Source: Stenotrophomonas sp. BIO128-Bstrain
Lineage (GTDB): Bacteria; Pseudomonadota; Gammaproteobacteria; Xanthomonadales; Xanthomonadaceae
Direction of reading: 5' to 3'
DNA: 64,000 nt
Assembly: GCF_030128875.1 (NCBI RefSeq)
Contig: NZ_CP124620.1
Coordinates: 1,922,001 to 1,986,000, forward strand
Shown piece by piece: positions 1 through 64,000 of the stretch; positions within the stretch are counted from its first letter, which is position 1; each line of letters begins with the position of its first letter. A model generated the notes under the pieces. It was not told the origin of the DNA and did not search any database. It worked only from the letters and a program-made list of their open reading frames with translations. Both the position numbers and the translations under genes were made by a program.

Positions 1-330
1 AGGCTTTTAGGTTTAAAGCTAAAGGAAAGAAGGGCGCTGTCGCGCTTTTTTTTGGATCAAGGAAAGAGCAAGCTCGTCAGCACTTTTCACCCCTTCCGCC
101 TTTGCCCCCTGCAAGGGGGCGGCGGGTAAGCTGGGGCTATCGCTCCACCCGGCAGCTGCGCTGCGGCTTCGCCCGCATGAGCTATGAGGGCCGCTTGGCT
201 CGGCCTGATGATGGGCGATAGCCCGTTCCACAGCCAGCCCCCTGGGGGGCGTTGGCGCAGGGGGGGTTGAAGTCGGGGGTGATCTACGTTGTGATCTGCT
301 TGCTCGCTTTGAGCAACAAGGGGATCAAGG
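1..330. other. Gene-free stretch with hairpins at the window edge
   Basis: I see no convincing gene here. A weak terminator-like element lies at 33-53: GCGC arms around a 4-base loop, then eight T, reading rightward, so an upstream plus-strand gene probably ends just outside the window. A perfect 7-bp stem with a 3-base loop lies near 103-119 (GCCCCCT, GCA, AGGGGGC), and a second G/C-rich inverted repeat near 240-255. The promoter of the following secreted-protein gene should lie at the right end, but no clear -35/-10 pair was found. Confidence 0.4.
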
Positions 331-795
331 ATGAAATCACACACCGTATTCGCGGGACTTTTCCTGCTGAGCATTACGCAGTCGTCCTACTCTCAGGACC
401 TTGGTAACTTGGCTTTCGACAGGTTCAACAACACGGCCAAGGGCCTGTGCGGCCCAAGCATCATCGAATACACGGGGGTCAATCAAAACCGAACTGATGG
501 CCGCGTTGGCGGATGGAACTACGATGGAGAGGTGACGATGAAGGTCACGTCCGGGCAGAAGATCATCACCCCGCCTTTGGGTGTCGGAAGAGTCACTGCC
601 GTGTGCCTGGGAGAGTCTCGGCCGATCCTGGTGGTCATCGAAGACAAGGCACCTTCCAAGCGATTCTTCAAGGCTTACGACGCGCGGAGTCTCGCCCCAA
701 TCAGCGAGAAGGAAGGTTGCAATTTCGTGTGTATGGAAGAAGCTGGCGTCAAGATCCCACCGAAGCTTGCTTCGTTTGATCCGCCGATTGACTGA
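331..795 (+). CDS. Small exported protein of unknown function
   Basis: A protein of 154 residues with an N-terminal signal peptide (hydrophobic stretch about residues 6-17, likely cleavage near residue 22 after SYSQ). The mature part is hydrophilic and has four cysteines at 40, 92, 130 and 134, enough for two disulfides, which fits a periplasmic or secreted protein. AGGGG lies about nine bases before the ATG. I do not recognise the family. The next gene starts 33 bases downstream on the same strand and may be co-transcribed. It is part of the low-GC island, so a role in the mobile element or in host interaction is possible but not shown. Confidence 0.7.
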   Translation: MKSHTVFAGLFLLSITQSSYSQDLGNLAFDRFNNTAKGLCGPSIIEYTGVNQNRTDGRVGGWNYDGEVTMKVTSGQKIITPPLGVGRVTAVCLGESRPILVVIEDKAPSKRFFKAYDARSLAPISEKEGCNFVCMEEAGVKIPPKLASFDPPID

Positions 796-828
796 CCCCA
801 ACGACGCACTCACTCAAGAAGAACGCCG

Positions 829-1068
829 ATGTCTTTTTCAGAACACTTGCAATTGAAGGACGGCGAGACGCTTCGCCTAGACAGCTCGCGCGAGACAGGT
901 TTTATGGGAAACGTAGACGTCGACAATTATTCAATCCTGAGCGCCGAAGGCGAAGTGGTCGGCAAGGTTGAATACACTGTTGACACTGCCGTCAAAGGCT
1001 TGAAGGTGACATACAAGGTCGTCCAGACTGATCTTGAAGGCAAGACTGTCCTGCAGAAGTTCTGGTAG
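829..1068 (+). CDS. Hypothetical 79-residue protein
   Basis: A short soluble protein without signal peptide, membrane segment or cysteine. The sequence alternates polar and hydrophobic residues (VDVDNYSILSAEGEVVGKVEY), suggesting a small beta-rich domain. It lies 33 bases after the exported protein and is followed at once by a strong terminator, so the two probably form a short transcription unit. The family was not recognised. The coding assignment rests on the clean frame, the position between a gene and a terminator, and lack of a better frame. Confidence 0.6.
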   Translation: MSFSEHLQLKDGETLRLDSSRETGFMGNVDVDNYSILSAEGEVVGKVEYTVDTAVKGLKVTYKVVQTDLEGKTVLQKFW

Positions 1069-1093
1069 AACCTGCCGCGCTGCAGACGAAGAA

Positions 1094-1118
1094 AGCCCCG
1101 GAAATTCGGGGCTTTTTT
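1094..1118 (+). terminator. Rho-independent terminator
   Basis: Perfect 7-bp stem AGCCCCG / CGGGGCT with loop GAAATT, followed by six T. It lies 26 bases after the stop of the 79-residue protein gene and ends that unit. On the other side, a minus-strand gene ends at 1124. Confidence 0.85.
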
Positions 1119-1123
1119 ATTGC

Positions 1124-1312
1124 TCAGCTCCAGCCGTGATCGACTCGATCCAGGTCGTAGTCGCGACCAATTTGGTGAGCTGCTTCGAGAGCTGAAAGAT
1201 CGCCATAGCGCTGTTTGAACTCGGCTTCTGAGAAGCCCGCTTCGTCGATGCTGATGCCAAACATGTTGGTGAAGTGCTCGTTTGCTTCTTTGAAGAATTT
1301 CGTGCTCATCAT
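1124..1312 (-). CDS. Small hypothetical acidic protein
   Basis: The ORF can be extended upstream to 1390, but I place the start at the ATGATG pair at 1312/1309 because GGAGCAAG lies just upstream; the upstream extension has no ribosome site. The product is 61-62 residues, acidic, probably alpha-helical (EANEHFTNMFGISIDEAGFSE), with no signal peptide. It lies alone between two plus-strand units. The family was not recognised. Small acidic proteins of this kind are common in plasmid and island backbones, but no function can be assigned. Confidence 0.5.
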   Translation of the reverse strand: MMSTKFFKEANEHFTNMFGISIDEAGFSEAEFKQRYGDLSALEAAHQIGRDYDLDRVDHGWS

Positions 1313-1530
1313 CTTGCTCCAATTGAGCCAATTGCTCGCGATAAGAGCAAGGGAAGCGGCAAGAACGCATTGCACTGAAAGCCGGAACAAGGTGGAGGAG
1401 CGCTAGCGCTTGCAATGTGTTCAGCGACCAATCTTTGTCGCTGGCTATTTGCGAATTGGACCAAATTAATTGCGCTAGAAGCCCTTGCCAAACGAGTCAG
1501 TTGCCTTAGCTTGGTCAAGAGGAGGCACTT

Positions 1531-1749
1531 ATGACTGATGAAGATCTGTATTTCGAAGAAACGGCGCTAACGCCAGAGGATATCTACCTGCCCTTCAAGC
1601 GATTCGTCGCAGAACGGCACGGGGACGGCCTGCTGTTCAGCGTAGCAACTGATCAGACTGAGGCCGAAGGCCATTTCAACGACTTCGAGATCATCGATCT
1701 TGTCGATCTGGCTCTCATGCAACACCGCAGCATTTGGATTGGCGCATGA
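1531..1749 (+). CDS. Small acidic protein translationally coupled to the ArdC-like gene
   Basis: A 72-residue acidic protein with a strong ribosome site AGGAGG at 1520-1525. Its stop overlaps the start of the next gene in an ATGA (1746-1749), so it opens a three-gene chain with the ArdC-like and ankyrin genes. No signal peptide or known motif was seen. Being the first gene of an antirestriction-type operon suggests an accessory role (small regulator or binding partner), but this is only positional inference. Confidence 0.65.
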   Translation: MTDEDLYFEETALTPEDIYLPFKRFVAERHGDGLLFSVATDQTEAEGHFNDFEIIDLVDLALMQHRSIWIGA

Positions 1750-2786
1750 GCAAGACAGACGACTACGCGCGCCAATTTGCTGATCTCGTGATCCGCAGCC
1801 TGGAGAACCACACAGCGCCATGGACAAAGCCTTGGAAGCCCGGCGAAGTCCCGGCAGGGCCCCACAACGGCGTCACCAATCGTAGCTACCGGGGCAGCAA
1901 TTTCATGAACTTGCTCCTGACGCAGCAAGAACGGGGCTATCAGTCTGCGGAGTGGCTGACGTTCAAGCAGATTGGGGAAGCTGGTGGCAAGGTCCGCAAG
2001 GGACAGAAAGGCACTTTGATCCAATTCTGGAAGACGTCGGAGCCGACTGCCGAGCAGCTCGAAGAGGATCCAACAGCAAAGAAGATCATGCAAGTCTTCT
2101 ACTTCACAGTCTTTAACCGCGATCAATGCGATGGCTTGCCTGAGCCGAAAGCTCAGCTCCAAGTTCCGGAGCAATGGCGACATGAGAAGTGCGAGCAGCT
2201 GATGACTGACTCGGGCGTGCCGTTCAACTTCAATGGCGGTGATCGGGCTTACTACCGTCCGGACATCGATCAGATTTTCATGCCCTCGAAAGCAGCGTTT
2301 AGCAGCCCAGACGGCTTCTATGCAACAGCCCTTCATGAGCTCGGACACAGCACCGGCCACAAAGATCGGTTGGGGCGTGATCTATCGGGCAAGTTTGGTA
2401 GTGAGAGCTACGCTATCGAAGAGCTGCGAGCTGAGATCTTCTCTTTCATGTGCGCCGAACGCTTGGGTATCGGCCACGATCCAGGGCAAAGCACGGCTTA
2501 CATCAAACCATGGATCAAAGTCTTGAACAATGACCCTAGGGAAATTGTTCGTGCTTCTGGGGATGCAGATAAGATGTGCATTTTCTTGAAGATCGAGCGC
2601 TACGAGGAACTCCAACAGAGCCATGTGCAGGACCAAGAGCTAACGGGCCAAGAGCCCCGTCAAGAACGGCCGGTGCGTAAAGCAAGGCCGAAACCTGTCG
2701 ATCCCCTTGCACCTGAGTTGCTCGACGATCAGATCAAAGATATGAAGGCGCGGCGCAGAGCCAAAGAACTCGCGGTAGCGCTATGA
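1746..2786 (+). CDS. ArdC-like antirestriction protein with zincin metallopeptidase domain
   Basis: This 346-residue protein matches the ArdC/TraC-N family carried by plasmids and conjugative islands. The N-terminal about 130 residues resemble the ssDNA-binding ArdC domain (APWTKPW, NFMNLLLT, GGKVRKGQKG), and the C-terminal half has the zinc metallopeptidase signature HELGH at 197-201 followed by STGH. In this family the protein is delivered or made early after conjugation to protect incoming DNA from host restriction; the protease domain is thought to help. I start at the ATG overlapping the previous stop (ATGA at 1746) and not at an upstream in-frame codon. It overlaps the ankyrin gene in the same way. 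The last 60 residues are charged linker-like sequence. The family is clear; its target is unknown. Confidence 0.85.
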   Translation: MSKTDDYARQFADLVIRSLENHTAPWTKPWKPGEVPAGPHNGVTNRSYRGSNFMNLLLTQQERGYQSAEWLTFKQIGEAGGKVRKGQKGTLIQFWKTSEPTAEQLEEDPTAKKIMQVFYFTVFNRDQCDGLPEPKAQLQVPEQWRHEKCEQLMTDSGVPFNFNGGDRAYYRPDIDQIFMPSKAAFSSPDGFYATALHELGHSTGHKDRLGRDLSGKFGSESYAIEELRAEIFSFMCAERLGIGHDPGQSTAYIKPWIKVLNNDPREIVRASGDADKMCIFLKIERYEELQQSHVQDQELTGQEPRQERPVRKARPKPVDPLAPELLDDQIKDMKARRRAKELAVAL

Positions 2787-3367
2787 CCGAACGACTGCCA
2801 CAAATCCATAACTCGGACCGAGAAGAGAGTCGGCAATGCTACACACAGCCCGGGAAGGAACCCCGCCCCGAGCTCTTCGACTTTGGCAACCTCAGCCCTG
2901 AATCCCAGGCAATCTATGAAGCGAGCCGAGCCGGATCGCGGTTCGATCACCTCATTGATCATGCCTTGCTTCTCGCTCGCATCCGGGGTGACAAAGAACA
3001 GCTTGTCTATGCGTCTGAGCCAGATGACACGCTGCCTGGGACTACTCTACTGGACGCTGTCGAGAACGGGCGCTGGAACGAAGCCCGGGGCCTTATCCGC
3101 TCACATGTAGACGTCAACGTGACCAACGCGTTTGGACAGACAGCCTTGCACCTGGCTGACGACCCTGGGGTAATCGATGCCCTGCTCCGCTTTGGGGCGA
3201 AGCAAGACATCGTGGACGACTTTGGCAACACGCCTATGCAAACGGCTATGGAGCGCGGTGATAGCGATGCACAGCACCTGATGGAGAAATACCTTCATAG
3301 GTGCAAATCAGCCCATGACCCAATGCCCGTCAAGCTACCAAAGGCAGGGATGTCAAAGCCGACCTAG
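2783..3367 (+). CDS. Ankyrin-repeat protein
   Basis: A 194-residue protein whose start overlaps the ArdC-like gene stop (ATGA). Residues about 87-165 hold two to three ankyrin-type repeats, recognised by helix-turn-helix units with TALHLA and TPMQTAMERGD. The N-terminal 80 residues are not repeat-like. Ankyrin repeats bind other proteins, so coupling to an antirestriction protease suggests a partner or inhibitor role; this is inference. There is no export signal. It is the last gene of the three-gene chain, and no terminator was seen in the 60 bases before the convergent gene. Confidence 0.75.
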   Translation: MTERLPQIHNSDREESRQCYTQPGKEPRPELFDFGNLSPESQAIYEASRAGSRFDHLIDHALLLARIRGDKEQLVYASEPDDTLPGTTLLDAVENGRWNEARGLIRSHVDVNVTNAFGQTALHLADDPGVIDALLRFGAKQDIVDDFGNTPMQTAMERGDSDAQHLMEKYLHRCKSAHDPMPVKLPKAGMSKPT

Positions 3368-3428
3368 GCAACATTTTGACACTTCACAGATAGCCTGACC
3401 GGGAAGCAGCGAGACCTTCATCCGCACG

Positions 3429-3746
3429 CTAAATTGCACGCCCCCCGACCTTCCCTATCACCTCTGGAATCCGCCCTGGCCTGCCATATGTTTTTCCATC
3501 CAAGCACTTGTATATCTCACCAAGTCGACGAGCGTTGAAACTCTTCGGAACTGTCACAGCGCCGGTGACTTCATCAACATCCCCCTGATTCGCGCAACCC
3601 TCCTTCATGGCCCCTTTCACTATCTGTTCGAGCTTCGCCCAGTCTAGAGCATCAAAGTTTCCGTCCAGGGCCACTTGTTCGAAGACCGCCAAAAGTGGGA
3701 CAGTCAACTCGTATAGGTCACTTCGAATACCATTTCCTGTTGCCAT
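3429..3746 (-). CDS. Hypothetical protein downstream of the truncated nuclease
   Basis: I start at the ATG at 3746 because AAGGAG lies nine bases upstream; a GTG three codons earlier is too close to that site. The product is 105 residues, soluble, helical in the first half (ELTVPLLAVFEQVALDGNFDALDW) and basic at the end (GKTYGRPGRIPEVIGK). It is transcribed after the TOPRIM-type nuclease remnant with a gap of about 80 bases, so it may once have been a second component of a two-gene system. I do not recognise the family. Confidence 0.6.
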   Translation of the reverse strand: MATGNGIRSDLYELTVPLLAVFEQVALDGNFDALDWAKLEQIVKGAMKEGCANQGDVDEVTGAVTVPKSFNARRLGEIYKCLDGKTYGRPGRIPEVIGKVGGRAI

Positions 3747-3829
3747 TTGGCACACTCCTTTTGGGTGTTGATAAAATCAATTATCGCTTATAGTCTGATT
3801 GTCGTTCCGGGAGTTTTGGCACAAGTCCC

Positions 3830-4605
3830 TCAATTGTCGATCAGCATCTGAATGGCATTCTTGAGGCTTGGTGCTAGTTCCGGAAAACCGCTGTGCCCCT
3901 CTACACTCGCCTCTGAGTAGACGTTCCCAGGGACCCTGTTCTTCAACTGACCCATCACAAACTTCCCTTTCGCCCCCTTCAACGCTCGATGTTGCAGCGC
4001 CGCCCAAACATCTGCATTCGTAGGGCCACCGCCTGCTCCATGAAGCTCTTGATTCGCTGCGACACGCTGTTTTGCGAACTGGTCTGAGATGGGCACCGTG
4101 TTGTTCGCGATGATGTGATCCACCCATCCCTCACATGTAGCAAGCGTTTCGCCAGTAAGCGATGACAGGAAGCTTGGGTTGCAGAACTCAGACTCGATGT
4201 CGGATTGGTCTGTAAGCCACAGGGCAATGCCCTCTGCTGCATAACTATCCACCAATTGCGCCGCCTCGTCGTCAGTCAACGAATCGCGGTCTCGGTGAAC
4301 CAAGACTTTGAACTTGCCACCTAGTGACTCCCTGAGCTCTACCGCCTCAGCCTTGGTCAGCAGATGCTTGTAGCCCCGGCCTGGGAGAACAGTCACAGAC
4401 CGCTCGATCTCGGGCCACTGTCGAATGAGCTTCTTTAATAGCTCGTTCTTCGCGTCTTCGCTGACGATGATCACCTGCTTACCGAACGCCCCCCAACCCA
4501 GCGCCAGTTCGACCACAGACCGGTCGTCGGATTTGATCTCACCGTCTGCAAGCCAGACCACATTAGCGTCAACCGGTGCTCCTCTTACGATGAAGGGAGA
4601 GTGCG
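3830..4605 (-). pseudogene. 5'-truncated OLD-family ATP-dependent nuclease (TOPRIM part)
   Basis: The remaining about 258 codons are the C-terminal part of an OLD-type ATPase-nuclease. The open frame begins at the IS junction with THSPFIVRGAP, the conserved His motif near the end of ABC-type ATPase domains. It continues with a TOPRIM-like domain: an acidic SED near IIVSEDAKNELLK, DRD in VLVHRDRDSL, and SDIESEF. The ATPase N-terminus, including Walker A, is missing because the IS3-family element ends here, and it is not found on the far side of the element. A GTG at 4561 could still start a 243-residue fragment. OLD nucleases act in phage and plasmid defence, so this is probably a broken defence gene. 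Confidence 0.75.
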
Positions 4606-4635
4606 TTGAATCGCCCAGGGTTTTCTAGACAGTCG

Positions 4636-5487
4636 TCAGCCGTTTAGTGCGTACTGCTTCTCGAACTCTACCGGGGACAGCCCGTCGTTGGAACTGTGCC
4701 GCCGTTTTGGGTTGTAGAACATCTCGATGTACTGGAAGACGTCGGCCCGTGCCTCGTCGTGATTGCTGTAGATCCTCCGCTTAATACGCTCCCGCTTCAG
4801 TAGCTGGAAGAAGCTCTCCATCGCTGCGTTGTCATGGCAGTTTCCTCGTCGACTCATGCTGCACACGATGTCGTGCTCGCGCAGGAAGCTCTGCCAGTCT
4901 TCGCTGGTGAACTGGGTTCCCTGGTCGGAGTGAAGCAGAAGCCCGGGGCTTGGCTTGCGCCGCCACACTGCAGCCAATAGCGCCTGCAAAACCAGGTCCG
5001 TATGTTGAGTTGGTCGGGTTGCCCATCCAACGACCTGACGCGAAAACAGATCAAGCACTACCGCCAAGTACAGGAAGCCGTCGTACGTGCGGATGTAGGT
5101 GATGTCCGTGACCCACGCGCGATTTGGCTCACTGACTTTGAAGCCGCGAGCCAGAACGTTCTTGGCGACTGATCCAACAGGGCCGCTCAATGGGCGTGGT
5201 CGCCGACCGTAGCCGACCATTGCCCGCAGCCCCTCGCTCTTCATCAAGCGTGCCACGCGATGACGACTACACGTCTCGCCAAGCTCGCGCAGATCTGTGG
5301 TCACTTTGCGGTGGCCATACACAGAGCCGCTTTCCAGCCAGCTGTGCTTGATTAGGCCGAGCAACCGCTGATCGTCCTTGTCGCGAGCGCTTGCCGGCTC
5401 TTTTAGCCAGGCGTAGTAGCCACTGCGATGGACGCCAAGCATCCGACACATCGCCGCGAGGCCGAACTCATCTGCGTGTTGCTTCAT
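4636..5487 (-). CDS. IS3-family transposase OrfB (DDE integrase domain)
   Basis: A 283-residue catalytic part of the transposase. The N-terminal HTH_21-like region (MCRMLGVHRSGYYAW) is followed by an rve integrase core with the DDE residues visible in WVTDITYI, LHSDQGTQF and NAAMESFF, and the usual C-terminal YNPKRRHSS and SPVEFE. It is normally made as an OrfAB fusion by -1 frameshifting from orfA, and the start at 5487 gives OrfB alone. No internal stop or frameshift is seen, so the element may still be active. It removed the 5' end of the neighbouring nuclease gene. Confidence 0.92.
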   Translation of the reverse strand: MKQHADEFGLAAMCRMLGVHRSGYYAWLKEPASARDKDDQRLLGLIKHSWLESGSVYGHRKVTTDLRELGETCSRHRVARLMKSEGLRAMVGYGRRPRPLSGPVGSVAKNVLARGFKVSEPNRAWVTDITYIRTYDGFLYLAVVLDLFSRQVVGWATRPTQHTDLVLQALLAAVWRRKPSPGLLLHSDQGTQFTSEDWQSFLREHDIVCSMSRRGNCHDNAAMESFFQLLKRERIKRRIYSNHDEARADVFQYIEMFYNPKRRHSSNDGLSPVEFEKQYALNG

Positions 5488-5504
5488 GAAGGCGTACTTT
5501 GCTC

Positions 5505-5777
5505 TTACCCCTTTGCAAAGTACGCGGCGGCTTTTTTTAGGATGTCTCGCTCTTCAGTGACCCTGCGTAGCTCAGCCTTGAGGCGGCGCACTTCCGCGTT
5601 CTGGTCCTGCTCGACACGCCGGCCAACATCGCCTTTGCCTTGTTGCCGCTTCCAGCCGTAAAGACTATGGATCGACACGCCCAGTCGCTCGGCAACCTCC
5701 GCTACCGGACGGCCGTACTCAACGATCTGTCGGACCGCCTCGATCTTGAACTCATCGGTGTACCGCTTCGTGCTCAT
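5505..5777 (-). CDS. IS3-family transposase OrfA (HTH protein)
   Basis: A 90-residue DNA-binding part: HTH near residues 10-45 (DEFKIEAVRQIVEYGRPVAEVAERLG) followed by a leucine-zipper-like helix (VRRLKAELRRVTEERDILKKA). I start at the ATG at 5777 because GGAGG lies five bases upstream; two codons earlier is a GTG that is less well placed. The codons for ILKKAAA contain A AAA AAG, the classic IS3 frameshift site (seven T on the plus strand at 5532-5538), where ribosomes shift -1 to make OrfAB. Confidence 0.92.
   Translation of the reverse strand: MSTKRYTDEFKIEAVRQIVEYGRPVAEVAERLGVSIHSLYGWKRQQGKGDVGRRVEQDQNAEVRRLKAELRRVTEERDILKKAAAYFAKG
5532..5539 (-). promoter_or_regulatory. Programmed -1 frameshift site of the IS3 element
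   Basis: On the coding (minus) strand the sequence is CTAAAAAAAGCC, containing the heptamer A AAA AAG in the orfA frame, near the orfA 3' end. This is the usual slippage signal that fuses OrfA to OrfB in the IS3 family. Confidence 0.75.
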
Positions 5778-5884
5778 AACCACCTCCGCCTAAGCCATAG
5801 TTTATGGCTGCGAGGTGTCTACGGAACCCTGGGCGATTCAAAGAAGGCAATCGTCGCTACCCACAAGCATTGGAAGGAGCATCT

Positions 5885-6664
5885 ATGGCGAGTCAGCCGA
5901 TTGAAGCCACCGTCGCGGTCATGATTGACTGTGACAATGTCGCACCCGACATCATTGATTTCGCCCTATTGATGGCAGCGCAGGCCGGTAGAGTTGCGCT
6001 GCGACGCGGGTATGGAAACAAGACGACACTCAACAGTTCATGGGAACAAGCATTGGTCCGACAGGCATTTACCCCATGCCTTCAATACCAATACGCTTCA
6101 AAGAAGAACACTGCTGACATTGCGCTTGCTCTTGATGCTCAAGAGGCACTGTTCGACAGGCGTGCGGAGGTCTTTTGCTTGGTAACGAGCGACTCGGACT
6201 TTGCATATCTCAGCCGCAGACTGCGAGAACGCGGCGCTACGGTCTTCATTGTGGGCGAAGCAAAGACCCCAGATGCACTGCGCAATGCGTGCGACCGGTT
6301 CTTCGAATGGAGCCCTGAGCAAGCCGCTGCGCAAGCACCTGATGCGGAGACTCCGGAGGCCAAGCCTCGGGCCCCTACCCAACCCAAACCCGTCGCTGCG
6401 CCCACCCCGTCTGCCAAGATCAAGCGTAGGCCACGGTTCGTCGTGGAAGCCGTCTCCCTCCTGGCCGCAGGCACGCCTGATGGAAGGGTTAGCGTGAGCG
6501 CTCTGAGCCAGTATTTGAAACGTGCCGACTCTGCCTTTTCGCCCAGTGCGTATGGGCATTCTGGGCTTGTAGACATGTTGAAGACCTATGACCTGCTCAC
6601 CCCTCACTTGGAGGAAGGCGGGCATTGGACAGTGAGTCTCGCTGCTGAGCCTGACGCGGAATAG
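5885..6664 (+). CDS. NYN (PIN-like) domain protein with C-terminal LOTUS/OST-HTH domain
   Basis: A 259-residue protein. Residues 1-140 form an NYN/LabA-type PIN-like nuclease domain with acidic clusters in VMIDCDNVAPD, KNTADIALALDAQ and LVTSDSDF. A proline- and alanine-rich linker (about 145-180) leads to a LOTUS (OST-HTH) domain near residues 185-255 (FVVEAVSLLAAGTPDGRVSVSALSQYL), which binds RNA in related proteins. The pair suggests an RNA-cleaving or RNA-binding protein. I start at the ATG at 5885, with AAGGAG five bases upstream; the longer frame begins inside the IS repeat. The gene lies directly beside the IS end, so its native promoter may have been replaced. Homologues are widespread and mostly of unknown function. 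Confidence 0.82.
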   Translation: MASQPIEATVAVMIDCDNVAPDIIDFALLMAAQAGRVALRRGYGNKTTLNSSWEQALVRQAFTPCLQYQYASKKNTADIALALDAQEALFDRRAEVFCLVTSDSDFAYLSRRLRERGATVFIVGEAKTPDALRNACDRFFEWSPEQAAAQAPDAETPEAKPRAPTQPKPVAAPTPSAKIKRRPRFVVEAVSLLAAGTPDGRVSVSALSQYLKRADSAFSPSAYGHSGLVDMLKTYDLLTPHLEEGGHWTVSLAAEPDAE

Positions 6665-6714
6665 TCACGAGGTAGGAGCACGGGATCGACTTGCAGCAGC
6701 ATGCCAGCTGCTCC

Positions 6715-6749
6715 GTAGACCAACGATGCCTGTGGGGTCGTCGGTCTAC
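6715..6749. repeat. GTAG-type palindromic (REP/SMAG-like) hairpin
   Basis: A 12-bp stem with one mismatch, GTAGACCAACGA against TCGTCGGTCTAC, and an 11-base loop. It lies between the convergent NYN and candidate nuclease genes and has no T run, so it is not a standard terminator. Stem-loops with GTAG at the end are the known SMAG repeats of Stenotrophomonas maltophilia, which supports the suggested genus. It may still serve as a barrier between the two converging genes. Confidence 0.6.
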
Positions 6750-6761
6750 ACGATGCACCCA

Positions 6762-7967
6762 CTAGCCGTGAAAGTTGATCACAGGTAGGTCTTGCAGATG
6801 CTTGATGCTCTCTACCATTTCTTCTGAAAACTGAAAGAACTTGTTGGCATCATGAACTCGATAGCAGAGCTCAAAGAACATGCCATATGAGATCACGTAG
6901 CAAGGGATGCTGCGCTCCACCATCAGCACATTGAGGATCTTCGCGTATTCTTCGCTCTCTCGCTCAAAGACTTCTTTGATGATCGTGATCGCAAAGAGCT
7001 GCTTCTGGCTGATATCGATTGACTTCTCTTCGCCGTTGAGGGTGTAGCGAAGCGTTCCGTTGCCTGCTTTGATGTAACTTTGTGCACCCCGAACCTGTGC
7101 CACGGCTTTCTTGAAAGCGGTCATCGCATTGGTTTGCTTCCGACTGAGCTTCTGCTTTGCGATGCGCTCAACGTTTGGACTGTCCTTGGCTTGGATGATG
7201 AGCACTCGATCATCTGTCACCACCAAGACGTCACAAATCTCTTCCTTGTCAGTTGTTCGTAGTGGTCCGTGGTAGAGCTGACTTTGGGGAAAGCACATCG
7301 CCAAGCACTTGATGATGTCTTCTTCTTGGAAGTTCCCAGGCTCCTCCCTCTCTAACGTGGAGATGCTGTATCCCTTTGCCCCGTGATGTTGATGGAGCGG
7401 ATACCGAGCATCCTGGATGGCAAGACTCTCTCCAAAGGGGGCGTGGACAAGCCGGACTGTCAGTGCTTCCTCGTCGTCCTTGCTGGTGCGCAGACCGAAC
7501 CAGGTAGCGACTCCATGCAGCATGTGCTGAGCCTGGACAAAGTCCGAGCCAAGCAGCCTCAACCCGTCCAGACGGCTCTTGGTAACTTCTGGGACATCAA
7601 TCTCTGCTTCGTAGACCAAGAACTCTCGCCCATGTTCATCAAAGAAATGAACATTGATCGAAGGGCTGGTCAAGGTCGCCAACAGGTGGCGACTCTCGAC
7701 GTCATCGAGCAAAGCTGTGCGAATGATCAAAGGTTCATCTTCGTCGTCGAAGAACGCGAAGGCCAAAGCTAGCGTCTCTTTTCCATCAAGGTCCGCAGGA
7801 CACACATAGACCTTGATGAAGCCACTGATCTTGGCCGCGAGAAGGAACTCTTTTTGAGCCTTGACGATGAGGAACGGATTGCCACCATCAGGATCAGGTG
7901 CAGCCATGATGCCGACTGGATAGCTCAGAATCTGGTGGTATAACTCGGGGTGAAGGACGGTTAGCAT
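6762..7967 (-). CDS. Unknown 401-residue protein with a candidate PD-(D/E)XK nuclease core
   Basis: A soluble protein of 401 residues. Around residues 240-262 it has EEICDVLVVTDDRVLIIQAKD, which fits the core of PD-(D/E)XK nucleases: D246, then a hydrophobic strand carrying Q259-x-K261, preceded by a glutamate at 243. The N-terminal 200 residues are not recognised and contain strand-rich hydrophobic segments (ETLALAFAFFDDEDEPLIIRTALLDD). The C-terminal part is helical. No ATPase, helicase or HTH is seen. It lies on the island next to a GIY-YIG gene in the same direction (46-base gap), so a role in DNA cleavage or defence is plausible but unproven. Confidence 0.7.
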   Translation of the reverse strand: MLTVLHPELYHQILSYPVGIMAAPDPDGGNPFLIVKAQKEFLLAAKISGFIKVYVCPADLDGKETLALAFAFFDDEDEPLIIRTALLDDVESRHLLATLTSPSINVHFFDEHGREFLVYEAEIDVPEVTKSRLDGLRLLGSDFVQAQHMLHGVATWFGLRTSKDDEEALTVRLVHAPFGESLAIQDARYPLHQHHGAKGYSISTLEREEPGNFQEEDIIKCLAMCFPQSQLYHGPLRTTDKEEICDVLVVTDDRVLIIQAKDSPNVERIAKQKLSRKQTNAMTAFKKAVAQVRGAQSYIKAGNGTLRYTLNGEEKSIDISQKQLFAITIIKEVFERESEEYAKILNVLMVERSIPCYVISYGMFFELCYRVHDANKFFQFSEEMVESIKHLQDLPVINFHG

Positions 7968-8012
7968 AGAGCGAGGATAACGCCCTACCCTCTGCTTGTG
8001 TAACAGCGGGAT

Positions 8013-8417
8013 CTAGCGACCGAGCAGCTGTGCGAGAGTGTCTATCACGTCTGCCCAGAAGCCTTTTGTTGCACTAGGCCATCGCAGGGTCTTCGCGATC
8101 TTTAAGCTACTCGGCGTCTGCTGGCGTCTGCAATCCACAACGATTCCTGGCGGCTTACCATAGATTTGATGCCCGTGAGTGGCTGCGACATAGCGCCAAG
8201 CTTTCTCATGATCTTCGGCTTCAAGCTGAGTGCCTTGAATCGTGGATAGGTGCTGGAACTCGAAAGCGCGTGGCCAACCACCAGCAACCGACTCGTGTTC
8301 CTTTTGCCGCCGGGCCATGTCAACGGTCTGACCGATGTAGACCGCCCCACTTCTAAATTTGAGAGCGTATAGATGCCGCTCTCTTGCATGATATTTCTGA
8401 TCTCGCTTATACCGCAC
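8013..8417 (-). CDS. GIY-YIG domain protein
   Basis: A 134-residue protein starting at a GTG at 8417 with AGGAG six bases upstream. The first 45 residues carry a GIY-YIG nuclease core: LYALKF in place of GIY, YIGQT for YIG at 27-31, then an arginine-rich helix (DMARRQKEHES) that normally holds the catalytic Arg. The glutamate expected about 40 residues later may be E69 or E71 in the stretch LEAEDHEKAWRY. The GIY position is degenerate (YAL), so nuclease activity is uncertain. It lies upstream of, and in the same direction as, the candidate PD-(D/E)XK gene and may share its transcript. Confidence 0.72.
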   Translation of the reverse strand: MRYKRDQKYHARERHLYALKFRSGAVYIGQTVDMARRQKEHESVAGGWPRAFEFQHLSTIQGTQLEAEDHEKAWRYVAATHGHQIYGKPPGIVVDCRRQQTPSSLKIAKTLRWPSATKGFWADVIDTLAQLLGR

Positions 8418-8511
8418 TGAATCTCCTGATTTGCTGAGTTAGACCCAACAAAACAGAAAATCCAGAATTGGCAATGGCTAATGGACGATCAATCGCTGAA
8501 AAAAATTAGGA

Positions 8512-8535
8512 TGTGTGTGCGGGAACACACACACC
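8512..8535. repeat. Inverted repeat of GT/CA dinucleotides
   Basis: GTGTGTG, a six-base loop, then CACACAC, in the 206-bp gap between the GIY-YIG gene and the ankyrin gene, both on the minus strand. There is no T run in either direction. No gene or promoter was recognised in this gap; the promoter of the GIY-YIG gene should lie here. Confidence 0.45.
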
Positions 8536-8623
8536 CCGGGTGAGAGGACAAGGAGAAAAGCCCCTCATACCCATCAGAAGAAATTTTCCACAGGCGTCAA
8601 GCGTTATCCGCGTGGTTACACAT

Positions 8624-9349
8624 TCACTGCCGAGTAGCGACGTGTCCACGATGCAAGAATTCCTGAAAACGCGGAGGTGGGACTCTCCGAAGTCCCTCTA
8701 CTTCCGCTTTAAGCGAATTATAGTCATCATAAGAGTCTTCGGGACGCGCAACCAAGCATGCCCCGTTGTCAAGCAAGAATTCAATTAGGAATTCCAGGCA
8801 TGGTCGATCTTCATCTGCGGAACCACTGTGAAGGTAAAGATCCAACAAATCATGAAGCTCATTGTCGCTCTTGAGGTGGAAGAACTCGGCATCCTCAAAA
8901 TTTGCCCCACTTTCCAACAACAGAGCGACTGCACCAAACTGTTTGTGGGAATACGCCGTATCGACGGGACTGCCAAAGCCAAAATCAGTTCCACTCATTT
9001 CATTGATGTCAGCGCCATACTCCAAAAGTAGCTTGATCTGATCAAGCTCTCCAGAGCAAGCAGCGTTCGTCAAAGGCGTGGGAAATTTATGATAGCCGGT
9101 ATAGCAATCAACGAAAGCACCTGCCTCTAGTGCAACCTTCAACTCTTCGAGGGATCCAGCCGCGATCAACCGTTCACATGCGGCAACGCGTTGCTTTTCT
9201 TCGTCCGGAAATTGAGTGATCCACGACTCGAACTTTGGGATGAGTAGTGGTATCAAATGACTATTGGCATTGATCGTGCCACTTTGGTCATAGTATGAGC
9301 TCGGGAATTCTCGTGTCTTCGCGTTCTTCTTAGCAAACCATCCAAACAT
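8624..9349 (-). CDS. Ankyrin-repeat protein
   Basis: A 241-residue soluble protein with AAGGAG seven bases before its ATG. About three ankyrin repeats span residues 62-150 (RLIAAGSLEELKVALEAGAFVD, PLTNAACSGELDQIKLLLEYGADIN, AVALLLESGANF), flanked by a charged N-terminus and a helical acidic C-terminus. Ankyrin proteins of this kind serve as protein-protein adaptors, sometimes as immunity proteins for toxins. No toxin partner is recognised beside it. It is the second ankyrin gene of the island and is not obviously a duplicate of the first. Confidence 0.78.
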   Translation of the reverse strand: MFGWFAKKNAKTREFPSSYYDQSGTINANSHLIPLLIPKFESWITQFPDEEKQRVAACERLIAAGSLEELKVALEAGAFVDCYTGYHKFPTPLTNAACSGELDQIKLLLEYGADINEMSGTDFGFGSPVDTAYSHKQFGAVALLLESGANFEDAEFFHLKSDNELHDLLDLYLHSGSADEDRPCLEFLIEFLLDNGACLVARPEDSYDDYNSLKAEVEGLRRVPPPRFQEFLHRGHVATRQ

Positions 9350-9418
9350 TGGAGCTCCTTAAATAAGTGCATGTTCTTATCAAAAGGCTCTGCCCAATAA
9401 AGTCAATGCTTGAAGATC

Positions 9419-9442
9419 AAAAAAGCCCCTTTCCAGGGGCTT
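9419..9442 (-). terminator. Rho-independent terminator
   Basis: Read on the minus strand: AAGCCCCT, loop GGAA, AGGGGCTT, continuing into six T. It lies 27 bases beyond the stop of the minus-strand gene ending at 9469 and separates it from the ankyrin gene. Confidence 0.85.
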
Positions 9443-9468
9443 CGATTGCAGGACATGGGTAGGTGCAA

Positions 9469-10152
9469 TTACCTTTTTGTCGTTGAAGCGTCAAGCTCTG
9501 CCCGCTCAGCGAGCGCTTTGCTTTGCGCCTGCTCTCGATCCATCCATAGGAGCTTCTGCCGATGCTTGGCTTCAAGATGCTTGCGGTAGGCCTCAATGTA
9601 AGCGGCCTTTTCGTCATGCACCGCCCAGGGCTTCTCAATTGCCTTCTCCGGCGTAAGGGCAACGACACGGCAACCAGTTCGGAGCGTGTCGGAAAGAAGC
9701 TCGTCTGAGACAGAAGTGATCAGGCTGTTGCAAAGAACAACGGGACTACCCGTTTTCCTGTCTTTGAAAACGATAAAGAGGTTTGGGCTGGGACGAAGAT
9801 CGAGTCCAGCGCTGCCTTCGATTTCCTCTTCGAGCCCGCTCTTTTTCTTCAAGACCGTAGCCCACCATCGCAAGATTTGATCTTTGCGAGCCGCGTGGCT
9901 TTTGGACACGGAGAAAGGATCGTCATACTTCTTTCGAGCCTCCCGCAAGGCACTGCTTGTGATGCCAAGGAAGAATGCTGTCATTGATAGCGTGAATAGA
10001 GCATCACCGCTCATCTCATGAAGCTTCTTGCGCACCGACGCGTAGTCCTGGCTGTCTAATAACTCATCGCGCTTATCCTGATCTGCAAAGATCGACTCCA
10101 AGGCGTTCTTGAAGCCCTCTTCCTCAGCCTTCTCGTTTGTCTTTCTCGGCAT
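9469..10152 (-). CDS. Hypothetical 227-residue protein starting beside a terminator
   Basis: A charged, mostly helical soluble protein. Residues 50-95 look like a small helical domain (GDALFTLSMTAFFLGITSSALREARKKYDDPF), the middle has a beta-rich section (NLFIVFKDRKTGSPVVLCNSLI), and the tail is coiled-coil-like and rich in Lys, Glu and Gln. No known family was recognised. Unusually, the ATG at 10152 follows directly on the T run of the upstream gene's terminator, leaving no room for a ribosome site outside the hairpin. It may be translated leaderless, or the start may lie further downstream (next ATG near codon 47). Confidence 0.6.
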   Translation of the reverse strand: MPRKTNEKAEEEGFKNALESIFADQDKRDELLDSQDYASVRKKLHEMSGDALFTLSMTAFFLGITSSALREARKKYDDPFSVSKSHAARKDQILRWWATVLKKKSGLEEEIEGSAGLDLRPSPNLFIVFKDRKTGSPVVLCNSLITSVSDELLSDTLRTGCRVVALTPEKAIEKPWAVHDEKAAYIEAYRKHLEAKHRQKLLWMDREQAQSKALAERAELDASTTKR

Positions 10153-10154
10153 AT

Positions 10155-10180
10155 AAAAAAGCCGACATTGCTGTCGGCTT
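10155..10180 (-). terminator. Rho-independent terminator of the H-NS-like gene
   Basis: On the minus strand: AAGCCGACA, loop GCAA, TGTCGGCTT, then T residues. The perfect stem lies 13 bases after the stop of the H-NS-like gene and directly before the ATG of the next gene, so read-through would fold a hairpin over that start. Confidence 0.85.
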
Positions 10181-10192
10181 CCTAAGGTTTAA

Positions 10193-10597
10193 TTAGCCGG
10201 GGAACTTCGGGAACTTTTCGTCCGGATGTGCTGCCTTCCACTCTTTGTAAGCAGCCGATCCTTCCCAGGCGGCGAAGGCGCGCGGAGTGCGACCACGCCC
10301 GCTCCACGTTTCCTGGGTATGCGGCAGCCAGTATTTCTGAGCAACTTCCTTCCTGGAACCGGACGACTTTTTACCAGTCGAAGAAGTAGCGTTGAAATGA
10401 TTGGCGATCTCAGACTTCTGCTTAGCCGAGAAGAAGTGACCAAAGCGGTTCAGAAGCTCCGAGACATTTGCGAAAGCGCTTGATGCCTCTTCTTCCATCA
10501 ACTTGACTTCTTGCTCTTCAAGCTTCTTGAGCTCTTCAGCCAGCTTAGCCTTGGCGGAAGCAATAGCTTCAAGAGTAGTGCCCGGTGCTTTGCTCAT
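10193..10597 (-). CDS. H-NS-family nucleoid protein (xenogeneic silencer)
   Basis: A 134-residue protein with the two H-NS parts. An N-terminal coiled coil for oligomerisation spans residues 8-40 (KAKLAEELKKLEEQEVKLMEEE). After a Lys/Ser-rich linker comes the C-terminal DNA-binding domain near 88-134, with the core TWSGRGRTPRAF that inserts into the AT-rich minor groove. Such proteins silence AT-rich foreign DNA; islands and plasmids often carry their own copy, which lowers the fitness cost of the element. The gene has its own terminator. It sits near the tRNA end of the island, where it could silence the lower-GC island genes. Confidence 0.88.
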   Translation of the reverse strand: MSKAPGTTLEAIASAKAKLAEELKKLEEQEVKLMEEEASSAFANVSELLNRFGHFFSAKQKSEIANHFNATSSTGKKSSGSRKEVAQKYWLPHTQETWSGRGRTPRAFAAWEGSAAYKEWKAAHPDEKFPKFPG

Positions 10598-10665
10598 AGT
10601 GTTCTATTTGTTGGAGAGTGATAGACCGATCTGATCCTATCAACGCACCTTTATTGGATCAACGT

Positions 10666-11148
10666 TTATTTGATCAAAGGCGTCGATCCTTGCAGATCAT
10701 GTCTTTCCCGCTCCGCTTTACTGTGTGCGAAGTCACGCTCTAAGTCAGCAATTGCTTGCATTGATGCAGCAGCAAGCTCGTCGGCGAACTCTGGCTCACC
10801 AATTGAGCGAAGAACCTGTTCCCAGAAGTCACTGGCACGAACGAAGGCAATTCGGGGACCAATCGCTGACTTCCGCCGACCAATGGGCTTTGAATGATCA
10901 ACGGTGGGAACCACAGGAGCCGGGTTGGGCGAAGGTTCCAAGATCTCGGCAAGAGCTTCAATTGGGAGTTGCAAGTGCCCGTCGATCTTCCTCGCACCCG
11001 GGTAGCGGCCCGACTTCATCCCTTCCCTGATTCGCTGAACCACCCCGCGTGTTGACTGCCCACGGAGCACATGAGCGACTTCTTCGGGGCTTAGTCCGTA
11101 GCGGCCCGGGTAGCCCTCCCGCAACCACTTCAATGAGGCTTCTGACAT
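10666..11148 (-). CDS. Hypothetical protein, possibly DNA-binding, nearest to the att site
   Basis: The frame is open up to 11214, but I prefer the ATG at 11148 (MSEASLKWLREGYPGRYGL), giving 160 residues; neither start has a strong ribosome site. Residues 1-60 resemble a winged or MerR-like helix-turn-helix (LSPEEVAHVLRGQSTRGVVQRIREGMKSGRYPGARKI, written here as separate motifs: SPEEVAHVL, then RGVVQRIREG, then SGRYPGARKI), in which a helix pair precedes a strand. The C-terminal half is helical. No integrase features are present. As the gene nearest to the attachment site it might be an excision or replication factor, but this is only positional. Confidence 0.55.
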   Translation of the reverse strand: MSEASLKWLREGYPGRYGLSPEEVAHVLRGQSTRGVVQRIREGMKSGRYPGARKIDGHLQLPIEALAEILEPSPNPAPVVPTVDHSKPIGRRKSAIGPRIAFVRASDFWEQVLRSIGEPEFADELAAASMQAIADLERDFAHSKAERERHDLQGSTPLIK

Positions 11149-11515
11149 AGCACCACGGCTCTTCGACAAGCGGTCTAGATTGCCAGCTTTCGAAGCCGAG
11201 CGGCGGCACAGCAATGCATGCTATGGCTGTGGCAATCCTGTGGCAGAACGCCAGTGTTTCATGATGTTTCTAGGTGTGTTTTGATGCATTGGAGCGTCAA
11301 CCCCACTCCACGCGCCTTTACAATTCAATAACTTGCAGGAGGATGGCGAAAGCCCTCTTCCTTAGGAGGGGGACGCTCTATCCAGCTGAGCTACGGGGCC
11401 ACGGAGGGCGTAAAGGATACAGGCAAACGAGGGGCCTCATCCATGCTCGGCCGGTTGCCCGCCACTCATCCCCGACAGCGGCAACTGCCCTATGCTCCTC
11501 CGTCCCCTGTGATGA
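11149..11515. other. Island-chromosome junction without protein genes
   Basis: About 367 bp that hold the 5' half of a tRNA-Arg gene (listed separately) and otherwise no gene I can support. The island side (11149-11360) contains the short repeated words ATGCAT and GCCACAG. The chromosome side (11401-11515) should hold the tRNA promoter on the minus strand and the promoter of the PAP2 gene on the plus strand; neither could be defined with confidence. Confidence 0.5.
11361..11400 (-). tRNA. Partial tRNA-Arg(CCU): 5' half only, interrupted at the anticodon arm
   Basis: On the minus strand, from 11400, the sequence gives a 7-base acceptor strand GGCCCCG, TA, a D stem GCTC/GAGC around AGCTGGATA, then TCCCC and the anticodon loop CTCCTAA (anticodon CCT) followed by GG. 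The expected 3' anticodon strand, variable loop, T arm and acceptor 3' strand are absent. The next bases (AAGAGGGCTTTCGCC) do not pair and no TTCGA loop follows. The mobile island begins where homology stops, so this is read as an attachment-site scar. A transcript from it would be a chimera, not a functional tRNA. Confidence 0.75.
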
Positions 11516-12127
11516 GTGACATGGATGCATCCTCTTTGGGCCACCCTTTCCCAACTCGGCGACAGCCGCTGGCTGTTGCCCGTGAGCCTAGTGCTGATCC
11601 TCTTCGGCCCCGAAGAGAGCCGCGCCCTTCGCATTCGCTGGGCGGCCGGCCTGGCAATCGCCGGTGGCCTAACCCTGGCCTCCAAGCTGGCCTTCCTGGG
11701 TTGGGGCATTGGTTGGGCCCGGCTGGACTTCACTGGATTCAGCGGTCACGCCACCATGACGGCAGCGGTTTATCCGGTCGCCCTGTATCTCGCCGCGTCT
11801 GGTCGGCTCCCGAAACCTCTCCTTTGGGCACTGCTCGGGTCGCTGCTTGCCGCCATGGTCGCCTATTCGCGCCTACCCCTTAACGCCCACTCCGCATCTG
11901 AGGTGGTGAGTGGGTGGCTGCTGGGCACGGCGGCGACGGTTTTCGCCCTGTCGGCGCGCGCCACAGGCTGGACAACACCCCTACCCACTCTTGCCGCCTC
12001 AGTCATAGTGGGACTGGCGGTCCCAATGCTGATGCCCACGGTCCGCACCCACGATGTGGTCATACGCCTTGCAACCGAGCTGTCAGGCCGCGACCAAGTC
12101 TTCAATCGACATCATTTTGTGCGATAG
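11516..12127 (+). CDS. PAP2-family membrane phosphatase
   Basis: A 203-residue protein (200 if started at the ATG at 11525) with about five hydrophobic segments. The PAP2 motifs are SGH at 76-78 and SR at 118-119 followed by His125. The acidic residue that usually completes motif 3 is Glu129 instead of Asp, and motif 1 (KxxxxxxRP) is only loosely present, so activity is likely but not certain. The family removes phosphates from lipid pyrophosphates such as undecaprenyl pyrophosphate. Next to a polysaccharide locus, recycling of the lipid carrier is a reasonable role. It is the first chromosomal gene beyond the tRNA scar. Confidence 0.8.
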   Translation: MTWMHPLWATLSQLGDSRWLLPVSLVLILFGPEESRALRIRWAAGLAIAGGLTLASKLAFLGWGIGWARLDFTGFSGHATMTAAVYPVALYLAASGRLPKPLLWALLGSLLAAMVAYSRLPLNAHSASEVVSGWLLGTAATVFALSARATGWTTPLPTLAASVIVGLAVPMLMPTVRTHDVVIRLATELSGRDQVFNRHHFVR

Positions 12128-12244
12128 GCGTCAAATATTGGACGCAGAGAACCCAGCCCAGGCGCCCAAACCGACTTGACACTGAATAGCCTTCAACGCG
12201 AAGATGACAGCGAAAATTTACCTCACGGAGTAGGAAACCCCGTT

Positions 12245-12580
12245 ATGAAGAAGATCTTTGCCGCTCTCGCCCTCGTGGCTTTCTCCCCGATGGCTCTGGC
12301 TCAGGAAGCCCAGGTTGAGCAGGCTGCTGGTGCTGAAGGCACCACCGCTGCCACCAGCGCAGAAGTCGCCGGCACCGGCGCCGCCACCGGTGCCGCCACC
12401 GGCGCCCTCACCACTGCGGCCGTGATCGGCGCCGGCATCGCTGTCGCTGCAGTCGCATACAGCGTTGCGTCCGACAGCAGTAGCGACGACGCTGGCAACA
12501 ACAATGGTGGTGGCACCACCCCGCCGCCGACCGGCACCACCGGCACGACGGGTACCACCGGCACCACCGGCACCAACTGA
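12245..12580 (+). CDS. Small Ala/Gly/Thr-rich exported protein, GfcA-like
   Basis: A 111-residue protein with a typical signal peptide (MKKIFAALALVAFSPMALA). A low-complexity Ala/Gly/Thr segment and one hydrophobic helix (about 57-76) follow, then an acidic Ser/Asp patch and a C-terminal tail of repeated GTT triplets. AGGA lies about a dozen bases before the ATG. In E. coli group 4 capsule operons the first gene, gfcA (ymcD), encodes a similar small Thr-rich protein of unknown function, and here too it precedes wza and gfcB-D. Similarity is in composition and position, not in alignable sequence. A terminator lies between it and wza. Confidence 0.72.
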   Translation: MKKIFAALALVAFSPMALAQEAQVEQAAGAEGTTAATSAEVAGTGAATGAATGALTTAAVIGAGIAVAAVAYSVASDSSSDDAGNNNGGGTTPPPTGTTGTTGTTGTTGTN

Positions 12581-12607
12581 TCCGCTAGTCGGAGTCAGGT
12601 CATTACG

Positions 12608-12645
12608 CCCTCGCCGGGCGCAGGTCCGGCGGGGGTTTTTGTTTT
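12608..12645 (+). terminator. Intrinsic terminator or attenuator between the GfcA-like gene and wza
   Basis: Stem CCCTCGCCGG (12608-12617) pairs with CCGGCGGGGG (12626-12635) with one G-T pair, followed by TTTTTGTTTT. It lies inside the capsule operon, 28 bases before wza. It should end most transcripts after the small gene, so export genes need read-through, antitermination or their own promoter. Confidence 0.75.
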
Positions 12646-12672
12646 GCCCGACAGGGCCAGGAAGAATCATCG

Positions 12673-13779
12673 ATGGACTGCAAGCGTCTCGGCGCCACTC
12701 TGGCGTTCGCCCTTACCCTGTCCGGCTGTGTCTGGGCGCCCGGTCAGCACCTGCGCTCCAGCGCCCTGGCCCGTGATGATCAGCCGGTCGGCAACGACCA
12801 GATCGAGCTGATCCAGATCACACCGAAGCTGATCGCCATGGACCGTGCCTCGCGCGATGTTCCGACGCTGCCGATTGCCCTGACAAGTTATCAGCCTGGC
12901 CCGTACCAGATTGGCGCAGGCGACATCCTGTACATCACTGTATGGGATCACCCAGAACTGACCGTGCCTGCAGGCCCGCAGCAGCAGCTGAATGCAGCCG
13001 GTCGACTGGTCCAGTCCGATGGCACGCTCTTCTATCCCTACATCGGCAAGATTGCCGCGGCCGGCAAGACACCGGGCGAGCTTCGCGATGAGATCACCTC
13101 AAAGTTGGCCCGAGTCATCGAAGCCCCCCAGGTCGATGTTTCCATGCTGACCTACGCCAGTCAGCGCGTCTGGGTTACCGGCGCGTCGCGCCAGGCGGCG
13201 ACTGTGCCGTTGACCGTAACCCCGCTGACCCTCGGCGATGCCATCAGCCAGTCCGGGCTTGATCCGGCGCAGGCGGATCTGTCGGGCGTGCGTCTTACCC
13301 GCGAGGGCGTGACGTACACCATCGACCTCGACCGGCTCGGTCGTCAGGGCGGCGGCGCTACCAACGTCTTCCTCAAAGCAAATGATCATCTCTACGTCCC
13401 GTATCTGGACCGGAAGGAGATTTTTGTCGTCGGTGAAGTGAACCAGCCGGGTGCAATGAGCTTCAAGACCAGCGACATTTCGTTGAGTCAGGCGCTTGGC
13501 CGTGCACGCGGCCTGCAGCAGTCCACGTCCAACGGAAACGCCGTCTATGTGATCCGGGGCTCGAGTGATCTGCAGAGTGCTCCCTCCAGCGTGTTCCAGC
13601 TGGAAGCAAAATCCCCAGCCGCCTTCGCCGTTGCCAGCCAGTTCGAACTTCTGCCCGGTGACGTGGTTTTCGTTGGCGCAGCAGGTGTGACACGCTGGAG
13701 CCGCTTCGTGAACCAACTGCTGCCGTTCACCTCGATCATCAGCAACGCGGCAAGCGCGCGTAACGATCTCGACAATTGA
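12673..13779 (+). CDS. wza: Wza/GfcE-type outer-membrane polysaccharide export lipoprotein
   Basis: A 368-residue lipoprotein, close to E. coli Wza (379). The signal peptide ends in the lipobox LSGC with the lipidated Cys at 19. The polysaccharide export domain begins near residue 75 (YQIGAGDILYITVWDHPEL), followed by SLBB-type domains (RVWVTGASRQAATVPL and KEIFVVGEVNQPGAMSF), and the C-terminal amphipathic helix region (VTRWSRFVNQLLPF) would form the outer-membrane pore. It exports polymer in a Wzx/Wzy-dependent pathway together with Wzc. AGGAAG lies nine bases upstream of the start. The downstream GfcB, GfcC and GfcD genes make this a group 4 capsule-type export operon. Confidence 0.93.
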   Translation: MDCKRLGATLAFALTLSGCVWAPGQHLRSSALARDDQPVGNDQIELIQITPKLIAMDRASRDVPTLPIALTSYQPGPYQIGAGDILYITVWDHPELTVPAGPQQQLNAAGRLVQSDGTLFYPYIGKIAAAGKTPGELRDEITSKLARVIEAPQVDVSMLTYASQRVWVTGASRQAATVPLTVTPLTLGDAISQSGLDPAQADLSGVRLTREGVTYTIDLDRLGRQGGGATNVFLKANDHLYVPYLDRKEIFVVGEVNQPGAMSFKTSDISLSQALGRARGLQQSTSNGNAVYVIRGSSDLQSAPSSVFQLEAKSPAAFAVASQFELLPGDVVFVGAAGVTRWSRFVNQLLPFTSIISNAASARNDLDN

Positions 13780-13789
13780 CGGCTGGCCA

Positions 13790-14482
13790 ATGATGAGCAG
13801 GACCGCTCTCGTTGCGCCGCAACGGAACCATGGATTGCGCGGCCTGGCCGCGCTCGTATTGATGGGCTTTGCGCTGTCGGGCTGCGGCGTGGTGGGCCGT
13901 ACCAGCGTCAAGACCGTACAACTGGCAATGCAGGGCAAACCAGACGTTCAGCCCACAGCCGCTGACGTGGCAGCGAACCGCTATCCCCAGATCAAGGTTA
14001 CCGGCCCGCGTGGCGGGGCAGTTCTGGTTCTGGGCAACCTCGATGGTGATCGCCAAGCCTGGTACAGCAACGATCGCAGCGTCGTCTTCCTTGAAGATGG
14101 GCTGGTGGTAGGCACGCATGGTGGCATCCCTGAGCTCCAGGGCATGCGGATCGAGGGTCAACATCCTTTCCACGCCCTGCACCAGATCGAAGCGCCCATT
14201 ACCGTCCAGCGCCAGTATGACGTCATGCCTGGCTATCGCTTCGGCATGACGGTGAGCGGCACCCTCGAACGCCTTGGCACCGAGAATGTCGAGATACTCA
14301 ATAGAACCCGTTCATTGCTGCATGTGCGCGAACGGTTGGAAGGCCAGGACTGGAAGCGCGACAACCATTATTGGGTAGACCCGGCCAACGGGTTCATCTG
14401 GAAGAGCGTGCAGGCCATCGCACCCGATGCCAGTCTGGAAATCATCCAGCTCAAACCCTATTTGCCGGATCTGAACCGTTGA
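13790..14482 (+). CDS. gfcB: GfcB/YjbF-family lipoprotein
   Basis: A 230-residue lipoprotein with a basic N-terminus, hydrophobic core and lipobox LSGC (Cys32). The mature part matches the YjbF/GfcB family in layout: a 190-residue beta-rich periplasmic domain (GAVLVLGNLDGDRQAWYSNDR, then VVFLEDGLVVGTHG) ending with DGHYWVD-like DNHYWVDPANGFIWKSVQ. YjbF and GfcB work with YjbG/GfcC and YjbH/GfcD in polysaccharide secretion at the outer membrane; their exact role is unsettled. It lies 10 bases after wza, and its TGA overlaps the TTG start of gfcC, so translation is probably coupled. Confidence 0.88.
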   Translation: MMSRTALVAPQRNHGLRGLAALVLMGFALSGCGVVGRTSVKTVQLAMQGKPDVQPTAADVAANRYPQIKVTGPRGGAVLVLGNLDGDRQAWYSNDRSVVFLEDGLVVGTHGGIPELQGMRIEGQHPFHALHQIEAPITVQRQYDVMPGYRFGMTVSGTLERLGTENVEILNRTRSLLHVRERLEGQDWKRDNHYWVDPANGFIWKSVQAIAPDASLEIIQLKPYLPDLNR

Positions 14483-15258
14483 TCACTTTGCGTCTGGCCG
14501 CCCTTGCCCTGGGCGTGGCCGCCTCTATCTCCCTGCACGCCGCACCAGCCATCACCGTCGAGGTCATCGGCAGCGTCCGAAATCCGGGCATGCTCACGCT
14601 CCCTGCAACCAGTCGCTTGTCTGATGCAGCGCTCGCTGGCGTGCCGGATGATCGCAGCTACATGCTGGGAGCGGCCCTGCTCAAGCGCAGCGAGCTCGTT
14701 GCGCAGACCCGCCTGAAAACAGGCCTCCTGTTCGACCTTGCGGCCATTGAAAGCCGGCAGAGCAGAGACCCGCAAGGTGCCGCGGCCGCAACACGCATCG
14801 CCCGGGAAGTGTCTGCGATGCCGGTGACCGGCCGCATTCGCCAAAGACTCGCTCCGCGTGTACTGGAGATGGACCTCAGCGCCAATTGGCCATTGGCCGA
14901 TGGTGACAGGCTGTACTACCCGACACGTCCAAGCACAGTGACCGTCCTTGGGACGGTGGAGCAGCCCTGCTCGATACCGCACCACGCCTTGCAGCGTCCG
15001 TTGGACTATGTGCGGCAGTGCCCTGCCCTGCTCGCCGCCAGCAAGGATGATGTGTTTGTCATTCAGCCTGACGGCGAGATACAGAAAATTGGCATTGCAC
15101 TCTGGAACCGCAGCGGTGAGTCCACCCTCGCTCCCGGCGCCCTCATTTTTGTTCCTCTCAACGCACGAACAACGCGCGACGTAAACCCCGATTTCAACGA
15201 GGACGCCGCACGCTTCCTCGCCACCCAGGTGCTGGATGCGCCCGGAGCACCGAAGTGA
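14479..15258 (+). CDS. gfcC: GfcC/YjbG-family periplasmic capsule protein
   Basis: A 259-residue protein. I choose a TTG start at 14479 that overlaps the gfcB stop (TTGA); upstream codons in this frame lie inside gfcB. The signal peptide is ITLRLAALALGVAASISLHA. The mature part has SLBB/beta-grasp-like units typical of GfcC (ITVEVIGSVRNPGMLTLPA, then TVTVLGTVEQPCSIPH) and a C-terminal helix. GfcC is a soluble periplasmic protein thought to act with the outer-membrane GfcD and the Wza-like GfcE. Its stop overlaps the gfcD start (GTGA). Confidence 0.85.
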   Translation: MITLRLAALALGVAASISLHAAPAITVEVIGSVRNPGMLTLPATSRLSDAALAGVPDDRSYMLGAALLKRSELVAQTRLKTGLLFDLAAIESRQSRDPQGAAAATRIAREVSAMPVTGRIRQRLAPRVLEMDLSANWPLADGDRLYYPTRPSTVTVLGTVEQPCSIPHHALQRPLDYVRQCPALLAASKDDVFVIQPDGEIQKIGIALWNRSGESTLAPGALIFVPLNARTTRDVNPDFNEDAARFLATQVLDAPGAPK

Positions 15259-17405
15259 CTCGTTTTGCCAGATCACAGGCCGCTCGCCTGAGCCTTGCGC
15301 TGCTCACCTTGAGCATCAGCACCGCCCTCCATGCCCAGAGTGCCCCCGCTCCCACTGCAAGCGATTGGGGCGGCATTGGCCTGTTACAGACCCCCACCGC
15401 ACGCATGGCCGATGAGGGCGAACTCGCCTTCACGGCCAGTCATACCTCGCCTTACAGCCGCTACAACATGGTGCTGCAGCCGCTGCCCTGGCTGGAGGGC
15501 GCGTTTCGCTACGTTTCGGTGGCCAATCGGCGCTATGGTCCGGAATGGCTGAGCGGAACGCAGAACTACAAGGACAAGTCGATCGATCTGAAGGTCCGCC
15601 TGCTTGAAGAGAGTCGCTGGGTTCCCGAAGTTGCGGCAGGCTTTCGCGATCTGGGTGGCACAGGTCTGTTCTCAAGTGAGTACCTCGTCGCCAGCAAGCG
15701 CATTGGCTCTTTCGATGCCAGCGTGGGCCTGGCCACCGGCTACATCGGTAATCGAGGTGATTTCAGGAACCCCCTGACCTCCATCGACGATAGATTCGAA
15801 ACGCGCCCGCGAGCGCAAGGTACAGGCAGCCTCAATAGCGATGGGATGTTCCGTGGCCCGGTCGGTGTCTTCGGTGGCGTCGCGTACCAGACGCCGTGGG
15901 ACGCGCTTCAGTTGAAGCTGGAGTACGACGGCAACGACTACAAGCACGAGCCGCAGGGGAACAACCAGCGCCAGAAGAGCCCGTTCAACGTTGGCGCATC
16001 TTACGCGGTCAACAAGAACGTGCATCTACACCTGGGCTGGGAGCGTGGCGACCTGGCGATGTTCGGCATCACCCTCCGGACGAACCTTGCCCAAGCCAGT
16101 TCCATGGCAAAGGTCCTGGATCCCATGCCGATGCCACTGAAACAGCATCCTGCGACCGCCGTGCCTGAGTCTGAGCACGACACAAATGTTGTCGCGGAAC
16201 TGTTCGACTGGTCCGGCGTCGCCAACCAACTGGAGCAGAACGCAGGGCTGCGCGTTCAGAGCATCAGCCGACGTGGATCGGAACTGATCGTCACCGGAGA
16301 GCAGCGCCGCTTCTACTATCCGGCACAGGGCGTAGGCAGAATGGGGCGTGTTCTCGACGGTACGCTACCTGACGACGTCACGTGGTTCACCGTGCAAAAC
16401 GCCCGGTTGGGCGTTCCGATCGTGGAGACCAGCATCGAACGAAAGGCCCTCGTCGACTACATCGAACACAAGACAGACCTGAGCACTCTCGCCGGTCATA
16501 TCGAGATGGCTCCTCCCGCCGCTCAGCAGCGGGAGACCCTTTACAGCGCACCGCTGCGCCGTTTCGACGGCGGGTTCAACATCGGCTATCAGCAATCGCT
16601 CGGCGGACCTGACGGCTTCGTGCTGTTCCAGGTCGCTGGCACCTACAGCGCCAGCGCCTACCTCACCCGGAATCTTTGGCTCAGCGGCACCGTCAGCTAC
16701 AACGCCTACAACAACTACGACAAGTTCCGCTACGACGCCCCCAGTCGCTTGCCGCGCGTACGCACCAATATCCGCCGGTACATGACGGAAGAGGACTTGA
16801 CGCTACCCAATCTGCAGTTGACCGGCACACGCCAACTTGCGCGGGATACGTATGGCATGGTGTATGCGGGCCTGCTCGAATCCATGTATGCCGGCGCCGG
16901 CGGTGAAGTGCTCTATCGCCCGCTCAATGAACGTTGGGCGGTAGGCGTGGAAGCCAACTGGGTCAAGCAACGCGATTTCAATCAGCGTTTCAGCTTCCGT
17001 GACTACAGTGTCGCCACCGGCCATGCCAGTTTCTACTACATGTGGGGCGAGGAACGGCGCGTGGTGACTGCATTGAGTGCCGGCCGCTATCTGGCCAAGG
17101 ACTGGGGCGCCACCCTGGCTGTCTCACGCGCGTTCGACAATGGCGTGACCATGGGCGCCTACGCAACCAAGACCGACGTATCCTCCAAGGACTTCGGCGA
17201 GGGCAGCTTCGACAAAGGCATCTATGTGTCCGTCCCCTTCGACTTCCTGCTGCCGCGCTCGACGCGCGCCCGGGCTAATTTCACCTGGAACCCGCTCTAC
17301 CGGGATGGCGGCGCTCGCCTAGCGCGCAGTTTTGGGCTGTACCAGATGACATCAGAGCGTGATCCAGAGTTCTTCTTCGACAATATTTCAACCATCGACG
17401 AATGA
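15255..17405 (+). CDS. gfcD: GfcD/YjbH-family outer-membrane beta-barrel protein
   Basis: A 716-residue exported protein with a GTG start overlapping the gfcC stop. After the signal peptide (ending STALHAQ) comes the YjbH signature WGGIGLLQTPTARMADEGELAFTAS, here quoted in parts (WGGIGLLQTPTAR and MADEGELAF). Alternating strands with aromatic girdles then continue to the end, as expected of the double-barrel YjbH family. These proteins are needed for secretion of group 4 capsule or related exopolysaccharide. It ends the export operon. The decayed IS begins about 30 bases later and does not interrupt the frame; the length is normal for the family. Confidence 0.88.
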   Translation: MTRFARSQAARLSLALLTLSISTALHAQSAPAPTASDWGGIGLLQTPTARMADEGELAFTASHTSPYSRYNMVLQPLPWLEGAFRYVSVANRRYGPEWLSGTQNYKDKSIDLKVRLLEESRWVPEVAAGFRDLGGTGLFSSEYLVASKRIGSFDASVGLATGYIGNRGDFRNPLTSIDDRFETRPRAQGTGSLNSDGMFRGPVGVFGGVAYQTPWDALQLKLEYDGNDYKHEPQGNNQRQKSPFNVGASYAVNKNVHLHLGWERGDLAMFGITLRTNLAQASSMAKVLDPMPMPLKQHPATAVPESEHDTNVVAELFDWSGVANQLEQNAGLRVQSISRRGSELIVTGEQRRFYYPAQGVGRMGRVLDGTLPDDVTWFTVQNARLGVPIVETSIERKALVDYIEHKTDLSTLAGHIEMAPPAAQQRETLYSAPLRRFDGGFNIGYQQSLGGPDGFVLFQVAGTYSASAYLTRNLWLSGTVSYNAYNNYDKFRYDAPSRLPRVRTNIRRYMTEEDLTLPNLQLTGTRQLARDTYGMVYAGLLESMYAGAGGEVLYRPLNERWAVGVEANWVKQRDFNQRFSFRDYSVATGHASFYYMWGEERRVVTALSAGRYLAKDWGATLAVSRAFDNGVTMGAYATKTDVSSKDFGEGSFDKGIYVSVPFDFLLPRSTRARANFTWNPLYRDGGARLARSFGLYQMTSERDPEFFFDNISTIDE

Positions 17406-17420
17406 GCACCGGACCCAACG

Positions 17421-18330
17421 TCAGTCGGCGATAGAGGCGTCACCCATCCTGCCATAGGTTGACAACTGCTGCGGATGATCCAGCCGCCGTGAGGCGGCCA
17501 AGGACGCCCGATGCACCACATCGGGCGCCTGCATTTTAAGGAGCAGGTGTGGGCGTTCGGCGTTGTGGACGACCAAAGACTCAGCCACCATCTGGCGACC
17601 CTGCGCGAGGTCTCGAGGCCGATATAGCAGGAACTCACCCTTCAAGTTCCCATTCACACGCTCGGCCATCGCATTTTGGTAGCAGTCGTGGCCATCCGTC
17701 ATCGAGCGGGTCACGCCGTGATTGGCATGGATCTTTTGGTAGTAGTCCGAGCAATATTGGATACCACTGTCGGAGTGACGGACCAGCTGTTGGCGCGTCT
17801 TTCGCCCCTTCAACGCCATTTGCAAGGCTTGGGCGACCTGCTCTGTGTGCAAGGTGTCATGCACGCTCTAGCCTACGATGTTGCGTGACCACGCATCGGC
17901 AATAAGGCTCAGCTAGACATACTTTCCCTGCGTCGGCAGATAGGTGATATCAGCAACCATACCTCCTCGCTACCGGTGCCGTTCGCCAGCCTTGAGCAGG
18001 TTGGGGTGACGCTGGAAACGCTGATGCCTGTTGGCTGCCTTGTGATACGCACGCCGCATAGGCACGAGGAGGCGGGTATCACGAAGGACACCATGCAGGC
18101 GGCCCGTCCCATCGCTATCCCCGGTGCCTGCAGTGCCGGCATGATCAGACCATGGAGCTTGCGGGTGCCCGTGCGGGGCTGTCGCGCCCGATAGCCACCC
18201 ACCAAGGCGATCGCCCGTGCCCCCTCGACCAGCTGCTGCTGGCGATGGCCGGCTTTGTAGTACGCCTGCCGACTAATGCCGAAATGTCGGCAAGCCCTTG
18301 CCACGCTTAGGCTCTGGAGGCGCCCTTGCA
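17421..18330 (-). pseudogene. IS3-family transposase OrfB, disrupted
   Basis: Pieces of one OrfB lie in different frames. The N-terminal part is LSVARACRHFGISRQAYYK to RTGTRKLHGLI in the upstream frame. The middle part (LLVPMRRAYHK, VADITYLPTQGKY) appears in another frame after a shift near 18140. In that frame two amber codons interrupt LSLIADAWSRNIVG on either side, near 17930 and 17870. The C-terminal part (HSDSGIQYCSDYY, NAMAERVNGNLKGEF) retains the last D and E of the DDE triad. No functional transposase can be made. Confidence 0.8.
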
Positions 18331-18761
18331 TGAGGACTTGCCGGAAGGCTTTTTTACGATCCGCACCCCGTAGTCCTGCTTGAGGACATCGACGATGGCT
18401 TCGAAAAGCTGCGCTTTCTCGTTGGCTTCCCGCAGTTGCACCTGCAAGGCCTTGATCTGTTGTTCCGGCGTCAGCGGCTTGGCCGCCCCGCTTTTGGGTG
18501 AAGTGGTCATGGGCGCAGATGATGCACCACCCGACCAATCCTGCCGACCATGACGGCGAAGCCAGCCAAGCACGGTGCTCCGTCCTTGAATCCCATATCG
18601 ATCCTGGGCCTTTTTGTAGGTCAGTTCCCCGCGCTCGACCTGGTCAACCACCGACAACTTGAAGGCCAGCGAGTAATCCCGCTGACTGGGCCTGAGTGTT
18701 GAATCCATTGAACATTCCCCTTCCTGTGGGAAAAGGTGTCAACTCAATTCAGGACGGTTCA
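17439..18761 (-). mobile_element. Decayed IS3-family element
   Basis: A copy of an IS3-family element different from the one at 4606, with orfA (18307-18708) and a disrupted orfB. The right end near 18761 reads inward TGAACCGTCCTGAATTGAG. The left end is inferred near 17439 from a weaker match (TCCTG, then GTTGACA). Ends are approximate and no target duplication was recognised. It lies between two converging units (gfcD and wzc) and breaks neither. The stops and a frameshift in orfB show that it is inactive. Confidence 0.75.
18307..18708 (-). CDS. IS3-family OrfA of the decayed element
   Basis: A 133-residue OrfA still open from ATG to stop, with an HTH_Tnp-type N-terminus (DYSLAFKLSVVDQVERGELTYKKAQDRYGIQ, quoted in parts: DYSLAFKLSVVDQVE and KKAQDRYGIQGRSTVLGW) and a coiled-coil region (EQQIKALQVQLREANEKAQLFE). 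The 3' end has a run of A on the coding strand (T on the plus strand at 18350-18355) as a former frameshift site. It can no longer be fused to a working OrfB. Confidence 0.78.
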   Translation of the reverse strand: MDSTLRPSQRDYSLAFKLSVVDQVERGELTYKKAQDRYGIQGRSTVLGWLRRHGRQDWSGGASSAPMTTSPKSGAAKPLTPEQQIKALQVQLREANEKAQLFEAIVDVLKQDYGVRIVKKPSGKSSCKGASRA

Positions 18762-18768
18762 AAGATGC

Positions 18769-18800
18769 AAAAAAGGCCAAGAGCTCGCTCCTGGCCTTTT
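18769..18800. terminator. Bidirectional terminator between the IS remnant and wzc
   Basis: Hairpin GGCCAAGAGC / GCTCCTGGCC at 18775-18796 with one mismatch, flanked by six A on the left and four T on the right. It gives a T-rich tail in both directions. It ends the minus-strand wzc transcript and probably blocks rightward transcription as well. Confidence 0.8.
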
Positions 18801-18866
18801 CTCGCCCCCCCCGCCGGCACTGCGGCCGATCAGGAGACGGGGCGGCGAATCCCGCACCTCCCTCAA

Positions 18867-21095
18867 TTACTTTTCGCTCGACGCGTACTCGTAGTACCCG
18901 TAGCTGTAGTAACCGGTCGCGCGCCTTTCAACTGCGTTGAAGATGGCGCCCTTGACCTGAATGCCGTTCTGCTCGAAACGCTTCATCGCCAGGAGGATCT
19001 CCTTAGCTTGATTAACTCCAAAGCGAGTTACCATCAGTGTGGAACCTGCATGGCTAGACACAATAGCTGCATCTGTCACTGCCAAGATCGGGGGCGTATC
19101 CACGATCACCAGGTCATATTGCTTAGAGAGCTCTTCCAGTAGGCGACCAAAGCGCGGATGCATAAGCAGTTCCGACGGATTTGGAGGTATTTCGCCACGT
19201 GTCATGTAGTGCATCATCTCAAGACCCTGCACCGGATGAATCGCGTCGTTTGACTCCAACTTGCCAGCCAAAACATCGGACAGACCATCCGTATGACTGA
19301 CGCCCAGCACCTTGTGCAACGTGCCTTTGCGCATGTCAACGTCGATCACGAGCACCTTTTGCCCAGCTTGCGCGACGACCGCCCCCAAGTTGGCCGAGAT
19401 AAATGTCTTCCCGACACCCGGTCGAGGGCCGGAGATGGCGATGATGTTGTTCTTCGCCTCAATCATCGCGAAATGAAGACTAGTGCGCAGGCTGCGGAGC
19501 GCCTCCACCGCCAAATCAGCCGGCTCGGCCGCAGCCAACAGGTGGGGGCGACCATCTCCCACGATCCGCTCCTTCCCCCGCCGCCCTTTCTGTACCTTCA
19601 GTAGGTTGCTGGACACACTCAACGGGATAGCGGCATAAACCGGCAAGCCCAGTTCCTCAATCTCCGCCGGATCCTCGACACCCGGATTAAGCATCCGCAG
19701 CAGGAAAACTGTGGCGGTGGACACGAACACGCCCACCAGCATTGAGATCAATACAGTCAGCGCCTTGCGAGGTTTAACCGGCTTACTTGTGTCAGCAACC
19801 GCATCATCAACAATACGGACGTTACCAACCGTTCCGGCACGAGCCACATCCAGCTGCTGAGCCTGATTGAGCAACGCGGTGTAGAGCTCGTTGCTGACTT
19901 GAAGGTCTCGCGTCAACCGAAGCAGTTCCTGCTGGGTATCCGGCAGCTGACTCACCTCCCGGCGGAAACCATCCTTTCGGGACTGCAGATCACTAATCTG
20001 CTTGAGCATTGCCCGGTATGCTGGATGCTCGCGGGTAAAGCTCCGATCCATTTCTGCCTGCTTCAGACGCAACTGCTGGATACTGCCCTCGACGGCCACT
20101 TCCTGCTCAAGCAAGCCCTTCGTCTGCATCGTGATGTCAACAGAGTTCGCCCGCGACTGGTAGGTAGACATGGCTACCTGGGCATCTTCCACCTGCTTCC
20201 GAACAGTGGGGAGCTGGTCCCTCACGAACTGAAGCTGGGACGCAGCTTCAGCTGAGCCACGATCCACGTTCTGCCGAACATATGCCTCGGCAACATTCTG
20301 AACGAAGGCTTGGGCGCGCGAGGGGTCGCTATCTTCATAGCTGATCCTCAAGATCCCGGACTCCTTGCCCTGCTCGCTGACATTGATGTCTTCCTGAAGG
20401 CCGACGATGACATCGAGCCGTCGCAACTTCACCACTTCGAAGCGAGCGCCATCATTGGCAAGGATCTTCGCCACGTCCAACTTAATTCCGCCCTTGGACG
20501 AGGAAGTCCCCACGCGGCCCTGCAGCAGCTCGTTACCGTCATCATCCATCAAACGGTAGCCGCCATCAGTTCCTGCAACCACAAGGACCAGAGGCCGATC
20601 AAGCAGACTGGCCGGCACCTCAAGGCGCTGTATTTGGAGGATCTCGCCACCCCAGCCGTACCGCGACAGGCCGAAAAGCGGACCCGCCAGCTCATCCGGT
20701 GAGCGCGCTTCGAAGCGGCGTGCGAGAAACCCACCCAGCAACGGGAAGCGATACGGCTCGACAGACGTGTCCAGTTGCATGCGGTCGACAGCCGTACCAA
20801 CGACGGTGCGTGAGGTCAACAGCGCTACCTCGGTCGTGGCCGCAGCGCTTCCGCCACCGGCCAGACTCGTCAAATCCGCTAGGCCCGGCATTGTGGGCAT
20901 CTTTGATTCCACCTGCACCATTGCCTGCGCGCGGTAAACCGGCGAGGTCAGCAGTGCATACGCAGCCCCAATGAGAGTGAACAGGACGGTGGTGCCCAGA
21001 ATCCACCATTTCCGATCAATCAGGACCCCCAACAGGTCGCGCAGGTCGATTTCGTCGTTCTCGCGGACGGGCCGCGCACTGGTTTCCTTGCTCAT
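18867..21095 (-). CDS. wzc: Wzc-type polysaccharide copolymerase and BY-family tyrosine kinase
   Basis: About 742 residues, like E. coli Wzc/Etk. An N-terminal Wzz domain follows a first membrane segment (WWILGTTVLFTLIGAAYALL); a long periplasmic coiled-coil region and a second segment (ALTVLISMLVGVFVSTATVF) come next. The cytoplasmic BY-kinase has Walker A GPRPGVGKTF, Walker A' VLVIDVDMRKG and Walker B LVIVDTPP, and ends in a tyrosine cluster (YYSYGYYEYASSEK) for autophosphorylation. It controls chain length and export together with Wza and Wzb. Several starts are possible (GTG 21119, ATG 21104, ATG 21095); I prefer 21095 from the usual MSKET-type N-terminus. Confidence 0.93.
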   Translation of the reverse strand: MSKETSARPVRENDEIDLRDLLGVLIDRKWWILGTTVLFTLIGAAYALLTSPVYRAQAMVQVESKMPTMPGLADLTSLAGGGSAAATTEVALLTSRTVVGTAVDRMQLDTSVEPYRFPLLGGFLARRFEARSPDELAGPLFGLSRYGWGGEILQIQRLEVPASLLDRPLVLVVAGTDGGYRLMDDDGNELLQGRVGTSSSKGGIKLDVAKILANDGARFEVVKLRRLDVIVGLQEDINVSEQGKESGILRISYEDSDPSRAQAFVQNVAEAYVRQNVDRGSAEAASQLQFVRDQLPTVRKQVEDAQVAMSTYQSRANSVDITMQTKGLLEQEVAVEGSIQQLRLKQAEMDRSFTREHPAYRAMLKQISDLQSRKDGFRREVSQLPDTQQELLRLTRDLQVSNELYTALLNQAQQLDVARAGTVGNVRIVDDAVADTSKPVKPRKALTVLISMLVGVFVSTATVFLLRMLNPGVEDPAEIEELGLPVYAAIPLSVSSNLLKVQKGRRGKERIVGDGRPHLLAAAEPADLAVEALRSLRTSLHFAMIEAKNNIIAISGPRPGVGKTFISANLGAVVAQAGQKVLVIDVDMRKGTLHKVLGVSHTDGLSDVLAGKLESNDAIHPVQGLEMMHYMTRGEIPPNPSELLMHPRFGRLLEELSKQYDLVIVDTPPILAVTDAAIVSSHAGSTLMVTRFGVNQAKEILLAMKRFEQNGIQVKGAIFNAVERRATGYYSYGYYEYASSEK

Positions 21096-21135
21096 GGCTT
21101 CCATTTCTGTTGAAAACACCGCACCTGCGCGGTAG

Positions 21136-21576
21136 TTACTTGATGTGTGGGGCCCAACGGGAAACGCCCTGCTCGATTACGCCAAACACGTGTTCAAAGG
21201 CGATCCGCTGCTGCCTGTACGGGTCAGCGACCTCGGCCTTGCCATCCCAATGCCCTAGCAAGAATGTCTTGCCGCTCACCTGTGGCACATCGCGGATGAT
21301 TCTGGCGATGTGCGCCTGCTCCATGACCAGGATCAGGTCAGCAGCCGCAAGAACGGATGGAGTGGCTTGGCGCGCCTGATGACCATCGGGGTCCAATCCA
21401 CGCTCACGCAACAGATCGGCCGCCGTCTGGTCTATCGGCTTGCCAACCAGGGCCTGAAGGCCTGCCGAGGAAATTTCAAGCCCGTGGCGTTCCCGCAGAT
21501 GATGGCGCATCAGCACTTCGGCGGTAGGGCTGCGGCAGATATTGCCAATGCAGACAAACAAGACTCTTTTAAACAC
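21136..21576 (-). CDS. wzb: Low-molecular-weight protein tyrosine phosphatase (Wzb/Etp)
   Basis: A 146-residue phosphatase with the P-loop CIGNICRSP near the N-terminus (CX5R-S) and the general acid in DPYR near residue 130. This class dephosphorylates the C-terminal tyrosine cluster of Wzc, whose gene follows about 40 bases downstream in the same direction. The cycle of phosphorylation controls polymer assembly and export. The gene order (phosphatase, then kinase) is the same as etp-etk in E. coli group 4 capsule, but here the pair is inverted relative to gfcBCD. Confidence 0.93.
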   Translation of the reverse strand: MFKRVLFVCIGNICRSPTAEVLMRHHLRERHGLEISSAGLQALVGKPIDQTAADLLRERGLDPDGHQARQATPSVLAAADLILVMEQAHIARIIRDVPQVSGKTFLLGHWDGKAEVADPYRQQRIAFEHVFGVIEQGVSRWAPHIK

Positions 21577-21942
21577 GTAATCCCCAGATATCCATTCATT
21601 TCAAGCAAGCGCACGCTTCGTGATCCCTGGGGCGCGTTTACTGAGCCGCGCAGTCTACATCAAGAAGACGCGCCTCCACAGGCATTGGCGGCCCGCAACC
21701 AGCCCCCCCCCCTCCCCCATTCAATCGAACGCCCACCGGATGCTCGGCCGCGAGTCGCCTTGAGCGGTCCGCAATGCGCCCCTTAGTACACCCATGTTAC
21801 GGCAATGTGGCCCTCAGATGCGCGCGGGGTGAACACTCTGTTACCATTGGAAGGCTAACTGCAATGACCGTCACAGAACTGGCGACGAGCACAGTCCCTC
21901 AATGGCCGCGCGAATGCCGGACTCACACATGGAAGTGGAAAA
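21577..21942. promoter_or_regulatory. Divergent intergenic region between wzb-wzc and wcaJ
   Basis: This 366-bp stretch has no gene I can support and must hold the promoters of both units. It contains an almost pure C/T tract near 21705-21720 and the 13-base word CTCTGTTACCATT at 21836-21848, which recurs after galE at 31553-31565. No JUMPstart or ops element and no convincing -35/-10 pair was found. Confidence 0.5.
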
Positions 21943-23364
21943 ATGGCCTATCTACCCGCCCGGCACCGATCCAGCATCTGGAACGCCTCTGCCAGCAAGG
22001 TGACCGCAATCCTGGCCCTCGTACTGAAGGCCGGCGACCCTCTAATCGTGGTGGGCGGCGCGCTATTGGCCTACGACCTTCGGTTCGGTGACCTAGCCAT
22101 GCCGATCAACTATGCTCGACTGGTCTCCATCACGGTCTTGTTCGCCCTCTTGGTGCTAGGAACCTCAACCCTCTATGCCAGTTGGCGCGGTCGAGGACTC
22201 CTGGCTGAAAGCGCACAGTTGACGTTGAAATGGTTGATCATTTTCGGTGGATTGCTGGCCTACTCCACCGCCGTTCAGGTTACCGATGAAATCTCCAGGC
22301 TGTGGCTTTCCCTTTGGTTTGGGCTCAGCCTTGGTGGAGTAATCGCGCTTCGTGTAATGATTCGCGCTGCCGCCGCCTGGGCGAGAGGTCGCGGCATGGA
22401 TCTTCGAAGTGCGGTCATCGTGGGCGCAAACCCGGACTCCAAGCGAATTGCCGATACCTTCCGAAAGGATCCGTGGGTGGGCATCCACGTACATGGGTGG
22501 TTCTCCACACCAGCCGATCGCGGCAAAGTGGATGGCAGCCCCCACCTCGGAGCGTTATCCAAGCTGGGCGCCTACGTGGAAGCCAATGACATCGACCAGG
22601 TCTGGATTGCCCTGCCCATGCGGGATGAGGCGCATATTTCAGCAGCCCTCGACCAATTGCAGCACTCTACGGCAGACATCAAGTTTGTTCCGGACATGTT
22701 CGGCATGCATCTGTTGAATCACTCCGTGGAGCAGATCTCGGGGCTGCCGGTAATTAACCTTCAGCAGACCCCTCTCCAGGGCGGCGCCAGAATACTCAAG
22801 GCCATAGAAGATCGCGTTCTGGCAACGATGATTCTGCTCGCAATTCTCCCGCTGATGCTCGTGATTGCAATTGCCGTAAAGCTCAGCTCTCCCGGCCCGG
22901 TCTTCTACAGGCAGGAGCGAATGAGCTGGAACAACAAGACCTTCTGGATGCTCAAGTTCCGCTCCATGCCCACGGATGCGGAAACCAGCTCTGGAGCTGT
23001 CTGGGCGAAGGCGGGCGAGAGCCGAGCGACTCGTACGGGCGCATTCTTGCGCAAGACAAGCCTGGATGAGCTTCCGCAGTTCATTAACGTACTGAAAGGA
23101 GACATGTCCATCGTTGGACCGCGGCCCGAGCGACCTGTTTTCGTTCATAAGTTCAAGAATGAAATCCCGGCTTACATGAAGAAGCACATGGTGAAAGCCG
23201 GCATAACAGGCTGGGCCCAGATAAACGGCTGGCGGGGATCCACCGATCTTCACAAGCGCATTGAGTGCGACCTCTTTTACATCGAGAACTGGTCAATTCT
23301 GTTCGATCTGAAGATTGTCTTCCTGACCCTGTTCAAGGGTTTTGTACACAAACACGCCTACTAG
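21943..23364 (+). CDS. wcaJ: Undecaprenyl-phosphate sugar phosphotransferase (WcaJ/GumD type)
   Basis: A 473-residue polyprenyl glycosylphosphotransferase. Four N-terminal hydrophobic segments precede a CoA-binding-like domain (SAVIVGANPDSKRIADTF). A fifth segment (LATMILLAILPLMLVIAIAVKL) then leads to the catalytic bacterial sugar transferase domain with KFRSMP, KTSLDELPQF, SIVGPRPERP and GITGWAQINGWRGST. It starts each repeat unit by transferring hexose-1-phosphate, probably glucose as in WcaJ and GumD, from UDP-sugar to undecaprenyl phosphate. Length and motif set are complete. It is the first gene of the biosynthetic block. Confidence 0.93.
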   Translation: MAYLPARHRSSIWNASASKVTAILALVLKAGDPLIVVGGALLAYDLRFGDLAMPINYARLVSITVLFALLVLGTSTLYASWRGRGLLAESAQLTLKWLIIFGGLLAYSTAVQVTDEISRLWLSLWFGLSLGGVIALRVMIRAAAAWARGRGMDLRSAVIVGANPDSKRIADTFRKDPWVGIHVHGWFSTPADRGKVDGSPHLGALSKLGAYVEANDIDQVWIALPMRDEAHISAALDQLQHSTADIKFVPDMFGMHLLNHSVEQISGLPVINLQQTPLQGGARILKAIEDRVLATMILLAILPLMLVIAIAVKLSSPGPVFYRQERMSWNNKTFWMLKFRSMPTDAETSSGAVWAKAGESRATRTGAFLRKTSLDELPQFINVLKGDMSIVGPRPERPVFVHKFKNEIPAYMKKHMVKAGITGWAQINGWRGSTDLHKRIECDLFYIENWSILFDLKIVFLTLFKGFVHKHAY

Positions 23365-23505
23365 AAGAGCGCCGATTGCGATCTCCAGCGATCAGGACAA
23401 CTCTAGTAACTCCTTGGACCGGAGGGTTTGCCGCGCATTCCAAGGGAGTCGGCCGAACCCCCATCTTCCGTTTGGAATGGTCAGCAGCTTGCTTGTGAAT
23501 TGAGA

Positions 23506-24768
23506 ATGAAAGCAACAGCCCTAAAGAAGATTTCGGGGAATGCCGGCGCGCTTCTGCTCATACAAGCTGCCAACGCGCTCCTACCCTTGATTCTTGCGCC
23601 CTACCTAACTCGCACCCTAGGAAAAGAAGGCTACGGACTATTTGCATTTGGCGTCGCATTCATTCAGGTCGCCAGCATTTTCACGGATTATGGATTTGGG
23701 CTATCTGCGGTCTACCAGATAGCGCGCGCCGGCAAGCATCGCTCCCGTGTGCGCCGCATCGCGGGTGCCGTCTATGCGAGCAAGGCGGTGATCTGCTTGC
23801 TCGCTACAGGCGTCCTGCTTGCCTACCCCTTCTTACAGGATAGCTACGCAGCGCATCGAGACTACTTCTGGCTACTTGCACTGTCAGTGATTGGCCTTGC
23901 CCTACAGCCGGTATGGTTGTTCCAGGGAATCGAGCGTATGGGTCTGATCACCGTCTATGTTCTGATCTCGCGGCTGTCGTTCGTCGCCCTGACCATGCTC
24001 TTCGTGAGGGGCCCCGGCGATCTCGAACGGGTAGCCCTGTTCAATGGCGCGACCCACATTGCTTCCGGGATTGTTGCACTTGCGTTCGTCCGTCGCACTG
24101 GCTATTGGCCGATTTGGCCCGGACTTGGCTACACACTTGGCGTGCTGCGCAGCTCCACCGGCTACTTCTGGTCGCGACTGGCGGTAGTGACGTACGGCGC
24201 GGGTGCAATCCTATTCCTGGGAACCTTTTCCACGCCCAGCCAGGTCGCGCTGTACTCGGTTGCAGAGCAGTTCTATCGCGGCGCACTGGCAGTGTATGCA
24301 CCTGTAACCCAAGCGCTTTATCCGCATATGGCACGCTATCGAGATGTGGCCCTGTTCAAGAAGCTCTTCAAACTCTCGATCGCCCTGGCAATCGTTGGAA
24401 TTTTGATCGGTTTGATAGCCGGGCAATGGCTGATCGGCTTCATCTTCGGTCACGACTATGAGCAGAGCTACGCTGTGTTTCTCGTCTTCATGCTGGCACT
24501 GGCTGCAGCGATCCCATCCATCCTTCTCGGCTACCCATTCCTTGGTGCAATGGGGAACCCGACAGCAGCAAACCGAAGTGTGCTCTTCGCTGGCCTTGTA
24601 CAACTCCTCGCCCTTGGAGCATTGCTTGCACTGGGCTGGACGTCGGCATTGGCCGTGGTATCAGCCGTACTGATTGCCGAGGTCAGCGCACTTGCGTGGC
24701 GCATCAGATGCGCGGCGCCTTATTTCAAATTTACCAATTCTCAGCGGATCCAGAATGAAGCAGGTTAA
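23506..24768 (+). CDS. wzx: Wzx-type polysaccharide flippase
   Basis: A 420-residue integral membrane protein with about 12 hydrophobic segments and the N-terminal signature of the Wzx/RfbX family (LLLIQAANALLPLILAPYLTRTLGKEGYG, quoted in parts: ANALLPLILAPYL and TRTLGKEGYGLFAF). It flips lipid-linked repeat units across the inner membrane for polymerisation by Wzy. I start at the ATG at 23506 (MKATALKK); the open frame further upstream lacks membrane-protein character. It overlaps the CDP-ribitol synthase gene by 14 bases. Base composition is visibly less GC-rich than in the flanking core genes. Confidence 0.9.
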   Translation: MKATALKKISGNAGALLLIQAANALLPLILAPYLTRTLGKEGYGLFAFGVAFIQVASIFTDYGFGLSAVYQIARAGKHRSRVRRIAGAVYASKAVICLLATGVLLAYPFLQDSYAAHRDYFWLLALSVIGLALQPVWLFQGIERMGLITVYVLISRLSFVALTMLFVRGPGDLERVALFNGATHIASGIVALAFVRRTGYWPIWPGLGYTLGVLRSSTGYFWSRLAVVTYGAGAILFLGTFSTPSQVALYSVAEQFYRGALAVYAPVTQALYPHMARYRDVALFKKLFKLSIALAIVGILIGLIAGQWLIGFIFGHDYEQSYAVFLVFMLALAAAIPSILLGYPFLGAMGNPTAANRSVLFAGLVQLLALGALLALGWTSALAVVSAVLIAEVSALAWRIRCAAPYFKFTNSQRIQNEAG

Positions 24769-26149
24769 GAACGTAGCAGTCATCCTTGCCGGCGGCCGCG
24801 GAACCCGAAGTGGGTTCAGCAAGCCTAAGCAGATGATGAAGCTGGCCGGCAGGCCGGTCCTTGAGCACGTCGCCAGGGCATTCCAGACCAATGCAGCGAT
24901 CGATGAAATCCTTATAGTTGCGAATTCGGACTGCATTGCCGACATCGAGCAGACGGTGATGACCAGCCGTCTCAGCAAGGTGAAGTCGGTGATAAGTGGT
25001 GGAGCGGAGCGCTACGACTCGTCGATCGCTGCAATCAATGCCACGAAGCACTACTGCGCGGATTTCAACGTACAGCTTATCTTCCACGATGCCGTTCGTC
25101 CGCTGTTGAGCCAGAAGATCATTGACGACGTGATCCATGCACTTGAGCGCTACAACGCCGTGGATGTTGTGATTCGCGCTACCGACACAATCATCATGGC
25201 CGACCCCGTCACCAACACGATTTCGAGCATTCCCAATCGTTCACTGCTGCGCAACGGACAAACGCCGCAGGCGTTCTCCCACGAGACAATTGAGCGCGCA
25301 TACAACATCGCATTGCGGGATCCTGGATTCGTAACAACAGATGATTGCGGCGTTGTTCTCAAGTATCTCCCCGAGGAGAAGATCTACCTTGTAGACGGCG
25401 ACACAAGCAACATGAAACTCACCTATGAGGAAGACCTGCACGTTCTGGACAAGCTCTGCCAACTGCGCTCCACGCTCGTTGAATCCAAAGAGAAGATTCA
25501 CTTCGCCTTGTCCGAACTGAAGGGGAAAGTGCTGGTCATCTTTGGAGGCACAAGCGGAATCGGCGCTGAAATGGCGCAAGTAGCTGAGGCATACCAGGCA
25601 ATCGCGGTTGTCGCCGGCAAAAGTAACGGCGCAGACATTACGAGCGTTGACAGTATTCGCCGCGTTCTGGATGACACCCATGCCAAGTACGGCCATATCG
25701 ACTTCATCGTCAACTCGGCTGGCATTCTGCACCGCCAGCCGCTGATCGACATGAGTCCTGAGGACATCAGTAGCGCCATTCACGTCAACTACATTGGCGC
25801 GGTCAACGTGGCCCTAGTAGCATTCGATCACTTGCGCGCATCAAAGGGGCAGCTACTCAACTTTACGTCGAGTTCGTACACGTATGGACGCGCGATGTAC
25901 AGCCTCTACAGCTCGTCGAAGGCAGCAATCGTGAACCTGACCCAAGCCCTCGCAGACGAGTGGCATTCGCAGGGTGTCCAGGTGAATTGCATTAATCCCG
26001 AACGCACGGCTACCCCCATGCGTACAAGGGCTTTTGGACTGGAACCTGCAGAGTCACTGCTGACGGCGCGGGATGTCGCGGAGAAGTCGCTCCTGGTGCT
26101 GCTATCCGAGCACACGGGGCAGATCTTCGATATCAAGAAGACCCGATGA
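24755..26149 (+). CDS. bcs1: Bifunctional CDP-ribitol synthase (Bcs1-like: cytidylyltransferase + ribulose-5-P reductase)
   Basis: A 464-residue two-domain protein. Residues 1-240 form an IspD/TarI-type cytidylyltransferase (AGGRGTRSGFSKPKQMMKL, HDAVRPLLS, NGQTPQAF, TDDCG). Residues 250-464 form a short-chain reductase with the cofactor motif GGTSGIGAEMA and the active site YSSSKAA. This arrangement and length match Bcs1 of Haemophilus influenzae type b (about 474), which reduces ribulose-5-phosphate to ribitol-5-phosphate and makes CDP-ribitol. The start overlaps wzx; the end overlaps licD (ATGA). It implies ribitol phosphate in the polymer. Specificity for another pentitol cannot be excluded. 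Confidence 0.87.
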   Translation: MKQVKNVAVILAGGRGTRSGFSKPKQMMKLAGRPVLEHVARAFQTNAAIDEILIVANSDCIADIEQTVMTSRLSKVKSVISGGAERYDSSIAAINATKHYCADFNVQLIFHDAVRPLLSQKIIDDVIHALERYNAVDVVIRATDTIIMADPVTNTISSIPNRSLLRNGQTPQAFSHETIERAYNIALRDPGFVTTDDCGVVLKYLPEEKIYLVDGDTSNMKLTYEEDLHVLDKLCQLRSTLVESKEKIHFALSELKGKVLVIFGGTSGIGAEMAQVAEAYQAIAVVAGKSNGADITSVDSIRRVLDDTHAKYGHIDFIVNSAGILHRQPLIDMSPEDISSAIHVNYIGAVNVALVAFDHLRASKGQLLNFTSSSYTYGRAMYSLYSSSKAAIVNLTQALADEWHSQGVQVNCINPERTATPMRTRAFGLEPAESLLTARDVAEKSLLVLLSEHTGQIFDIKKTR

Positions 26150-26979
26150 ATACTGGTATGGACATCAGCATTCAAGCGACACAGGACAGAATCCTCGCTA
26201 TCTTCAAGTGCTTCGATCAGTTCTGCAACGACAATAAAATTCCCTACTTCTCCTTGGGCGGCACGCTGCTGGGTGCCGTTCGTCACGGGGGATTCATTCC
26301 TTGGGATGACGACATAGATGTCGGAATCCCCCGCGAACACTATGACCGATTCATCACCCTCGCCGCAGAGATGCCCACCCCCTATCGCGTCGAGTCGCGA
26401 GAGCTCGACAGCCAGTACATCTATCCCTATGCAAAGGTCTATGACACCAACAGCATAGTGACGGAGGACTACATTGAGCCCTTCACGCGCGGGCTGTGGA
26501 TAGACGTCTTTCCAATTGACGGCACTTATGAAAGCTCGACATTGCAGTGGGCGCACTTCAAATCCGTGAAATTCATCAACGCGATGACGTTCATAAAGAC
26601 GCGACGCTACAGTCCAGACCCGTCGCATCGCATGAAGACCAATGCCAAACGATTGTTGTCTCTAGGCCTTTCCGTCGTGCCTGAGCGAATGCTGCATTCG
26701 ACACTGGAGTGGCTGCTCCGCAGACGCTCACCCCGAGACTCCACAGCGTCAGGGAACTTGCTTGGACGCTGGGGTAAGCGCGAGATTGTCTGCTCCAAAA
26801 TGTTCACGCCAGGAAGCACGGTCGAGTTCTGCGATATGCATGTCCAGGCACCCGCCTCCGCTGCAGCCTACCTTGACGCCATCTACGGCGACTACATGAG
26901 GCTGCCCCCAGAGCATCAGCGCGTCTCCGGGCATAAGTTCACAAGAGTGGACTTCGTCAGTTCTTACATGAACCCGTGA
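26146..26979 (+). CDS. licD: LicD/FKRP-family phosphotransferase, probable ribitol-phosphate transferase
   Basis: A 277-residue protein with the LicD signature GGTLLGAVRHGGFIPWDDDID and a second acidic motif (WIDVFPIDGT). LicD proteins use CDP-activated alcohols: LicD1/2 transfer phosphocholine, while the related animal proteins fukutin and FKRP transfer ribitol-5-phosphate from CDP-ribitol. No choline genes (licABC) are here, but CDP-ribitol synthase is directly upstream with an ATGA overlap. I therefore infer transfer of ribitol phosphate to a lipid-linked glycan. No signal peptide or membrane segment is seen, so it should act in the cytoplasm before Wzx. Confidence 0.85.
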   Translation: MNTGMDISIQATQDRILAIFKCFDQFCNDNKIPYFSLGGTLLGAVRHGGFIPWDDDIDVGIPREHYDRFITLAAEMPTPYRVESRELDSQYIYPYAKVYDTNSIVTEDYIEPFTRGLWIDVFPIDGTYESSTLQWAHFKSVKFINAMTFIKTRRYSPDPSHRMKTNAKRLLSLGLSVVPERMLHSTLEWLLRRRSPRDSTASGNLLGRWGKREIVCSKMFTPGSTVEFCDMHVQAPASAAAYLDAIYGDYMRLPPEHQRVSGHKFTRVDFVSSYMNP

Positions 26980-27101
26980 CACGTGGCGACACCCGGCAAA
27001 ATGACCACTGCCCGGGGCGTTTGATAGAGAAACCCAAGGCTTGAAGTTGACAGGTCTACTTCCTGGCCAACGCAGATGATGACGCAACACTCGGAGTAGC
27101 G

Positions 27102-27917
27102 ATGCAGAACCCGGCAGTCTCGGTGGTAATGGCGGAATTCAATACCGACCCCCTCTATCTGGAGGAATCGATCGCGAGTCTGGTCAATCAGACCTTCCGC
27201 GATATCGAGATCATCATCGTAGATGATGGTGGTAGCACCGATCTTGCTGGTATCTCAGCGCGCTTCAGCGACCCTCGAATCCGCATCTTGGGTAGCGTGG
27301 GCAACCGAGGCCTTGTCCAGTCCCTGAACAGAGGCATCCAGAGTGCCCGGGGAGATTACATCGTGAGGATGGATACAGATGATGTTGCTGCCCCGGATCG
27401 AATTGAGAAGATCCATGCGTTCGCCGTTGCAAATCCGCACTTCACGGTCGTCGGATCGCTTGCAGTCGAATTCTCGGATACACATGGGACTGGTCGAATT
27501 CTCGGGCGCCCTGGCGAGAAGCTTGCCAGACACATCATGCGCGGCGACGCCCCCATACATCCTTCCGTGATCTTTCGCCGCAAGGACATCATTGACTCGG
27601 GACTTTACGAGGAATTTCACCGGGCGGAGGATCTCGCGCTTTGGTGCAAGCTCGTGCTGGCGGGTAGGCGCATTTTTGTCATGAACGAAGTGCTGCTTAA
27701 CTACCGTGTCAATCCAGCCGATTACAAGAAGCGAACACTCAAGCACCGCCGCGGTGAGATCAAGGCGCGCGCATTTTACTATCCAAAGCTGGGAGCGGGA
27801 CCGTATGAGTACCTGTTCGTCATCAAGCCAATCATCGCTGGAGCGCTTCCCAGCAAGCTGGTGATCGCCTTCCGGAATAGATTCATCCTTGGGCAGACGA
27901 AGGATCCAATCCCGTGA
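27102..27917 (+). CDS. GT2-family glycosyltransferase
   Basis: A 271-residue GT-A fold enzyme: VSVVMAEFN at the N-terminus, IIIVDDGGSTD for nucleotide binding, MDTDD as the metal-binding DxD, and RAEDLALW with the catalytic-base-type ED. It should add one sugar of the repeat unit, donor unknown. It lies 122 bases after licD; I saw no separate gene in that gap. The stop codon overlaps a possible GTG start of a 35-codon ORF. Confidence 0.88.
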   Translation: MQNPAVSVVMAEFNTDPLYLEESIASLVNQTFRDIEIIIVDDGGSTDLAGISARFSDPRIRILGSVGNRGLVQSLNRGIQSARGDYIVRMDTDDVAAPDRIEKIHAFAVANPHFTVVGSLAVEFSDTHGTGRILGRPGEKLARHIMRGDAPIHPSVIFRRKDIIDSGLYEEFHRAEDLALWCKLVLAGRRIFVMNEVLLNYRVNPADYKKRTLKHRRGEIKARAFYYPKLGAGPYEYLFVIKPIIAGALPSKLVIAFRNRFILGQTKDPIP

Positions 27918-28021
27918 TTGACCTTGACATGAAGGGCGTCGCCGCCACACAGCGCCTCGCATCGGGCATTCAACGTCGCGGCGCACACAGCTTGACGGCT
28001 CGGGGAAGCGATACCTGCTGA
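27914..28021 (+). CDS. Possible 35-residue ORF coupled to both neighbours
   Basis: A GTG at 27914 overlaps the GT2 stop (GTGA). The frame runs 35 codons to a TGA at 28019-28021 whose last base is the A of the GT4 ATG (TGATG). The product begins MIDLDMKGVAATQRLASG and is basic, with a Cys at the end. It could be a real coupling peptide, a gene remnant, or chance; the double overlap is the only support. Confidence 0.25.
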   Translation: MIDLDMKGVAATQRLASGIQRRGAHSLTARGSDTC

Positions 28022-29109
28022 TGAAGACGATTGTTCACATAGTTGAAGCGACAGCGACCGGCACGCTTTCCATGGTTTGCGTGTGCGCAAACCTGCTTGC
28101 CAGCCAAGGCCACACAGTTCATGTCATCTATTCACCACGCGAGGAGACACCTGACAACCTCGGTACCCTCTTCCATTCGGGCATTGAGCTTCATCGCGTG
28201 GAGATGACTGGCAAGTCGATCACGACCGCCTTCGTCCATGTGCGACGCCTGCTCCGAAAGACGAACCCGGACATCATTCACCTACATTCCTCGTTTGCCG
28301 GCTTCATCGGCCGGATCGCCAGCATCGGACTGCCTAGCCGTACACGCCTGTTCTACAGTCCTCACTGTATCTCGGTAATGCGAGAGGACATCAGGTACAA
28401 GAAGTATGTATTCGCGCTTCTTGAGCGCGTTGCCAGCATAAAGTCATGCACGTACCTGGCCTGTTCAAACAGTGAACGGGTAGCAATCAGGAAGTGGGTT
28501 GGTGTCGAGGCAATTCTTCTTGAGAACGCGGTTGACGCCGTCCACTGCGTGGCCCCACTTGGCTTGGGAAGGAGCCTTGCGGCAGCCGAGCCGCTGACAG
28601 TGGTTACGGTGGGTGGTATCAGACCGCAGAAGGATCCGGCACTATTGGCCGAGATCGCGCGAGGATGCTTCAGTGCTGGGTTGAACGTTCGATTCGTTTG
28701 GGTGGGTGACGGCGATCCCGAGATGGTCTCTGCTCTCATTTATTCAGGCGTTGAAGTGACGGGATGGCTGGAAAAGAAGGACGTCCACGGCCTGCTTTCG
28801 CGCAGCAGCGTGTACATTTCGACTGCAACGTGGGAGGGCCTCCCCGTTTCGGTCATTGAAGCCATGGCAAGCGGCATGCTCGTAATGGCAACGCGTTGCG
28901 CAGGAAATACTGATGCGATTGAGCATGGTCGCACGGGCTTGTTGTTCAACGCCGCCGATCAAGCTGTTGAGCTTCTGGCACGCGTGTCGACAGGGCAGCT
29001 GGATCCCGCAGCGATGATCGAAGCCGGCACCATGGAAGCTGGTACCCGCTTCTCGCTCCAGCAGTTCTCCAAGCGACTTTCTGCCGCATACGGCACCCCC
29101 TCCCTTTAA
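28021..29109 (+). CDS. GT4-family glycosyltransferase
   Basis: A 362-residue GT-B enzyme. The N-terminal domain has the Gly-rich loop region (IVEATATGTLSMVCVCANLLASQGH, quoted in parts: IVEATATGT and MVCVCANLLA) and IIHLHSS. The C-terminal domain has VGGIRPQKDP, WVGDGDPE, VTGWLEKKDV and the E(x7)E nucleotide-sugar motif in TWEGLPVSVIEAMASG. These are typical of retaining GT4 enzymes. It should add a second sugar at the cytoplasmic face. With WcaJ and GT2 it accounts for a repeat unit of about three sugars. Confidence 0.88.
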   Translation: MKTIVHIVEATATGTLSMVCVCANLLASQGHTVHVIYSPREETPDNLGTLFHSGIELHRVEMTGKSITTAFVHVRRLLRKTNPDIIHLHSSFAGFIGRIASIGLPSRTRLFYSPHCISVMREDIRYKKYVFALLERVASIKSCTYLACSNSERVAIRKWVGVEAILLENAVDAVHCVAPLGLGRSLAAAEPLTVVTVGGIRPQKDPALLAEIARGCFSAGLNVRFVWVGDGDPEMVSALIYSGVEVTGWLEKKDVHGLLSRSSVYISTATWEGLPVSVIEAMASGMLVMATRCAGNTDAIEHGRTGLLFNAADQAVELLARVSTGQLDPAAMIEAGTMEAGTRFSLQQFSKRLSAAYGTPSL

Positions 29110-29131
29110 CGACACAATTGAATTACTGACA

Positions 29132-30268
29132 ATGGGCATCGAGACGCTTCTTCTTCTATCGCTTCCGATATTGTTCGGAACGATGCTCATGTGTATCGCC
29201 GCTGGGGACAGGCCTGCCTACGCAGCCTCCGATCGATCCAGTAGTCACCTGCTCAAGCTTGTTCTGCTGGTCCTTCCGATTTTTGCCTACGGCTTCTATC
29301 TTGTCGCCATGCGGCCTCTGGATGCTGGAAACGACACTGCGCGATACATCCGCACCTATAACCAGCTGAATGGGATAGTGAGCTCAGTAGGCGTGGGAGC
29401 GCGCTTCTTTGGAAACACCGAGTTTCTCTGGTGGCCGCTACAGAGCCTGCTCAAGTTGCTTCTTTCCTCCAGGGGCTGGCTGATTGCTAACTACCTGCTC
29501 GTTTTCGCCTTTACCGCCATGTACTACAAGAGAGCCGCGAGACCACTGAAACTGGCCCCGGAGATCTTTGCACTCGTGTTCCTTACCTTCTTTTTGGTGT
29601 ATTCCGGAAACATCATGAGGCAGGCACTAGCCGCCCCAATTGGTGCGATTGGATTCTACCTTGCATTGGAACGTCGATTCCTTCGAGCCGCAGTACTGAT
29701 CGCGATATCAGTCGGGCTGCACTGGTCGTCCATTGTGTTTGTGGCGGCACCACTCCTACTCCTGCGAGTTTTTGATCGCGATGGAATCTATTTCGCCCTT
29801 CCCCCGATGGCCCTCGCCTTTTCCGCACTATCCTCGACGGTTATTGGCGACTTGGTCAGCGCATTGAACATCCCGGGCATTTCGGAGAAGTTCGACCTTT
29901 ATTTTTCATTGGATCATCAGTCGCACGTCGGCGTCGTCTGGAAGACCGCAAATTTCTGGATATGCTCGACGTCATCTATTGCATTCCTCACCATTGCTCG
30001 CGCCAGCAAGCAAGAGGACAAGCGACTCCACAAGTACACGCTGCTGTTTATCTCACTGGTGTTCTTCGGAATCAATACTGCGGATTTTTCGGAGCGCTAC
30101 ATGCCACTACTACTGCTCGCACTGCCGCTCCAGATCACACTGATAGTAGATCGCTTCAGTATTCCCAACGCGGTCAAGAACATGATCGTGTTTGGCTCAT
30201 TCGTCCTGCTGGCGTCCTTGGTCTTGTTTGCCGAGAGCTCGCAGTACACATTGGGATACACCGTTTGA
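29132..30268 (+). CDS. wzy: Wzy/EpsG-type polysaccharide polymerase
   Basis: A 378-residue integral membrane protein with about 10 hydrophobic segments. Its pattern matches the EpsG-type polymerase family: GNDTARYIRTYNQL after the first segments, then FFLVYSGNIMRQALA in the middle. It joins flipped repeat units in the periplasm, with chain length set by Wzc. It begins 22 bases after the GT4 gene, without a clear ribosome site. Polymerases are poorly conserved, so the call rests on topology, the short motifs and being the only candidate in a complete locus. Confidence 0.85.
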   Translation: MGIETLLLLSLPILFGTMLMCIAAGDRPAYAASDRSSSHLLKLVLLVLPIFAYGFYLVAMRPLDAGNDTARYIRTYNQLNGIVSSVGVGARFFGNTEFLWWPLQSLLKLLLSSRGWLIANYLLVFAFTAMYYKRAARPLKLAPEIFALVFLTFFLVYSGNIMRQALAAPIGAIGFYLALERRFLRAAVLIAISVGLHWSSIVFVAAPLLLLRVFDRDGIYFALPPMALAFSALSSTVIGDLVSALNIPGISEKFDLYFSLDHQSHVGVVWKTANFWICSTSSIAFLTIARASKQEDKRLHKYTLLFISLVFFGINTADFSERYMPLLLLALPLQITLIVDRFSIPNAVKNMIVFGSFVLLASLVLFAESSQYTLGYTV

Positions 30269-30340
30269 CCAACGGCGCAGGTATGCGGCGAGCAATCTCA
30301 CAGGCGACAAGGATTCGCAATGAACCAAAGGAGTAATGGA

Positions 30341-31372
30341 GTGAAACAGGAACGCAACATCCTCATCTGCGGCGGCGCTGGCTACATCGGCAGCCACATG
30401 GCTCAATGGCTGGCCGAGCACGGTCATGAAGTGACCGTATTGGACAATCTATCGACCGGGCACCGCGAGGCCGTCCGCTGGGGAGATCTGATTGAGGCTG
30501 ATCTACTGGACCCAGCGAGCCTCGAACGCGCTTTTGGCGGACGCCGGTTCGACGCCGTCATGCACTTCTGCGCGCGTTCGCTCGTAGGCGAGTCGGTCAC
30601 CCAGCCCTATGCGTATTACGCTAACAACGTCACCGGGACGCTGAACCTTCTTGAGGCAATGAGACGCCATGACGTGGGTAAGCTCGTGTTTTCTTCAACC
30701 GCAGCGGTGTTCGGCAATCCCATAACAGACGCGATTGACGAAGCCCATCCCAAGGCCCCTATTAATCCTTACGGCGCCAGCAAGTTGATGGCTGAGCGGT
30801 TCCTCTCGGATGCTGCCCAAGCCTATGGACTGCGGTCGGTTGCACTGCGCTACTTCAACGCGGCTGGCGCCCTACCGGACCATGGTATCGGTGAAGCTCA
30901 CGCATGTGAGACTCATCTGATCCCTAATGTGTTGCGCGCGGCATTGGGCCAAGGGCCGTCACTGAAGATTTTCGGCAACGACTACGATACCGCCGATGGC
31001 ACTTGCGTACGTGACTATGTGCATGTCCAGGACCTAGCCCAGGCCCACGCCCTTGCATTGAATTTCATGGACAAGGAAGAAGGAGCCCACACGTTCAACC
31101 TCGGCAATGGGCAAGGATTCTCTGTTCACGATGTGATCGCCACTGCAGCCAACGTCACTGGCCTCCCTATCCCCTATGAAGTCACCGCAAGGCGCGAAGG
31201 CGATCCAGCGCGACTGGTCGCAGCTAGCGATAAGGCACGCGAGCAGCTCGGTTGGGCGCCGCAGTGGACCGAGCTGGCGCCGATCATTGATAGCGCATGG
31301 CGCTGGCATCATGACCAGCCGACGTGGTCGCCGCACCATGCCCACAACGATCACCCCGTTCAGGCTGCTTAA
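30341..31372 (+). CDS. galE: UDP-glucose 4-epimerase
   Basis: A 343-residue extended SDR with GGAGYIGSH for NAD binding, SSTAAVFG, the catalytic NPYGASK and [12 protein letters not shown] near residue 225, all typical of GalE. It interconverts UDP-Glc and UDP-Gal (or the GlcNAc forms) and supplies the polymer precursors. I start at the GTG at 30341, where AAAGGAG lies seven bases upstream; an ATG at 30320 lies in front of that site. A His-rich tail follows the conserved end. It is the last gene of the biosynthetic block. Confidence 0.92.
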
Positions 31373-31552
31373 GCCACTTGCGCGCCAGGAACCATCATTC
31401 GTTACATTTGAGCCGTATATTTACGCCAGAGTCTGCGGTGCGCACTGCGCCTTAGCCCTGAGTCAATGCAAATATGAATTCGGGGCCCAGTCGCCCCGAA
31501 GCTGGCGAGCATGCGCGACCTCCCCATCACGGCCAGATAAGGCATTGCCCCC

Positions 31553-31565
31553 CTCTGTTACCATT
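31553..31565. repeat. 13-bp word repeated on both sides of the wcaJ-galE block
   Basis: CTCTGTTACCATT at 31553-31565 is identical to 21836-21848. One copy lies 95 bases before wcaJ, the other between galE and the aldehyde dehydrogenase gene, both in the same orientation. The rest of this 265-bp gap shows no gene. The repeat may be chance, a shared regulatory word, or the trace of cassette exchange. Confidence 0.35.
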
Positions 31566-31637
31566 CGGGGTTCAGCTTGCCGCCCCCCACCCTGCCAGCG
31601 GCCAGCGCCTTACAAACGCAACGCAACAGGAGTTTGC

Positions 31638-33170
31638 ATGTCCTCTGACCTGCTCAAGGCCCTCGGCCTCGACGCGACCAACGCTGGCACCTACCTTGGC
31701 AACGGCGAGTGGTCCTCGGCCACCGATGCCGGTGTGATCACCCCGGTGAACCCGACCACCGGCGATGCCATCGCCAAGGTCTACGCGACCACCGACGCCG
31801 ACTACGAAACCATCGTGGCCCGCGCCCAGGAAGCCTTCAAGGTCTGGCGCACCACCCCGGCCCCGCGCCGCGGCGAAGCCGTGCGCCTGTGTGGCGAAGC
31901 CCTGCGCGCCAACAAGGACGCCCTGGGCTCGCTGGTCGCGCTGGAAATGGGCAAGAGCAAGCCCGAGGGCGATGGCGAAGTGCAGGAGATGATCGACATC
32001 GCCGACTTCGCCGTGGGCCAGAGCCGCATGCTCTATGGCTACACGATGCATTCCGAGCGCCCCGGCCACCGCATGTATGAGCAGTACCAGCCGCTGGGCC
32101 TGGTCGGCATCATCAGTGCGTTCAATTTCCCGGTTGCGGTGTGGGCCTGGAACTCGTTCCTGGCCACGATCTGCGGCGACATCTGCCTGTGGAAGCCCTC
32201 CAACAAGACGCCGCTGACCGCGATCGCTTCGATGCGCATCTGCAATGAAGCGCTGCGCGAAGGTGGCTTCCCGGACCTGTTCTTCCTGATCAACGATGCC
32301 GGCACCGAGCTGTCGCAGAAGATGGTGGCCGACAAGCGCGTGCCGCTGATCAGCTTCACCGGCTCCACCCAGGTCGGCCGCCAGGTCGCCGAGAAGGTCG
32401 CCCACCGCCTGGGCCGCTGCCTGCTGGAACTGGGCGGCAACAACGCGATCATCCTCGATGAAACCGCCGATCTGAAGCTGGCGATCCCGGGCATCGTGTT
32501 CGGCGCGGTCGGTACCGCGGGCCAGCGCTGCACCACCACGCGCCGCCTGATCGTGCACGAATCCATCCATGACGACGTGCTGGCCACGCTGATCAAGGCG
32601 TACAAGCAGGTGGAAGGCAAGATCGGCGATCCGACCGACCCGGCCAACCTGATGGGCCCGCTCAACAGCGACGGCGCCGTGCAGCAGTTCCTGGCCTCGA
32701 TCGAGAAGGCCAAGGCCAGCGGCGGCACCGTACAGACCGGCGGCACCCGCATCGACCGCGCCGGCAACTTCGTGCTGCCGGCCATCGTGACCGGCCTGAA
32801 GAACAGCGACGAGGTCGTCCAGCACGAGACCTTCGCCCCGATCCTGTACGTGATGAAGTACAGCACGCTGGACGAGGCGATCGACATGCAGAACGGCGTG
32901 CCGCAGGGCCTGTCGTCCTCGATCTTCACCACCAATCTGAAGACCGCCGAGCGCTTCCTCTCGGCCGCGGGTTCGGATTGCGGCATCGCCAACGTCAACA
33001 TCGGCACCTCGGGTGCGGAGATCGGCGGTGCGTTCGGCGGCGAGAAGGATACCGGCGGTGGCCGCGAGTCCGGCTCGGACGCCTGGAAGGTCTACATGCG
33101 CCGCCAGACCAACACCATCAACTACTCCGACTCGCTGCCGCTGGCCCAGGGCATCAAGTTCGACCTGTGA
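31638..33170 (+). CDS. amaB: ALDH7-family aldehyde dehydrogenase (probable L-piperidine-6-carboxylate dehydrogenase)
   Basis: A 510-residue NAD-dependent dehydrogenase. It has the substrate-tunnel Glu in LELGGNNA, the catalytic Cys in [10 protein letters not shown], and the C-terminal signature [19 protein letters not shown] with [11 protein letters not shown] that marks the ALDH7/antiquitin group. Bacterial members oxidise alpha-aminoadipate semialdehyde (piperidine-6-carboxylate) in lysine catabolism. The start is fixed by CAGGAG six bases before the ATG; the longer open frame upstream runs through galE on another reading. It overlaps the next gene by one base (TGATG). The substrate is inferred from the subfamily only. 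Confidence 0.87.
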
Positions 33171-33955
33171 TGGATGCCGTGCCCCAGCTGCCGGCCAGCC
33201 CGCGCCTGGATTTCACCGGGCGCCGGGTACTGATTGCCGGTGGCAGCAAGGGCATCGGGCGCGCCATGGCGCTGGCGTTTGCTTCGGCAGGCGCCGGCGT
33301 CTCGGTCTGCGCACGTGGCGAGGCCGGTCTGGCTGCGCTGCGTGCGGATGCCGGGGCACTCGGCCTGGCCGTGCATACGGCCAGTGCAGACCTCTCCCGG
33401 CTGGACGACATCGGCCGCTGGCTGGACGCTGCCGCCCAGGCCCTGGGCGGTATCGACGTGCTGGTCAATAATGCGACCGGTTACGGCATGGCCGACGATG
33501 AGGCTGGCTGGGAAGCCAGTTTGAACGTCGACCTGATGTCGGCGGTGCGGGCCTCGCGGCTGGCACTGCCCTGGCTGCAGCAATCCAGCGATGCCTGCAT
33601 TCTCAATCTGGCCTCGATCGCGGCCCAGCAGCCACGCCCGGGTGGCGCGCCGTATGCGGCAGCCAAGGCCGCGCTGATGCACTACACCACCTCGCAGGCC
33701 CTGTCCCTTGCGCCGCAACGGATCCGCGTCAACGCCATCGCCCCGGGCTCGATCGAGTTCGAGGACGGGCTGTGGGCGCGCCGGCGCGAACAGGACCCGG
33801 AGCTGTATCGGAACACCCTGGCGAAGATTCCGTTCGGCCGCTTCGGCGAGCCGGCCGCCATCGCCAACGCCGCGCTGTTCCTGTGCTCGCCCCTGGCGGG
33901 CTGGATCACCGGGCACACCTTGAATGTGGATGGTGGCCAGGTCCTGATGGGATAA
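33170..33955 (+). CDS. Short-chain dehydrogenase/reductase
   Basis: A 261-residue classical SDR: cofactor motif GGSKGIGRA, NNAT at the sheet, active-site Ser in NLASIAAQ, YAAAK, and the C-terminal GWITGHTLNVDGGQ typical of FabG-like enzymes. Its ATG at 33170 shares one base with the stop of the aldehyde dehydrogenase, so the two are translationally coupled and probably act in one pathway. The substrate cannot be read from sequence. The frame is open further upstream inside the dehydrogenase gene, which I reject as the start. Confidence 0.87.
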   Translation: MDAVPQLPASPRLDFTGRRVLIAGGSKGIGRAMALAFASAGAGVSVCARGEAGLAALRADAGALGLAVHTASADLSRLDDIGRWLDAAAQALGGIDVLVNNATGYGMADDEAGWEASLNVDLMSAVRASRLALPWLQQSSDACILNLASIAAQQPRPGGAPYAAAKAALMHYTTSQALSLAPQRIRVNAIAPGSIEFEDGLWARRREQDPELYRNTLAKIPFGRFGEPAAIANAALFLCSPLAGWITGHTLNVDGGQVLMG

Positions 33956-34005
33956 ACCCGCCGCTGGCCCTATCATCGAACCACCCCACCGCGACCAGGA
34001 CCTGC

Positions 34006-34290
34006 ATGAGCCTTCCGCCCCGACAAACGAGTGCCATGGCCGTGGTCAGCCTGATCATGGGCATCCTCGGCTGGACCGCCCTGCCCTTCATCGGCAGCGT
34101 CGCGGCCATCATCACCGGCCACCTGGCCCGCGCCGAGATCCGCCGTCGCCCGCTGGAGCTGGAAGGCGACGGCATGGCACTGGCCGGCCTGATCCTGGGC
34201 TGGATCATCGTGATCGGCAGCCTGCTCGCCCTGGTGGTGATTCTGTTGTTCTTCGGCGGACTGGCCTGGTTTGCCGCTACCCAATCGTGA
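34006..34290 (+). CDS. DUF4190-like small membrane protein
   Basis: A 94-residue protein with a short polar N-terminus, then two hydrophobic segments (VSLIMGILGWTALPFIGSVAAIITGH and AGLILGWIIVIGSLLALVVILLFFG, each about 22-25 residues) separated by a charged loop (ARAEIRRRPLELEGDG). This layout, with GHxAxxEI between the segments, matches the DUF4190 family of unknown function. AGGA lies eight bases upstream of the ATG. It lies eight bases before the methyltransferase gene in the same direction. Confidence 0.75.
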   Translation: MSLPPRQTSAMAVVSLIMGILGWTALPFIGSVAAIITGHLARAEIRRRPLELEGDGMALAGLILGWIIVIGSLLALVVILLFFGGLAWFAATQS

Positions 34291-34297
34291 GGTGCAC

Positions 34298-35068
34298 ATG
34301 AGCCGCTCGGATTCGACCGAACGCTTCAGCAGTCGGGTTGCCGACTACGTCCGCTACCGTCCCGACTATCCCCCGGCATTGCTGGACTGGCTGCACCAGG
34401 ACATCGGTGTACCTGCCGAGACCCTGGTCGCCGACATCGGCGCCGGCACCGGCATTTCCACCCGGCTGTTCCTGGCCACCGGCCACCCGGTCATCGCGGT
34501 AGAGCCGAACGCGGCCATGCGCGAGGCCGCCGAACAGTTGCTTGCGCCTGACTATCTGCGCCTGAAGGTCGCCGACGGCACCGCCGAGGCCACCGGCCTG
34601 GCCGACAACAGCGTTGGCCTGGTCGCCGCCGCGCAGGCCTTCCACTGGTTCGATACCACGGCGGTGCGCCGCGAATGGGCGCGCATCCTGCAGCCCGAAG
34701 GCATGGCGCTGGTGTTCTGGAACTCGCGCCAGCTCGATGCCTCGCCCTTCCTGATCGGCTACGAGCAGCTGCTGCAGGAGTTCGGCACCGACTACGTGGA
34801 AGTGGCCGAGCGCTACCAGGACGATGACACCATGCGCGCGTGGTTCGGCGAGGGCCTGCGCGGCATGGCCCGCCTGCCGAACGTGCAGCGCATGGACTTC
34901 GATGGCCTGCGCGGGCGCCTGCTCTCTTCTTCCTATGCACCGCAGGCCGGCCACCCGCGCCACGCGCCGATGCTCGATGCGCTGCAACAGCTGTTCGACG
35001 CCCATGCGGTGGACGGCCAGATTGCCTTTGAATACCAAACCCGTGCCTTTGTCGGCACGCTGGACTGA
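34298..35068 (+). CDS. Class I SAM-dependent methyltransferase
   Basis: A 256-residue enzyme with a Rossmann SAM-binding fold: motif I VADIGAGTGIST, acidic post-I residue in AVEPNAAM, and AQAFHWFD. The N-terminus (TERFSSRVADYVRYRPDYP) is characteristic of a family of small-molecule methyltransferases related to UbiE-like and trans-aconitate types. The substrate is unknown. I start at the ATG at 34298, preceded by GAGG. The stop lies ten bases before the pyrD ATG. Confidence 0.85.
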   Translation: MSRSDSTERFSSRVADYVRYRPDYPPALLDWLHQDIGVPAETLVADIGAGTGISTRLFLATGHPVIAVEPNAAMREAAEQLLAPDYLRLKVADGTAEATGLADNSVGLVAAAQAFHWFDTTAVRREWARILQPEGMALVFWNSRQLDASPFLIGYEQLLQEFGTDYVEVAERYQDDDTMRAWFGEGLRGMARLPNVQRMDFDGLRGRLLSSSYAPQAGHPRHAPMLDALQQLFDAHAVDGQIAFEYQTRAFVGTLD

Positions 35069-35077
35069 TTGAACGCC

Positions 35078-36133
35078 ATGTACTCGCTTGCCCGCCCCTT
35101 CCTCTTCGCCCTTGATGCAGAACGCGCCCACGGCCTTGGCCTGAACGCGCTGGACCTGGCCTACCGCACCGGCACCACGCCGCTGATGGGCCGCCGCATC
35201 GACCCACTGCCGACCACCGCGTTCGGAGTGAATTTCCCGAATCCGGTGGGCCTGGCCGCCGGCCTGGACAAGAACGGCGAGCACATCGATGCGCTGCTGG
35301 CGCTGGGCTTCGGTTTCGTGGAGATCGGCACGATCACCCCGCGCCCGCAGGCCGGCAACCCGAAGCCGCGCCTGTTCCGGCTGCCGGACCACCAGGCGAT
35401 CATCAACCGCATGGGCTTCAACAACCTGGGCGTGGATGCACTGGTGCGCAATGTGGAGCGCGCCAAGCGCCGCACCGGCCTGCTCGGCATCAACATCGGC
35501 AAGAACAAGGACACCCCCAACGAGCAGGCGTTCGACGATTACCAGCACTGCCTGGAAAAGGTGTATCCGCTGGCCGACTACATCACCGTCAACATCTCTT
35601 CGCCCAACACCGCCGGCCTGCGCGAACTGCAGGAAGAGACCGCGCTGCGCCAGTTGATCTCGCAGCTGCGCGAGAGCCAGGAACGCCTGGCCGCCAAGCA
35701 TGGCCGGCGCGTGCCGATGCTGGTCAAGGTCGCCCCGGACCTGAGCGACCGCGACATCGATGCCGCCGCGCGCGTGCTCGGCGAGCTCAAGGTGGACGGT
35801 GTGATCGCCACCAACACCACGATCGACCGCAGTGCGGTGGCCGGTGACCCGCGGGCGAACGAAGCCGGCGGCCTGTCCGGCGCGCCGCTGCTGGGCCAGT
35901 CGACCCTGGTGCTGCGCCGCCTGCGTGCGCGCCTGCCCGAGTCGATGCCGTTGATCGGCGTGGGCGGCATTCAGTCAGGTGCGGACGCGGTGGCCAAGAT
36001 GGCCGCCGGCGCCGCACTGGTGCAGTGCTACAGCGGCCTGATCTTCCGTGGCCCGGAGCTGGTGCACGAGTGCGTGGAGGCGATCCGCCGCCGCAGAGAG
36101 GCACCCAGCCGCGGCGCGGTGGCACCGCTATGA
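35078..36133 (+). CDS. pyrD: Dihydroorotate dehydrogenase (quinone), class 2
   Basis: A 351-residue class 2 enzyme that oxidises dihydroorotate to orotate at the inner membrane using FMN and quinone, the fourth step of UMP synthesis. The N-terminal helix ([19 protein letters not shown]) is the membrane/quinone site. FMN-binding motifs include [26 protein letters not shown], the catalytic-Ser loop [15 protein letters not shown] and GVGGI. The length is normal. I use the ATG at 35078 (MYSLARP). The stop overlaps murB (ATGA). Confidence 0.95.
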
Positions 36134-37179
36134 ACGACGCCATGACGGCCTGGGCCATCACTGAAAACGCCTCGCTGAAGGCGCTCAACACTTTTCACGT
36201 CGAGGCCACCGCCGCGCAGCTGCTGGAGGTGTTCGACCCGTCCGTACTGCCGGAGGTGCTGGCCCTGCCGCGCGTTGCCGAGCAACCGTTGCTGGTGCTG
36301 GGCAGCGGCAGCAACGTGCTGATCGCCGGCAACGTGGAAGGCACCGTGCTGGTATTCGCCAACCGCGGCATCGAGATCCTGGAACACCGCGCCGACCACA
36401 CCATCGTGCGTGCCGGCGCCGGTGTGAACTGGCATGGGCTGGTGATGTGGTCGCTGCAGAACGGCCTGTCCGGTCTTGAAAACCTGGCGCTGATCCCCGG
36501 CACCGCAGGCGCCTCGCCGATCCAGAACATCGGCGCCTATGGCGCGCAGGTCGGCGAATTCATCCAGGCCGTGGATGCGTGGGACCGGCAGGAGAACGAC
36601 TGGGTGCGCTTCGATGCCGAAGGCTGCCAGTTTGCCTACCGCGACAGCATCTTCAAGCACGACCCGGACCGTTACCTGATCACTGCGATCGAGCTGCGGC
36701 TGCCGCTGCTGCATGGCCTGCGCCTGGGCTACGCCGGGATCGCCGAGGAAATGGAGGCGATGGGTGTGGAGCTGCCGGTGGCTGCCGATGTGGCCAATGC
36801 GGTGATCAATATCCGTCGCCGCAAACTGCCCGACCCGGACGTGCTCGGCAACGCGGGCAGCTTCTTCAAGAACCCGATCCTGCCGCTGGAGCAGGTCGAG
36901 GTGTTGCTGCAGCACTTCCCCGAGCTGCCGGTGTTCCCGGCCGATGAGGACAGCCGCCGCAAGATCTCCGCCGCCTGGATGATCGAGAGCTGCGGCTGGA
37001 AGGGCTACCGCGATGGCGATGCCGGCGTGGCCCCCAGCCACGCACTGGTGCTGGTCAACCATGGCCAGGCCACCGGCGAAGAACTGCTCGCGCTGGCGCG
37101 ACGGATTTCCGCCTCGGTCCTGGAGAAGTTCGGGGTGCCGATCGAACCGGAACCGAGGCTGATCGGCGCACAGTGGTGA
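36130..37179 (+). CDS. murB: UDP-N-acetylenolpyruvoylglucosamine reductase
   Basis: A 349-residue type I MurB that reduces UDP-GlcNAc-enolpyruvate to UDP-MurNAc, using FAD and NADPH, in peptidoglycan precursor synthesis. FAD-binding is visible in VLGSGSNVL and [24 protein letters not shown] (quoted in parts: [10 protein letters not shown] and IQNIGAYG); the catalytic Ser lies in NAGSFFKNP, and the C-terminal part has [13 protein letters not shown]. It overlaps pyrD at its start and the exporter gene at its end (GTGA). Confidence 0.95.
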
Positions 37180-38099
37180 GTCGCGCCCCCGCCTTGCCGG
37201 TGGCCACGCCGTTGCGGGCCGCCCTGCTGATGCTCGGCAGTACGCTAGCCTTCGGCCTGATGGCGATCGCGATCCGCTACGCCACCCGCTACGTGCCGAC
37301 CCAGGAAGTGGCGTTCTTCCGCAACGCCTTCGGCCTGCTGGCGCTGCTGCCGATGCTGATCCGCCCGGGCAGCGCGCCCCTGAGAACGCAGCAGCTGCCG
37401 CGCTACTTCCTGCGCAGTGCGATCGGGCTGGCCTCGATGCTGTGCGCGTTCTGGGCGATCGGGCACCTGCCGATCTCCCAGGCGATCTCGCTCTCCTACT
37501 CCACCCCGCTGTTCGTCACCATCGCCGCGGTGCTGTGGCTGGGTGAAACCGTTCGCCTGCGCCGCTGGGCGGCGGTGATCATCGGCTTCATCGGCGTGCT
37601 GATCATCGTGCGCCCCGGCTCGACCAGCTTCACCCCGGGCACTCTGGTGGCAGTAGGCGCGGCGGTACTCAGCTCGCTGGTGGCGATCCAGATCAAACAG
37701 CTGACCCGGGTGGACAGCGCCGATACGGTGGTGTTCTACACCTATGTGTTCTGGGTGCCGCTGTCGCTGGTGCCGGCCTTGTTCGTGTGGGTCTGGCCGA
37801 CCGGCCTGGCATGGGTCTGGCTGGTCGCCACCGGGGTGCTCGGCACGCTGGGCCAGCTGCTGTGGACCCGCGCCCTGCGTCTGGGCGAGGTCTCCGCGCT
37901 GACCCCGATCAGCTTCATGCAGCTGCCGCTGGTGAGCCTGCTGGGCTGGCTGCTGTTCAATGAAACGCTGGACCGCTGGACCGTGATCGGCGCCGCCATC
38001 ATCCTCGGCGCGAATGCCTATATCGCCCACCGTGAAGCGGTGCTGGCACGGCGGGCGAAATCGCAGGCCGCCACGGCGGCCGTCAAACCGGGGGAATAG
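37176..38099 (+). CDS. EamA-family (DMT) membrane transporter
   Basis: A 307-residue protein with ten hydrophobic segments in two repeated EamA halves (the first ending near [25 protein letters not shown], the second near [20 protein letters not shown]). The pattern of an acidic residue before R and W at the end of each half is typical. The family exports amino acids or other small metabolites; the substrate is unknown. The start is a GTG overlapping the murB stop; a second GTG lies one codon upstream. It ends 10 bases before the convergent ugd gene. Confidence 0.87.
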
Positions 38100-38109
38100 C
38101 CCGCGGGAA

Positions 38110-39276
38110 TCAATCCGAGCCGAACAGATCGCGGGTGTAGACCTTGTGCGCGACGTCCGCCAGTTCCGGCGTCAGCCGGTTGGCGACGATGATGTCGGCC
38201 TCGGCCAGGAACGCGGCGAAATCGTTCACCACGCGCGAGCGGTAGAACGTCGGCTCGGTGAGCACCGGCTCGTGCACGATGACCTCGATGCCCTTCGCCT
38301 TGATCCGCTTCATCACGCCCTGCACCGCCGAGGCACGGAAGTTGTCCGAGCCGGCCTTCATGACCAGCCGGTAGATGCCCACCACCTTCGGGTTGCGCGC
38401 CACGATGTCATCGGCGATGAAATCCTTGCGCGTGCGGTTGGACTCGACGATGGCGTGGATCAGGTTCTGCGGCACCTTGCTGTAGTTGGCCAGCAGCTGC
38501 TTCGTGTCCTTGGGCAGGCAGTAGCCGCCGTAGCCGAAGGACGGGTTGTTGTAATGGCCGCCGATGCGCGGATCCAGGCTCACCCCTTCGATCATCTGGC
38601 GCGTGTCCAGCCCGTGCGAACTGGCGTAGGTGTCCAGTTCGTTGAAGTAGGCCACCCGCATCGCCAGGTACGTGTTGGAGAACAGCTTGATCGCCTCCGC
38701 CTCGGTCGCGTCGGTGAACAGGACCGGCACGTCCTTCTTGATCGCGCCTTCCTTCAGCAGTTCGGCGAACACCGCGGCACGCTCGGAGCGCTCGCCGACG
38801 ATGATCCGGCTCGGGTGCAGGTTGTCATGCAGCGCGCGTCCCTCGCGGAGGAATTCCGGCGAGAACAGGATGGTGTCGGTGTTGAACTTGGCCCGCAACG
38901 CGGCCGTGCAGCCGACCGGCACGGTCGACTTGATGACGATGACGGCAGATGGGTTGATCCGCAGCACATCGCCGATCACCGCCTCCACGGAGCCGGTGTT
39001 GAAGTAATTCGATTTGGGATCGTAATCCGTCGGCGTGGCGACGATGACGAAATCCGCACCCTCATAGGCCTGCGCCGGATCCAGCGTCGCGGTCAGGTTC
39101 AGCGCGCGGTTGGCGAGGAAGTCTTCGATCTCGACATCTTCGATGGGCGACTGGCGGGCATTGATCATCGCCACTTTGGCCGGATCGATGTCCAGCGCCA
39201 CCACCTCGTGATGCTGTGCGAGCAGCACCGCGTTTGAGAGGCCCACGTACCCGGTACCGGCAACGGCAATCTTCAT
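38110..39276 (-). CDS. ugd: UDP-glucose 6-dehydrogenase
   Basis: A 388-residue enzyme with the N-terminal NAD motif [24 protein letters not shown], the region [19 protein letters not shown], the catalytic Cys in [14 protein letters not shown], and the C-terminal UDP-binding domain. It oxidises UDP-glucose twice to UDP-glucuronate for polysaccharide and LPS-core synthesis. It lies 7 kb from the capsule block on the other strand, so supply of GlcA to that polymer is possible but not implied by an operon. The length is at the short end of the family, as in enterobacterial Ugd. Confidence 0.93.
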
Positions 39277-39610
39277 TCAAGGTCCTTTGTGTGGGGCGAC
39301 CAGTGTGGACTGCGAAATTTAGCAAACACCGTGCACTGAACGCCTGCGCAGGTGGACTGCATTTCGACAGGATCGCAGTGGATGCTTCTGCCTGGCCCAA
39401 TGCCCATCGTGCGGGCGACGGGGTTTCGGGGTCCCACCTGCCTGTGTGAACACCCTTATGCTTACACGCCACTTATGGCGCTTTATAGCTTTATACGCGA
39501 ATAAAACGCCATACCTGGCGCTTTAAGTAAACTAAACTCAGCCTCCACAAAGCGCCATACTTGACGCCGTAGCCCAATAGAGGATGATAAAGCGTCAGGA
39601 GGGTCACTTT
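39277..39610. promoter_or_regulatory. ugd-hipB intergenic region with an array of inverted-repeat operators
   Basis: The right half holds four copies of a palindrome with the core CGCCA-N4-TGGCG, often with outer AAAG/CTTTA. Core coordinates are 39467-39480 (spacer CTTA), 39507-39520 (TACC), 39553-39566 (TACT, right arm TGACG) and a weaker one at 39593-39606 overlapping the ribosome site. Centre spacings are about 40, 46 and 40 bp. HipB of E. coli also binds four operators before hipBA. I infer that this HipB-type protein represses its own operon here. The left half should carry the ugd promoter, without recognised motifs. Confidence 0.7.
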
Positions 39611-39961
39611 ATGACGATCACACATCTGATGACCGACGAGGCGGTGCTGCTGGAGCTCGGGCAACGCCTTGCACGCATGCGCCTTTCGCAGGGACTCACC
39701 CAGGAACAGCTGGCGGATGCGGCCGGCGTCTCCAAGCGCACCGTGCAGCGGCTCGAAGACGGTACGCCCGCGCAACTGGCCAACCTGATCCGGTACCTGC
39801 GCGCCCTCGGCAGGCTGGAGGCGCTGGACGCCCTGCTGCCCAGCGACAGCCCCAATCCGATCGACCTGCTGGAACGCCGCGGCCAGCCGCGCCAACGTGC
39901 CCGACCGGGGGTGGCCGCGTCGGCACCGGCCAAGCCGTGGACCTGGGGCGATGAGCAATGA
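39611..39961 (+). CDS. hipB: HipB-type antitoxin and autorepressor (XRE HTH)
   Basis: A 116-residue protein with an XRE-type helix-turn-helix at 28-51 (GLTQEQLADAAGVSKRTVQRLE) and a Pro/Arg-rich C-terminal tail. AGGAGGG lies seven bases before the ATG. The stop overlaps the hipA start (ATGA), the standard antitoxin-toxin order. HipB proteins neutralise HipA and repress the operon through palindromic sites, and such sites are present directly upstream. It is longer than E. coli HipB (88) because of the tail. Confidence 0.87.
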   Translation: MTITHLMTDEAVLLELGQRLARMRLSQGLTQEQLADAAGVSKRTVQRLEDGTPAQLANLIRYLRALGRLEALDALLPSDSPNPIDLLERRGQPRQRARPGVAASAPAKPWTWGDEQ

Positions 39962-41265
39962 GTACCACGGCCGAGGTGCGCTTGTGGGGCAGCCGGATCG
40001 GCGCGGTGACACTGGCCGACGGCGAGCGGATCGCGCAGTTTGCCTACGACCCGGCGTTTGCACGCTCCAGCATCCAAGTCGCCCCTCTGACCATGCCGTT
40101 GGCGGCGGAGCGGGTCTTCAGCTTCCCCACGCTCAACCCCGCAGGCTTCCATGGCCTGCCCGGCCTGCTCGCCGATGCCCTGCCGGACAAGTACGGCAAC
40201 ACCCTGATCAACGCGTGGCTGGCCACGCAGGGCCGCACCCCGGACAGCTTCAACGCGGTGGAGCGGCTGTGCTACACCGGCACGCGCGGCATGGGCGCGC
40301 TGGAGTTCTCGCCCGTGCATGGTCCGCGCGTCCGCACGGCGCACAAGATCCAGATCGATGCCCTGGTCGCACTGGCCACCGAAGTCCTGAGCAACCGCGA
40401 CAATCTGCGCGCCTCCTTCGGCGATGAAGAACGCGCCGATGCGCTGCGCGACATTCTGCGCGTGGGCACCTCGGCCGGTGGCGCACGGGCCAAAGCCGTG
40501 ATCGCCTGGAACGAAAGCACCGGTGAGGTCCGATCGGGCCAGGCCGCGGCCGCGCCAGGCTTCAGCTACTGGCTGCTCAAGTTCGATGGCGTACAGAACA
40601 ACCGCGACAAGGAGCTGGCTGACCCCAAAGGTTACGGCGTGGTCGAGTACGCGTACGCGCTGATGGCACGGGATGCGGGCATCCAGATCAGCGAGTGCCG
40701 GCTGCTGGAGGAAGGCGGCCGCCGCCACTTCATGACCCAACGCTTCGACCGCACCGAGGCCGGTGGCAAGCACCATATGCAGTCGCTGGCGGCAATGGCC
40801 CACTTCGACTTCAACGATCCCGATGCGTACTCCTATGAGCAGGCGTTGCTGGTCATGCGCCAGTTGCGCCTGCCCATGGCGCAGCTGGAGGAACAGTTCC
40901 GGCGGATGGTGTTCAACGTGATCGCCCGCAACCAGGATGACCACGTCAAGAACATCGCCTACCTGATGGACCGGCAGGGCCAGTGGTCGCTGTCGCCTGC
41001 CTTCGACATCACCTGGGCCTACAACCCGGACGGCGACTGGACGGCCCGGCACCAGATGTCGATCAACGGCAAGCGCGAGGGTTTCGACCTGGCCGACCTG
41101 GCCGCATGTGCCGCCACCGCCTCGATCAATGCCCGCCGCGCCCGCGACATCGTTGAACAGGTCCGGCAAAGCGTGCTGCGCTGGCCACACTTTGCCGACG
41201 ACGCCGGCGTGGCCGGGGTCTGGCGCGATCAGATCCGCGGCAGCCTGCGTACCGACATCCGCTGA
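39958..41265 (+). CDS. hipA: HipA-type serine/threonine kinase toxin
   Basis: A 435-residue protein, like E. coli HipA (440). The N-terminal subdomain (couple_hipA) has FHGLPGLLADALPDKYGN. The kinase core has GTSAGGARAKAVIA as the P-loop region, FSYWLLKFDG, the catalytic loop ARNQDDHVKNIAYL and the metal-binding LSPAFDITW. HipA phosphorylates glutamyl-tRNA synthetase in E. coli and causes growth arrest or persistence; targets differ among homologues. It is translationally coupled to hipB and appears intact. Confidence 0.9.
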   Translation: MSTTAEVRLWGSRIGAVTLADGERIAQFAYDPAFARSSIQVAPLTMPLAAERVFSFPTLNPAGFHGLPGLLADALPDKYGNTLINAWLATQGRTPDSFNAVERLCYTGTRGMGALEFSPVHGPRVRTAHKIQIDALVALATEVLSNRDNLRASFGDEERADALRDILRVGTSAGGARAKAVIAWNESTGEVRSGQAAAAPGFSYWLLKFDGVQNNRDKELADPKGYGVVEYAYALMARDAGIQISECRLLEEGGRRHFMTQRFDRTEAGGKHHMQSLAAMAHFDFNDPDAYSYEQALLVMRQLRLPMAQLEEQFRRMVFNVIARNQDDHVKNIAYLMDRQGQWSLSPAFDITWAYNPDGDWTARHQMSINGKREGFDLADLAACAATASINARRARDIVEQVRQSVLRWPHFADDAGVAGVWRDQIRGSLRTDIR

Positions 41266-41274
41266 GCGGCGGCC

Positions 41275-42303
41275 TCAGCCCTGTGTGGCCTGCCACGCAC
41301 GGGCCGCGCAATCGGCGACGTTGCCGGGTGCGAACTGCTCGGCCATGTAACGCAGGGCCTGGCGTCGCTGTGCAGGCGGACGCGCCGTGGCGCCGGGCTC
41401 GAGCAGCAGATCATGGAATTCCTGCAGGTCCTGCAGGATCCGCCAGTGGCGGTAGTAGGCCACCCGCAGCGGGTCGACCGTGACCGGCCCGTAGCCCTCG
41501 GCGAAGCCCGGCGGCTGTTCACGCCCCCAGCGCCCGCCGATGCCTGCGCCGATGAACATCAGATCACGCTCGCGCGGCGCCAGCACCATGTCGTCCCAGT
41601 CGATCAGAAAGACGCTGGCGCCCGGCCCTACCAGCACATTGCCCGCGTGCAGATCCGCGTGACACAGCACGCGCGGACATCGTCCCTCACCGATCCGCGC
41701 CCGCAGCTCGCCACAGCGCTGCCAGATCGCCTCGATCCGCTGGCGATGGCGGCACCACAGTGCCAGGTACTCCTCGCCCAGGGCATCGCGTACGGGTATC
41801 CGCGCATCGGCCCGCTGCAGCCACGCGCCGACCCGTTCCACTGCAGTGTCGTCGTCGAACACCGGGCGACGCAGGGGATCGGAGAGCTCGGTCGGCAGCC
41901 GCGCCTCATGCACCTGGCGCAGCACCCGTCCGAGCCGTTCCCAATGCCCTCGCGAGAGCGCCTCTTCAAAACCGGAGAACGCCTCGACATACGGAAACAG
42001 CGTCCACTGCAGCCCGGCCCAGCTCGCCGCCGCCGCACCATCGCGCGTGGGCAGCGGCGCGATCACTTCACGAAGGCCGGCGTGCTCGCGCAGGTGGTGC
42101 AGCACTGTCCACACCACCGGGGCCACCGCATAGCGGCGGCATTTCAACCACCAGCGCGCGCCGTCCGGGCCAGCCACCTGGTACACCGTCGCCCCCGCAT
42201 CCGCTCCGCCGGCGCGTTGCAGCACCGCGGTGGCACGCACGCCGAACACCTCATCGAGCACCTGGCTGATCTGCGCTGCGGACAACTCTTGTGGATGAAG
42301 CAT
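41275..42303 (-). CDS. Aminoglycoside phosphotransferase-fold kinase
   Basis: A 342-residue APH-family protein. The nucleotide-binding N-lobe contains WWLKCRRY with the ATP lysine; the catalytic loop is LCHADLHAGNVLVG and the metal-binding motif FLIDWDDMVLAPRERD. The family includes spectinomycin 9-phosphotransferase-like enzymes, choline kinases and fructosamine kinases, so resistance should not be assumed. It starts at the ATG at 42303, next to a TTG one codon upstream. It is convergent with hipA (nine bases apart) and divergent from the glycosidase gene. Confidence 0.82.
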   Translation of the reverse strand: MLHPQELSAAQISQVLDEVFGVRATAVLQRAGGADAGATVYQVAGPDGARWWLKCRRYAVAPVVWTVLHHLREHAGLREVIAPLPTRDGAAAASWAGLQWTLFPYVEAFSGFEEALSRGHWERLGRVLRQVHEARLPTELSDPLRRPVFDDDTAVERVGAWLQRADARIPVRDALGEEYLALWCRHRQRIEAIWQRCGELRARIGEGRCPRVLCHADLHAGNVLVGPGASVFLIDWDDMVLAPRERDLMFIGAGIGGRWGREQPPGFAEGYGPVTVDPLRVAYYRHWRILQDLQEFHDLLLEPGATARPPAQRRQALRYMAEQFAPGNVADCAARAWQATQG

Positions 42304-42496
42304 CAATCCAACGCGCGTGATTTATATGTCGCGACTATCGCAGAAGGGTCACGCATCGCCCAGCGCAGTGCATCACGAAAGCGGCAACGCATGCAGCAGG
42401 CACGAACGCGTCCACCACGATCCGGCGCGCCGGTGGCTGCGCGACCGGATCCCGACGGCAGCAGGGCGACGGCCCCGGCCATATTGCGACGCGTCA

Positions 42497-42510
42497 TGTA
42501 AACGATTACA
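42497..42510. promoter_or_regulatory. LacI/GntR-type palindromic operator
   Basis: TGTAAACGATTACA has 5-bp arms TGTAA/TTACA around ACGA. It lies 62 bases before the ribosome site of the secreted glycosidase gene. Similar palindromes with a central CG are bound by LacI-family sugar repressors, including those of xanthomonads. No LacI gene lies in the window, so the regulator would act from elsewhere. Confidence 0.5.
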
Positions 42511-42571
42511 GGCCCTGATAGCGTGTGCCCCACCCCGCCGTCGGCGGTCGTTTGAGATCAGGAGCGCGTTG

Positions 42572-45500
42572 ATGGGGCTGCATGCTGACCGTTCAATTGC
42601 CGTGCACCGGCCGCGCCGCGTCATGGCCCGCGCCCTGCTCTTCGCCGCCCTCGCCCTGAGCCTGCCCGCGGCTGCCCAGCCCGTGCCGCCGCGCAGCCAG
42701 TGGCAGGCCAGCAGTTCCTCGCAGCAGGTGCCGGCGATGGCGGTCAGCCACCTGATCGATGGCGACCCGACCACGGTCACCGGCGGCGCCTTCAGCCCCG
42801 GCCACTGGTTCCAGGTGGACCTGGGCCAACCGAGCACGCTCAGCGGCGCGCAGATCACCTGGGATGTGTCCAATCCCGAGGGCTACACCCTGCAGACCTC
42901 GCTGGATGGGCAGCAGTGGCAGCCGGCCTACACCATGCGCGATTCACTCGGCGGTATCGAGACGCTCTACTTCGCGCCGCGCCAGGCGCGTTACCTGCGC
43001 CTGGCCAGTCCGGAGCGCACCTCGGACTGGGGCGTGTCGATCTTCGAACTGGAGCCGCTGGACAGCACCACCAGCGCGCGCGTGGCCGGCGTGGATGCAA
43101 GCCGGGCCGCGGCGCTGTGGCAAGGCGGCAGTGCGGTGGCCGTTCCACCTGGCAAGGACGGTGCGCACGCGCTTGACATCGCATTGCCGCGTGCGGTGTC
43201 CACCACCGGCCTGGCGGTGGACTGGGCCGGAGCGCACGGCGCCGCGCGGCTGCAGGCGCGTGATGCGCAGGGGCGCTGGGTCGAGCTTGCGAACGACCCG
43301 CAGGCGGGTACCCGGCAGCAAAGCTGGTTGGCCGCGTCGGCTGCCGAGACCGCCACGGCGCTGCGCTTGACGGTGGACGGCGGCGCGCCGCAGGTCGCCC
43401 GCCTGCGGCTGCTGGGTCCGAAGGCCGTGATGACGCCGATGAAGCGCTATCAGATCGCCGCCAGCGGTGCGCAGCGCGCGTTGTTCCCTGCGTCGCTGCA
43501 CCTGCAGCAGACCTATTGGACCGCGGTCGGCATCCATGCCGGCCGGCAGAAATCGATCTTCGACGAGTACGGCAACATCGAGGCCTTCAAGGGTGCACCG
43601 CTGGTGCAGCCGATCTGGCGCAGTGCGGACGGTGTCGCCGCGGGTGCCGCCGGGGCGCCGGTGCGGCACGCGCTGCGCGATGGCTGGAAGCCGATGCCGT
43701 CGGCAACCTGGTCGCCACAACCGGGGCTTGAGCTGCAGAGCGAAGCGTTCGCCGTCGAGCTCGACGGACAGCCGGTGACCTTCGTGCGCCACCGTCTGCG
43801 CAACACCGGCACTGCGCCTGTCAGCGGCACCCTGACGCTGGCGGTGCGGCCGATGCAGATGAATCCACCGTGGCAGAACGGTGGCCTGTCGGCGATCCGC
43901 GAGGTCGCCATCGAGGGTCAGCGCGTGCGCGTCAATGGCCGCGCCCTGCTGCAGTCATTGACGCCCGTTGACGCTGCCGGCGCGGCACCGTTCGGCGCGG
44001 ATGGCAGCACGGAAATCACCACAGCGATCGCCAACGGCACGCTGCCTGCTGCCACGCAGGTACGCGATGCCGAGGGCCTGGCCGCCGCCGCGCTGACCTA
44101 CCGCATGCAGCTGGCGCCGGGCGACAGCCGTTCGGTGGTGGTCGCCTTCCCGCTGGGCACAGCGCCCCCTGCAAAGGACGGCGCCCTGCCTGAAGCCCCG
44201 GCGCTGGATCTGGCTGGCCTGCCGCCTGCACCCGATGCCGCCTACGACGCCCTGGCCAAACGTGCTTCGGATGACTGGCAGGCGCGCCTGGGCCAGGTTG
44301 GCCTGCGCCTGCCCGACCCCTCGCTGGTGGACATGCTGCGCGCGCAGGCCGCCTACATGTTGATCAACCAGACCGGCCCGGCGATGCAGCCTGGCCCGCG
44401 CAACTACAACCGCTCCTTCATCCGCGACGGCATGGCGACCTCCGCAGTGCTGCTGCGCATGGGCGAGTCCAAGGTGGCGCGCGATTACCTGGCCTGGTAC
44501 AGCGAGCATGGCGTGCACGCCAACGGGCTGGTCTCGCCGATCCTCAATGACGATGGCAGCGTCAACACCGGCTTCGGTTCGGATATCGAGTACGACAGCC
44601 AGGGCCAGTACATCGCCCTGGTCGCCGACGTGGCCCGGCTTGATGGCGGCCCGGAGTCGGTGCGGGCCTACCTGCCCAAGGTGAAAGCGGCGATGCGCTT
44701 CCTGCAGGAACTGCGCGAGCGCACGCTGGTGCCGGGCTACATGGCCAACCAGCCCTCGCCCGAACGCTTCGCCGGGATCCTGGCGCCGTCGATCAGCCAC
44801 GAAGGCTACCCGTCGCCCACGCACAGCTACTGGGATGACTACTGGGGCCTGAAGGGTTGGCATGACGGTGCGTGGTTGGCCGAGTCGCTGGGCGATCACG
44901 AAACCGCGGCATGGGCGCGCCAGCAGTACACCGCCCTGCACGACGCACTGGCCGCGTCGATCCGCGCCACGATGGCGTGGAAGGGCATCGACTTCATTCC
45001 CTCCTCGGCCGACCTGGGTGATGGCGACCCCACCGGCGTGTCGATCGCGCTGGATCCAACCGGCGCCCAGGATGTCCTGCCGGCGGACGCACTGCGCACG
45101 ACGTTCGCACGGTATCTGCAGGACGTGCGCAAGCGCAGCGAACCGGGCGCGCTATACGCCTACACGCCGTATGAAATCCGCAACGTGCTGAGCTACGTGC
45201 ATCTGGACCAGCCCGAGGCCGCCGATGAACTGCTGCAGGGGCTGCTGCACGACCGCCGGCCGCTGGAGTGGCAGGTGCTGGCCGAGGTGGTGCATTCGCG
45301 GCTGCGTTTCCCGCGCTACCTCGGCGACATGCCACACACCTGGATCGGCGCCGAGTACGGCCGCACCCTGTTCGGGATGCTGATGCGCGAGGACGATGAC
45401 GCGCTGTCGCTGCTGCCGGGCACCCCGCCCTCGTGGCTGGCCGGTGACGGGCTGGCCGTGGACCGGCTGCCGACCGCCCATGGCACCCTGGCCGTGCAGG

Positions 45501-45691
45501 CACGGCAGCACCAGGGAACGCTTCAGGTCACGCTGGGCAAGGGGCTGCGCACGGGCACCGCGGTGCGGGTCTGGTGGCCGAGCCGCACGCGCCCCACCAC
45601 CGTGCGGGTGGATGGACGCGTGCTCACTGACTACGACGCACGCGGTGTACGGCTCAACCAGCCGTTCCGCCGCCTGGAGGCGGTGTGGTGA
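42572..45691 (+). CDS. Secreted discoidin (F5/8C)-domain protein with (alpha/alpha)6 glycosidase-like domain
   Basis: A 1,039-residue protein; AGGAG lies seven bases before the ATG. A signal peptide with an extended N-region (hydrophobic ARALLFAALALSLPAAA, cleavage near residue 36) is followed by a discoidin-type carbohydrate-binding domain at about 40-170 (SHLIDGDPTTVTGGAFSPGHW, YLRLASPERTSDWGV). A beta-sandwich region comes next. A helical domain near 570-950 has RSFIRDGMATSAVLLRMGE, FGSDIEYDSQGQYI, and SYWDDYWGLKGWHDG, resembling glucoamylase-like enzymes. It probably hydrolyses an oligosaccharide or polysaccharide in the periplasm or outside the cell. The substrate is unknown. Confidence 0.8.
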   Translation: MGLHADRSIAVHRPRRVMARALLFAALALSLPAAAQPVPPRSQWQASSSSQQVPAMAVSHLIDGDPTTVTGGAFSPGHWFQVDLGQPSTLSGAQITWDVSNPEGYTLQTSLDGQQWQPAYTMRDSLGGIETLYFAPRQARYLRLASPERTSDWGVSIFELEPLDSTTSARVAGVDASRAAALWQGGSAVAVPPGKDGAHALDIALPRAVSTTGLAVDWAGAHGAARLQARDAQGRWVELANDPQAGTRQQSWLAASAAETATALRLTVDGGAPQVARLRLLGPKAVMTPMKRYQIAASGAQRALFPASLHLQQTYWTAVGIHAGRQKSIFDEYGNIEAFKGAPLVQPIWRSADGVAAGAAGAPVRHALRDGWKPMPSATWSPQPGLELQSEAFAVELDGQPVTFVRHRLRNTGTAPVSGTLTLAVRPMQMNPPWQNGGLSAIREVAIEGQRVRVNGRALLQSLTPVDAAGAAPFGADGSTEITTAIANGTLPAATQVRDAEGLAAAALTYRMQLAPGDSRSVVVAFPLGTAPPAKDGALPEAPALDLAGLPPAPDAAYDALAKRASDDWQARLGQVGLRLPDPSLVDMLRAQAAYMLINQTGPAMQPGPRNYNRSFIRDGMATSAVLLRMGESKVARDYLAWYSEHGVHANGLVSPILNDDGSVNTGFGSDIEYDSQGQYIALVADVARLDGGPESVRAYLPKVKAAMRFLQELRERTLVPGYMANQPSPERFAGILAPSISHEGYPSPTHSYWDDYWGLKGWHDGAWLAESLGDHETAAWARQQYTALHDALAASIRATMAWKGIDFIPSSADLGDGDPTGVSIALDPTGAQDVLPADALRTTFARYLQDVRKRSEPGALYAYTPYEIRNVLSYVHLDQPEAADELLQGLLHDRRPLEWQVLAEVVHSRLRFPRYLGDMPHTWIGAEYGRTLFGMLMREDDDALSLLPGTPPSWLAGDGLAVDRLPTAHGTLAVQARQHQGTLQVTLGKGLRTGTAVRVWWPSRTRPTTVRVDGRVLTDYDARGVRLNQPFRRLEAVW

Positions 45692-45704
45692 GGCTGGGGA
45701 CGGG

Positions 45705-46340
45705 TCAGACCCCGCCCTCCTGCTCATGCAGGGTGATCAGCGATTCCATCAGATCCTCATCCGCGCTGGCACAGACGGCCAGCAGCACCGCTTCCTCGCA
45801 GCCGGTATCAACGATGTAGGCGTGGCCCATCTGGCTGTCGATGTAGATGCCCTGCCCGGTCTCCAGCACCACCGGATCGTAGAACTCGGTGTGGACCTGG
45901 ATGCGGCCTTCCATCACGTGCACGTACTCCTCGCCCGGGTGCCGGACCAGTTCGCCGAACTCGGCCGTGGTCTTGGCGCGCACCTTGGTGAGGATCGGGA
46001 TCATCCGCTTGCGGCGCAGTTCCGTGCACAGATAGTAGTAATCGTAGTTGTCGGTCTGCACGCGCAGCGCCTTGTCCAGCGAGCCGAGGCTGCGGCGGGC
46101 GGTGACCGGCTTGGGCGCGCTGTCAGAATCCGGCTCGGAGAACAGCTCGGACATGCGCAGGTTCAAACGCTGCGCCAGATGCTGCAGCTTGTCGTAGGTC
46201 AACGTCAGGCGGTCGTGTTCGATCTTCGACAACGTGGACAGGGGGATTTCGGTGTGTTCGCTCATTTCCTTGAGCGTCCACCCCTGGCGCGTGCGCAGGC
46301 CGCGCAGCAGGGTTCCGAGCGTCGGGCTTTTCGGGCTCAT
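45705..46340 (-). CDS. XRE-family regulator with cupin sensor domain
   Basis: A 211-residue protein: N-terminal XRE helix-turn-helix (LRTRQGWTLKEMSEHTEIPLSTLSKIE) and a C-terminal cupin_2 barrel at about 125-190 (HPGEEYVHVMEGRIQV, then LETGQGIYIDSQMGHAY). Such proteins (PuuR-like) mostly act as repressors released by a small ligand held in the cupin. It is divergent from the serine-hydrolase/dgcA operon, and a perfect 18-bp palindrome lies about 65 bases before its start. I infer that it controls the D-amino-acid peptide locus through the palindromes listed. It is convergent with the glycosidase gene, 13 bases apart. Confidence 0.88.
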   Translation of the reverse strand: MSPKSPTLGTLLRGLRTRQGWTLKEMSEHTEIPLSTLSKIEHDRLTLTYDKLQHLAQRLNLRMSELFSEPDSDSAPKPVTARRSLGSLDKALRVQTDNYDYYYLCTELRRKRMIPILTKVRAKTTAEFGELVRHPGEEYVHVMEGRIQVHTEFYDPVVLETGQGIYIDSQMGHAYIVDTGCEEAVLLAVCASADEDLMESLITLHEQEGGV

Positions 46341-46402
46341 CGACAGGACCTTTGGGCTATTGCTGGTGAAGTTGTGGATACGATACTACGTAGAGATGAA
46401 TG

Positions 46403-46420
46403 CCATCCTGATCAGGATGG
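46403..46420. promoter_or_regulatory. Perfect 18-bp palindrome before the XRE-cupin gene (site 1)
   Basis: CCATCCTGATCAGGATGG is a perfect palindrome. Its inner 12 bases TCCTGATCAGGA (46406-46417) share the consensus TCCTRATYAGGA with sites in the two operon promoters. Lying 63-80 bases before the XRE-cupin start codon, it is a likely autoregulatory site. Confidence 0.72.
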
Positions 46421-46556
46421 TTTCTTGTCGCGTTCGTCTCCGATCGCCGCCTCCACTGCCCTGAAAACGTTCCCAATTGCCGCGGAATAGCGCGTTCAGG
46501 ACACCCACACGTCACATTTGCCCCATCGCGCGTGATCCGGCGACGATCACGCGCAT

Positions 46557-46597
46557 TTGACAATTCTCTAATCAGGAATATTGTTGTCTGATTGAGA
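46557..46597 (+). promoter_or_regulatory. Promoter of the serine hydrolase-dgcA operon with embedded operator (site 2)
   Basis: TTGACA (46557-46562), 16-bp spacer, TATTGT (46579-46584). The spacer holds CTCTAATCAGGA (46566-46577), a copy of the palindrome seen before the XRE-cupin gene. A degenerate second copy, TCTGATTGAGA, lies at 46587-46597, about 20 bp further and near the expected transcription start. An operator between -35 and -10 fits repression. The rest of the 324-bp intergenic region shows no gene. Confidence 0.7.
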
Positions 46598-46664
46598 TGG
46601 TTTTTGGCCCTCCGATGATTCGCTCCGGGGTGCCGCGTCTTCCAGTTCCAGAGGGGATCGTCAC

Positions 46665-48647
46665 ATGCGTGCGTTGTCAGGACTTGTCGCGTTGTGTTGT
46701 GGGCTGTTGCTGTCGTTCCAGGCCGAGGCACAGCGGCCACCCTCCCCACCCCAGGACGCCCCCGCGCCCGGCGTGGATTCCGTTCCCGGGCTGACTGCCG
46801 ATGATGCGACCACCTGGCTGGACGGCTTCGTGCCCTATGCCATCGCGCGTGGCGATATCGCCGGTGCCGCGGTGACGGTGGTCAAGGACGGACGGATCCT
46901 GGTCCGTCGCGGTTACGGCGTCTCCGACGTGGAGAAGCAGACCCCGGTGGATCCGGACCGCACCCTGTTCCGGATGGCATCGGTCTCCAAGCTGATGACC
47001 TGGACCGCGGTCATGCAGCTGGTGGAAGCCGGCAAGCTGGACCTGGACGCGGACATCAACCGGTACCTGGATTTCAAGGTGCCCGAACGCGGCCTGCCGA
47101 TCACGCTGCGGCAGCTGATGACGCACACCGGCGGCTTCGAAGCCAACATCAAGTACATGTGGACCACCGAGGCGGTGGCCGAGGCCGGGGGCGTCGAACT
47201 GGGGCCGTATCTCAAGCGCCGCATACCGGCGCAGATATTCGCGCCGGGCACCGTGCCGGCGTATTCGAACTACGGCACCAGCCTGGCCGGCTACATCGTC
47301 GAGCGCGTGTCCGGCCAGCCGTTCGCCGAGTACGTCCAACAGCACATCTTCGCCCCGCTGCAGATGCAGCACGCCAGCTTCCGCCAGCCGCTGCCGCCTG
47401 CGCTGCGTGCGCTGGTCAGCAAGGGCTACGCACTGGGGTCGGGCAAGCCGCGCGAGTTCGAAGTCACGCCATCGGCCCCGGCCGGTGCGCTGTCGGCCAC
47501 CGCCAGCGACATGGCGCGTTTCATGATCGCGCATCTGAACGCGGCGGGCGGGCACGACACGGCCATTCTGAACGCGGCCACCAGCCAGCTGATGCTGACC
47601 CCGCAGACGCGGTTCGCACCGCCGCTGAACACCATGGCGCTCGGGTTCTACGAGATCGATGTCAACGGCCAGCGCGTGGTCTCCCATGCGGGCGACACGT
47701 ACTCGTTCCACTCGCAGCTGTTCCTGTTCCGCGACCACGATGTCGGCCTGTTCATCACCCTCAACAGCGCCGGCGCCAATGGCATCACCGGCCAGATCCG
47801 GCGGGAGCTGCTGGAGAACTTCGCCGATCGGTACTTCCCGGCGCCCGCCGTGGTCGCGGCACCGGTGGTCGACGCCGCGCTCGCCAAGGACCAGGCGCAC
47901 CAGCTGGCCGGGCCGAGCTACCTCGATTCACGCCGCGCCGAAACCGGTATCGGCCGTACCGGCATCCTTACCCAGACGCGCCTGGAGGCCCTCGACGATG
48001 GCAGCCTGCGCCTGCCGCGCATGAAGCAGCCAAATGGCCAGCCCACCACCTTCAAGCCGATCGCACCGTGGCTGTGGCAGGCGAACAACAGCGAGCTGCG
48101 CCTTGCCGCCATCCTCAAGGACGGCAAGCCGGTCGGCTTCGCGGTGGACTCGTCCTCCCCGTTCAACGTATTCCTGCGCGCGGAAGGCTATCGCTCCGCG
48201 GTGTGGCTCAAGCCGGTGCTGACCGCGGCCGTCGCGGTGTTGGCGCTCTCCGCGCTGGCATGGCCGATCGCCGCGTGGGTGCGGCGTCGCCACGGCCGCG
48301 GGCTGGGCTGGCCGCGCAGGACGCTGCTGGCCTACCGCCTCAGCCGCGCAGCGTGCTGGTTCATGCTGCTGGTACCCGCCGTGGCGATGGCGGTAATGGC
48401 CTGGGCCTCGGCGGATTTCGCGCGCCTGGATGATCGTCTCGATCCGGCGGTGATCGGGCTCGGCATCGCTTCGGTGATCGCGATCATCGGCGGGATCGGA
48501 TCCACCGCCTGGAACCTGGTGCAGACCTTCCGCGCCGGACGCGGCTGGCTGGCGCGCCTGTGGGCGGTGCTGCTGCTGATCTCGGCCTGCGTGCTCGCCT
48601 ATGCCCTGGTCCTGATGGGCCTGGCCGACTTCGCACTCAACTACTGA
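46665..48647 (+). CDS. Beta-lactamase-fold serine hydrolase with membrane-anchored C-terminus
   Basis: A 660-residue exported protein. After the signal peptide (cleavage near 22) comes a class C beta-lactamase/D-alanyl-D-alanine carboxypeptidase-type domain with SVSK at 106-109 (nucleophile Ser106), YSN at 200-202 and a HAGDT motif in place of KTG. A small beta domain follows, then three to four membrane segments from about 510 (VLTAAVAVLALSALAWPIAAW). The catalytic part should face the periplasm. Family members include D-aminopeptidases, DD-peptidases and esterases. Its operon partners (dgcA, POT transporter) favour hydrolysis of peptides with D-residues. A paralogue follows dgcA. Confidence 0.87.
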   Translation: MRALSGLVALCCGLLLSFQAEAQRPPSPPQDAPAPGVDSVPGLTADDATTWLDGFVPYAIARGDIAGAAVTVVKDGRILVRRGYGVSDVEKQTPVDPDRTLFRMASVSKLMTWTAVMQLVEAGKLDLDADINRYLDFKVPERGLPITLRQLMTHTGGFEANIKYMWTTEAVAEAGGVELGPYLKRRIPAQIFAPGTVPAYSNYGTSLAGYIVERVSGQPFAEYVQQHIFAPLQMQHASFRQPLPPALRALVSKGYALGSGKPREFEVTPSAPAGALSATASDMARFMIAHLNAAGGHDTAILNAATSQLMLTPQTRFAPPLNTMALGFYEIDVNGQRVVSHAGDTYSFHSQLFLFRDHDVGLFITLNSAGANGITGQIRRELLENFADRYFPAPAVVAAPVVDAALAKDQAHQLAGPSYLDSRRAETGIGRTGILTQTRLEALDDGSLRLPRMKQPNGQPTTFKPIAPWLWQANNSELRLAAILKDGKPVGFAVDSSSPFNVFLRAEGYRSAVWLKPVLTAAVAVLALSALAWPIAAWVRRRHGRGLGWPRRTLLAYRLSRAACWFMLLVPAVAMAVMAWASADFARLDDRLDPAVIGLGIASVIAIIGGIGSTAWNLVQTFRAGRGWLARLWAVLLLISACVLAYALVLMGLADFALNY

Positions 48648-48650
48648 CCC

Positions 48651-48674
48651 GTAGCCCCGACCACGGGGCTGGAG
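48651..48674. repeat. GTAG-type hairpin between the first serine hydrolase gene and dgcA
   Basis: GTAG leads into a perfect 7-bp stem AGCCCCG, loop ACCA, CGGGGCT (48653-48670), just before the dgcA ribosome site (GGAGA). It resembles the GTAG-ended SMAG repeats of S. maltophilia. There is no T run. A hairpin here could affect mRNA stability or the relative expression of the two genes. Confidence 0.5.
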
Positions 48675-48681
48675 ACATCCT

Positions 48682-49680
48682 GTGAAATTGACCCTGCAGA
48701 TCGACTCGCTTGCGTTGCTGGCCCCGTTCCGGATCAGCGGCTACGTGTTCGAGCACGCGCCGGTACTGCGCGTGGAACTGGAAGACGGCGGCCATCGCGG
48801 CCGTGGCGAAGCCAGCGGCGTGTACTACTTCGATGACACCCCCGAGCAGATGCTGGCCACGCTGGAGCTGCTGCGTGCGCGGATCGAAGCCGGCATCACC
48901 CGTGCCGAGCTGCAGCAGCTGCTGCCGCGCGGCGGCGCGCGCAATGCACTGGACTGCGCACTGTGGGACCTGGAAGCGAGCCGCACCGGCAAGCCTGCCT
49001 GGGCCCTGGCCGGTCTTTCGCAGACGCGTCCATTGCTGACCACGTGGACCCTCGGCGCCGATGATCCGGCGACGATGCAATCGATCGCCACCGGCCGCTA
49101 TGCACCCGCCAAGGCGCTCAAGCTCAAGCTCAGCGGCGACCTGGATATCGATGTCGAACGCGTGCGCGCGGTGCGCAAGGTGCGCCCGGATGTCTGGATG
49201 GGCGTGGATGCCAACCAGGGCTATACCGTGGATGCGCTCGATGCCCTGATCCCGGTGCTGCTGGAGAGCGACATCAAGCTGCTGGAACAGCCGCTGCAGC
49301 GCGGGCGCGAGGCCGAACTCAAGGGCTTTGCACGGCCGCTGCCGTTCGCGGCCGATGAGAGCGTGCAGGACGCAGCGGAGATCGAGGCACTGGCGGGTCT
49401 GTTCGACGTGATCAACATCAAGCTCGACAAGGCCGGCGGGCTGACCGAAGGCCTGGCGATGGTCGGCAAGGCGCGCGCCCTGGGCATGCAGGTGATGGTC
49501 GGGAACATGATCGGCAGCAGCTGGGCGATGGGCCCGGCCTTCATCGTGGGCCAGCACTGCGACGTGGTCGATCTGGATGGCCCGTTGTTCCTGAGCGATG
49601 ACCGGGTGCCGGGCCTGCGCTACGACGAGGGCCTGGTGCACTGCGACGACGCCGTATGGGGCAAGGGAGTGCACGCATGA
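48682..49680 (+). CDS. dgcA: Enolase-superfamily dipeptide epimerase / N-acetyl-D-glutamate racemase (DgcA type)
   Basis: A 332-residue enolase-superfamily enzyme (muconate lactonising subgroup) with the KxK lysines in ALKLKLSGD, metal ligands in GVDANQGY, LEQPL and AADESV, and the second catalytic Lys in INIKLDKAGG. These match L-Ala-D/L-Glu epimerases (YcjG) and DgcA, which racemises N-acetyl-D-Glu in D-glutamate catabolism. The presence of DgcN in the next operon favours the DgcA assignment. The start is a GTG at 48682 with GGAGA upstream. Its stop overlaps the next hydrolase (ATGA). Confidence 0.85.
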   Translation: MKLTLQIDSLALLAPFRISGYVFEHAPVLRVELEDGGHRGRGEASGVYYFDDTPEQMLATLELLRARIEAGITRAELQQLLPRGGARNALDCALWDLEASRTGKPAWALAGLSQTRPLLTTWTLGADDPATMQSIATGRYAPAKALKLKLSGDLDIDVERVRAVRKVRPDVWMGVDANQGYTVDALDALIPVLLESDIKLLEQPLQRGREAELKGFARPLPFAADESVQDAAEIEALAGLFDVINIKLDKAGGLTEGLAMVGKARALGMQVMVGNMIGSSWAMGPAFIVGQHCDVVDLDGPLFLSDDRVPGLRYDEGLVHCDDAVWGKGVHA

Positions 49681-51701
49681 ACACGACATCGCATCGTCCG
49701 CGCGCGACCCAGTGGCGCACGTTGATCTCCGGCATGCTGCTGGCATCGACCGCAGCGTTCTCGCCGCTGCATGCGCAGGCGCCGACGCCTGCTGCTGCAC
49801 CGGTGCCCGCGACCACCGAATCGCCTGACACCATCACGCCCGCGTCGGCGCCGACCGGCACGCTGGATGCGGCCCGGGTCGATACCTTCCTCGATGGCCT
49901 GGTGCCCTACCTGATGGCCCAGGGCGACCTCGCCGGCGCCGTGGTCACCGTGGTCGAGAACGGCAGGGTCGTCACCGAGCGCGGCTTCGGTTTCTCCGAT
50001 GTCGAGAAGCGCACGCCGGTGGATCCCAAAACCACGTTGTTCCGCCCGGGCTCGATCTCCAAGCTGTTCGTCTGGACCTCGGTGATGCAGCTGGTTGAAC
50101 AGGGCAAACTGGACCTGGATGCCGACATCAACACCTACCTGGACATCAAGGTCCCGGCCAAGGGCGAGCCGATCACGCTGCGCCAGATCATGACCCACAC
50201 CAGCGGTCTGGAAGAGCGCATGCGCTACCTGATCGTGCTGGGTCCGGACCATCCGGCCAACCGCGACAACTACCTCAAGGACTGGGTGCCCAACCAGATC
50301 TCCGCACCCGGCACCACGCCGGCGTACTCGAACTACGCCACGGGTATCGCCTCGTACATCGTCGAGCGCGTCAGCGGCCAGCGCTTCGAGGATTACGCCA
50401 GGCAGCACATCCTGCAGCCGCTGGACATGCAGTACGCCAGCTTCGAACAGAAACTGCCGGCCGAGCTGCTGCCGCACGCCGCCAAGGGGTATCTGCTGGG
50501 TTCGGGCAAAACCTACCCGGCCGAGAAGAACACCGCGCCGGGCGTGGGCGGTCTGTACGCCTCCGGTTCGGCGATGTCACGTTTCATGATGGCCACGCTC
50601 AACCACGGCGAACTCGACGGCCAGCGCATCATGCGGGCCGAGACCAACGCACAGATGCTGACCCCGCAGGCCGCGATCCTGCCGCACCTGCCGCGCATGA
50701 CCCTGGGCTGGATGGCCTCGGACACCGGCGGCTATGACACCCGCTCGCACGGCGGCACGATGCTGTTCTTCTACTCGTGGCTGTGGATGATTCCGGAACG
50801 CAACATCGGCGTGTTCGTTTCCACCAACAGCGTGGGCCGTGATGCCGCCGGCTCGGCACTGCGCGCCCAGGTGTGGGAGCGCTTCGTCGAGAACTTCCTG
50901 CCGACCCTGCCGATCGAACGCGCCGGCCCGGGCGTGGATGCCGCCACTGCCCGCGAGCATGCCGCTGCACTGGCCGGGGTGAACTGGCAGAGCACGCGCC
51001 GTTCGGACAGTTCCTATCTGCGCATGCTGTCGCTGTTCGCACCGACCCGCGTGCACCCGCAGGAAGACGGCACGATCACCGTTGACGGCCAGAAGGGCCT
51101 GAACGGCCAGTTGCTGCGCTGGCGCGAGGTGTCACCCTGGCTGTGGCAGCAGGAAAACGGGCGTGGCCTGCTGGAAGTGAAGGTCAAGGACGGCCGCCCG
51201 GTGTATTTCTCCGGCGGTCCGTTCGCCTCGGTGTTCGGCTTCGAGCCAATTCCGGGCTGGCGTTCGCCGGCGTGGCTGCGCCCTGCACTGTTCGTCGCAC
51301 TGGGTTTGCTGACGCTGTCGGCCGTCCTGCGCATCGGCGGCGTGTTCGTGCGCCGTTACTACCGCGCCATCGCGCCGGTCGAAGGCCGTGGCCTGCGCTG
51401 GTTGCAGACGCTGGCGCTCACCACGCAGCTGGGCACCGTGATCGCCTGGGCGCTGTACGTGAAATCGATCGCTGGCCCGGGCGCGATCTCCTCGTACACC
51501 AACGGGCCGTTGATCCTGGTGCAGGCGTTGTCGTGGCTCAGCGTCATCGCCGCCATCGCACTGGTCTGGGTGGCGGTCCGCGCGCCGGCCAGCTGGCCGC
51601 GCGGGCGTCGCTACGGCGCCTGGGTGGTCGCACTGGCAGGGCTGGTGGTCGCGTTCGTCGCCATCACCCAGCGCCTGATCAGTACCGGCCTGCAGCTCTG
51701 A
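49677..51701 (+). CDS. Second beta-lactamase-fold serine hydrolase with membrane-anchored C-terminus
   Basis: A 674-residue paralogue of the enzyme at 46665, with the same order: signal peptide, Pro/Ala/Thr-rich linker (35-60), class C-type domain with SISK at 126-129 and YSN at 217-219, then a HGGTM motif, a beta domain and C-terminal membrane segments (ALFVALGLLTLSAVL, GPLILVQALSWLSVIAAIALVW). The stretch DVEKxTPVDPxxTLFR is nearly the same in both. It is coupled to dgcA by ATGA, which strongly ties it to D-Glu peptide use. The substrates of the two may differ: the middle region RMRYLIVLGPDHPANRDNY is not shared. Confidence 0.87.
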   Translation: MNTTSHRPRATQWRTLISGMLLASTAAFSPLHAQAPTPAAAPVPATTESPDTITPASAPTGTLDAARVDTFLDGLVPYLMAQGDLAGAVVTVVENGRVVTERGFGFSDVEKRTPVDPKTTLFRPGSISKLFVWTSVMQLVEQGKLDLDADINTYLDIKVPAKGEPITLRQIMTHTSGLEERMRYLIVLGPDHPANRDNYLKDWVPNQISAPGTTPAYSNYATGIASYIVERVSGQRFEDYARQHILQPLDMQYASFEQKLPAELLPHAAKGYLLGSGKTYPAEKNTAPGVGGLYASGSAMSRFMMATLNHGELDGQRIMRAETNAQMLTPQAAILPHLPRMTLGWMASDTGGYDTRSHGGTMLFFYSWLWMIPERNIGVFVSTNSVGRDAAGSALRAQVWERFVENFLPTLPIERAGPGVDAATAREHAAALAGVNWQSTRRSDSSYLRMLSLFAPTRVHPQEDGTITVDGQKGLNGQLLRWREVSPWLWQQENGRGLLEVKVKDGRPVYFSGGPFASVFGFEPIPGWRSPAWLRPALFVALGLLTLSAVLRIGGVFVRRYYRAIAPVEGRGLRWLQTLALTTQLGTVIAWALYVKSIAGPGAISSYTNGPLILVQALSWLSVIAAIALVWVAVRAPASWPRGRRYGAWVVALAGLVVAFVAITQRLISTGLQL

Positions 51702-51720
51702 CCGCCGGACGCCCCGCCCG

Positions 51721-53025
51721 ATGAGCCTCCAAGTACCGCGCAAGGCCTGGTTCGGGCAACCGCCAGGCCTGACCATCCTGTTCCTCACCGAGATGTGGGA
51801 GAAATTCTCCTACTACGGCATGCGGGCCCTGCTGGTCTATTACATGACCAAGCAGCTGCTGTTTTCGCAGGAACAGGCCTCACTGGTCTATGGCCTGTAC
51901 ACCGCGCTGGCCTACCTCAGCCCGGTGTTCGGCGGCATGCTCGCCGATCGCTGGCTGGGCAAACGGCGCGCGGTGATCCTGGGCGGGGCGATCATGGCGT
52001 TCGGCCATTTCCTGATGGCCTTCGATGCACTGCTGTATCCAGCGCTGCTGGCGATCATCCTGGGCAACGGGCTGTTCCTGCCCACCCTGCCCGGCCAGGT
52101 CGGCGATCTGTACGCGCGCGATGACCCGCGCCGTGGCTCGGCGTTCAACGTGTACTACGTGGGCATCAACCTCGGCGCGTTCCTGGCGCCGCTGGTCTGC
52201 GGCACGCTGGGCGAGGTGTATGGCTGGCACGTGGGCTTCTCCGCCGCCGGCATCGGCATGCTGCTCGGCCTGGTGATCTACATCACCGGCCGCCGCCACC
52301 TGCCACCGGACCCGCCGCGCAGCGAGCGCGCCACGCTGCCGTTCTCGGCGCTGTGGCAGCCGGCCTACCGGCCCTTGCTGCAGCTGATGACGATGATCGC
52401 CGGGTTGATCGTGATCTTCCGCCTGGCCTACGAGCAGATCGGCAACACGATCGCGATCTGGCTCGACACCGGGGTGGACCGCGTGCTCACCGCAGACTTC
52501 ACCCTGCCGATGACCTGGTTCTTCTCGCTCAACCCGCTGCTGGTGTTCCTGATCACGCCACTGCTGGTACGGCGCTGGACGCGCCAGGCACGCGATGGCC
52601 GCGAGCCGGCCGCACTGACCAAGATGGCCATCGGTGCCGCGGTGGTCGGGCTGTCGTTCGCGCTGGTGGCGGTGCTCGGCGGTGAACCGTCGGCCAAGGT
52701 CGGCTGGCTGTGGGCCGCGCTGTTCTTCGCGATCTTCACCTTCGGCGAGCTCTTCATCCTGCCGGTGGGGCTGGGCCTGTTCGCCCGCCTGGCGCCGGTG
52801 GGCTTCGGTGCCACCATCATCGCGTTCTGGTTCCTGGCCTCGTTTGGCGGCAACCTGCTGGCCGGCGCGGTCGGCACGCTGTGGTCGACGCTTTCCAGCA
52901 CGGTGTTTTTCGCGCTGATGGCGGGCACCTGCATGTTCGTTGCGGTCCTGCTGCTGCGCCTGGAGCGTCGAGCACGGCCACTGCTGGCCAGCACCGCAGC
53001 CCCCACCCAATCCCCTGCGGACTGA
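51721..53025 (+). CDS. POT-family proton-dependent oligopeptide transporter
   Basis: A 434-residue MFS protein with about 12 hydrophobic segments and the POT/PTR2 signatures: TEMWEKFSYYGMRALLVYYM in the first helix (ExxER-like ExxEK) and GGMLADRWLGKRRAVILGG, then FNVYYVGINLGAFLAPLVCG. POT carriers import di- and tripeptides with protons across the inner membrane. It lies 20 bases after the second serine hydrolase gene in the same operon. The charged ExxEKFSYYG (instead of ExxERFSYYG) is a minor variation. It should import the products of periplasmic hydrolysis. Confidence 0.9.
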   Translation: MSLQVPRKAWFGQPPGLTILFLTEMWEKFSYYGMRALLVYYMTKQLLFSQEQASLVYGLYTALAYLSPVFGGMLADRWLGKRRAVILGGAIMAFGHFLMAFDALLYPALLAIILGNGLFLPTLPGQVGDLYARDDPRRGSAFNVYYVGINLGAFLAPLVCGTLGEVYGWHVGFSAAGIGMLLGLVIYITGRRHLPPDPPRSERATLPFSALWQPAYRPLLQLMTMIAGLIVIFRLAYEQIGNTIAIWLDTGVDRVLTADFTLPMTWFFSLNPLLVFLITPLLVRRWTRQARDGREPAALTKMAIGAAVVGLSFALVAVLGGEPSAKVGWLWAALFFAIFTFGELFILPVGLGLFARLAPVGFGATIIAFWFLASFGGNLLAGAVGTLWSTLSSTVFFALMAGTCMFVAVLLLRLERRARPLLASTAAPTQSPAD

Positions 53026-53026
53026 C

Positions 53027-53049
53027 GCCACGCGGCTGTATCAGCCGTG
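53027..53049. repeat. Hairpin after the POT transporter gene
   Basis: CCACGCGGCTG, loop TAT, CAGCCGTGG: a 9-bp stem with a two-base bulge directly after the transporter stop and 56 bases before the TonB receptor start. No T run follows, so full termination is unlikely. It may stabilise the upstream mRNA and lower expression of the receptor. Confidence 0.45.
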
Positions 53050-53104
53050 GCTGGCGACCGTGTTTTCTGCCTGACCCCGTCCCTGATTCCGGAGAGACCG
53101 CCAC

Positions 53105-55312
53105 ATGCGCAAGCCGATCAACCGCTCGATCCTCGCCTCCACCGTCACCCTGTGCTGCATGGGCCTTGCCACCACGGCGATGGCCCAGGATGCGGACGCC
53201 GATGGCAGCCGCAGCACGCCCGATGTCGTCGAACTGGATCGCGTGGTGGCCACCGCGCAGAAGCGCAGCGAGAACGTCATGGAGGTGGCGGCCGGCGTCA
53301 GCGTGATCAGTGAAGAACGCTTGGAAGCGTTCGGTGCGACCCGCTTGAACGACTTCGCCGCCTACGTGCCCGGCTTCCAGGTCGACAGTGGCGGCGCGCC
53401 GGGCCAGACCACGATGGCGCTGCGCGGTGTCGCGCCGCTCGGCGGCGGCTCGATCATCGGGACCTACATCGATGACACCCCGATCGGCCCCAGCAGCAAC
53501 AAGCAGCGCGCGACCACCTACGCGCTGGATCTGCTGCCGTATGACATCCAGAGCGTGGAAGTGCTGCGCGGCCCGCAGGGCACGCTGTATGGCGCCAGCT
53601 CGATGGGTGGCCTGTTCAAGTACATCACCAAGGCCGCCGATCCGGATGGCTTCGAGTTCCGCGCCGGCATGGACGTCAACGCCACCAAGGAAGCGGGCGA
53701 CGTGGGCACCGGCGTGCGCACCTCGTTCAACGTGCCGCTGATCGAAGGCAAGCTGGGGCTGCGTGCCAGCCTGTCGCGCCAGGGCACGCCCGGCTATGTG
53801 GACCAGCCCGACCTCACCGGCGACGACGCCAAGGACAGCAACGGCTACTACCAGCTGGCCTCCCGCCTGGCGCTGACCTGGCGCATCAGCGACACCGCCA
53901 ACCTGCGCGTGCAGGCGTTGTCGCAGATCGTGGATGCCGACAACTCCAGCGCGGTGGGCCTGACCTATCCCACGCTGGAACCGATCCGCGGCCCGCTCGA
54001 AGGTATCCTGCAGCGCGCGACCCCGTACCGGATGGAGACCGACTACTACTCGGCGATCCTGGATTGGGACCTGGGCAACGTTGATTTCGTCTCCGCGACC
54101 AGCTTCTCCGAAACCCGCATGGATGAGGTGCAGGACTCCACGCTGGTCTATGGCGTGGCATGGCCGCTGCTGACCCCGTACCCGGCCGGCCAGGCGCAGT
54201 TCGATGTGTTCCTTGGCACCCGCAAATGGACCCAGGAATTCCGCCTCAGCTCCAAGGAGAGTGAGCGCTTTGAATGGTTGCTGGGCACTTTCTTCACCGG
54301 CGAGAAGAACGCCAACCGCCAGCAGGTGAGCGCCTACGATGCCAACGGCATCCCGCTGCCGTTCAATCCCGGCACCGCCAGCCTGCCCGGCACCTATGAC
54401 GAGCAGGCGATCTTCGCCGACGTCACCTACAAGTTCAGCCCGCGCTTCGATGTCTCCGCCGGTGTGCGGCATGCGCGCAACCAGCAGGATTTCGAGCAGC
54501 ACAGCACCGGCCTGCTGTACGGCCCGCGGCCGATCGATCTGGCCGACTCCGCCGATGACAGCGTGACCACGTGGAAGCTGGCCTCGCGCTGGCACCTCAA
54601 CGACAGCGCGATGATCTACGCGCGCTACGCCACCGGCTACCGCCCGGGCGGACCGAACGTATCGACCTCCGGCGTGGTGCCGATGACCAAGGCCGACACC
54701 CTGGACAACCTGGAGCTCGGCTTCAAATCGCACTTCTGGGACCGCCGCGCGATGATCGACCTGGCGCTGTTCCGGATCGACTGGGACGACATCCAGGTGC
54801 GCGTCTCCGAGAACGGCCTGAGCTGGATGGGCAACGCCGGCAGCGCGCGCAGCCAGGGTGCGGAACTGAGCCTGATGATGCGGCCGGCCGAGCGCCTCAC
54901 ACTCGGCCTCAATGCGGCCTACATCGATTCGACGATCGGCGACGTACCGCCCTCCAGCGGCCTGGTCTCGGGCAGCCGCATGCCGATGACGCCGCGGCTG
55001 AGCTGGTCGGGCACGATCGACTACGACGTCGATGTGAGCGACCAGTGGCGGGGCCGGGTCGGTGCCGGCTATCGGGTTACCGGCGAGCGCGTGGCCGGGG
55101 CGTACGACATCGACAGCTACAACGCGCTGGACCTGCATGCCGAGCTGACCAACATGACGTGGACGGTCCGCCTGTATGCGCGCAACGCCACCGACGAGCG
55201 CGCGTACGTCTCCACCGGCTCGGTGCGCGACGCGCTCAACCGCTATGTCGCGGTGACCGGCGTACCGCTGCAGCCGCGCACGATCGGCATGTCCATCGAC
55301 TATCGCTACTGA
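53105..55312 (+). CDS. TonB-dependent outer-membrane receptor
   Basis: A 735-residue receptor: signal peptide (cleavage after AMAQ near 28), a possible TonB box in DVVELDRVVATAQK, plug domain with NDFAAYVPGFQVDSGG and IQSVEVLRGPQGTLYGASSMGG, then a beta-barrel ending in FGMS-like RTIGMSIDYRY with the terminal aromatic residue. Ferric ligand receptors share this plan, but placement after a peptide transporter and D-Glu enzymes suggests uptake of a peptide or glycopeptide. It ends the first operon. Confidence 0.88.
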   Translation: MRKPINRSILASTVTLCCMGLATTAMAQDADADGSRSTPDVVELDRVVATAQKRSENVMEVAAGVSVISEERLEAFGATRLNDFAAYVPGFQVDSGGAPGQTTMALRGVAPLGGGSIIGTYIDDTPIGPSSNKQRATTYALDLLPYDIQSVEVLRGPQGTLYGASSMGGLFKYITKAADPDGFEFRAGMDVNATKEAGDVGTGVRTSFNVPLIEGKLGLRASLSRQGTPGYVDQPDLTGDDAKDSNGYYQLASRLALTWRISDTANLRVQALSQIVDADNSSAVGLTYPTLEPIRGPLEGILQRATPYRMETDYYSAILDWDLGNVDFVSATSFSETRMDEVQDSTLVYGVAWPLLTPYPAGQAQFDVFLGTRKWTQEFRLSSKESERFEWLLGTFFTGEKNANRQQVSAYDANGIPLPFNPGTASLPGTYDEQAIFADVTYKFSPRFDVSAGVRHARNQQDFEQHSTGLLYGPRPIDLADSADDSVTTWKLASRWHLNDSAMIYARYATGYRPGGPNVSTSGVVPMTKADTLDNLELGFKSHFWDRRAMIDLALFRIDWDDIQVRVSENGLSWMGNAGSARSQGAELSLMMRPAERLTLGLNAAYIDSTIGDVPPSSGLVSGSRMPMTPRLSWSGTIDYDVDVSDQWRGRVGAGYRVTGERVAGAYDIDSYNALDLHAELTNMTWTVRLYARNATDERAYVSTGSVRDALNRYVAVTGVPLQPRTIGMSIDYRY

Positions 55313-55381
55313 GTCCAGCCACCTGCCATGGCGGCGCCCCGAGCTGCCGCCGGACCACCCGTCGGAAGAGAAATGGAATAA

Positions 55382-55420
55382 TCCTAATTAGGTTGCATAT
55401 TCTCTGATTAGGACTTATAC
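55382..55420 (+). promoter_or_regulatory. dgcN promoter with two operators 20 bp apart (sites 3 and 4)
   Basis: Site 3 is TCCTAATTAGGT (55382-55393) and site 4 CTCTGATTAGGA (55402-55413). Site 4 lies between TTGCAT (55393-55398) and TTATAC (55415-55420), in the same position as site 2 in the other operon promoter: -35, ATT, operator, -10. Centre spacing of 20 bp puts both sites on the same DNA face. The ATG of dgcN follows about 80 bases downstream. Confidence 0.7.
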
Positions 55421-55502
55421 AGATCCAACCAGGTCAAACAACAGCGAGCCCCTCGTGAATGCTTCCCCTGCTCTCTTCTCTCCCCCGACCACTGGATCCG
55501 CC

Positions 55503-56546
55503 ATGAGCTCGACGCCCACTGCCGCCGTGCAGGCCCTTGCCGCCCTCCCCCAGCCGTACCTGCTGTTCCTGGGCGACACCACCGAAGCCGGCTTCGCCAA
55601 GACCGCGATCGGCCTGCACGACTGGGCCCCGGAAGTGTGCGTGGCCGAGTGGAGCCTGCCGGGCTGCCCGATCAGCACCGGCCTGCCGAGCATGACGCCG
55701 GCACAGGCGCGCGCGGCCGGTGCACGTGCGATGGTGATCGGCGTGGCCAACGGCGGTGGCGTGATTCCGCCGCAGTGGCTGCCGGCCCTGGTCGATGCGT
55801 TGGAAAACGGTCTGGACCTGGTCAGCGGCATGCACCAGAAGCTGGGTGACATTCCGGAACTGGCGGCCGCAGCCGAACGCCACGGGCGCGAACTGATCAA
55901 CGTGCGCGTGCCGCCGCGTGGCATTCCGGTCGGCAACGGCCGCAAGCGCACCGGCAAGCGCGTGCTGACCGTCGGCACCGACTGCGCGCTGGGCAAGAAG
56001 TACACCGCCCTGGCACTGGCGCGTGGCCTGCGTGGCCTCGGCGTGGATGCCGACTTCCGCGCCAGCGGCCAGACCGGCATCCTGATCGCCGGCAGCGGCA
56101 TTCCGATGGACGCGGTGGTGGCCGACTTCTCCGCCGGCGCCGCCGAACTGCTCAGCCCGAACGCGGCCGACGATCACTGGGATGTCATCGAAGGCCAGGG
56201 CTCGCTGTTCCATCCTGCCTACGCCGGTGTCAGCCTCGGCCTGCTGCACGGCAGCCAGCCCGATGTGTTCGTGGTCTGCCACCAGCCGGGGCGCAAGCAC
56301 GTGCTCGGCTATCCGGACTACCCGCTGCCCTCCATCGAGGAAGTGATCGCGCTGACCGTGCAACTGGGGCGCCGGACCAATCCGGATATCCGCTGCGTCG
56401 GCGTCAGTCTCAATACCCATGGCATGACCGACGCCGCGGCAGCGGCCGCCTGCGCCGAAGTCAGCGCGCGTCTTGGTCTGCCGGTGGCCGATCCGATGCG
56501 GCAAGATGGGGAATTCAACCGCCTGCTGGAGGCCTGCATCGCATGA
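55503..56546 (+). CDS. dgcN: DUF1611-family D-glutamate N-acetyltransferase (DgcN type)
   Basis: A 347-residue DUF1611 protein. The N-terminal Rossmann-like domain begins QPYLLFLGDTTEAGFAKTA; the C-terminal P-loop domain carries VGTDCALGKKYTALALA and ADFRASGQTGILIAG. In the DgcN-DgcA pathway described for D-Glu catabolism in marine bacteria, DgcN acetylates D-Glu before racemisation by DgcA. Both genes occur here under the same type of promoter. I prefer the ATG at 55503 to the GTG at 55455, because conserved sequence starts later and GGATCC lies upstream. The stop overlaps the beta-lactamase-like gene (ATGA). Confidence 0.85.
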   Translation: MSSTPTAAVQALAALPQPYLLFLGDTTEAGFAKTAIGLHDWAPEVCVAEWSLPGCPISTGLPSMTPAQARAAGARAMVIGVANGGGVIPPQWLPALVDALENGLDLVSGMHQKLGDIPELAAAAERHGRELINVRVPPRGIPVGNGRKRTGKRVLTVGTDCALGKKYTALALARGLRGLGVDADFRASGQTGILIAGSGIPMDAVVADFSAGAAELLSPNAADDHWDVIEGQGSLFHPAYAGVSLGLLHGSQPDVFVVCHQPGRKHVLGYPDYPLPSIEEVIALTVQLGRRTNPDIRCVGVSLNTHGMTDAAAAAACAEVSARLGLPVADPMRQDGEFNRLLEACIA

Positions 56547-57547
56547 AGATGACATCCCGTACCTTGAGCCTGTGCGTGGCGGCGTTGCTGGGCCTGAGCC
56601 CGCTCGCCGCGTTCAGCGCCGGCAAGACCAGCCCGGTGGAAACCGAGGTCGCGCGGCTGGCCACCCTGATCGACGGCAAGGTCGGTGTCTCGGCGTGGCG
56701 ACTGGATGGCAAGGGCGAGCAGGTCCATCTGAATCCCGATGAAGGGTTCCCGATGGCCAGCACGTTCAAAGTGGCGGTCGCGGCGGTGATCCTGACCAAG
56801 GTGGATGCCGGCGAACTGGCGTTGACCACGATGGTGCCGGTGCCGAAATCGTTCTATGTCGATTCGGAAGTCATCGCGGACCGCTTCATCCATGACGGTG
56901 TGAGCCTGTCGGTGCACAACCTGCTGGAGGTCATGCTGACCCAGAGCGACAACACCGCCACCGACGTGCTGGTGGCGCAGGCCGGCGGACCGGCCGCGGT
57001 CACCGCCTGGCTGCGCGCGCAGGGCATCGAAGGCCAGCGCCTGGATCGCAACACCCGGCAGCTGCTGAGCGATATCTTCGGCCTCGGCGATGAGCCGTTG
57101 ACCAAGGAACGCGTCGCCGAACTGACCCTCGATCCGGAGGTGGTCAAGCGCACGAAAGCCGGCAATGAAGCCTTCGACAAGGACCCGCGCGACACCTCCA
57201 CCCCGCGCGCGATGTCGACCCTGTTGACCAGACTGTTCACCGGCAAGGCGCTGAGCCCGGCCAGCACCGAGGTGCTGGTGCAGATCATGGAACGTTGCCG
57301 GACCTGCAGCGCGCGCCTGCGTGGCAGCCTGCCGCCGGGCACCAAGGTGGCCGACAAGAGCGGTACCGTGGCCGGCACCGTCAATGATGTCGGCGTGGTC
57401 ACCCTGCCCGATGGCAGCCAGTTCGCGATCTCCGTGTTCGTCAAAGCCAGCAATGCCCCACGCAGCGAACGTGAGCGTGTGATCGCCGAGATCGCCCGCA
57501 CCGTGCGCGACTTCTACCTGCTGCAGCCGACGGCCGCGCGCAAGTGA
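56543..57547 (+). CDS. Class A beta-lactamase-fold serine hydrolase lacking Glu166
   Basis: A 334-residue exported protein (signal peptide to about residue 26). It has STFK at 73-76, SDN at 135-137 and KSG at 272-274, the class A nucleophile, SDN and KTG positions. At the omega loop the usual RLDRxExxLN reads RLDRNTRQLL (166-175): the deacylating Glu166 is Thr171 and Asn170 is Leu175. About 38 extra residues follow before DPRDTSTPRAM. Without the general base it should not turn over penicillins well and may be a DD-peptidase or amidase-like enzyme. It is coupled to dgcN and to the transporter gene, so a role in D-peptide use is likelier than resistance. Confidence 0.82.
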   Translation: MKMTSRTLSLCVAALLGLSPLAAFSAGKTSPVETEVARLATLIDGKVGVSAWRLDGKGEQVHLNPDEGFPMASTFKVAVAAVILTKVDAGELALTTMVPVPKSFYVDSEVIADRFIHDGVSLSVHNLLEVMLTQSDNTATDVLVAQAGGPAAVTAWLRAQGIEGQRLDRNTRQLLSDIFGLGDEPLTKERVAELTLDPEVVKRTKAGNEAFDKDPRDTSTPRAMSTLLTRLFTGKALSPASTEVLVQIMERCRTCSARLRGSLPPGTKVADKSGTVAGTVNDVGVVTLPDGSQFAISVFVKASNAPRSERERVIAEIARTVRDFYLLQPTAARK

Positions 57548-58740
57548 CCGCCGCCGCCAGCCGGTTCCAGCGGTATCTGTTGCCCGGCCTGGCGTTCAAG
57601 TCCGCCGTGATCGGCGGCGGATACGCCACCGGCCGTGAGCTGGCGGAGTTTTTCCTGCCATCGGGCCCCTGGGGCGGCCTGGCCGCGATGGTGTTGTCGA
57701 TGCTGATCTGGAGCGTGATCTGCATCCTGACGTTCCTGTTGGCCCGGGCGATCCGGGCCAACGATTACCGCACCTTCTTCCGGCATCTGCTGGGCCGTGG
57801 CTGGTGGACCTTCGAAGTGGCCTACCTGGCGCTGATCGTGGTGGTGCTGGCGGTGTTCGGCGCGGCCGCCGGCGAACTCGCCGCGACCATGTTCGGTTGG
57901 CCACGGATCGTCGGCACGCTGGTGCTGGTGGCGATCATCACCGGCGTAGTGCAGGCCGGGACCAACGCCGTCGAACGCATGTTCAAGCTGATGTCGGCCT
58001 TCATGTACCTGGTCTACGCCATTGCCGCGTGCCTGATCCTCTATCGCTTCGGCGGCGGCGCGATGGCGCAGCTGTCCAACACCCATGAGCTCGGCCAGGA
58101 CTGGGTGCTCAACGGCGTGACCTACGCCGGCTACAACATGTTCGCGGCGGTCTCGATCCTGCTGGTGGTGCGCCACCTGCTGTGCCGGCGCGATGCGGTG
58201 ATCGCCGGCGCCCTGGCCGGCCCGTTGGCGATCCTGCCGGCGATCGTGTTCTACATCTGCATGATCGCGTTCCTGCCGGACATCGCCGACGCCCCCCTGC
58301 CCTCGGACCTGATGCTCGGCCAGCTGGGCCTGCCGTGGTTCCAGTGGCTGTTCCGGCTGATGATCATGGTCGCGCTGGTCGAAACCGGGGTCACGCTGAT
58401 GGCCTCGGTGGACGGCCGCATCAGCGTCAACTGGAAGGAACGCACCGGCGCCGCCCCGGGCCGCGGCATGCGGGTGGCGATCATTGCCGCCATCCTGCTG
58501 ATGGCCGTGTTCCTGGCCGATGGCATCGGACTGGTCGCGCTGATCGCGAAGGGCTACCGTCTGCTGGCGTATGCGATCCTGGCCACCTACGTGGTGCCGC
58601 TGCTGGCGTACTCGGCGTGGCAGATCTGGACGCGCCGTGGGCAGGCCTTCACCGCGCCCGTCGGTGAGCTGCCCGATCCGCGGCCTGCGCTGGTCGATGC
58701 GCTCGGCGCTCACCCGCCACAGGCAAAGACCAGGAACTGA
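57544..58740 (+). CDS. YkvI-type multipass membrane transporter
   Basis: A 398-residue protein with ten to eleven hydrophobic segments, starting at a GTG that overlaps the previous stop (GTGA). The N-terminal GLAFKSAVIGGGYATGRELAEFF matches the YkvI family of APC-like transporters of unknown substrate, in which a broken first helix with GGGYATG would line the binding site. As the third gene of the dgcN operon it may carry D-Glu, its N-acetyl form, or a related amino acid. Its last 31 bases overlap the 3' end of the convergent LysR gene. Confidence 0.83.
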   Translation: MTAAASRFQRYLLPGLAFKSAVIGGGYATGRELAEFFLPSGPWGGLAAMVLSMLIWSVICILTFLLARAIRANDYRTFFRHLLGRGWWTFEVAYLALIVVVLAVFGAAAGELAATMFGWPRIVGTLVLVAIITGVVQAGTNAVERMFKLMSAFMYLVYAIAACLILYRFGGGAMAQLSNTHELGQDWVLNGVTYAGYNMFAAVSILLVVRHLLCRRDAVIAGALAGPLAILPAIVFYICMIAFLPDIADAPLPSDLMLGQLGLPWFQWLFRLMIMVALVETGVTLMASVDGRISVNWKERTGAAPGRGMRVAIIAAILLMAVFLADGIGLVALIAKGYRLLAYAILATYVVPLLAYSAWQIWTRRGQAFTAPVGELPDPRPALVDALGAHPPQAKTRN

Positions 58741-59621
58741 TGCAGTGCGCGTGCCGGCGCGGACAGGTCTTCGTCCGGGCGCCAGACCAGGCCGACTTCC
58801 ATCGGCGGCACCGCATCGGTGAGGGTGCGCACGTCGATCCGGCGCCCCTCCAGCGACCACGGGCGGTAGACCATGTCCGACAGGATGCTGACCCCGAAGC
58901 CGTAGGCGACCATGCCGCGCAGCGCCTCCAGCGACGAGGTGCGGAACACCACGTTGGGTTCGCGCCCGACCGAGCGCCAGTAGCGCATCGCCGACTCCTG
59001 CCCTTCGTCCACCATCAGCATGATGTATGGATACGGCTCGACGTCGGCCGGGCTGATCACCGGCAGCTGCAACAGCGGGTGCGACTCGGACAGCCACAGC
59101 TGGCGGCGCGAGCGGATCAGTACCTGGCGCCGCAGCACATACGGCTCGGCCATGTTGGAAATGATGCACAGCCCGAAATCCAGGTCACCGCTGCCGACGC
59201 CCTGCTCGATCGCAGCACGGTCCATATCCACCAGATCCACCTCCACCTGCGGATAGGAGCGCTTGAAGCGCGCCAGCAGGCTCGGCAGGAAGTAACCCAG
59301 CACGGTGTAGGACGCGCCGATCCGGACCCGGCCCGGCAGGGTGTTGGCCAGGAACATCGGCTCGCTGAGGGCGTCCTGCAGCGTGTCCAGGATGTGCCGC
59401 ACATGCTGGTGGAACCGATGGCCCTCGGCGGTCAGCCCGACCCCGTGCGGCATGCGGTCGAACAGTTTCAGCCCCAGCGAGGTTTCCAGCTGGGCGACCG
59501 CCGTGGTGATCACCGACTGGGAGACGTGCAGCTTGCGTGCGGCCTGTGAAAACTGCCCCAACTCGGCAGCTTCGGCAAAGTACCGCAGCTGGCGCAGGGT
59601 CATGTTGGCTGGGATTTGCAT
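58710..59621 (-). CDS. LysR-family transcriptional regulator
   Basis: A 303-residue LTTR. The winged HTH spans residues 7-62 (TLRQLRYFAEAAELGQFSQAARKLHVSQSVIT, quoted as TLRQLRYFAEAAELGQFSQ and VSQSVITTAVAQLE), and a periplasmic-binding-type effector domain starts near 92 (GRVRIGASYTVLGYFLPSLLARF). I start at the ATG at 59621, preceded by GGGAG; longer starts lack a site. It faces the bkd operon divergently and overlaps ykvI at the end. It could activate bkd, the dgc operons, or a gene elsewhere; no T-N11-A site pair was assigned. Confidence 0.88.
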   Translation of the reverse strand: MQIPANMTLRQLRYFAEAAELGQFSQAARKLHVSQSVITTAVAQLETSLGLKLFDRMPHGVGLTAEGHRFHQHVRHILDTLQDALSEPMFLANTLPGRVRIGASYTVLGYFLPSLLARFKRSYPQVEVDLVDMDRAAIEQGVGSGDLDFGLCIISNMAEPYVLRRQVLIRSRRQLWLSESHPLLQLPVISPADVEPYPYIMLMVDEGQESAMRYWRSVGREPNVVFRTSSLEALRGMVAYGFGVSILSDMVYRPWSLEGRRIDVRTLTDAVPPMEVGLVWRPDEDLSAPARALHQFLVFACGG

Positions 59622-61134
<1,513 letters not shown>

Positions 61135-61138
61135 ACAC

Positions 61139-62182
61139 ATGAGCGGGATTGAACAGAACAACACCGGCGGTACGCCGATGACCATGATCCAGGCGCTGCG
61201 CTCGGCGATGGACGTGATGCTGGAACGCGACGACAACGTGGTGATCTTCGGCCAGGACGTGGGCTACTTCGGCGGCGTGTTCCGCTGCACCGACGGCCTG
61301 CAGACCAAGTACGGCAAGCAGCGCGTGTTCGATGCGCCGATTTCCGAGAACGGCATCGCCGGCGCGGCGATCGGCATGGCCGCCTACGGCCTGCGCCCGG
61401 TCGCTGAAATCCAGTTCGCCGATTACATCTACCCGGCCTACGACCAGATCGTCTCCGAAGCGGCGCGCATGCGCTATCGCTCCGGCGGCAGCTTCACCTC
61501 CTCGCTGGTGTTCCGCACCCCGTGCGGTGGTGGCATCTACGGCGGCCAGACCCACAGCCAGAGCCCGGAGGCGATCTTCGCCCATGCCACCGGCCTGCGC
61601 ACCGTGATGCCCTCCAACCCGTACGACGCCAAGGGCCTGCTGATCGCCTCGATCGAGAACGACGATCCGGTGATCTTCCTGGAGCCCAAGCGCCTGTACA
61701 ACGGCCCGTTCGACGGTCACCACGACCGCCCGGTCACCGCGTGGTCCAAGTACCCGGACAACCTGGTGCCGGAGGGTTACTACAACGTGCCGCTGGACAA
61801 GGCCGCCATCGCCCGCGAAGGCAAGGCACTGACGATCATCACCTACGGCACCACCGTGTGGGTGGCCAAGGCCGCCGCAGAAGATGCCGGGATCGATGCC
61901 GAAGTGATCGACCTGCGCAGCCTGTGGCCGCTCGACCTGGACGCCATCGTCAATTCGGTCAAGAAGACCGGCCGCTGCATCGTGCTGCACGAAGCCACCC
62001 GCACCTGCGGCTTCGGCGCCGAACTGGTCGCGCTGGTGCAGGAGCACTGCTTCTACCACCTGCAGGCCCCGGTGGAACGCGTTACCGGCTGGGACACCCC
62101 GTATCCGCACGCGCAGGAATGGGACTACTTCCCGGGTCCGTCCCGGGTCATCGATGCAATGCAGCGCGTGCTGGAGGACTGA
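61139..62182 (+). CDS. bkdA2: Branched-chain 2-oxoacid dehydrogenase E1 beta subunit
   Basis: A 347-residue subunit with the pyrimidine-binding transketolase domain (MIQALRSAMDVMLERDDNVVIFGQDVG, quoted as MIQALRSAMDVML and VVIFGQDVGYFGGVFRC), the conserved SENGIAGAAIGMAAYGLRP and the C-terminal transketolase domain (LTIITYGTTVWVA, DLRSLWPLD). It forms the alpha2beta2 E1 with the upstream product. The ATG lies four bases after the E1 alpha stop. Reading frames upstream of it lie inside the E1 alpha gene. Confidence 0.94.
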   Translation: MSGIEQNNTGGTPMTMIQALRSAMDVMLERDDNVVIFGQDVGYFGGVFRCTDGLQTKYGKQRVFDAPISENGIAGAAIGMAAYGLRPVAEIQFADYIYPAYDQIVSEAARMRYRSGGSFTSSLVFRTPCGGGIYGGQTHSQSPEAIFAHATGLRTVMPSNPYDAKGLLIASIENDDPVIFLEPKRLYNGPFDGHHDRPVTAWSKYPDNLVPEGYYNVPLDKAAIAREGKALTIITYGTTVWVAKAAAEDAGIDAEVIDLRSLWPLDLDAIVNSVKKTGRCIVLHEATRTCGFGAELVALVQEHCFYHLQAPVERVTGWDTPYPHAQEWDYFPGPSRVIDAMQRVLED

Positions 62183-62185
62183 ACC

Positions 62186-63529
62186 ATGGGACATCACGTC
62201 ATCAAGATGCCGGACATCGGTGAAGGTATCGCCGAAGTCGAACTGATCACCTGGAAGGTCGAGGTCGGTGGCCCGGTCGCCGAAGACCAGGTCGTGGCCG
62301 AAGTCATGACCGACAAGGCCATGGTCGAGATCCCCTCGCCGGTCGCCGGTACCGTGGTCTCGCTGGGCGGCAAGCCCGGCCAGATGATGGCCGTCGGCAG
62401 CGAGCTGATCCGCCTGGAAGTGGAAGGTGCCGGCAATGCCAGCGCCGCCAGTGCGCCGGCTGCCGCAGCGCCCGCCGAGCCGGTTGCTGCACCGAAGGCG
62501 GCCGCACCGGCAGCGGCACCTGCTGCCGCCGCCGAGTCTGCACCGGCTGCGACGCCGGCCAAGGCTGCCGCTGCCTCCGCACCCGCCCCTGCCGCCAAGC
62601 AGGACGCGCGCGGCGCGGTCACCAACGGCGTGCTCACCGCCGGTGAAGCCCCGCTGGCGTCGCCGGCCGTGCGCCGCCGCGCCTGGGACCTGGGGATCGA
62701 GCTGCGCTACGTGCCGGCTACCGGCCCGGGTGGTCGCATCCTGCAGGCCGACCTGGATGCCTACGCCGCCGCCGGTGGCAAGGCGCAGCCGGTCGGTGGC
62801 AGTGCCGGTGGCAGCAGCTACGCGCGCCGCACCGGCGAGCAGCAGGTGCCGATCATGGGCCTGCGCCGCAAGATTGCGCAGAAGATGCAGCAGTCGTGGT
62901 CGACCATTCCGCACATCACCTATGTGGAAGAAATCGACGTCACGGAAGTGGAAGCGCTGCGCGCCAAGCTCAACGAGCGCTGGGCCAAGGAGCGCGGCAA
63001 GCTGACCCTGCTGCCGCTGCTGGCACGCGCGGTGGTGCTGGCCGCACGCGACTTCCCGCAGATGAACGCCCGCTATGACGACCAGGCCAACATCGTGACC
63101 CGCTATGAGGGCGTGCAGCTGGGCATCGCGACCCAGAGCGAGGTCGGCCTGTCGGTGCCGGTGGTCGCGCATGCCGAATCGCTGGACCTGTGGCAGACCG
63201 CCACCGAGATCGCGCGCCTGGCCAATGCCGTGCGCGTCGGCAAGGCGACCCGTGAGGAGCTGTCCGGCTCCACCATCACCATCAGCAGCCTCGGTGCCGT
63301 GGGCGGTGTGGTGTCGACCCCGATCATCAACCATCCGGAAGTGGCGATCGTCGGTGTGAACCGCATCATCGAACGCCCGATGTTCCGCGAGGGTCAGGTG
63401 GTGGCGCGCAAGCTGATGAATCTGTCGTCCTCGTTCGACCATCGCATCGTCGATGGCATGGATGCGGCCGAGTTCGTGCAGGCGATCCGTATGCGCCTGG
63501 AAACCCCGGCCCTGCTGTTCGTGGAGTAA
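62186..63529 (+). CDS. bkdB: Branched-chain 2-oxoacid dehydrogenase E2 (dihydrolipoyl acyltransferase)
   Basis: A 447-residue E2. One lipoyl domain lies at 1-80 with the lipoylated Lys in MTDKAMVEI. A long Ala/Pro-rich linker (about 83-150) leads to the peripheral subunit-binding domain (ASPAVRRRAWDLGIELRYV), and the catalytic acyltransferase domain ends with SFDHRIVDGMDAAEFVQ, in which His and Asp are catalytic. It transfers the branched acyl group to CoA and forms the core of the complex. It begins four bases after the E1 beta stop. Confidence 0.95.
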   Translation: MGHHVIKMPDIGEGIAEVELITWKVEVGGPVAEDQVVAEVMTDKAMVEIPSPVAGTVVSLGGKPGQMMAVGSELIRLEVEGAGNASAASAPAAAAPAEPVAAPKAAAPAAAPAAAAESAPAATPAKAAAASAPAPAAKQDARGAVTNGVLTAGEAPLASPAVRRRAWDLGIELRYVPATGPGGRILQADLDAYAAAGGKAQPVGGSAGGSSYARRTGEQQVPIMGLRRKIAQKMQQSWSTIPHITYVEEIDVTEVEALRAKLNERWAKERGKLTLLPLLARAVVLAARDFPQMNARYDDQANIVTRYEGVQLGIATQSEVGLSVPVVAHAESLDLWQTATEIARLANAVRVGKATREELSGSTITISSLGAVGGVVSTPIINHPEVAIVGVNRIIERPMFREGQVVARKLMNLSSSFDHRIVDGMDAAEFVQAIRMRLETPALLFVE

Positions 63530-63532
63530 GCG

Positions 63533-64000
<468 letters not shown>

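Follow-up and report, generated by a model that had tools for sequence, protein, structure and literature searches.

Bcs1 of Haemophilus influenzae converts ribulose-5-phosphate to CDP-ribitol with NADPH and CTP (PMC10299916). For enterococcal EPA, which follows a Wzx/Wzy pathway, a LicD-family protein was proposed to move ribitol phosphate from TarI-made CDP-ribitol (PMC7188991), and in the teichoic acid of the mitis group (pneumococcal and S. oralis) the addition of ribitol phosphate was assigned to LicD3 (PMC4649388). Cps7C, a LicD-family polyol-phosphate transferase of a Gram-negative capsule, was described with a CDP-polyol donor, homology to FKRP and two crucial aspartates (PMC11666461). 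The O antigen of Salmonella enterica O47, whose gene cluster was published in 2009, is reported to contain ribitol phosphate and an acetimidoylamino-dideoxygalactose, and within E. coli N-acetimidoyl groups are limited to O118, O145 and O151. An earlier note on the DNA analysed here had regarded such chemistry as undescribed for the family, a claim that is preceded by PMC7188991, PMC4649388, PMC11666461 and the Salmonella O47 work of 2009. In the literature searched, mostly without subscription papers, no report was found that joins Stenotrophomonas, ribitol, polysaccharide and O-antigen.

The window, i.e. the whole stretch of 64,000 nucleotides of Stenotrophomonas sp. DNA that was analysed, harbors a putative bifunctional CDP-ribitol synthase of the Acs1/Bcs1 type (24755..26149, plus strand, ATG start, 464 aa) followed by a LicD-family (PF04991) gene (26146..26979, plus strand, 277 aa), the product of which is proposed to be a CDP-ribitol:glycan ribitol-5-phosphotransferase. 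The ORF calls agree with the coordinates given for both genes in the earlier note, and its Bcs1-like fused enzyme of 464 residues was recovered as Pfam IspD and adh_short matches within one ORF. The ATGA start/stop overlap that it reported between the two genes (26146..26149, plus strand, 4 bases) is confirmed by the junction sequence ACCCG-ATGA-ATACTG. The plus strand further encodes a Wza-type polysaccharide export protein (12673..13779) and GfcB/YjbF, GfcC and YjbH-type capsule proteins (13790..17405), and the minus strand a Wzc-type chain-length regulator/tyrosine autokinase (18867..21119) and a Wzb-type low-molecular-weight tyrosine phosphatase (21136..21576). The initiating sugar is assigned to a WcaJ-type undecaprenyl-phosphate glucose phosphotransferase (21943..23364, plus strand; Pfam and NCBIfam), which scored 504.1 bits against the WcaJ-type NCBIfam model (cut-off 410.75). 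The gene of a Wzx-type flippase (23506..24768, plus strand; PF01943) overlaps the 5' end of the synthase gene; an alternative TTG start is possible upstream, at 23428. Downstream of the LicD gene, all on the plus strand, genes for a GT2 (27102..27917) and a GT4 glycosyltransferase (28021..29109), an EpsG-family membrane protein as candidate Wzy polymerase (29132..30268; PF14897, 65.1 bits) and a GalE UDP-glucose 4-epimerase (30320..31372) are found. Gene families, gene order and overlap are direct readings of the sequence: fused synthase, LicD, Wzx and Wzy-like genes lie together, as in the O118/O151 type, and the synthase adjoins LicD and Wzx with no PF04464 neighbour, unlike a TagF/ABC-type capsule. 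It is likely that the two genes act as a cassette, one making the donor of ribitol phosphate and the other transferring it, within an exopolysaccharide or capsule locus of the Wzx/Wzy type.

The synthase consists of an N-terminal IspD/TarI-like cytidylyltransferase domain (about residues 7-235; Pfam IspD, 135.7 bits, residues 7-230) and a C-terminal SDR reductase domain (about 253-460; adh_short, 115.1 bits, 293-425). It scored just under the cut-off of NCBIfam NF001183, the D-ribitol-5-P cytidylyltransferase model (161.4 bits, cut-off 166), and below that of the NCBIfam IspD model (162.2 bits, cut-off 181.3); the fused homologues of O118 and of the K capsule clear NF001183 with 180.7 and 172.5 bits, respectively. 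Among solved structures, the N domain matched best to 4jis (119.9 bits), labelled ribitol-5-P cytidylyltransferase. Matches were also obtained to 3f1c (107.4 bits) and 2vsh (102.3 bits), which we take to be TarI-type enzymes despite the depositors' label of MEP cytidylyltransferase, and to 6xhp (96.9 bits; ribitol-5-P cytidylyltransferase label), with the following IspD-labelled entry at 80.0 bits. In a 19-row tree of the cytidylyltransferase domain, with TarI and IspD labels assigned via NCBIfam score or neighbour genes, 12 fused and three TarI-type rows split with support of 100/99 from four IspD rows, the branches of which were flagged as long and one of which (L085) was labelled by eye only. 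By structure search and tree, the N domain is nearer to ribitol-5-P enzymes than to MEP enzymes. A function as the IspD of isoprenoid synthesis was rejected, because the genome encodes a separate IspD (214.4 bits, cut-off 137.4) and the tree places the synthase with TarI-type enzymes, apart from the IspD rows.

The substrate of the SDR domain is unreadable from sequence, the NF001183 score is marginally under the ribitol-specific cut-off, and synthesis of CDP-glucitol has been reported for a Campylobacter capsule (PMC10918830). All three points would fit a fused enzyme that uses another ketose phosphate and yields another CDP-alditol, e.g. CDP-arabinitol or CDP-xylitol, with LicD transferring that polyol phosphate. 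We consider this improbable, as the tree places the N domain together with TarI-type rows and the enzymes of O118 and the K capsule, and the reductase domain is co-linear with that of the O118 and K-capsule enzymes in a 12-row alignment, in which S372-S374, Y385, K389 and P415/R417/T418 are invariant in 12/12 rows. CDP-ribitol is the product that these data favor.

The LicD protein matched the Pfam LicD family over the entire profile (143.5 bits, cut-off 22.6, profile 1-227 of 227), and D54, D55, D56, D58, D120 and D125 are invariant in 13/13 rows, the aspartates of the PWDDDxD motif being kept. FKRP was its only credible solved-structure relative (E 1.7e-5 with the single sequence; E 9.2e-13 with the LicD profile, in two co-linear segments of which the second is weak), with similarity confined to short segments. 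In the LicD tree, which has long branches and weak forks, LicDs paired with fused enzymes require two changes. The LicDs of O118 and Proteus join that of L050 (97/95), whose neighbour is a different nucleotidyltransferase, and the donor is therefore unreadable from the LicD sequence. Two neighbour proteins look LicC-like by eye; NCBIfam gave no choline indication.

As stated in the earlier note, choline-activation genes were not seen within the locus. In the whole genome, the choline kinase family (PF01633) gave one match of 17.1 bits, under the cut-off of 29, in the window ORF 41275-42306 (minus strand). A LicA choline kinase over cut-off, as in the phosphocholine (lic) system, was absent from the genome, and so was a glycerol-3-P cytidylyltransferase over cut-off; accordingly, neither a choline nor a glycerol donor is favored. 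The sole NCBIfam match of the LicD protein was a cholinephosphotransferase model, far under its cut-off (73 vs 225 bits), and one weak, partial PF04464 match is present elsewhere in the genome (29.5 bits, cut-off 22.1, profile 159-293 of 367). Both would be in line with a LicD that transfers phosphocholine, phosphoethanolamine or glycerol phosphate while another transferase, e.g. a PF04464-like one, places ribitol phosphate. This is rendered quite unlikely by the genome searches for choline kinase and glycerol-3-P cytidylyltransferase, which gave nothing over cut-off, and by the ATGA overlap of LicD and synthase genes, which the window shares with two further loci, L002 and L017. Transfer of ribitol phosphate by LicD itself remains the preferred reading.

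Recurrent pairing was observed across 14 fused-enzyme loci, which are partly related to each other and were partly picked as best hits: a LicD over the Pfam cut-off lies beside the fused enzyme or one gene away in eight (the window, L002, L007, L008, L016, L017, L018 and L074), and these come from two phyla. L015 was left out of the count because its LicD neighbour is sub-threshold (20.2 bits, cut-off 22.6). Our own LicD profile was built from rows including six tested loci, and all eight counted LicDs pass Pfam. PF04464-type transferases were found in 6/14 loci, five without LicD and L074 with both; they are over the Pfam cut-off in L013 (23.0 vs 22.1), L014, L074, L019 and L075, while the L020 protein, which has no Pfam family, was counted via annotation, 39.5% identity to the L013 protein and our own profile, built from L013, L014, L019 and L020 themselves. 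Three recognised ABC-transporter loci pair the synthase with PF04464 transferases and LicD pairs occur in Wzx/Wzy loci, with L014, where PF04464 stands alongside a flippase gene, as an exception; the exporter of L008 has no similarity to the window Wzx. L047 combines a separate TarI (354.6 bits, cut-off 166), a dehydrogenase and LicD in one locus. Among the genomes drawn from the phylum, LicD occurred together with the fused enzyme in 2/4 genomes including that of the window (hypergeometric 0.018) and, minus the latter, in 1/3 (0.16, not significant), so the case for LicD pairing rests on adjacency rather than on genome-level co-occurrence.

In L002 and L017, respectively, identity to the window is 80 and 73% for the synthase and 73 and 58% for the flippase and drops to 40 and 39% for LicD; the GT2, GT4 and EpsG-like proteins of the window had no match in either locus. 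Tentatively, this series may represent ribitol-teichoic-acid-like capsules in which LicD diversity reflects acceptor specificity while the CDP-ribitol donor is constant. If true, it would provide a bacterial series for studying the acceptor difference of fukutin vs FKRP.

The fused enzyme was present in 3/91 genomes of the genus, the window's counted among them, whereas the one further genome of its species that was searched lacked it. Profile searches, in class and order draws that share part of their genomes with earlier draws, retrieved the window's own genome alone at E 1e-90 among 369 class genomes and three genomes with the fused enzyme, the window's included, among 299 of the order. A contig scan with one protein yielded two loci, of which L002 is a true fused relative. 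In E. coli the fused-enzyme query was matched in 195 genomes (three of those loci were inspected) and covered to at least 80% at a place in 11/5426; the O118/O151 LicD gene was likewise found in 11/5426 genomes, and the five listed are all among the 11 with at least 80% coverage. The surface-sugar cluster carrying the gene pair is strain-variable. This distribution within genus and species and a GC content of ~54-58% in the locus vs ~66-69% downstream could indicate a horizontally acquired cassette that is silent or has no part in an exported polymer, which is very unlikely given the intact frames with coupled overlaps and the family-invariant residues retained in both proteins.

For a functional cassette we propose that the fused enzyme would reduce D-ribulose-5-phosphate with NADPH and activate the product with CTP, yielding CDP-ribitol, from which LicD would transfer ribitol-5-phosphate onto one of the sugars in the repeat unit carried by undecaprenyl. 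This unit would comprise the WcaJ-type first sugar, probably glucose, and sugars added by GT2 and GT4. Ribitol phosphate would be attached before flipping by Wzx, the EpsG-like protein would polymerise the units and Wza/Wzc would export the polymer. The actual CDP-alcohol, acceptor sugar, step order and polymer are predicted from gene content. The mechanism is the best supported one because of the cytidylyltransferase tree, the LicD adjacency in 8/14 loci and the genome searches, in which neither a choline kinase nor a glycerol-3-P cytidylyltransferase reached its cut-off. Thus, the CDP-ribitol, LicD and pre-Wzx interpretation of the earlier note is retained as the likely one, with a predicted product, and its novelty is not.

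The E. coli O118/O151 O-antigen cluster likewise combines fused enzyme, wzx, LicD and wzy, with identities to the window of 46.8% (fused enzyme), 31.8% (LicD) and 29.9% (Wzx). It differs in being an O-antigen cluster between galF and gnd instead of a Wza/Wzc-GfcBCD locus, in the wzx gene separating synthase and licD, and in its sugar genes. The O118 antigen itself presumably contains ribitol, and we take O118 to be kin to Salmonella O47, the latter partly inferred. We also assume that the Acs1/Bcs1 reductase of H. influenzae is an SDR and that Cps7C of Actinobacillus pleuropneumoniae belongs to an ABC-type capsule. H. influenzae shares the union of TarI-type cytidylyltransferase and reductase in one CDP-ribitol synthase, but there the transfer step falls to the TagF-like portion of Bcs3, and the capsule is of the ABC-transporter type (PMC10299916). 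Cps7C shares LicD family, CDP-polyol donor and FKRP homology and differs in its TPR repeats and polyol-phosphate acceptor (PMC11666461). For EPA and LicD3, a LicD-family protein is also proposed to decorate an undecaprenyl-linked unit with ribitol phosphate, but these pathways are Gram-positive with teichoic acid products, and EPA uses TarI instead of a fused enzyme. FKRP and fukutin share the LicD-type core motif, with CDP-ribitol as donor, and differ in their dystroglycan glycan acceptor and as Golgi-type enzymes with 455 modelled residues; the bacterial proteins would offer small single-domain FKRP relatives with a predictable donor. If the rule of LicD with Wzx/Wzy vs PF04464 with ABC transporters holds, it would help to predict which O antigens and capsules of unsolved structure contain ribitol phosphate. 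The system is useful but not a new kind, because comparable gene pairs are present in other bacteria and the general mechanism was proposed earlier; with the window, the LicD proteins tied to CDP-ribitol gain a Gram-negative case.

The window comes from a genome of 4.49 Mb in one contig. The fused synthase (464 aa; 24755-26149, + strand), whose N domain (residues 7-230) is of the IspD family and whose C domain is an SDR, shares an ATGA overlap with the gene of a 277-aa protein giving a full-length LicD match (26146-26979, + strand), as the earlier note had claimed for a gene pair inside a Wzx/Wzy polysaccharide locus. On the + strand the order is WcaJ-type initiating transferase, Wzx, synthase, LicD, GT2, GT4, EpsG-family candidate polymerase and GalE, adjoined by Wza, GfcB/GfcC/YjbH-type and divergent Wzc/Wzb genes. 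GC content is ~54-58% in the variable part versus ~66-69% downstream. Between the YjbH-like and Wzc genes lie transposase-like pieces (17421-18708, - strand), with a PF13683 integrase core in 17424-17864 and the remainder judged by eye.

The closest synthase found in a named organism is that of Stenotrophomonas panacihumi (80% protein identity), which makes the host presumably Stenotrophomonas-like. Among solved structures the N domain of the window synthase matched best to 4jis (119.9 bits), labeled ribitol-5-phosphate cytidylyltransferase, followed by 3f1c (107.4), 2vsh (102.3) and 6xhp (96.9), while the following IspD-labeled structure reached 80.0 bits. The depositors label 6xhp as ribitol-5-phosphate cytidylyltransferase and 3f1c and 2vsh as MEP enzymes; despite these labels, we take the latter two to be of TarI type. 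In a tree of 12 fused, three TarI-type and four IspD enzymes, IspD was split from the others with support 100/99, three IspD branches being long. A separate IspD is present in the genome (214.4 bits), and the aligned fused enzymes have common invariant positions spread over both domains. Against the NCBIfam ribitol-specific model the window synthase scored 161.4 bits, narrowly under the cut-off of 166, which was passed by the E. coli O118/O151 enzyme (180.7) and one K-capsule homologue (172.5). Bcs1 of H. influenzae has CDP-ribitol activity according to an excerpt of PMC10299916.

In the LicD protein D54, D55, D56, D58, D120 and D125 are invariant across all 13 aligned LicDs. Its sole credible solved-structure relative was FKRP, matched by single sequence at E 1.7e-5 (one further match, at 0.7, was at chance level) and by profile at E 9.2e-13 in two co-linear segments, the second weak. 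The claimed absence of choline activation agrees with the search for choline kinase, which found none over cut-off in the genome (best 17.1 versus 29), nor was a glycerol-3-phosphate cytidylyltransferase found over cut-off there (best 11.8 versus 165.4). The only choline-kinase-family match of the genome, sub-threshold, is a 343-aa protein (41275-42306, - strand). PF04464 gave one weak, partial match elsewhere in the genome (29.5, cut-off 22.1).

Judged from sequence, the pair most likely works by a route in which the fused enzyme would make CDP-ribitol, LicD would use it on a lipid-linked unit at the cytoplasmic side, and Wzx would flip the decorated unit before polymerization by the EpsG-like protein. 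Compared with the S. panacihumi locus (L002) and L017, the synthase (80/73% identity) and Wzx (73/58%) are well preserved, LicD much less so (40/39%), and the GT2, GT4 and EpsG-like proteins of the window had no match in either at 1e-5; this pattern would fit a constant donor with a changing acceptor. The LicDs of E. coli O118/O151 (L018) and Proteus (L007) group (97/95) with that of L050, which adjoins a different, RmlA-like nucleotidyltransferase. This grouping suggests that donors may switch within LicD.

The fused enzyme is rare: with the window's genome included in each case, it occurs in 3 of 91 genomes of the genus and in 4/398, 3/299 and 1/369 genomes of the phylum, order and class draws. 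LicD matches were obtained in 23 of the 398 phylum-draw genomes (8 nearly full length) and coincide with the fused enzyme in two of its four genomes (hypergeometric 0.018). Once the window's genome is removed this becomes 1/3 (0.16), so that co-occurrence alone proves nothing, and adjacency is the stronger evidence for the synthase-LicD pairing.

Fourteen fused-enzyme loci were compared (window, L002, L007, L008 from Parabacteroides, L013-L020, L074, L075), which are not independent, as window/L002/L017 and L007/L018 are close and several were chosen as best matches. Eight of them (window, L002, L007, L008, L016, L017, L018, L074) have a LicD that passes the Pfam cut-off, either next to the synthase or with one gene between, and L015 has a sub-threshold one; a PF04464-type transferase adjoins the synthase in six (L013, L014, L019, L020, L074, L075; five assigned by Pfam, L020 from its annotation and sequence similarity). 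Those whose Wzx resembles that of the window (L002, L017, L018, L007) carry LicD, and all three with a recognized ABC transporter (L013, L019, L020) carry PF04464; the exception is L014, where PF04464 adjoins a PF01943 flippase. In L074 (8011-13788, + strand), from another genus of the same family, both transferase types come after the fused synthase: a LicD gene that overlaps it, and a long PF04464 protein.

In two of these loci, L016 (8403-11400, - strand) and L015 (9024-12064, - strand), the fused enzyme, CDP-ribitol-synthase-like, overlaps a protein of 552-567 aa, whose LicD-like C-terminal region scored 28.8 and 20.2 bits, respectively (cut-off 22.6). By eye, flagellar genes adjoin (a flagellin-like ORF in L016, FlhF/FlhA-like in L015), and polyol-phosphate decoration of flagellin is a possible role. 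In viral-collection contigs, an IspD-like stretch adjoins or lies <1 kb from a LicD gene (L067, 5252-6813, + strand; L063, 5968-8402, + strand).

The earlier note knew of no description of this polymer chemistry for the family, a claim of novelty that the literature does not support: excerpts report like schemes for enterococcal Wzx/Wzy teichoic decoration (PMC7188991) and LicD3 (PMC4649388), an FKRP-related LicD capsule transferase (PMC11666461) and bacterial ISPD-LicD fusions (PMC4873967). Since the scheme is already in print, the proposed ribitol-phosphate pair would be a further example of it.

The nearest worked example is E. coli O118/O151, with galF, fused synthase, wzx, LicD, wzy, GT and acetamidino/FucNAc genes. 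From gene content, O118/O151 and Salmonella enterica O47 presumably share a ribitol unit. An excerpt of a review limits N-acetimidoyl among E. coli O antigens to O118, O145 and O151 and counts eleven serogroups, unnamed there, in which a phosphodiester links an alditol or glyceric acid. The O antigen of H. parainfluenzae strain 17 was predicted, according to an excerpt, to carry ribitol phosphate, with TarI/TarJ-like genes in a locus that L047 (TarI, dehydrogenase, LicD) resembles. An excerpt of a Proteus study reports that no CDP-ribitol gene was found in five ribitol-containing O clusters; in contrast, the Proteus mirabilis record L007 has fused synthase, Wzx and LicD.
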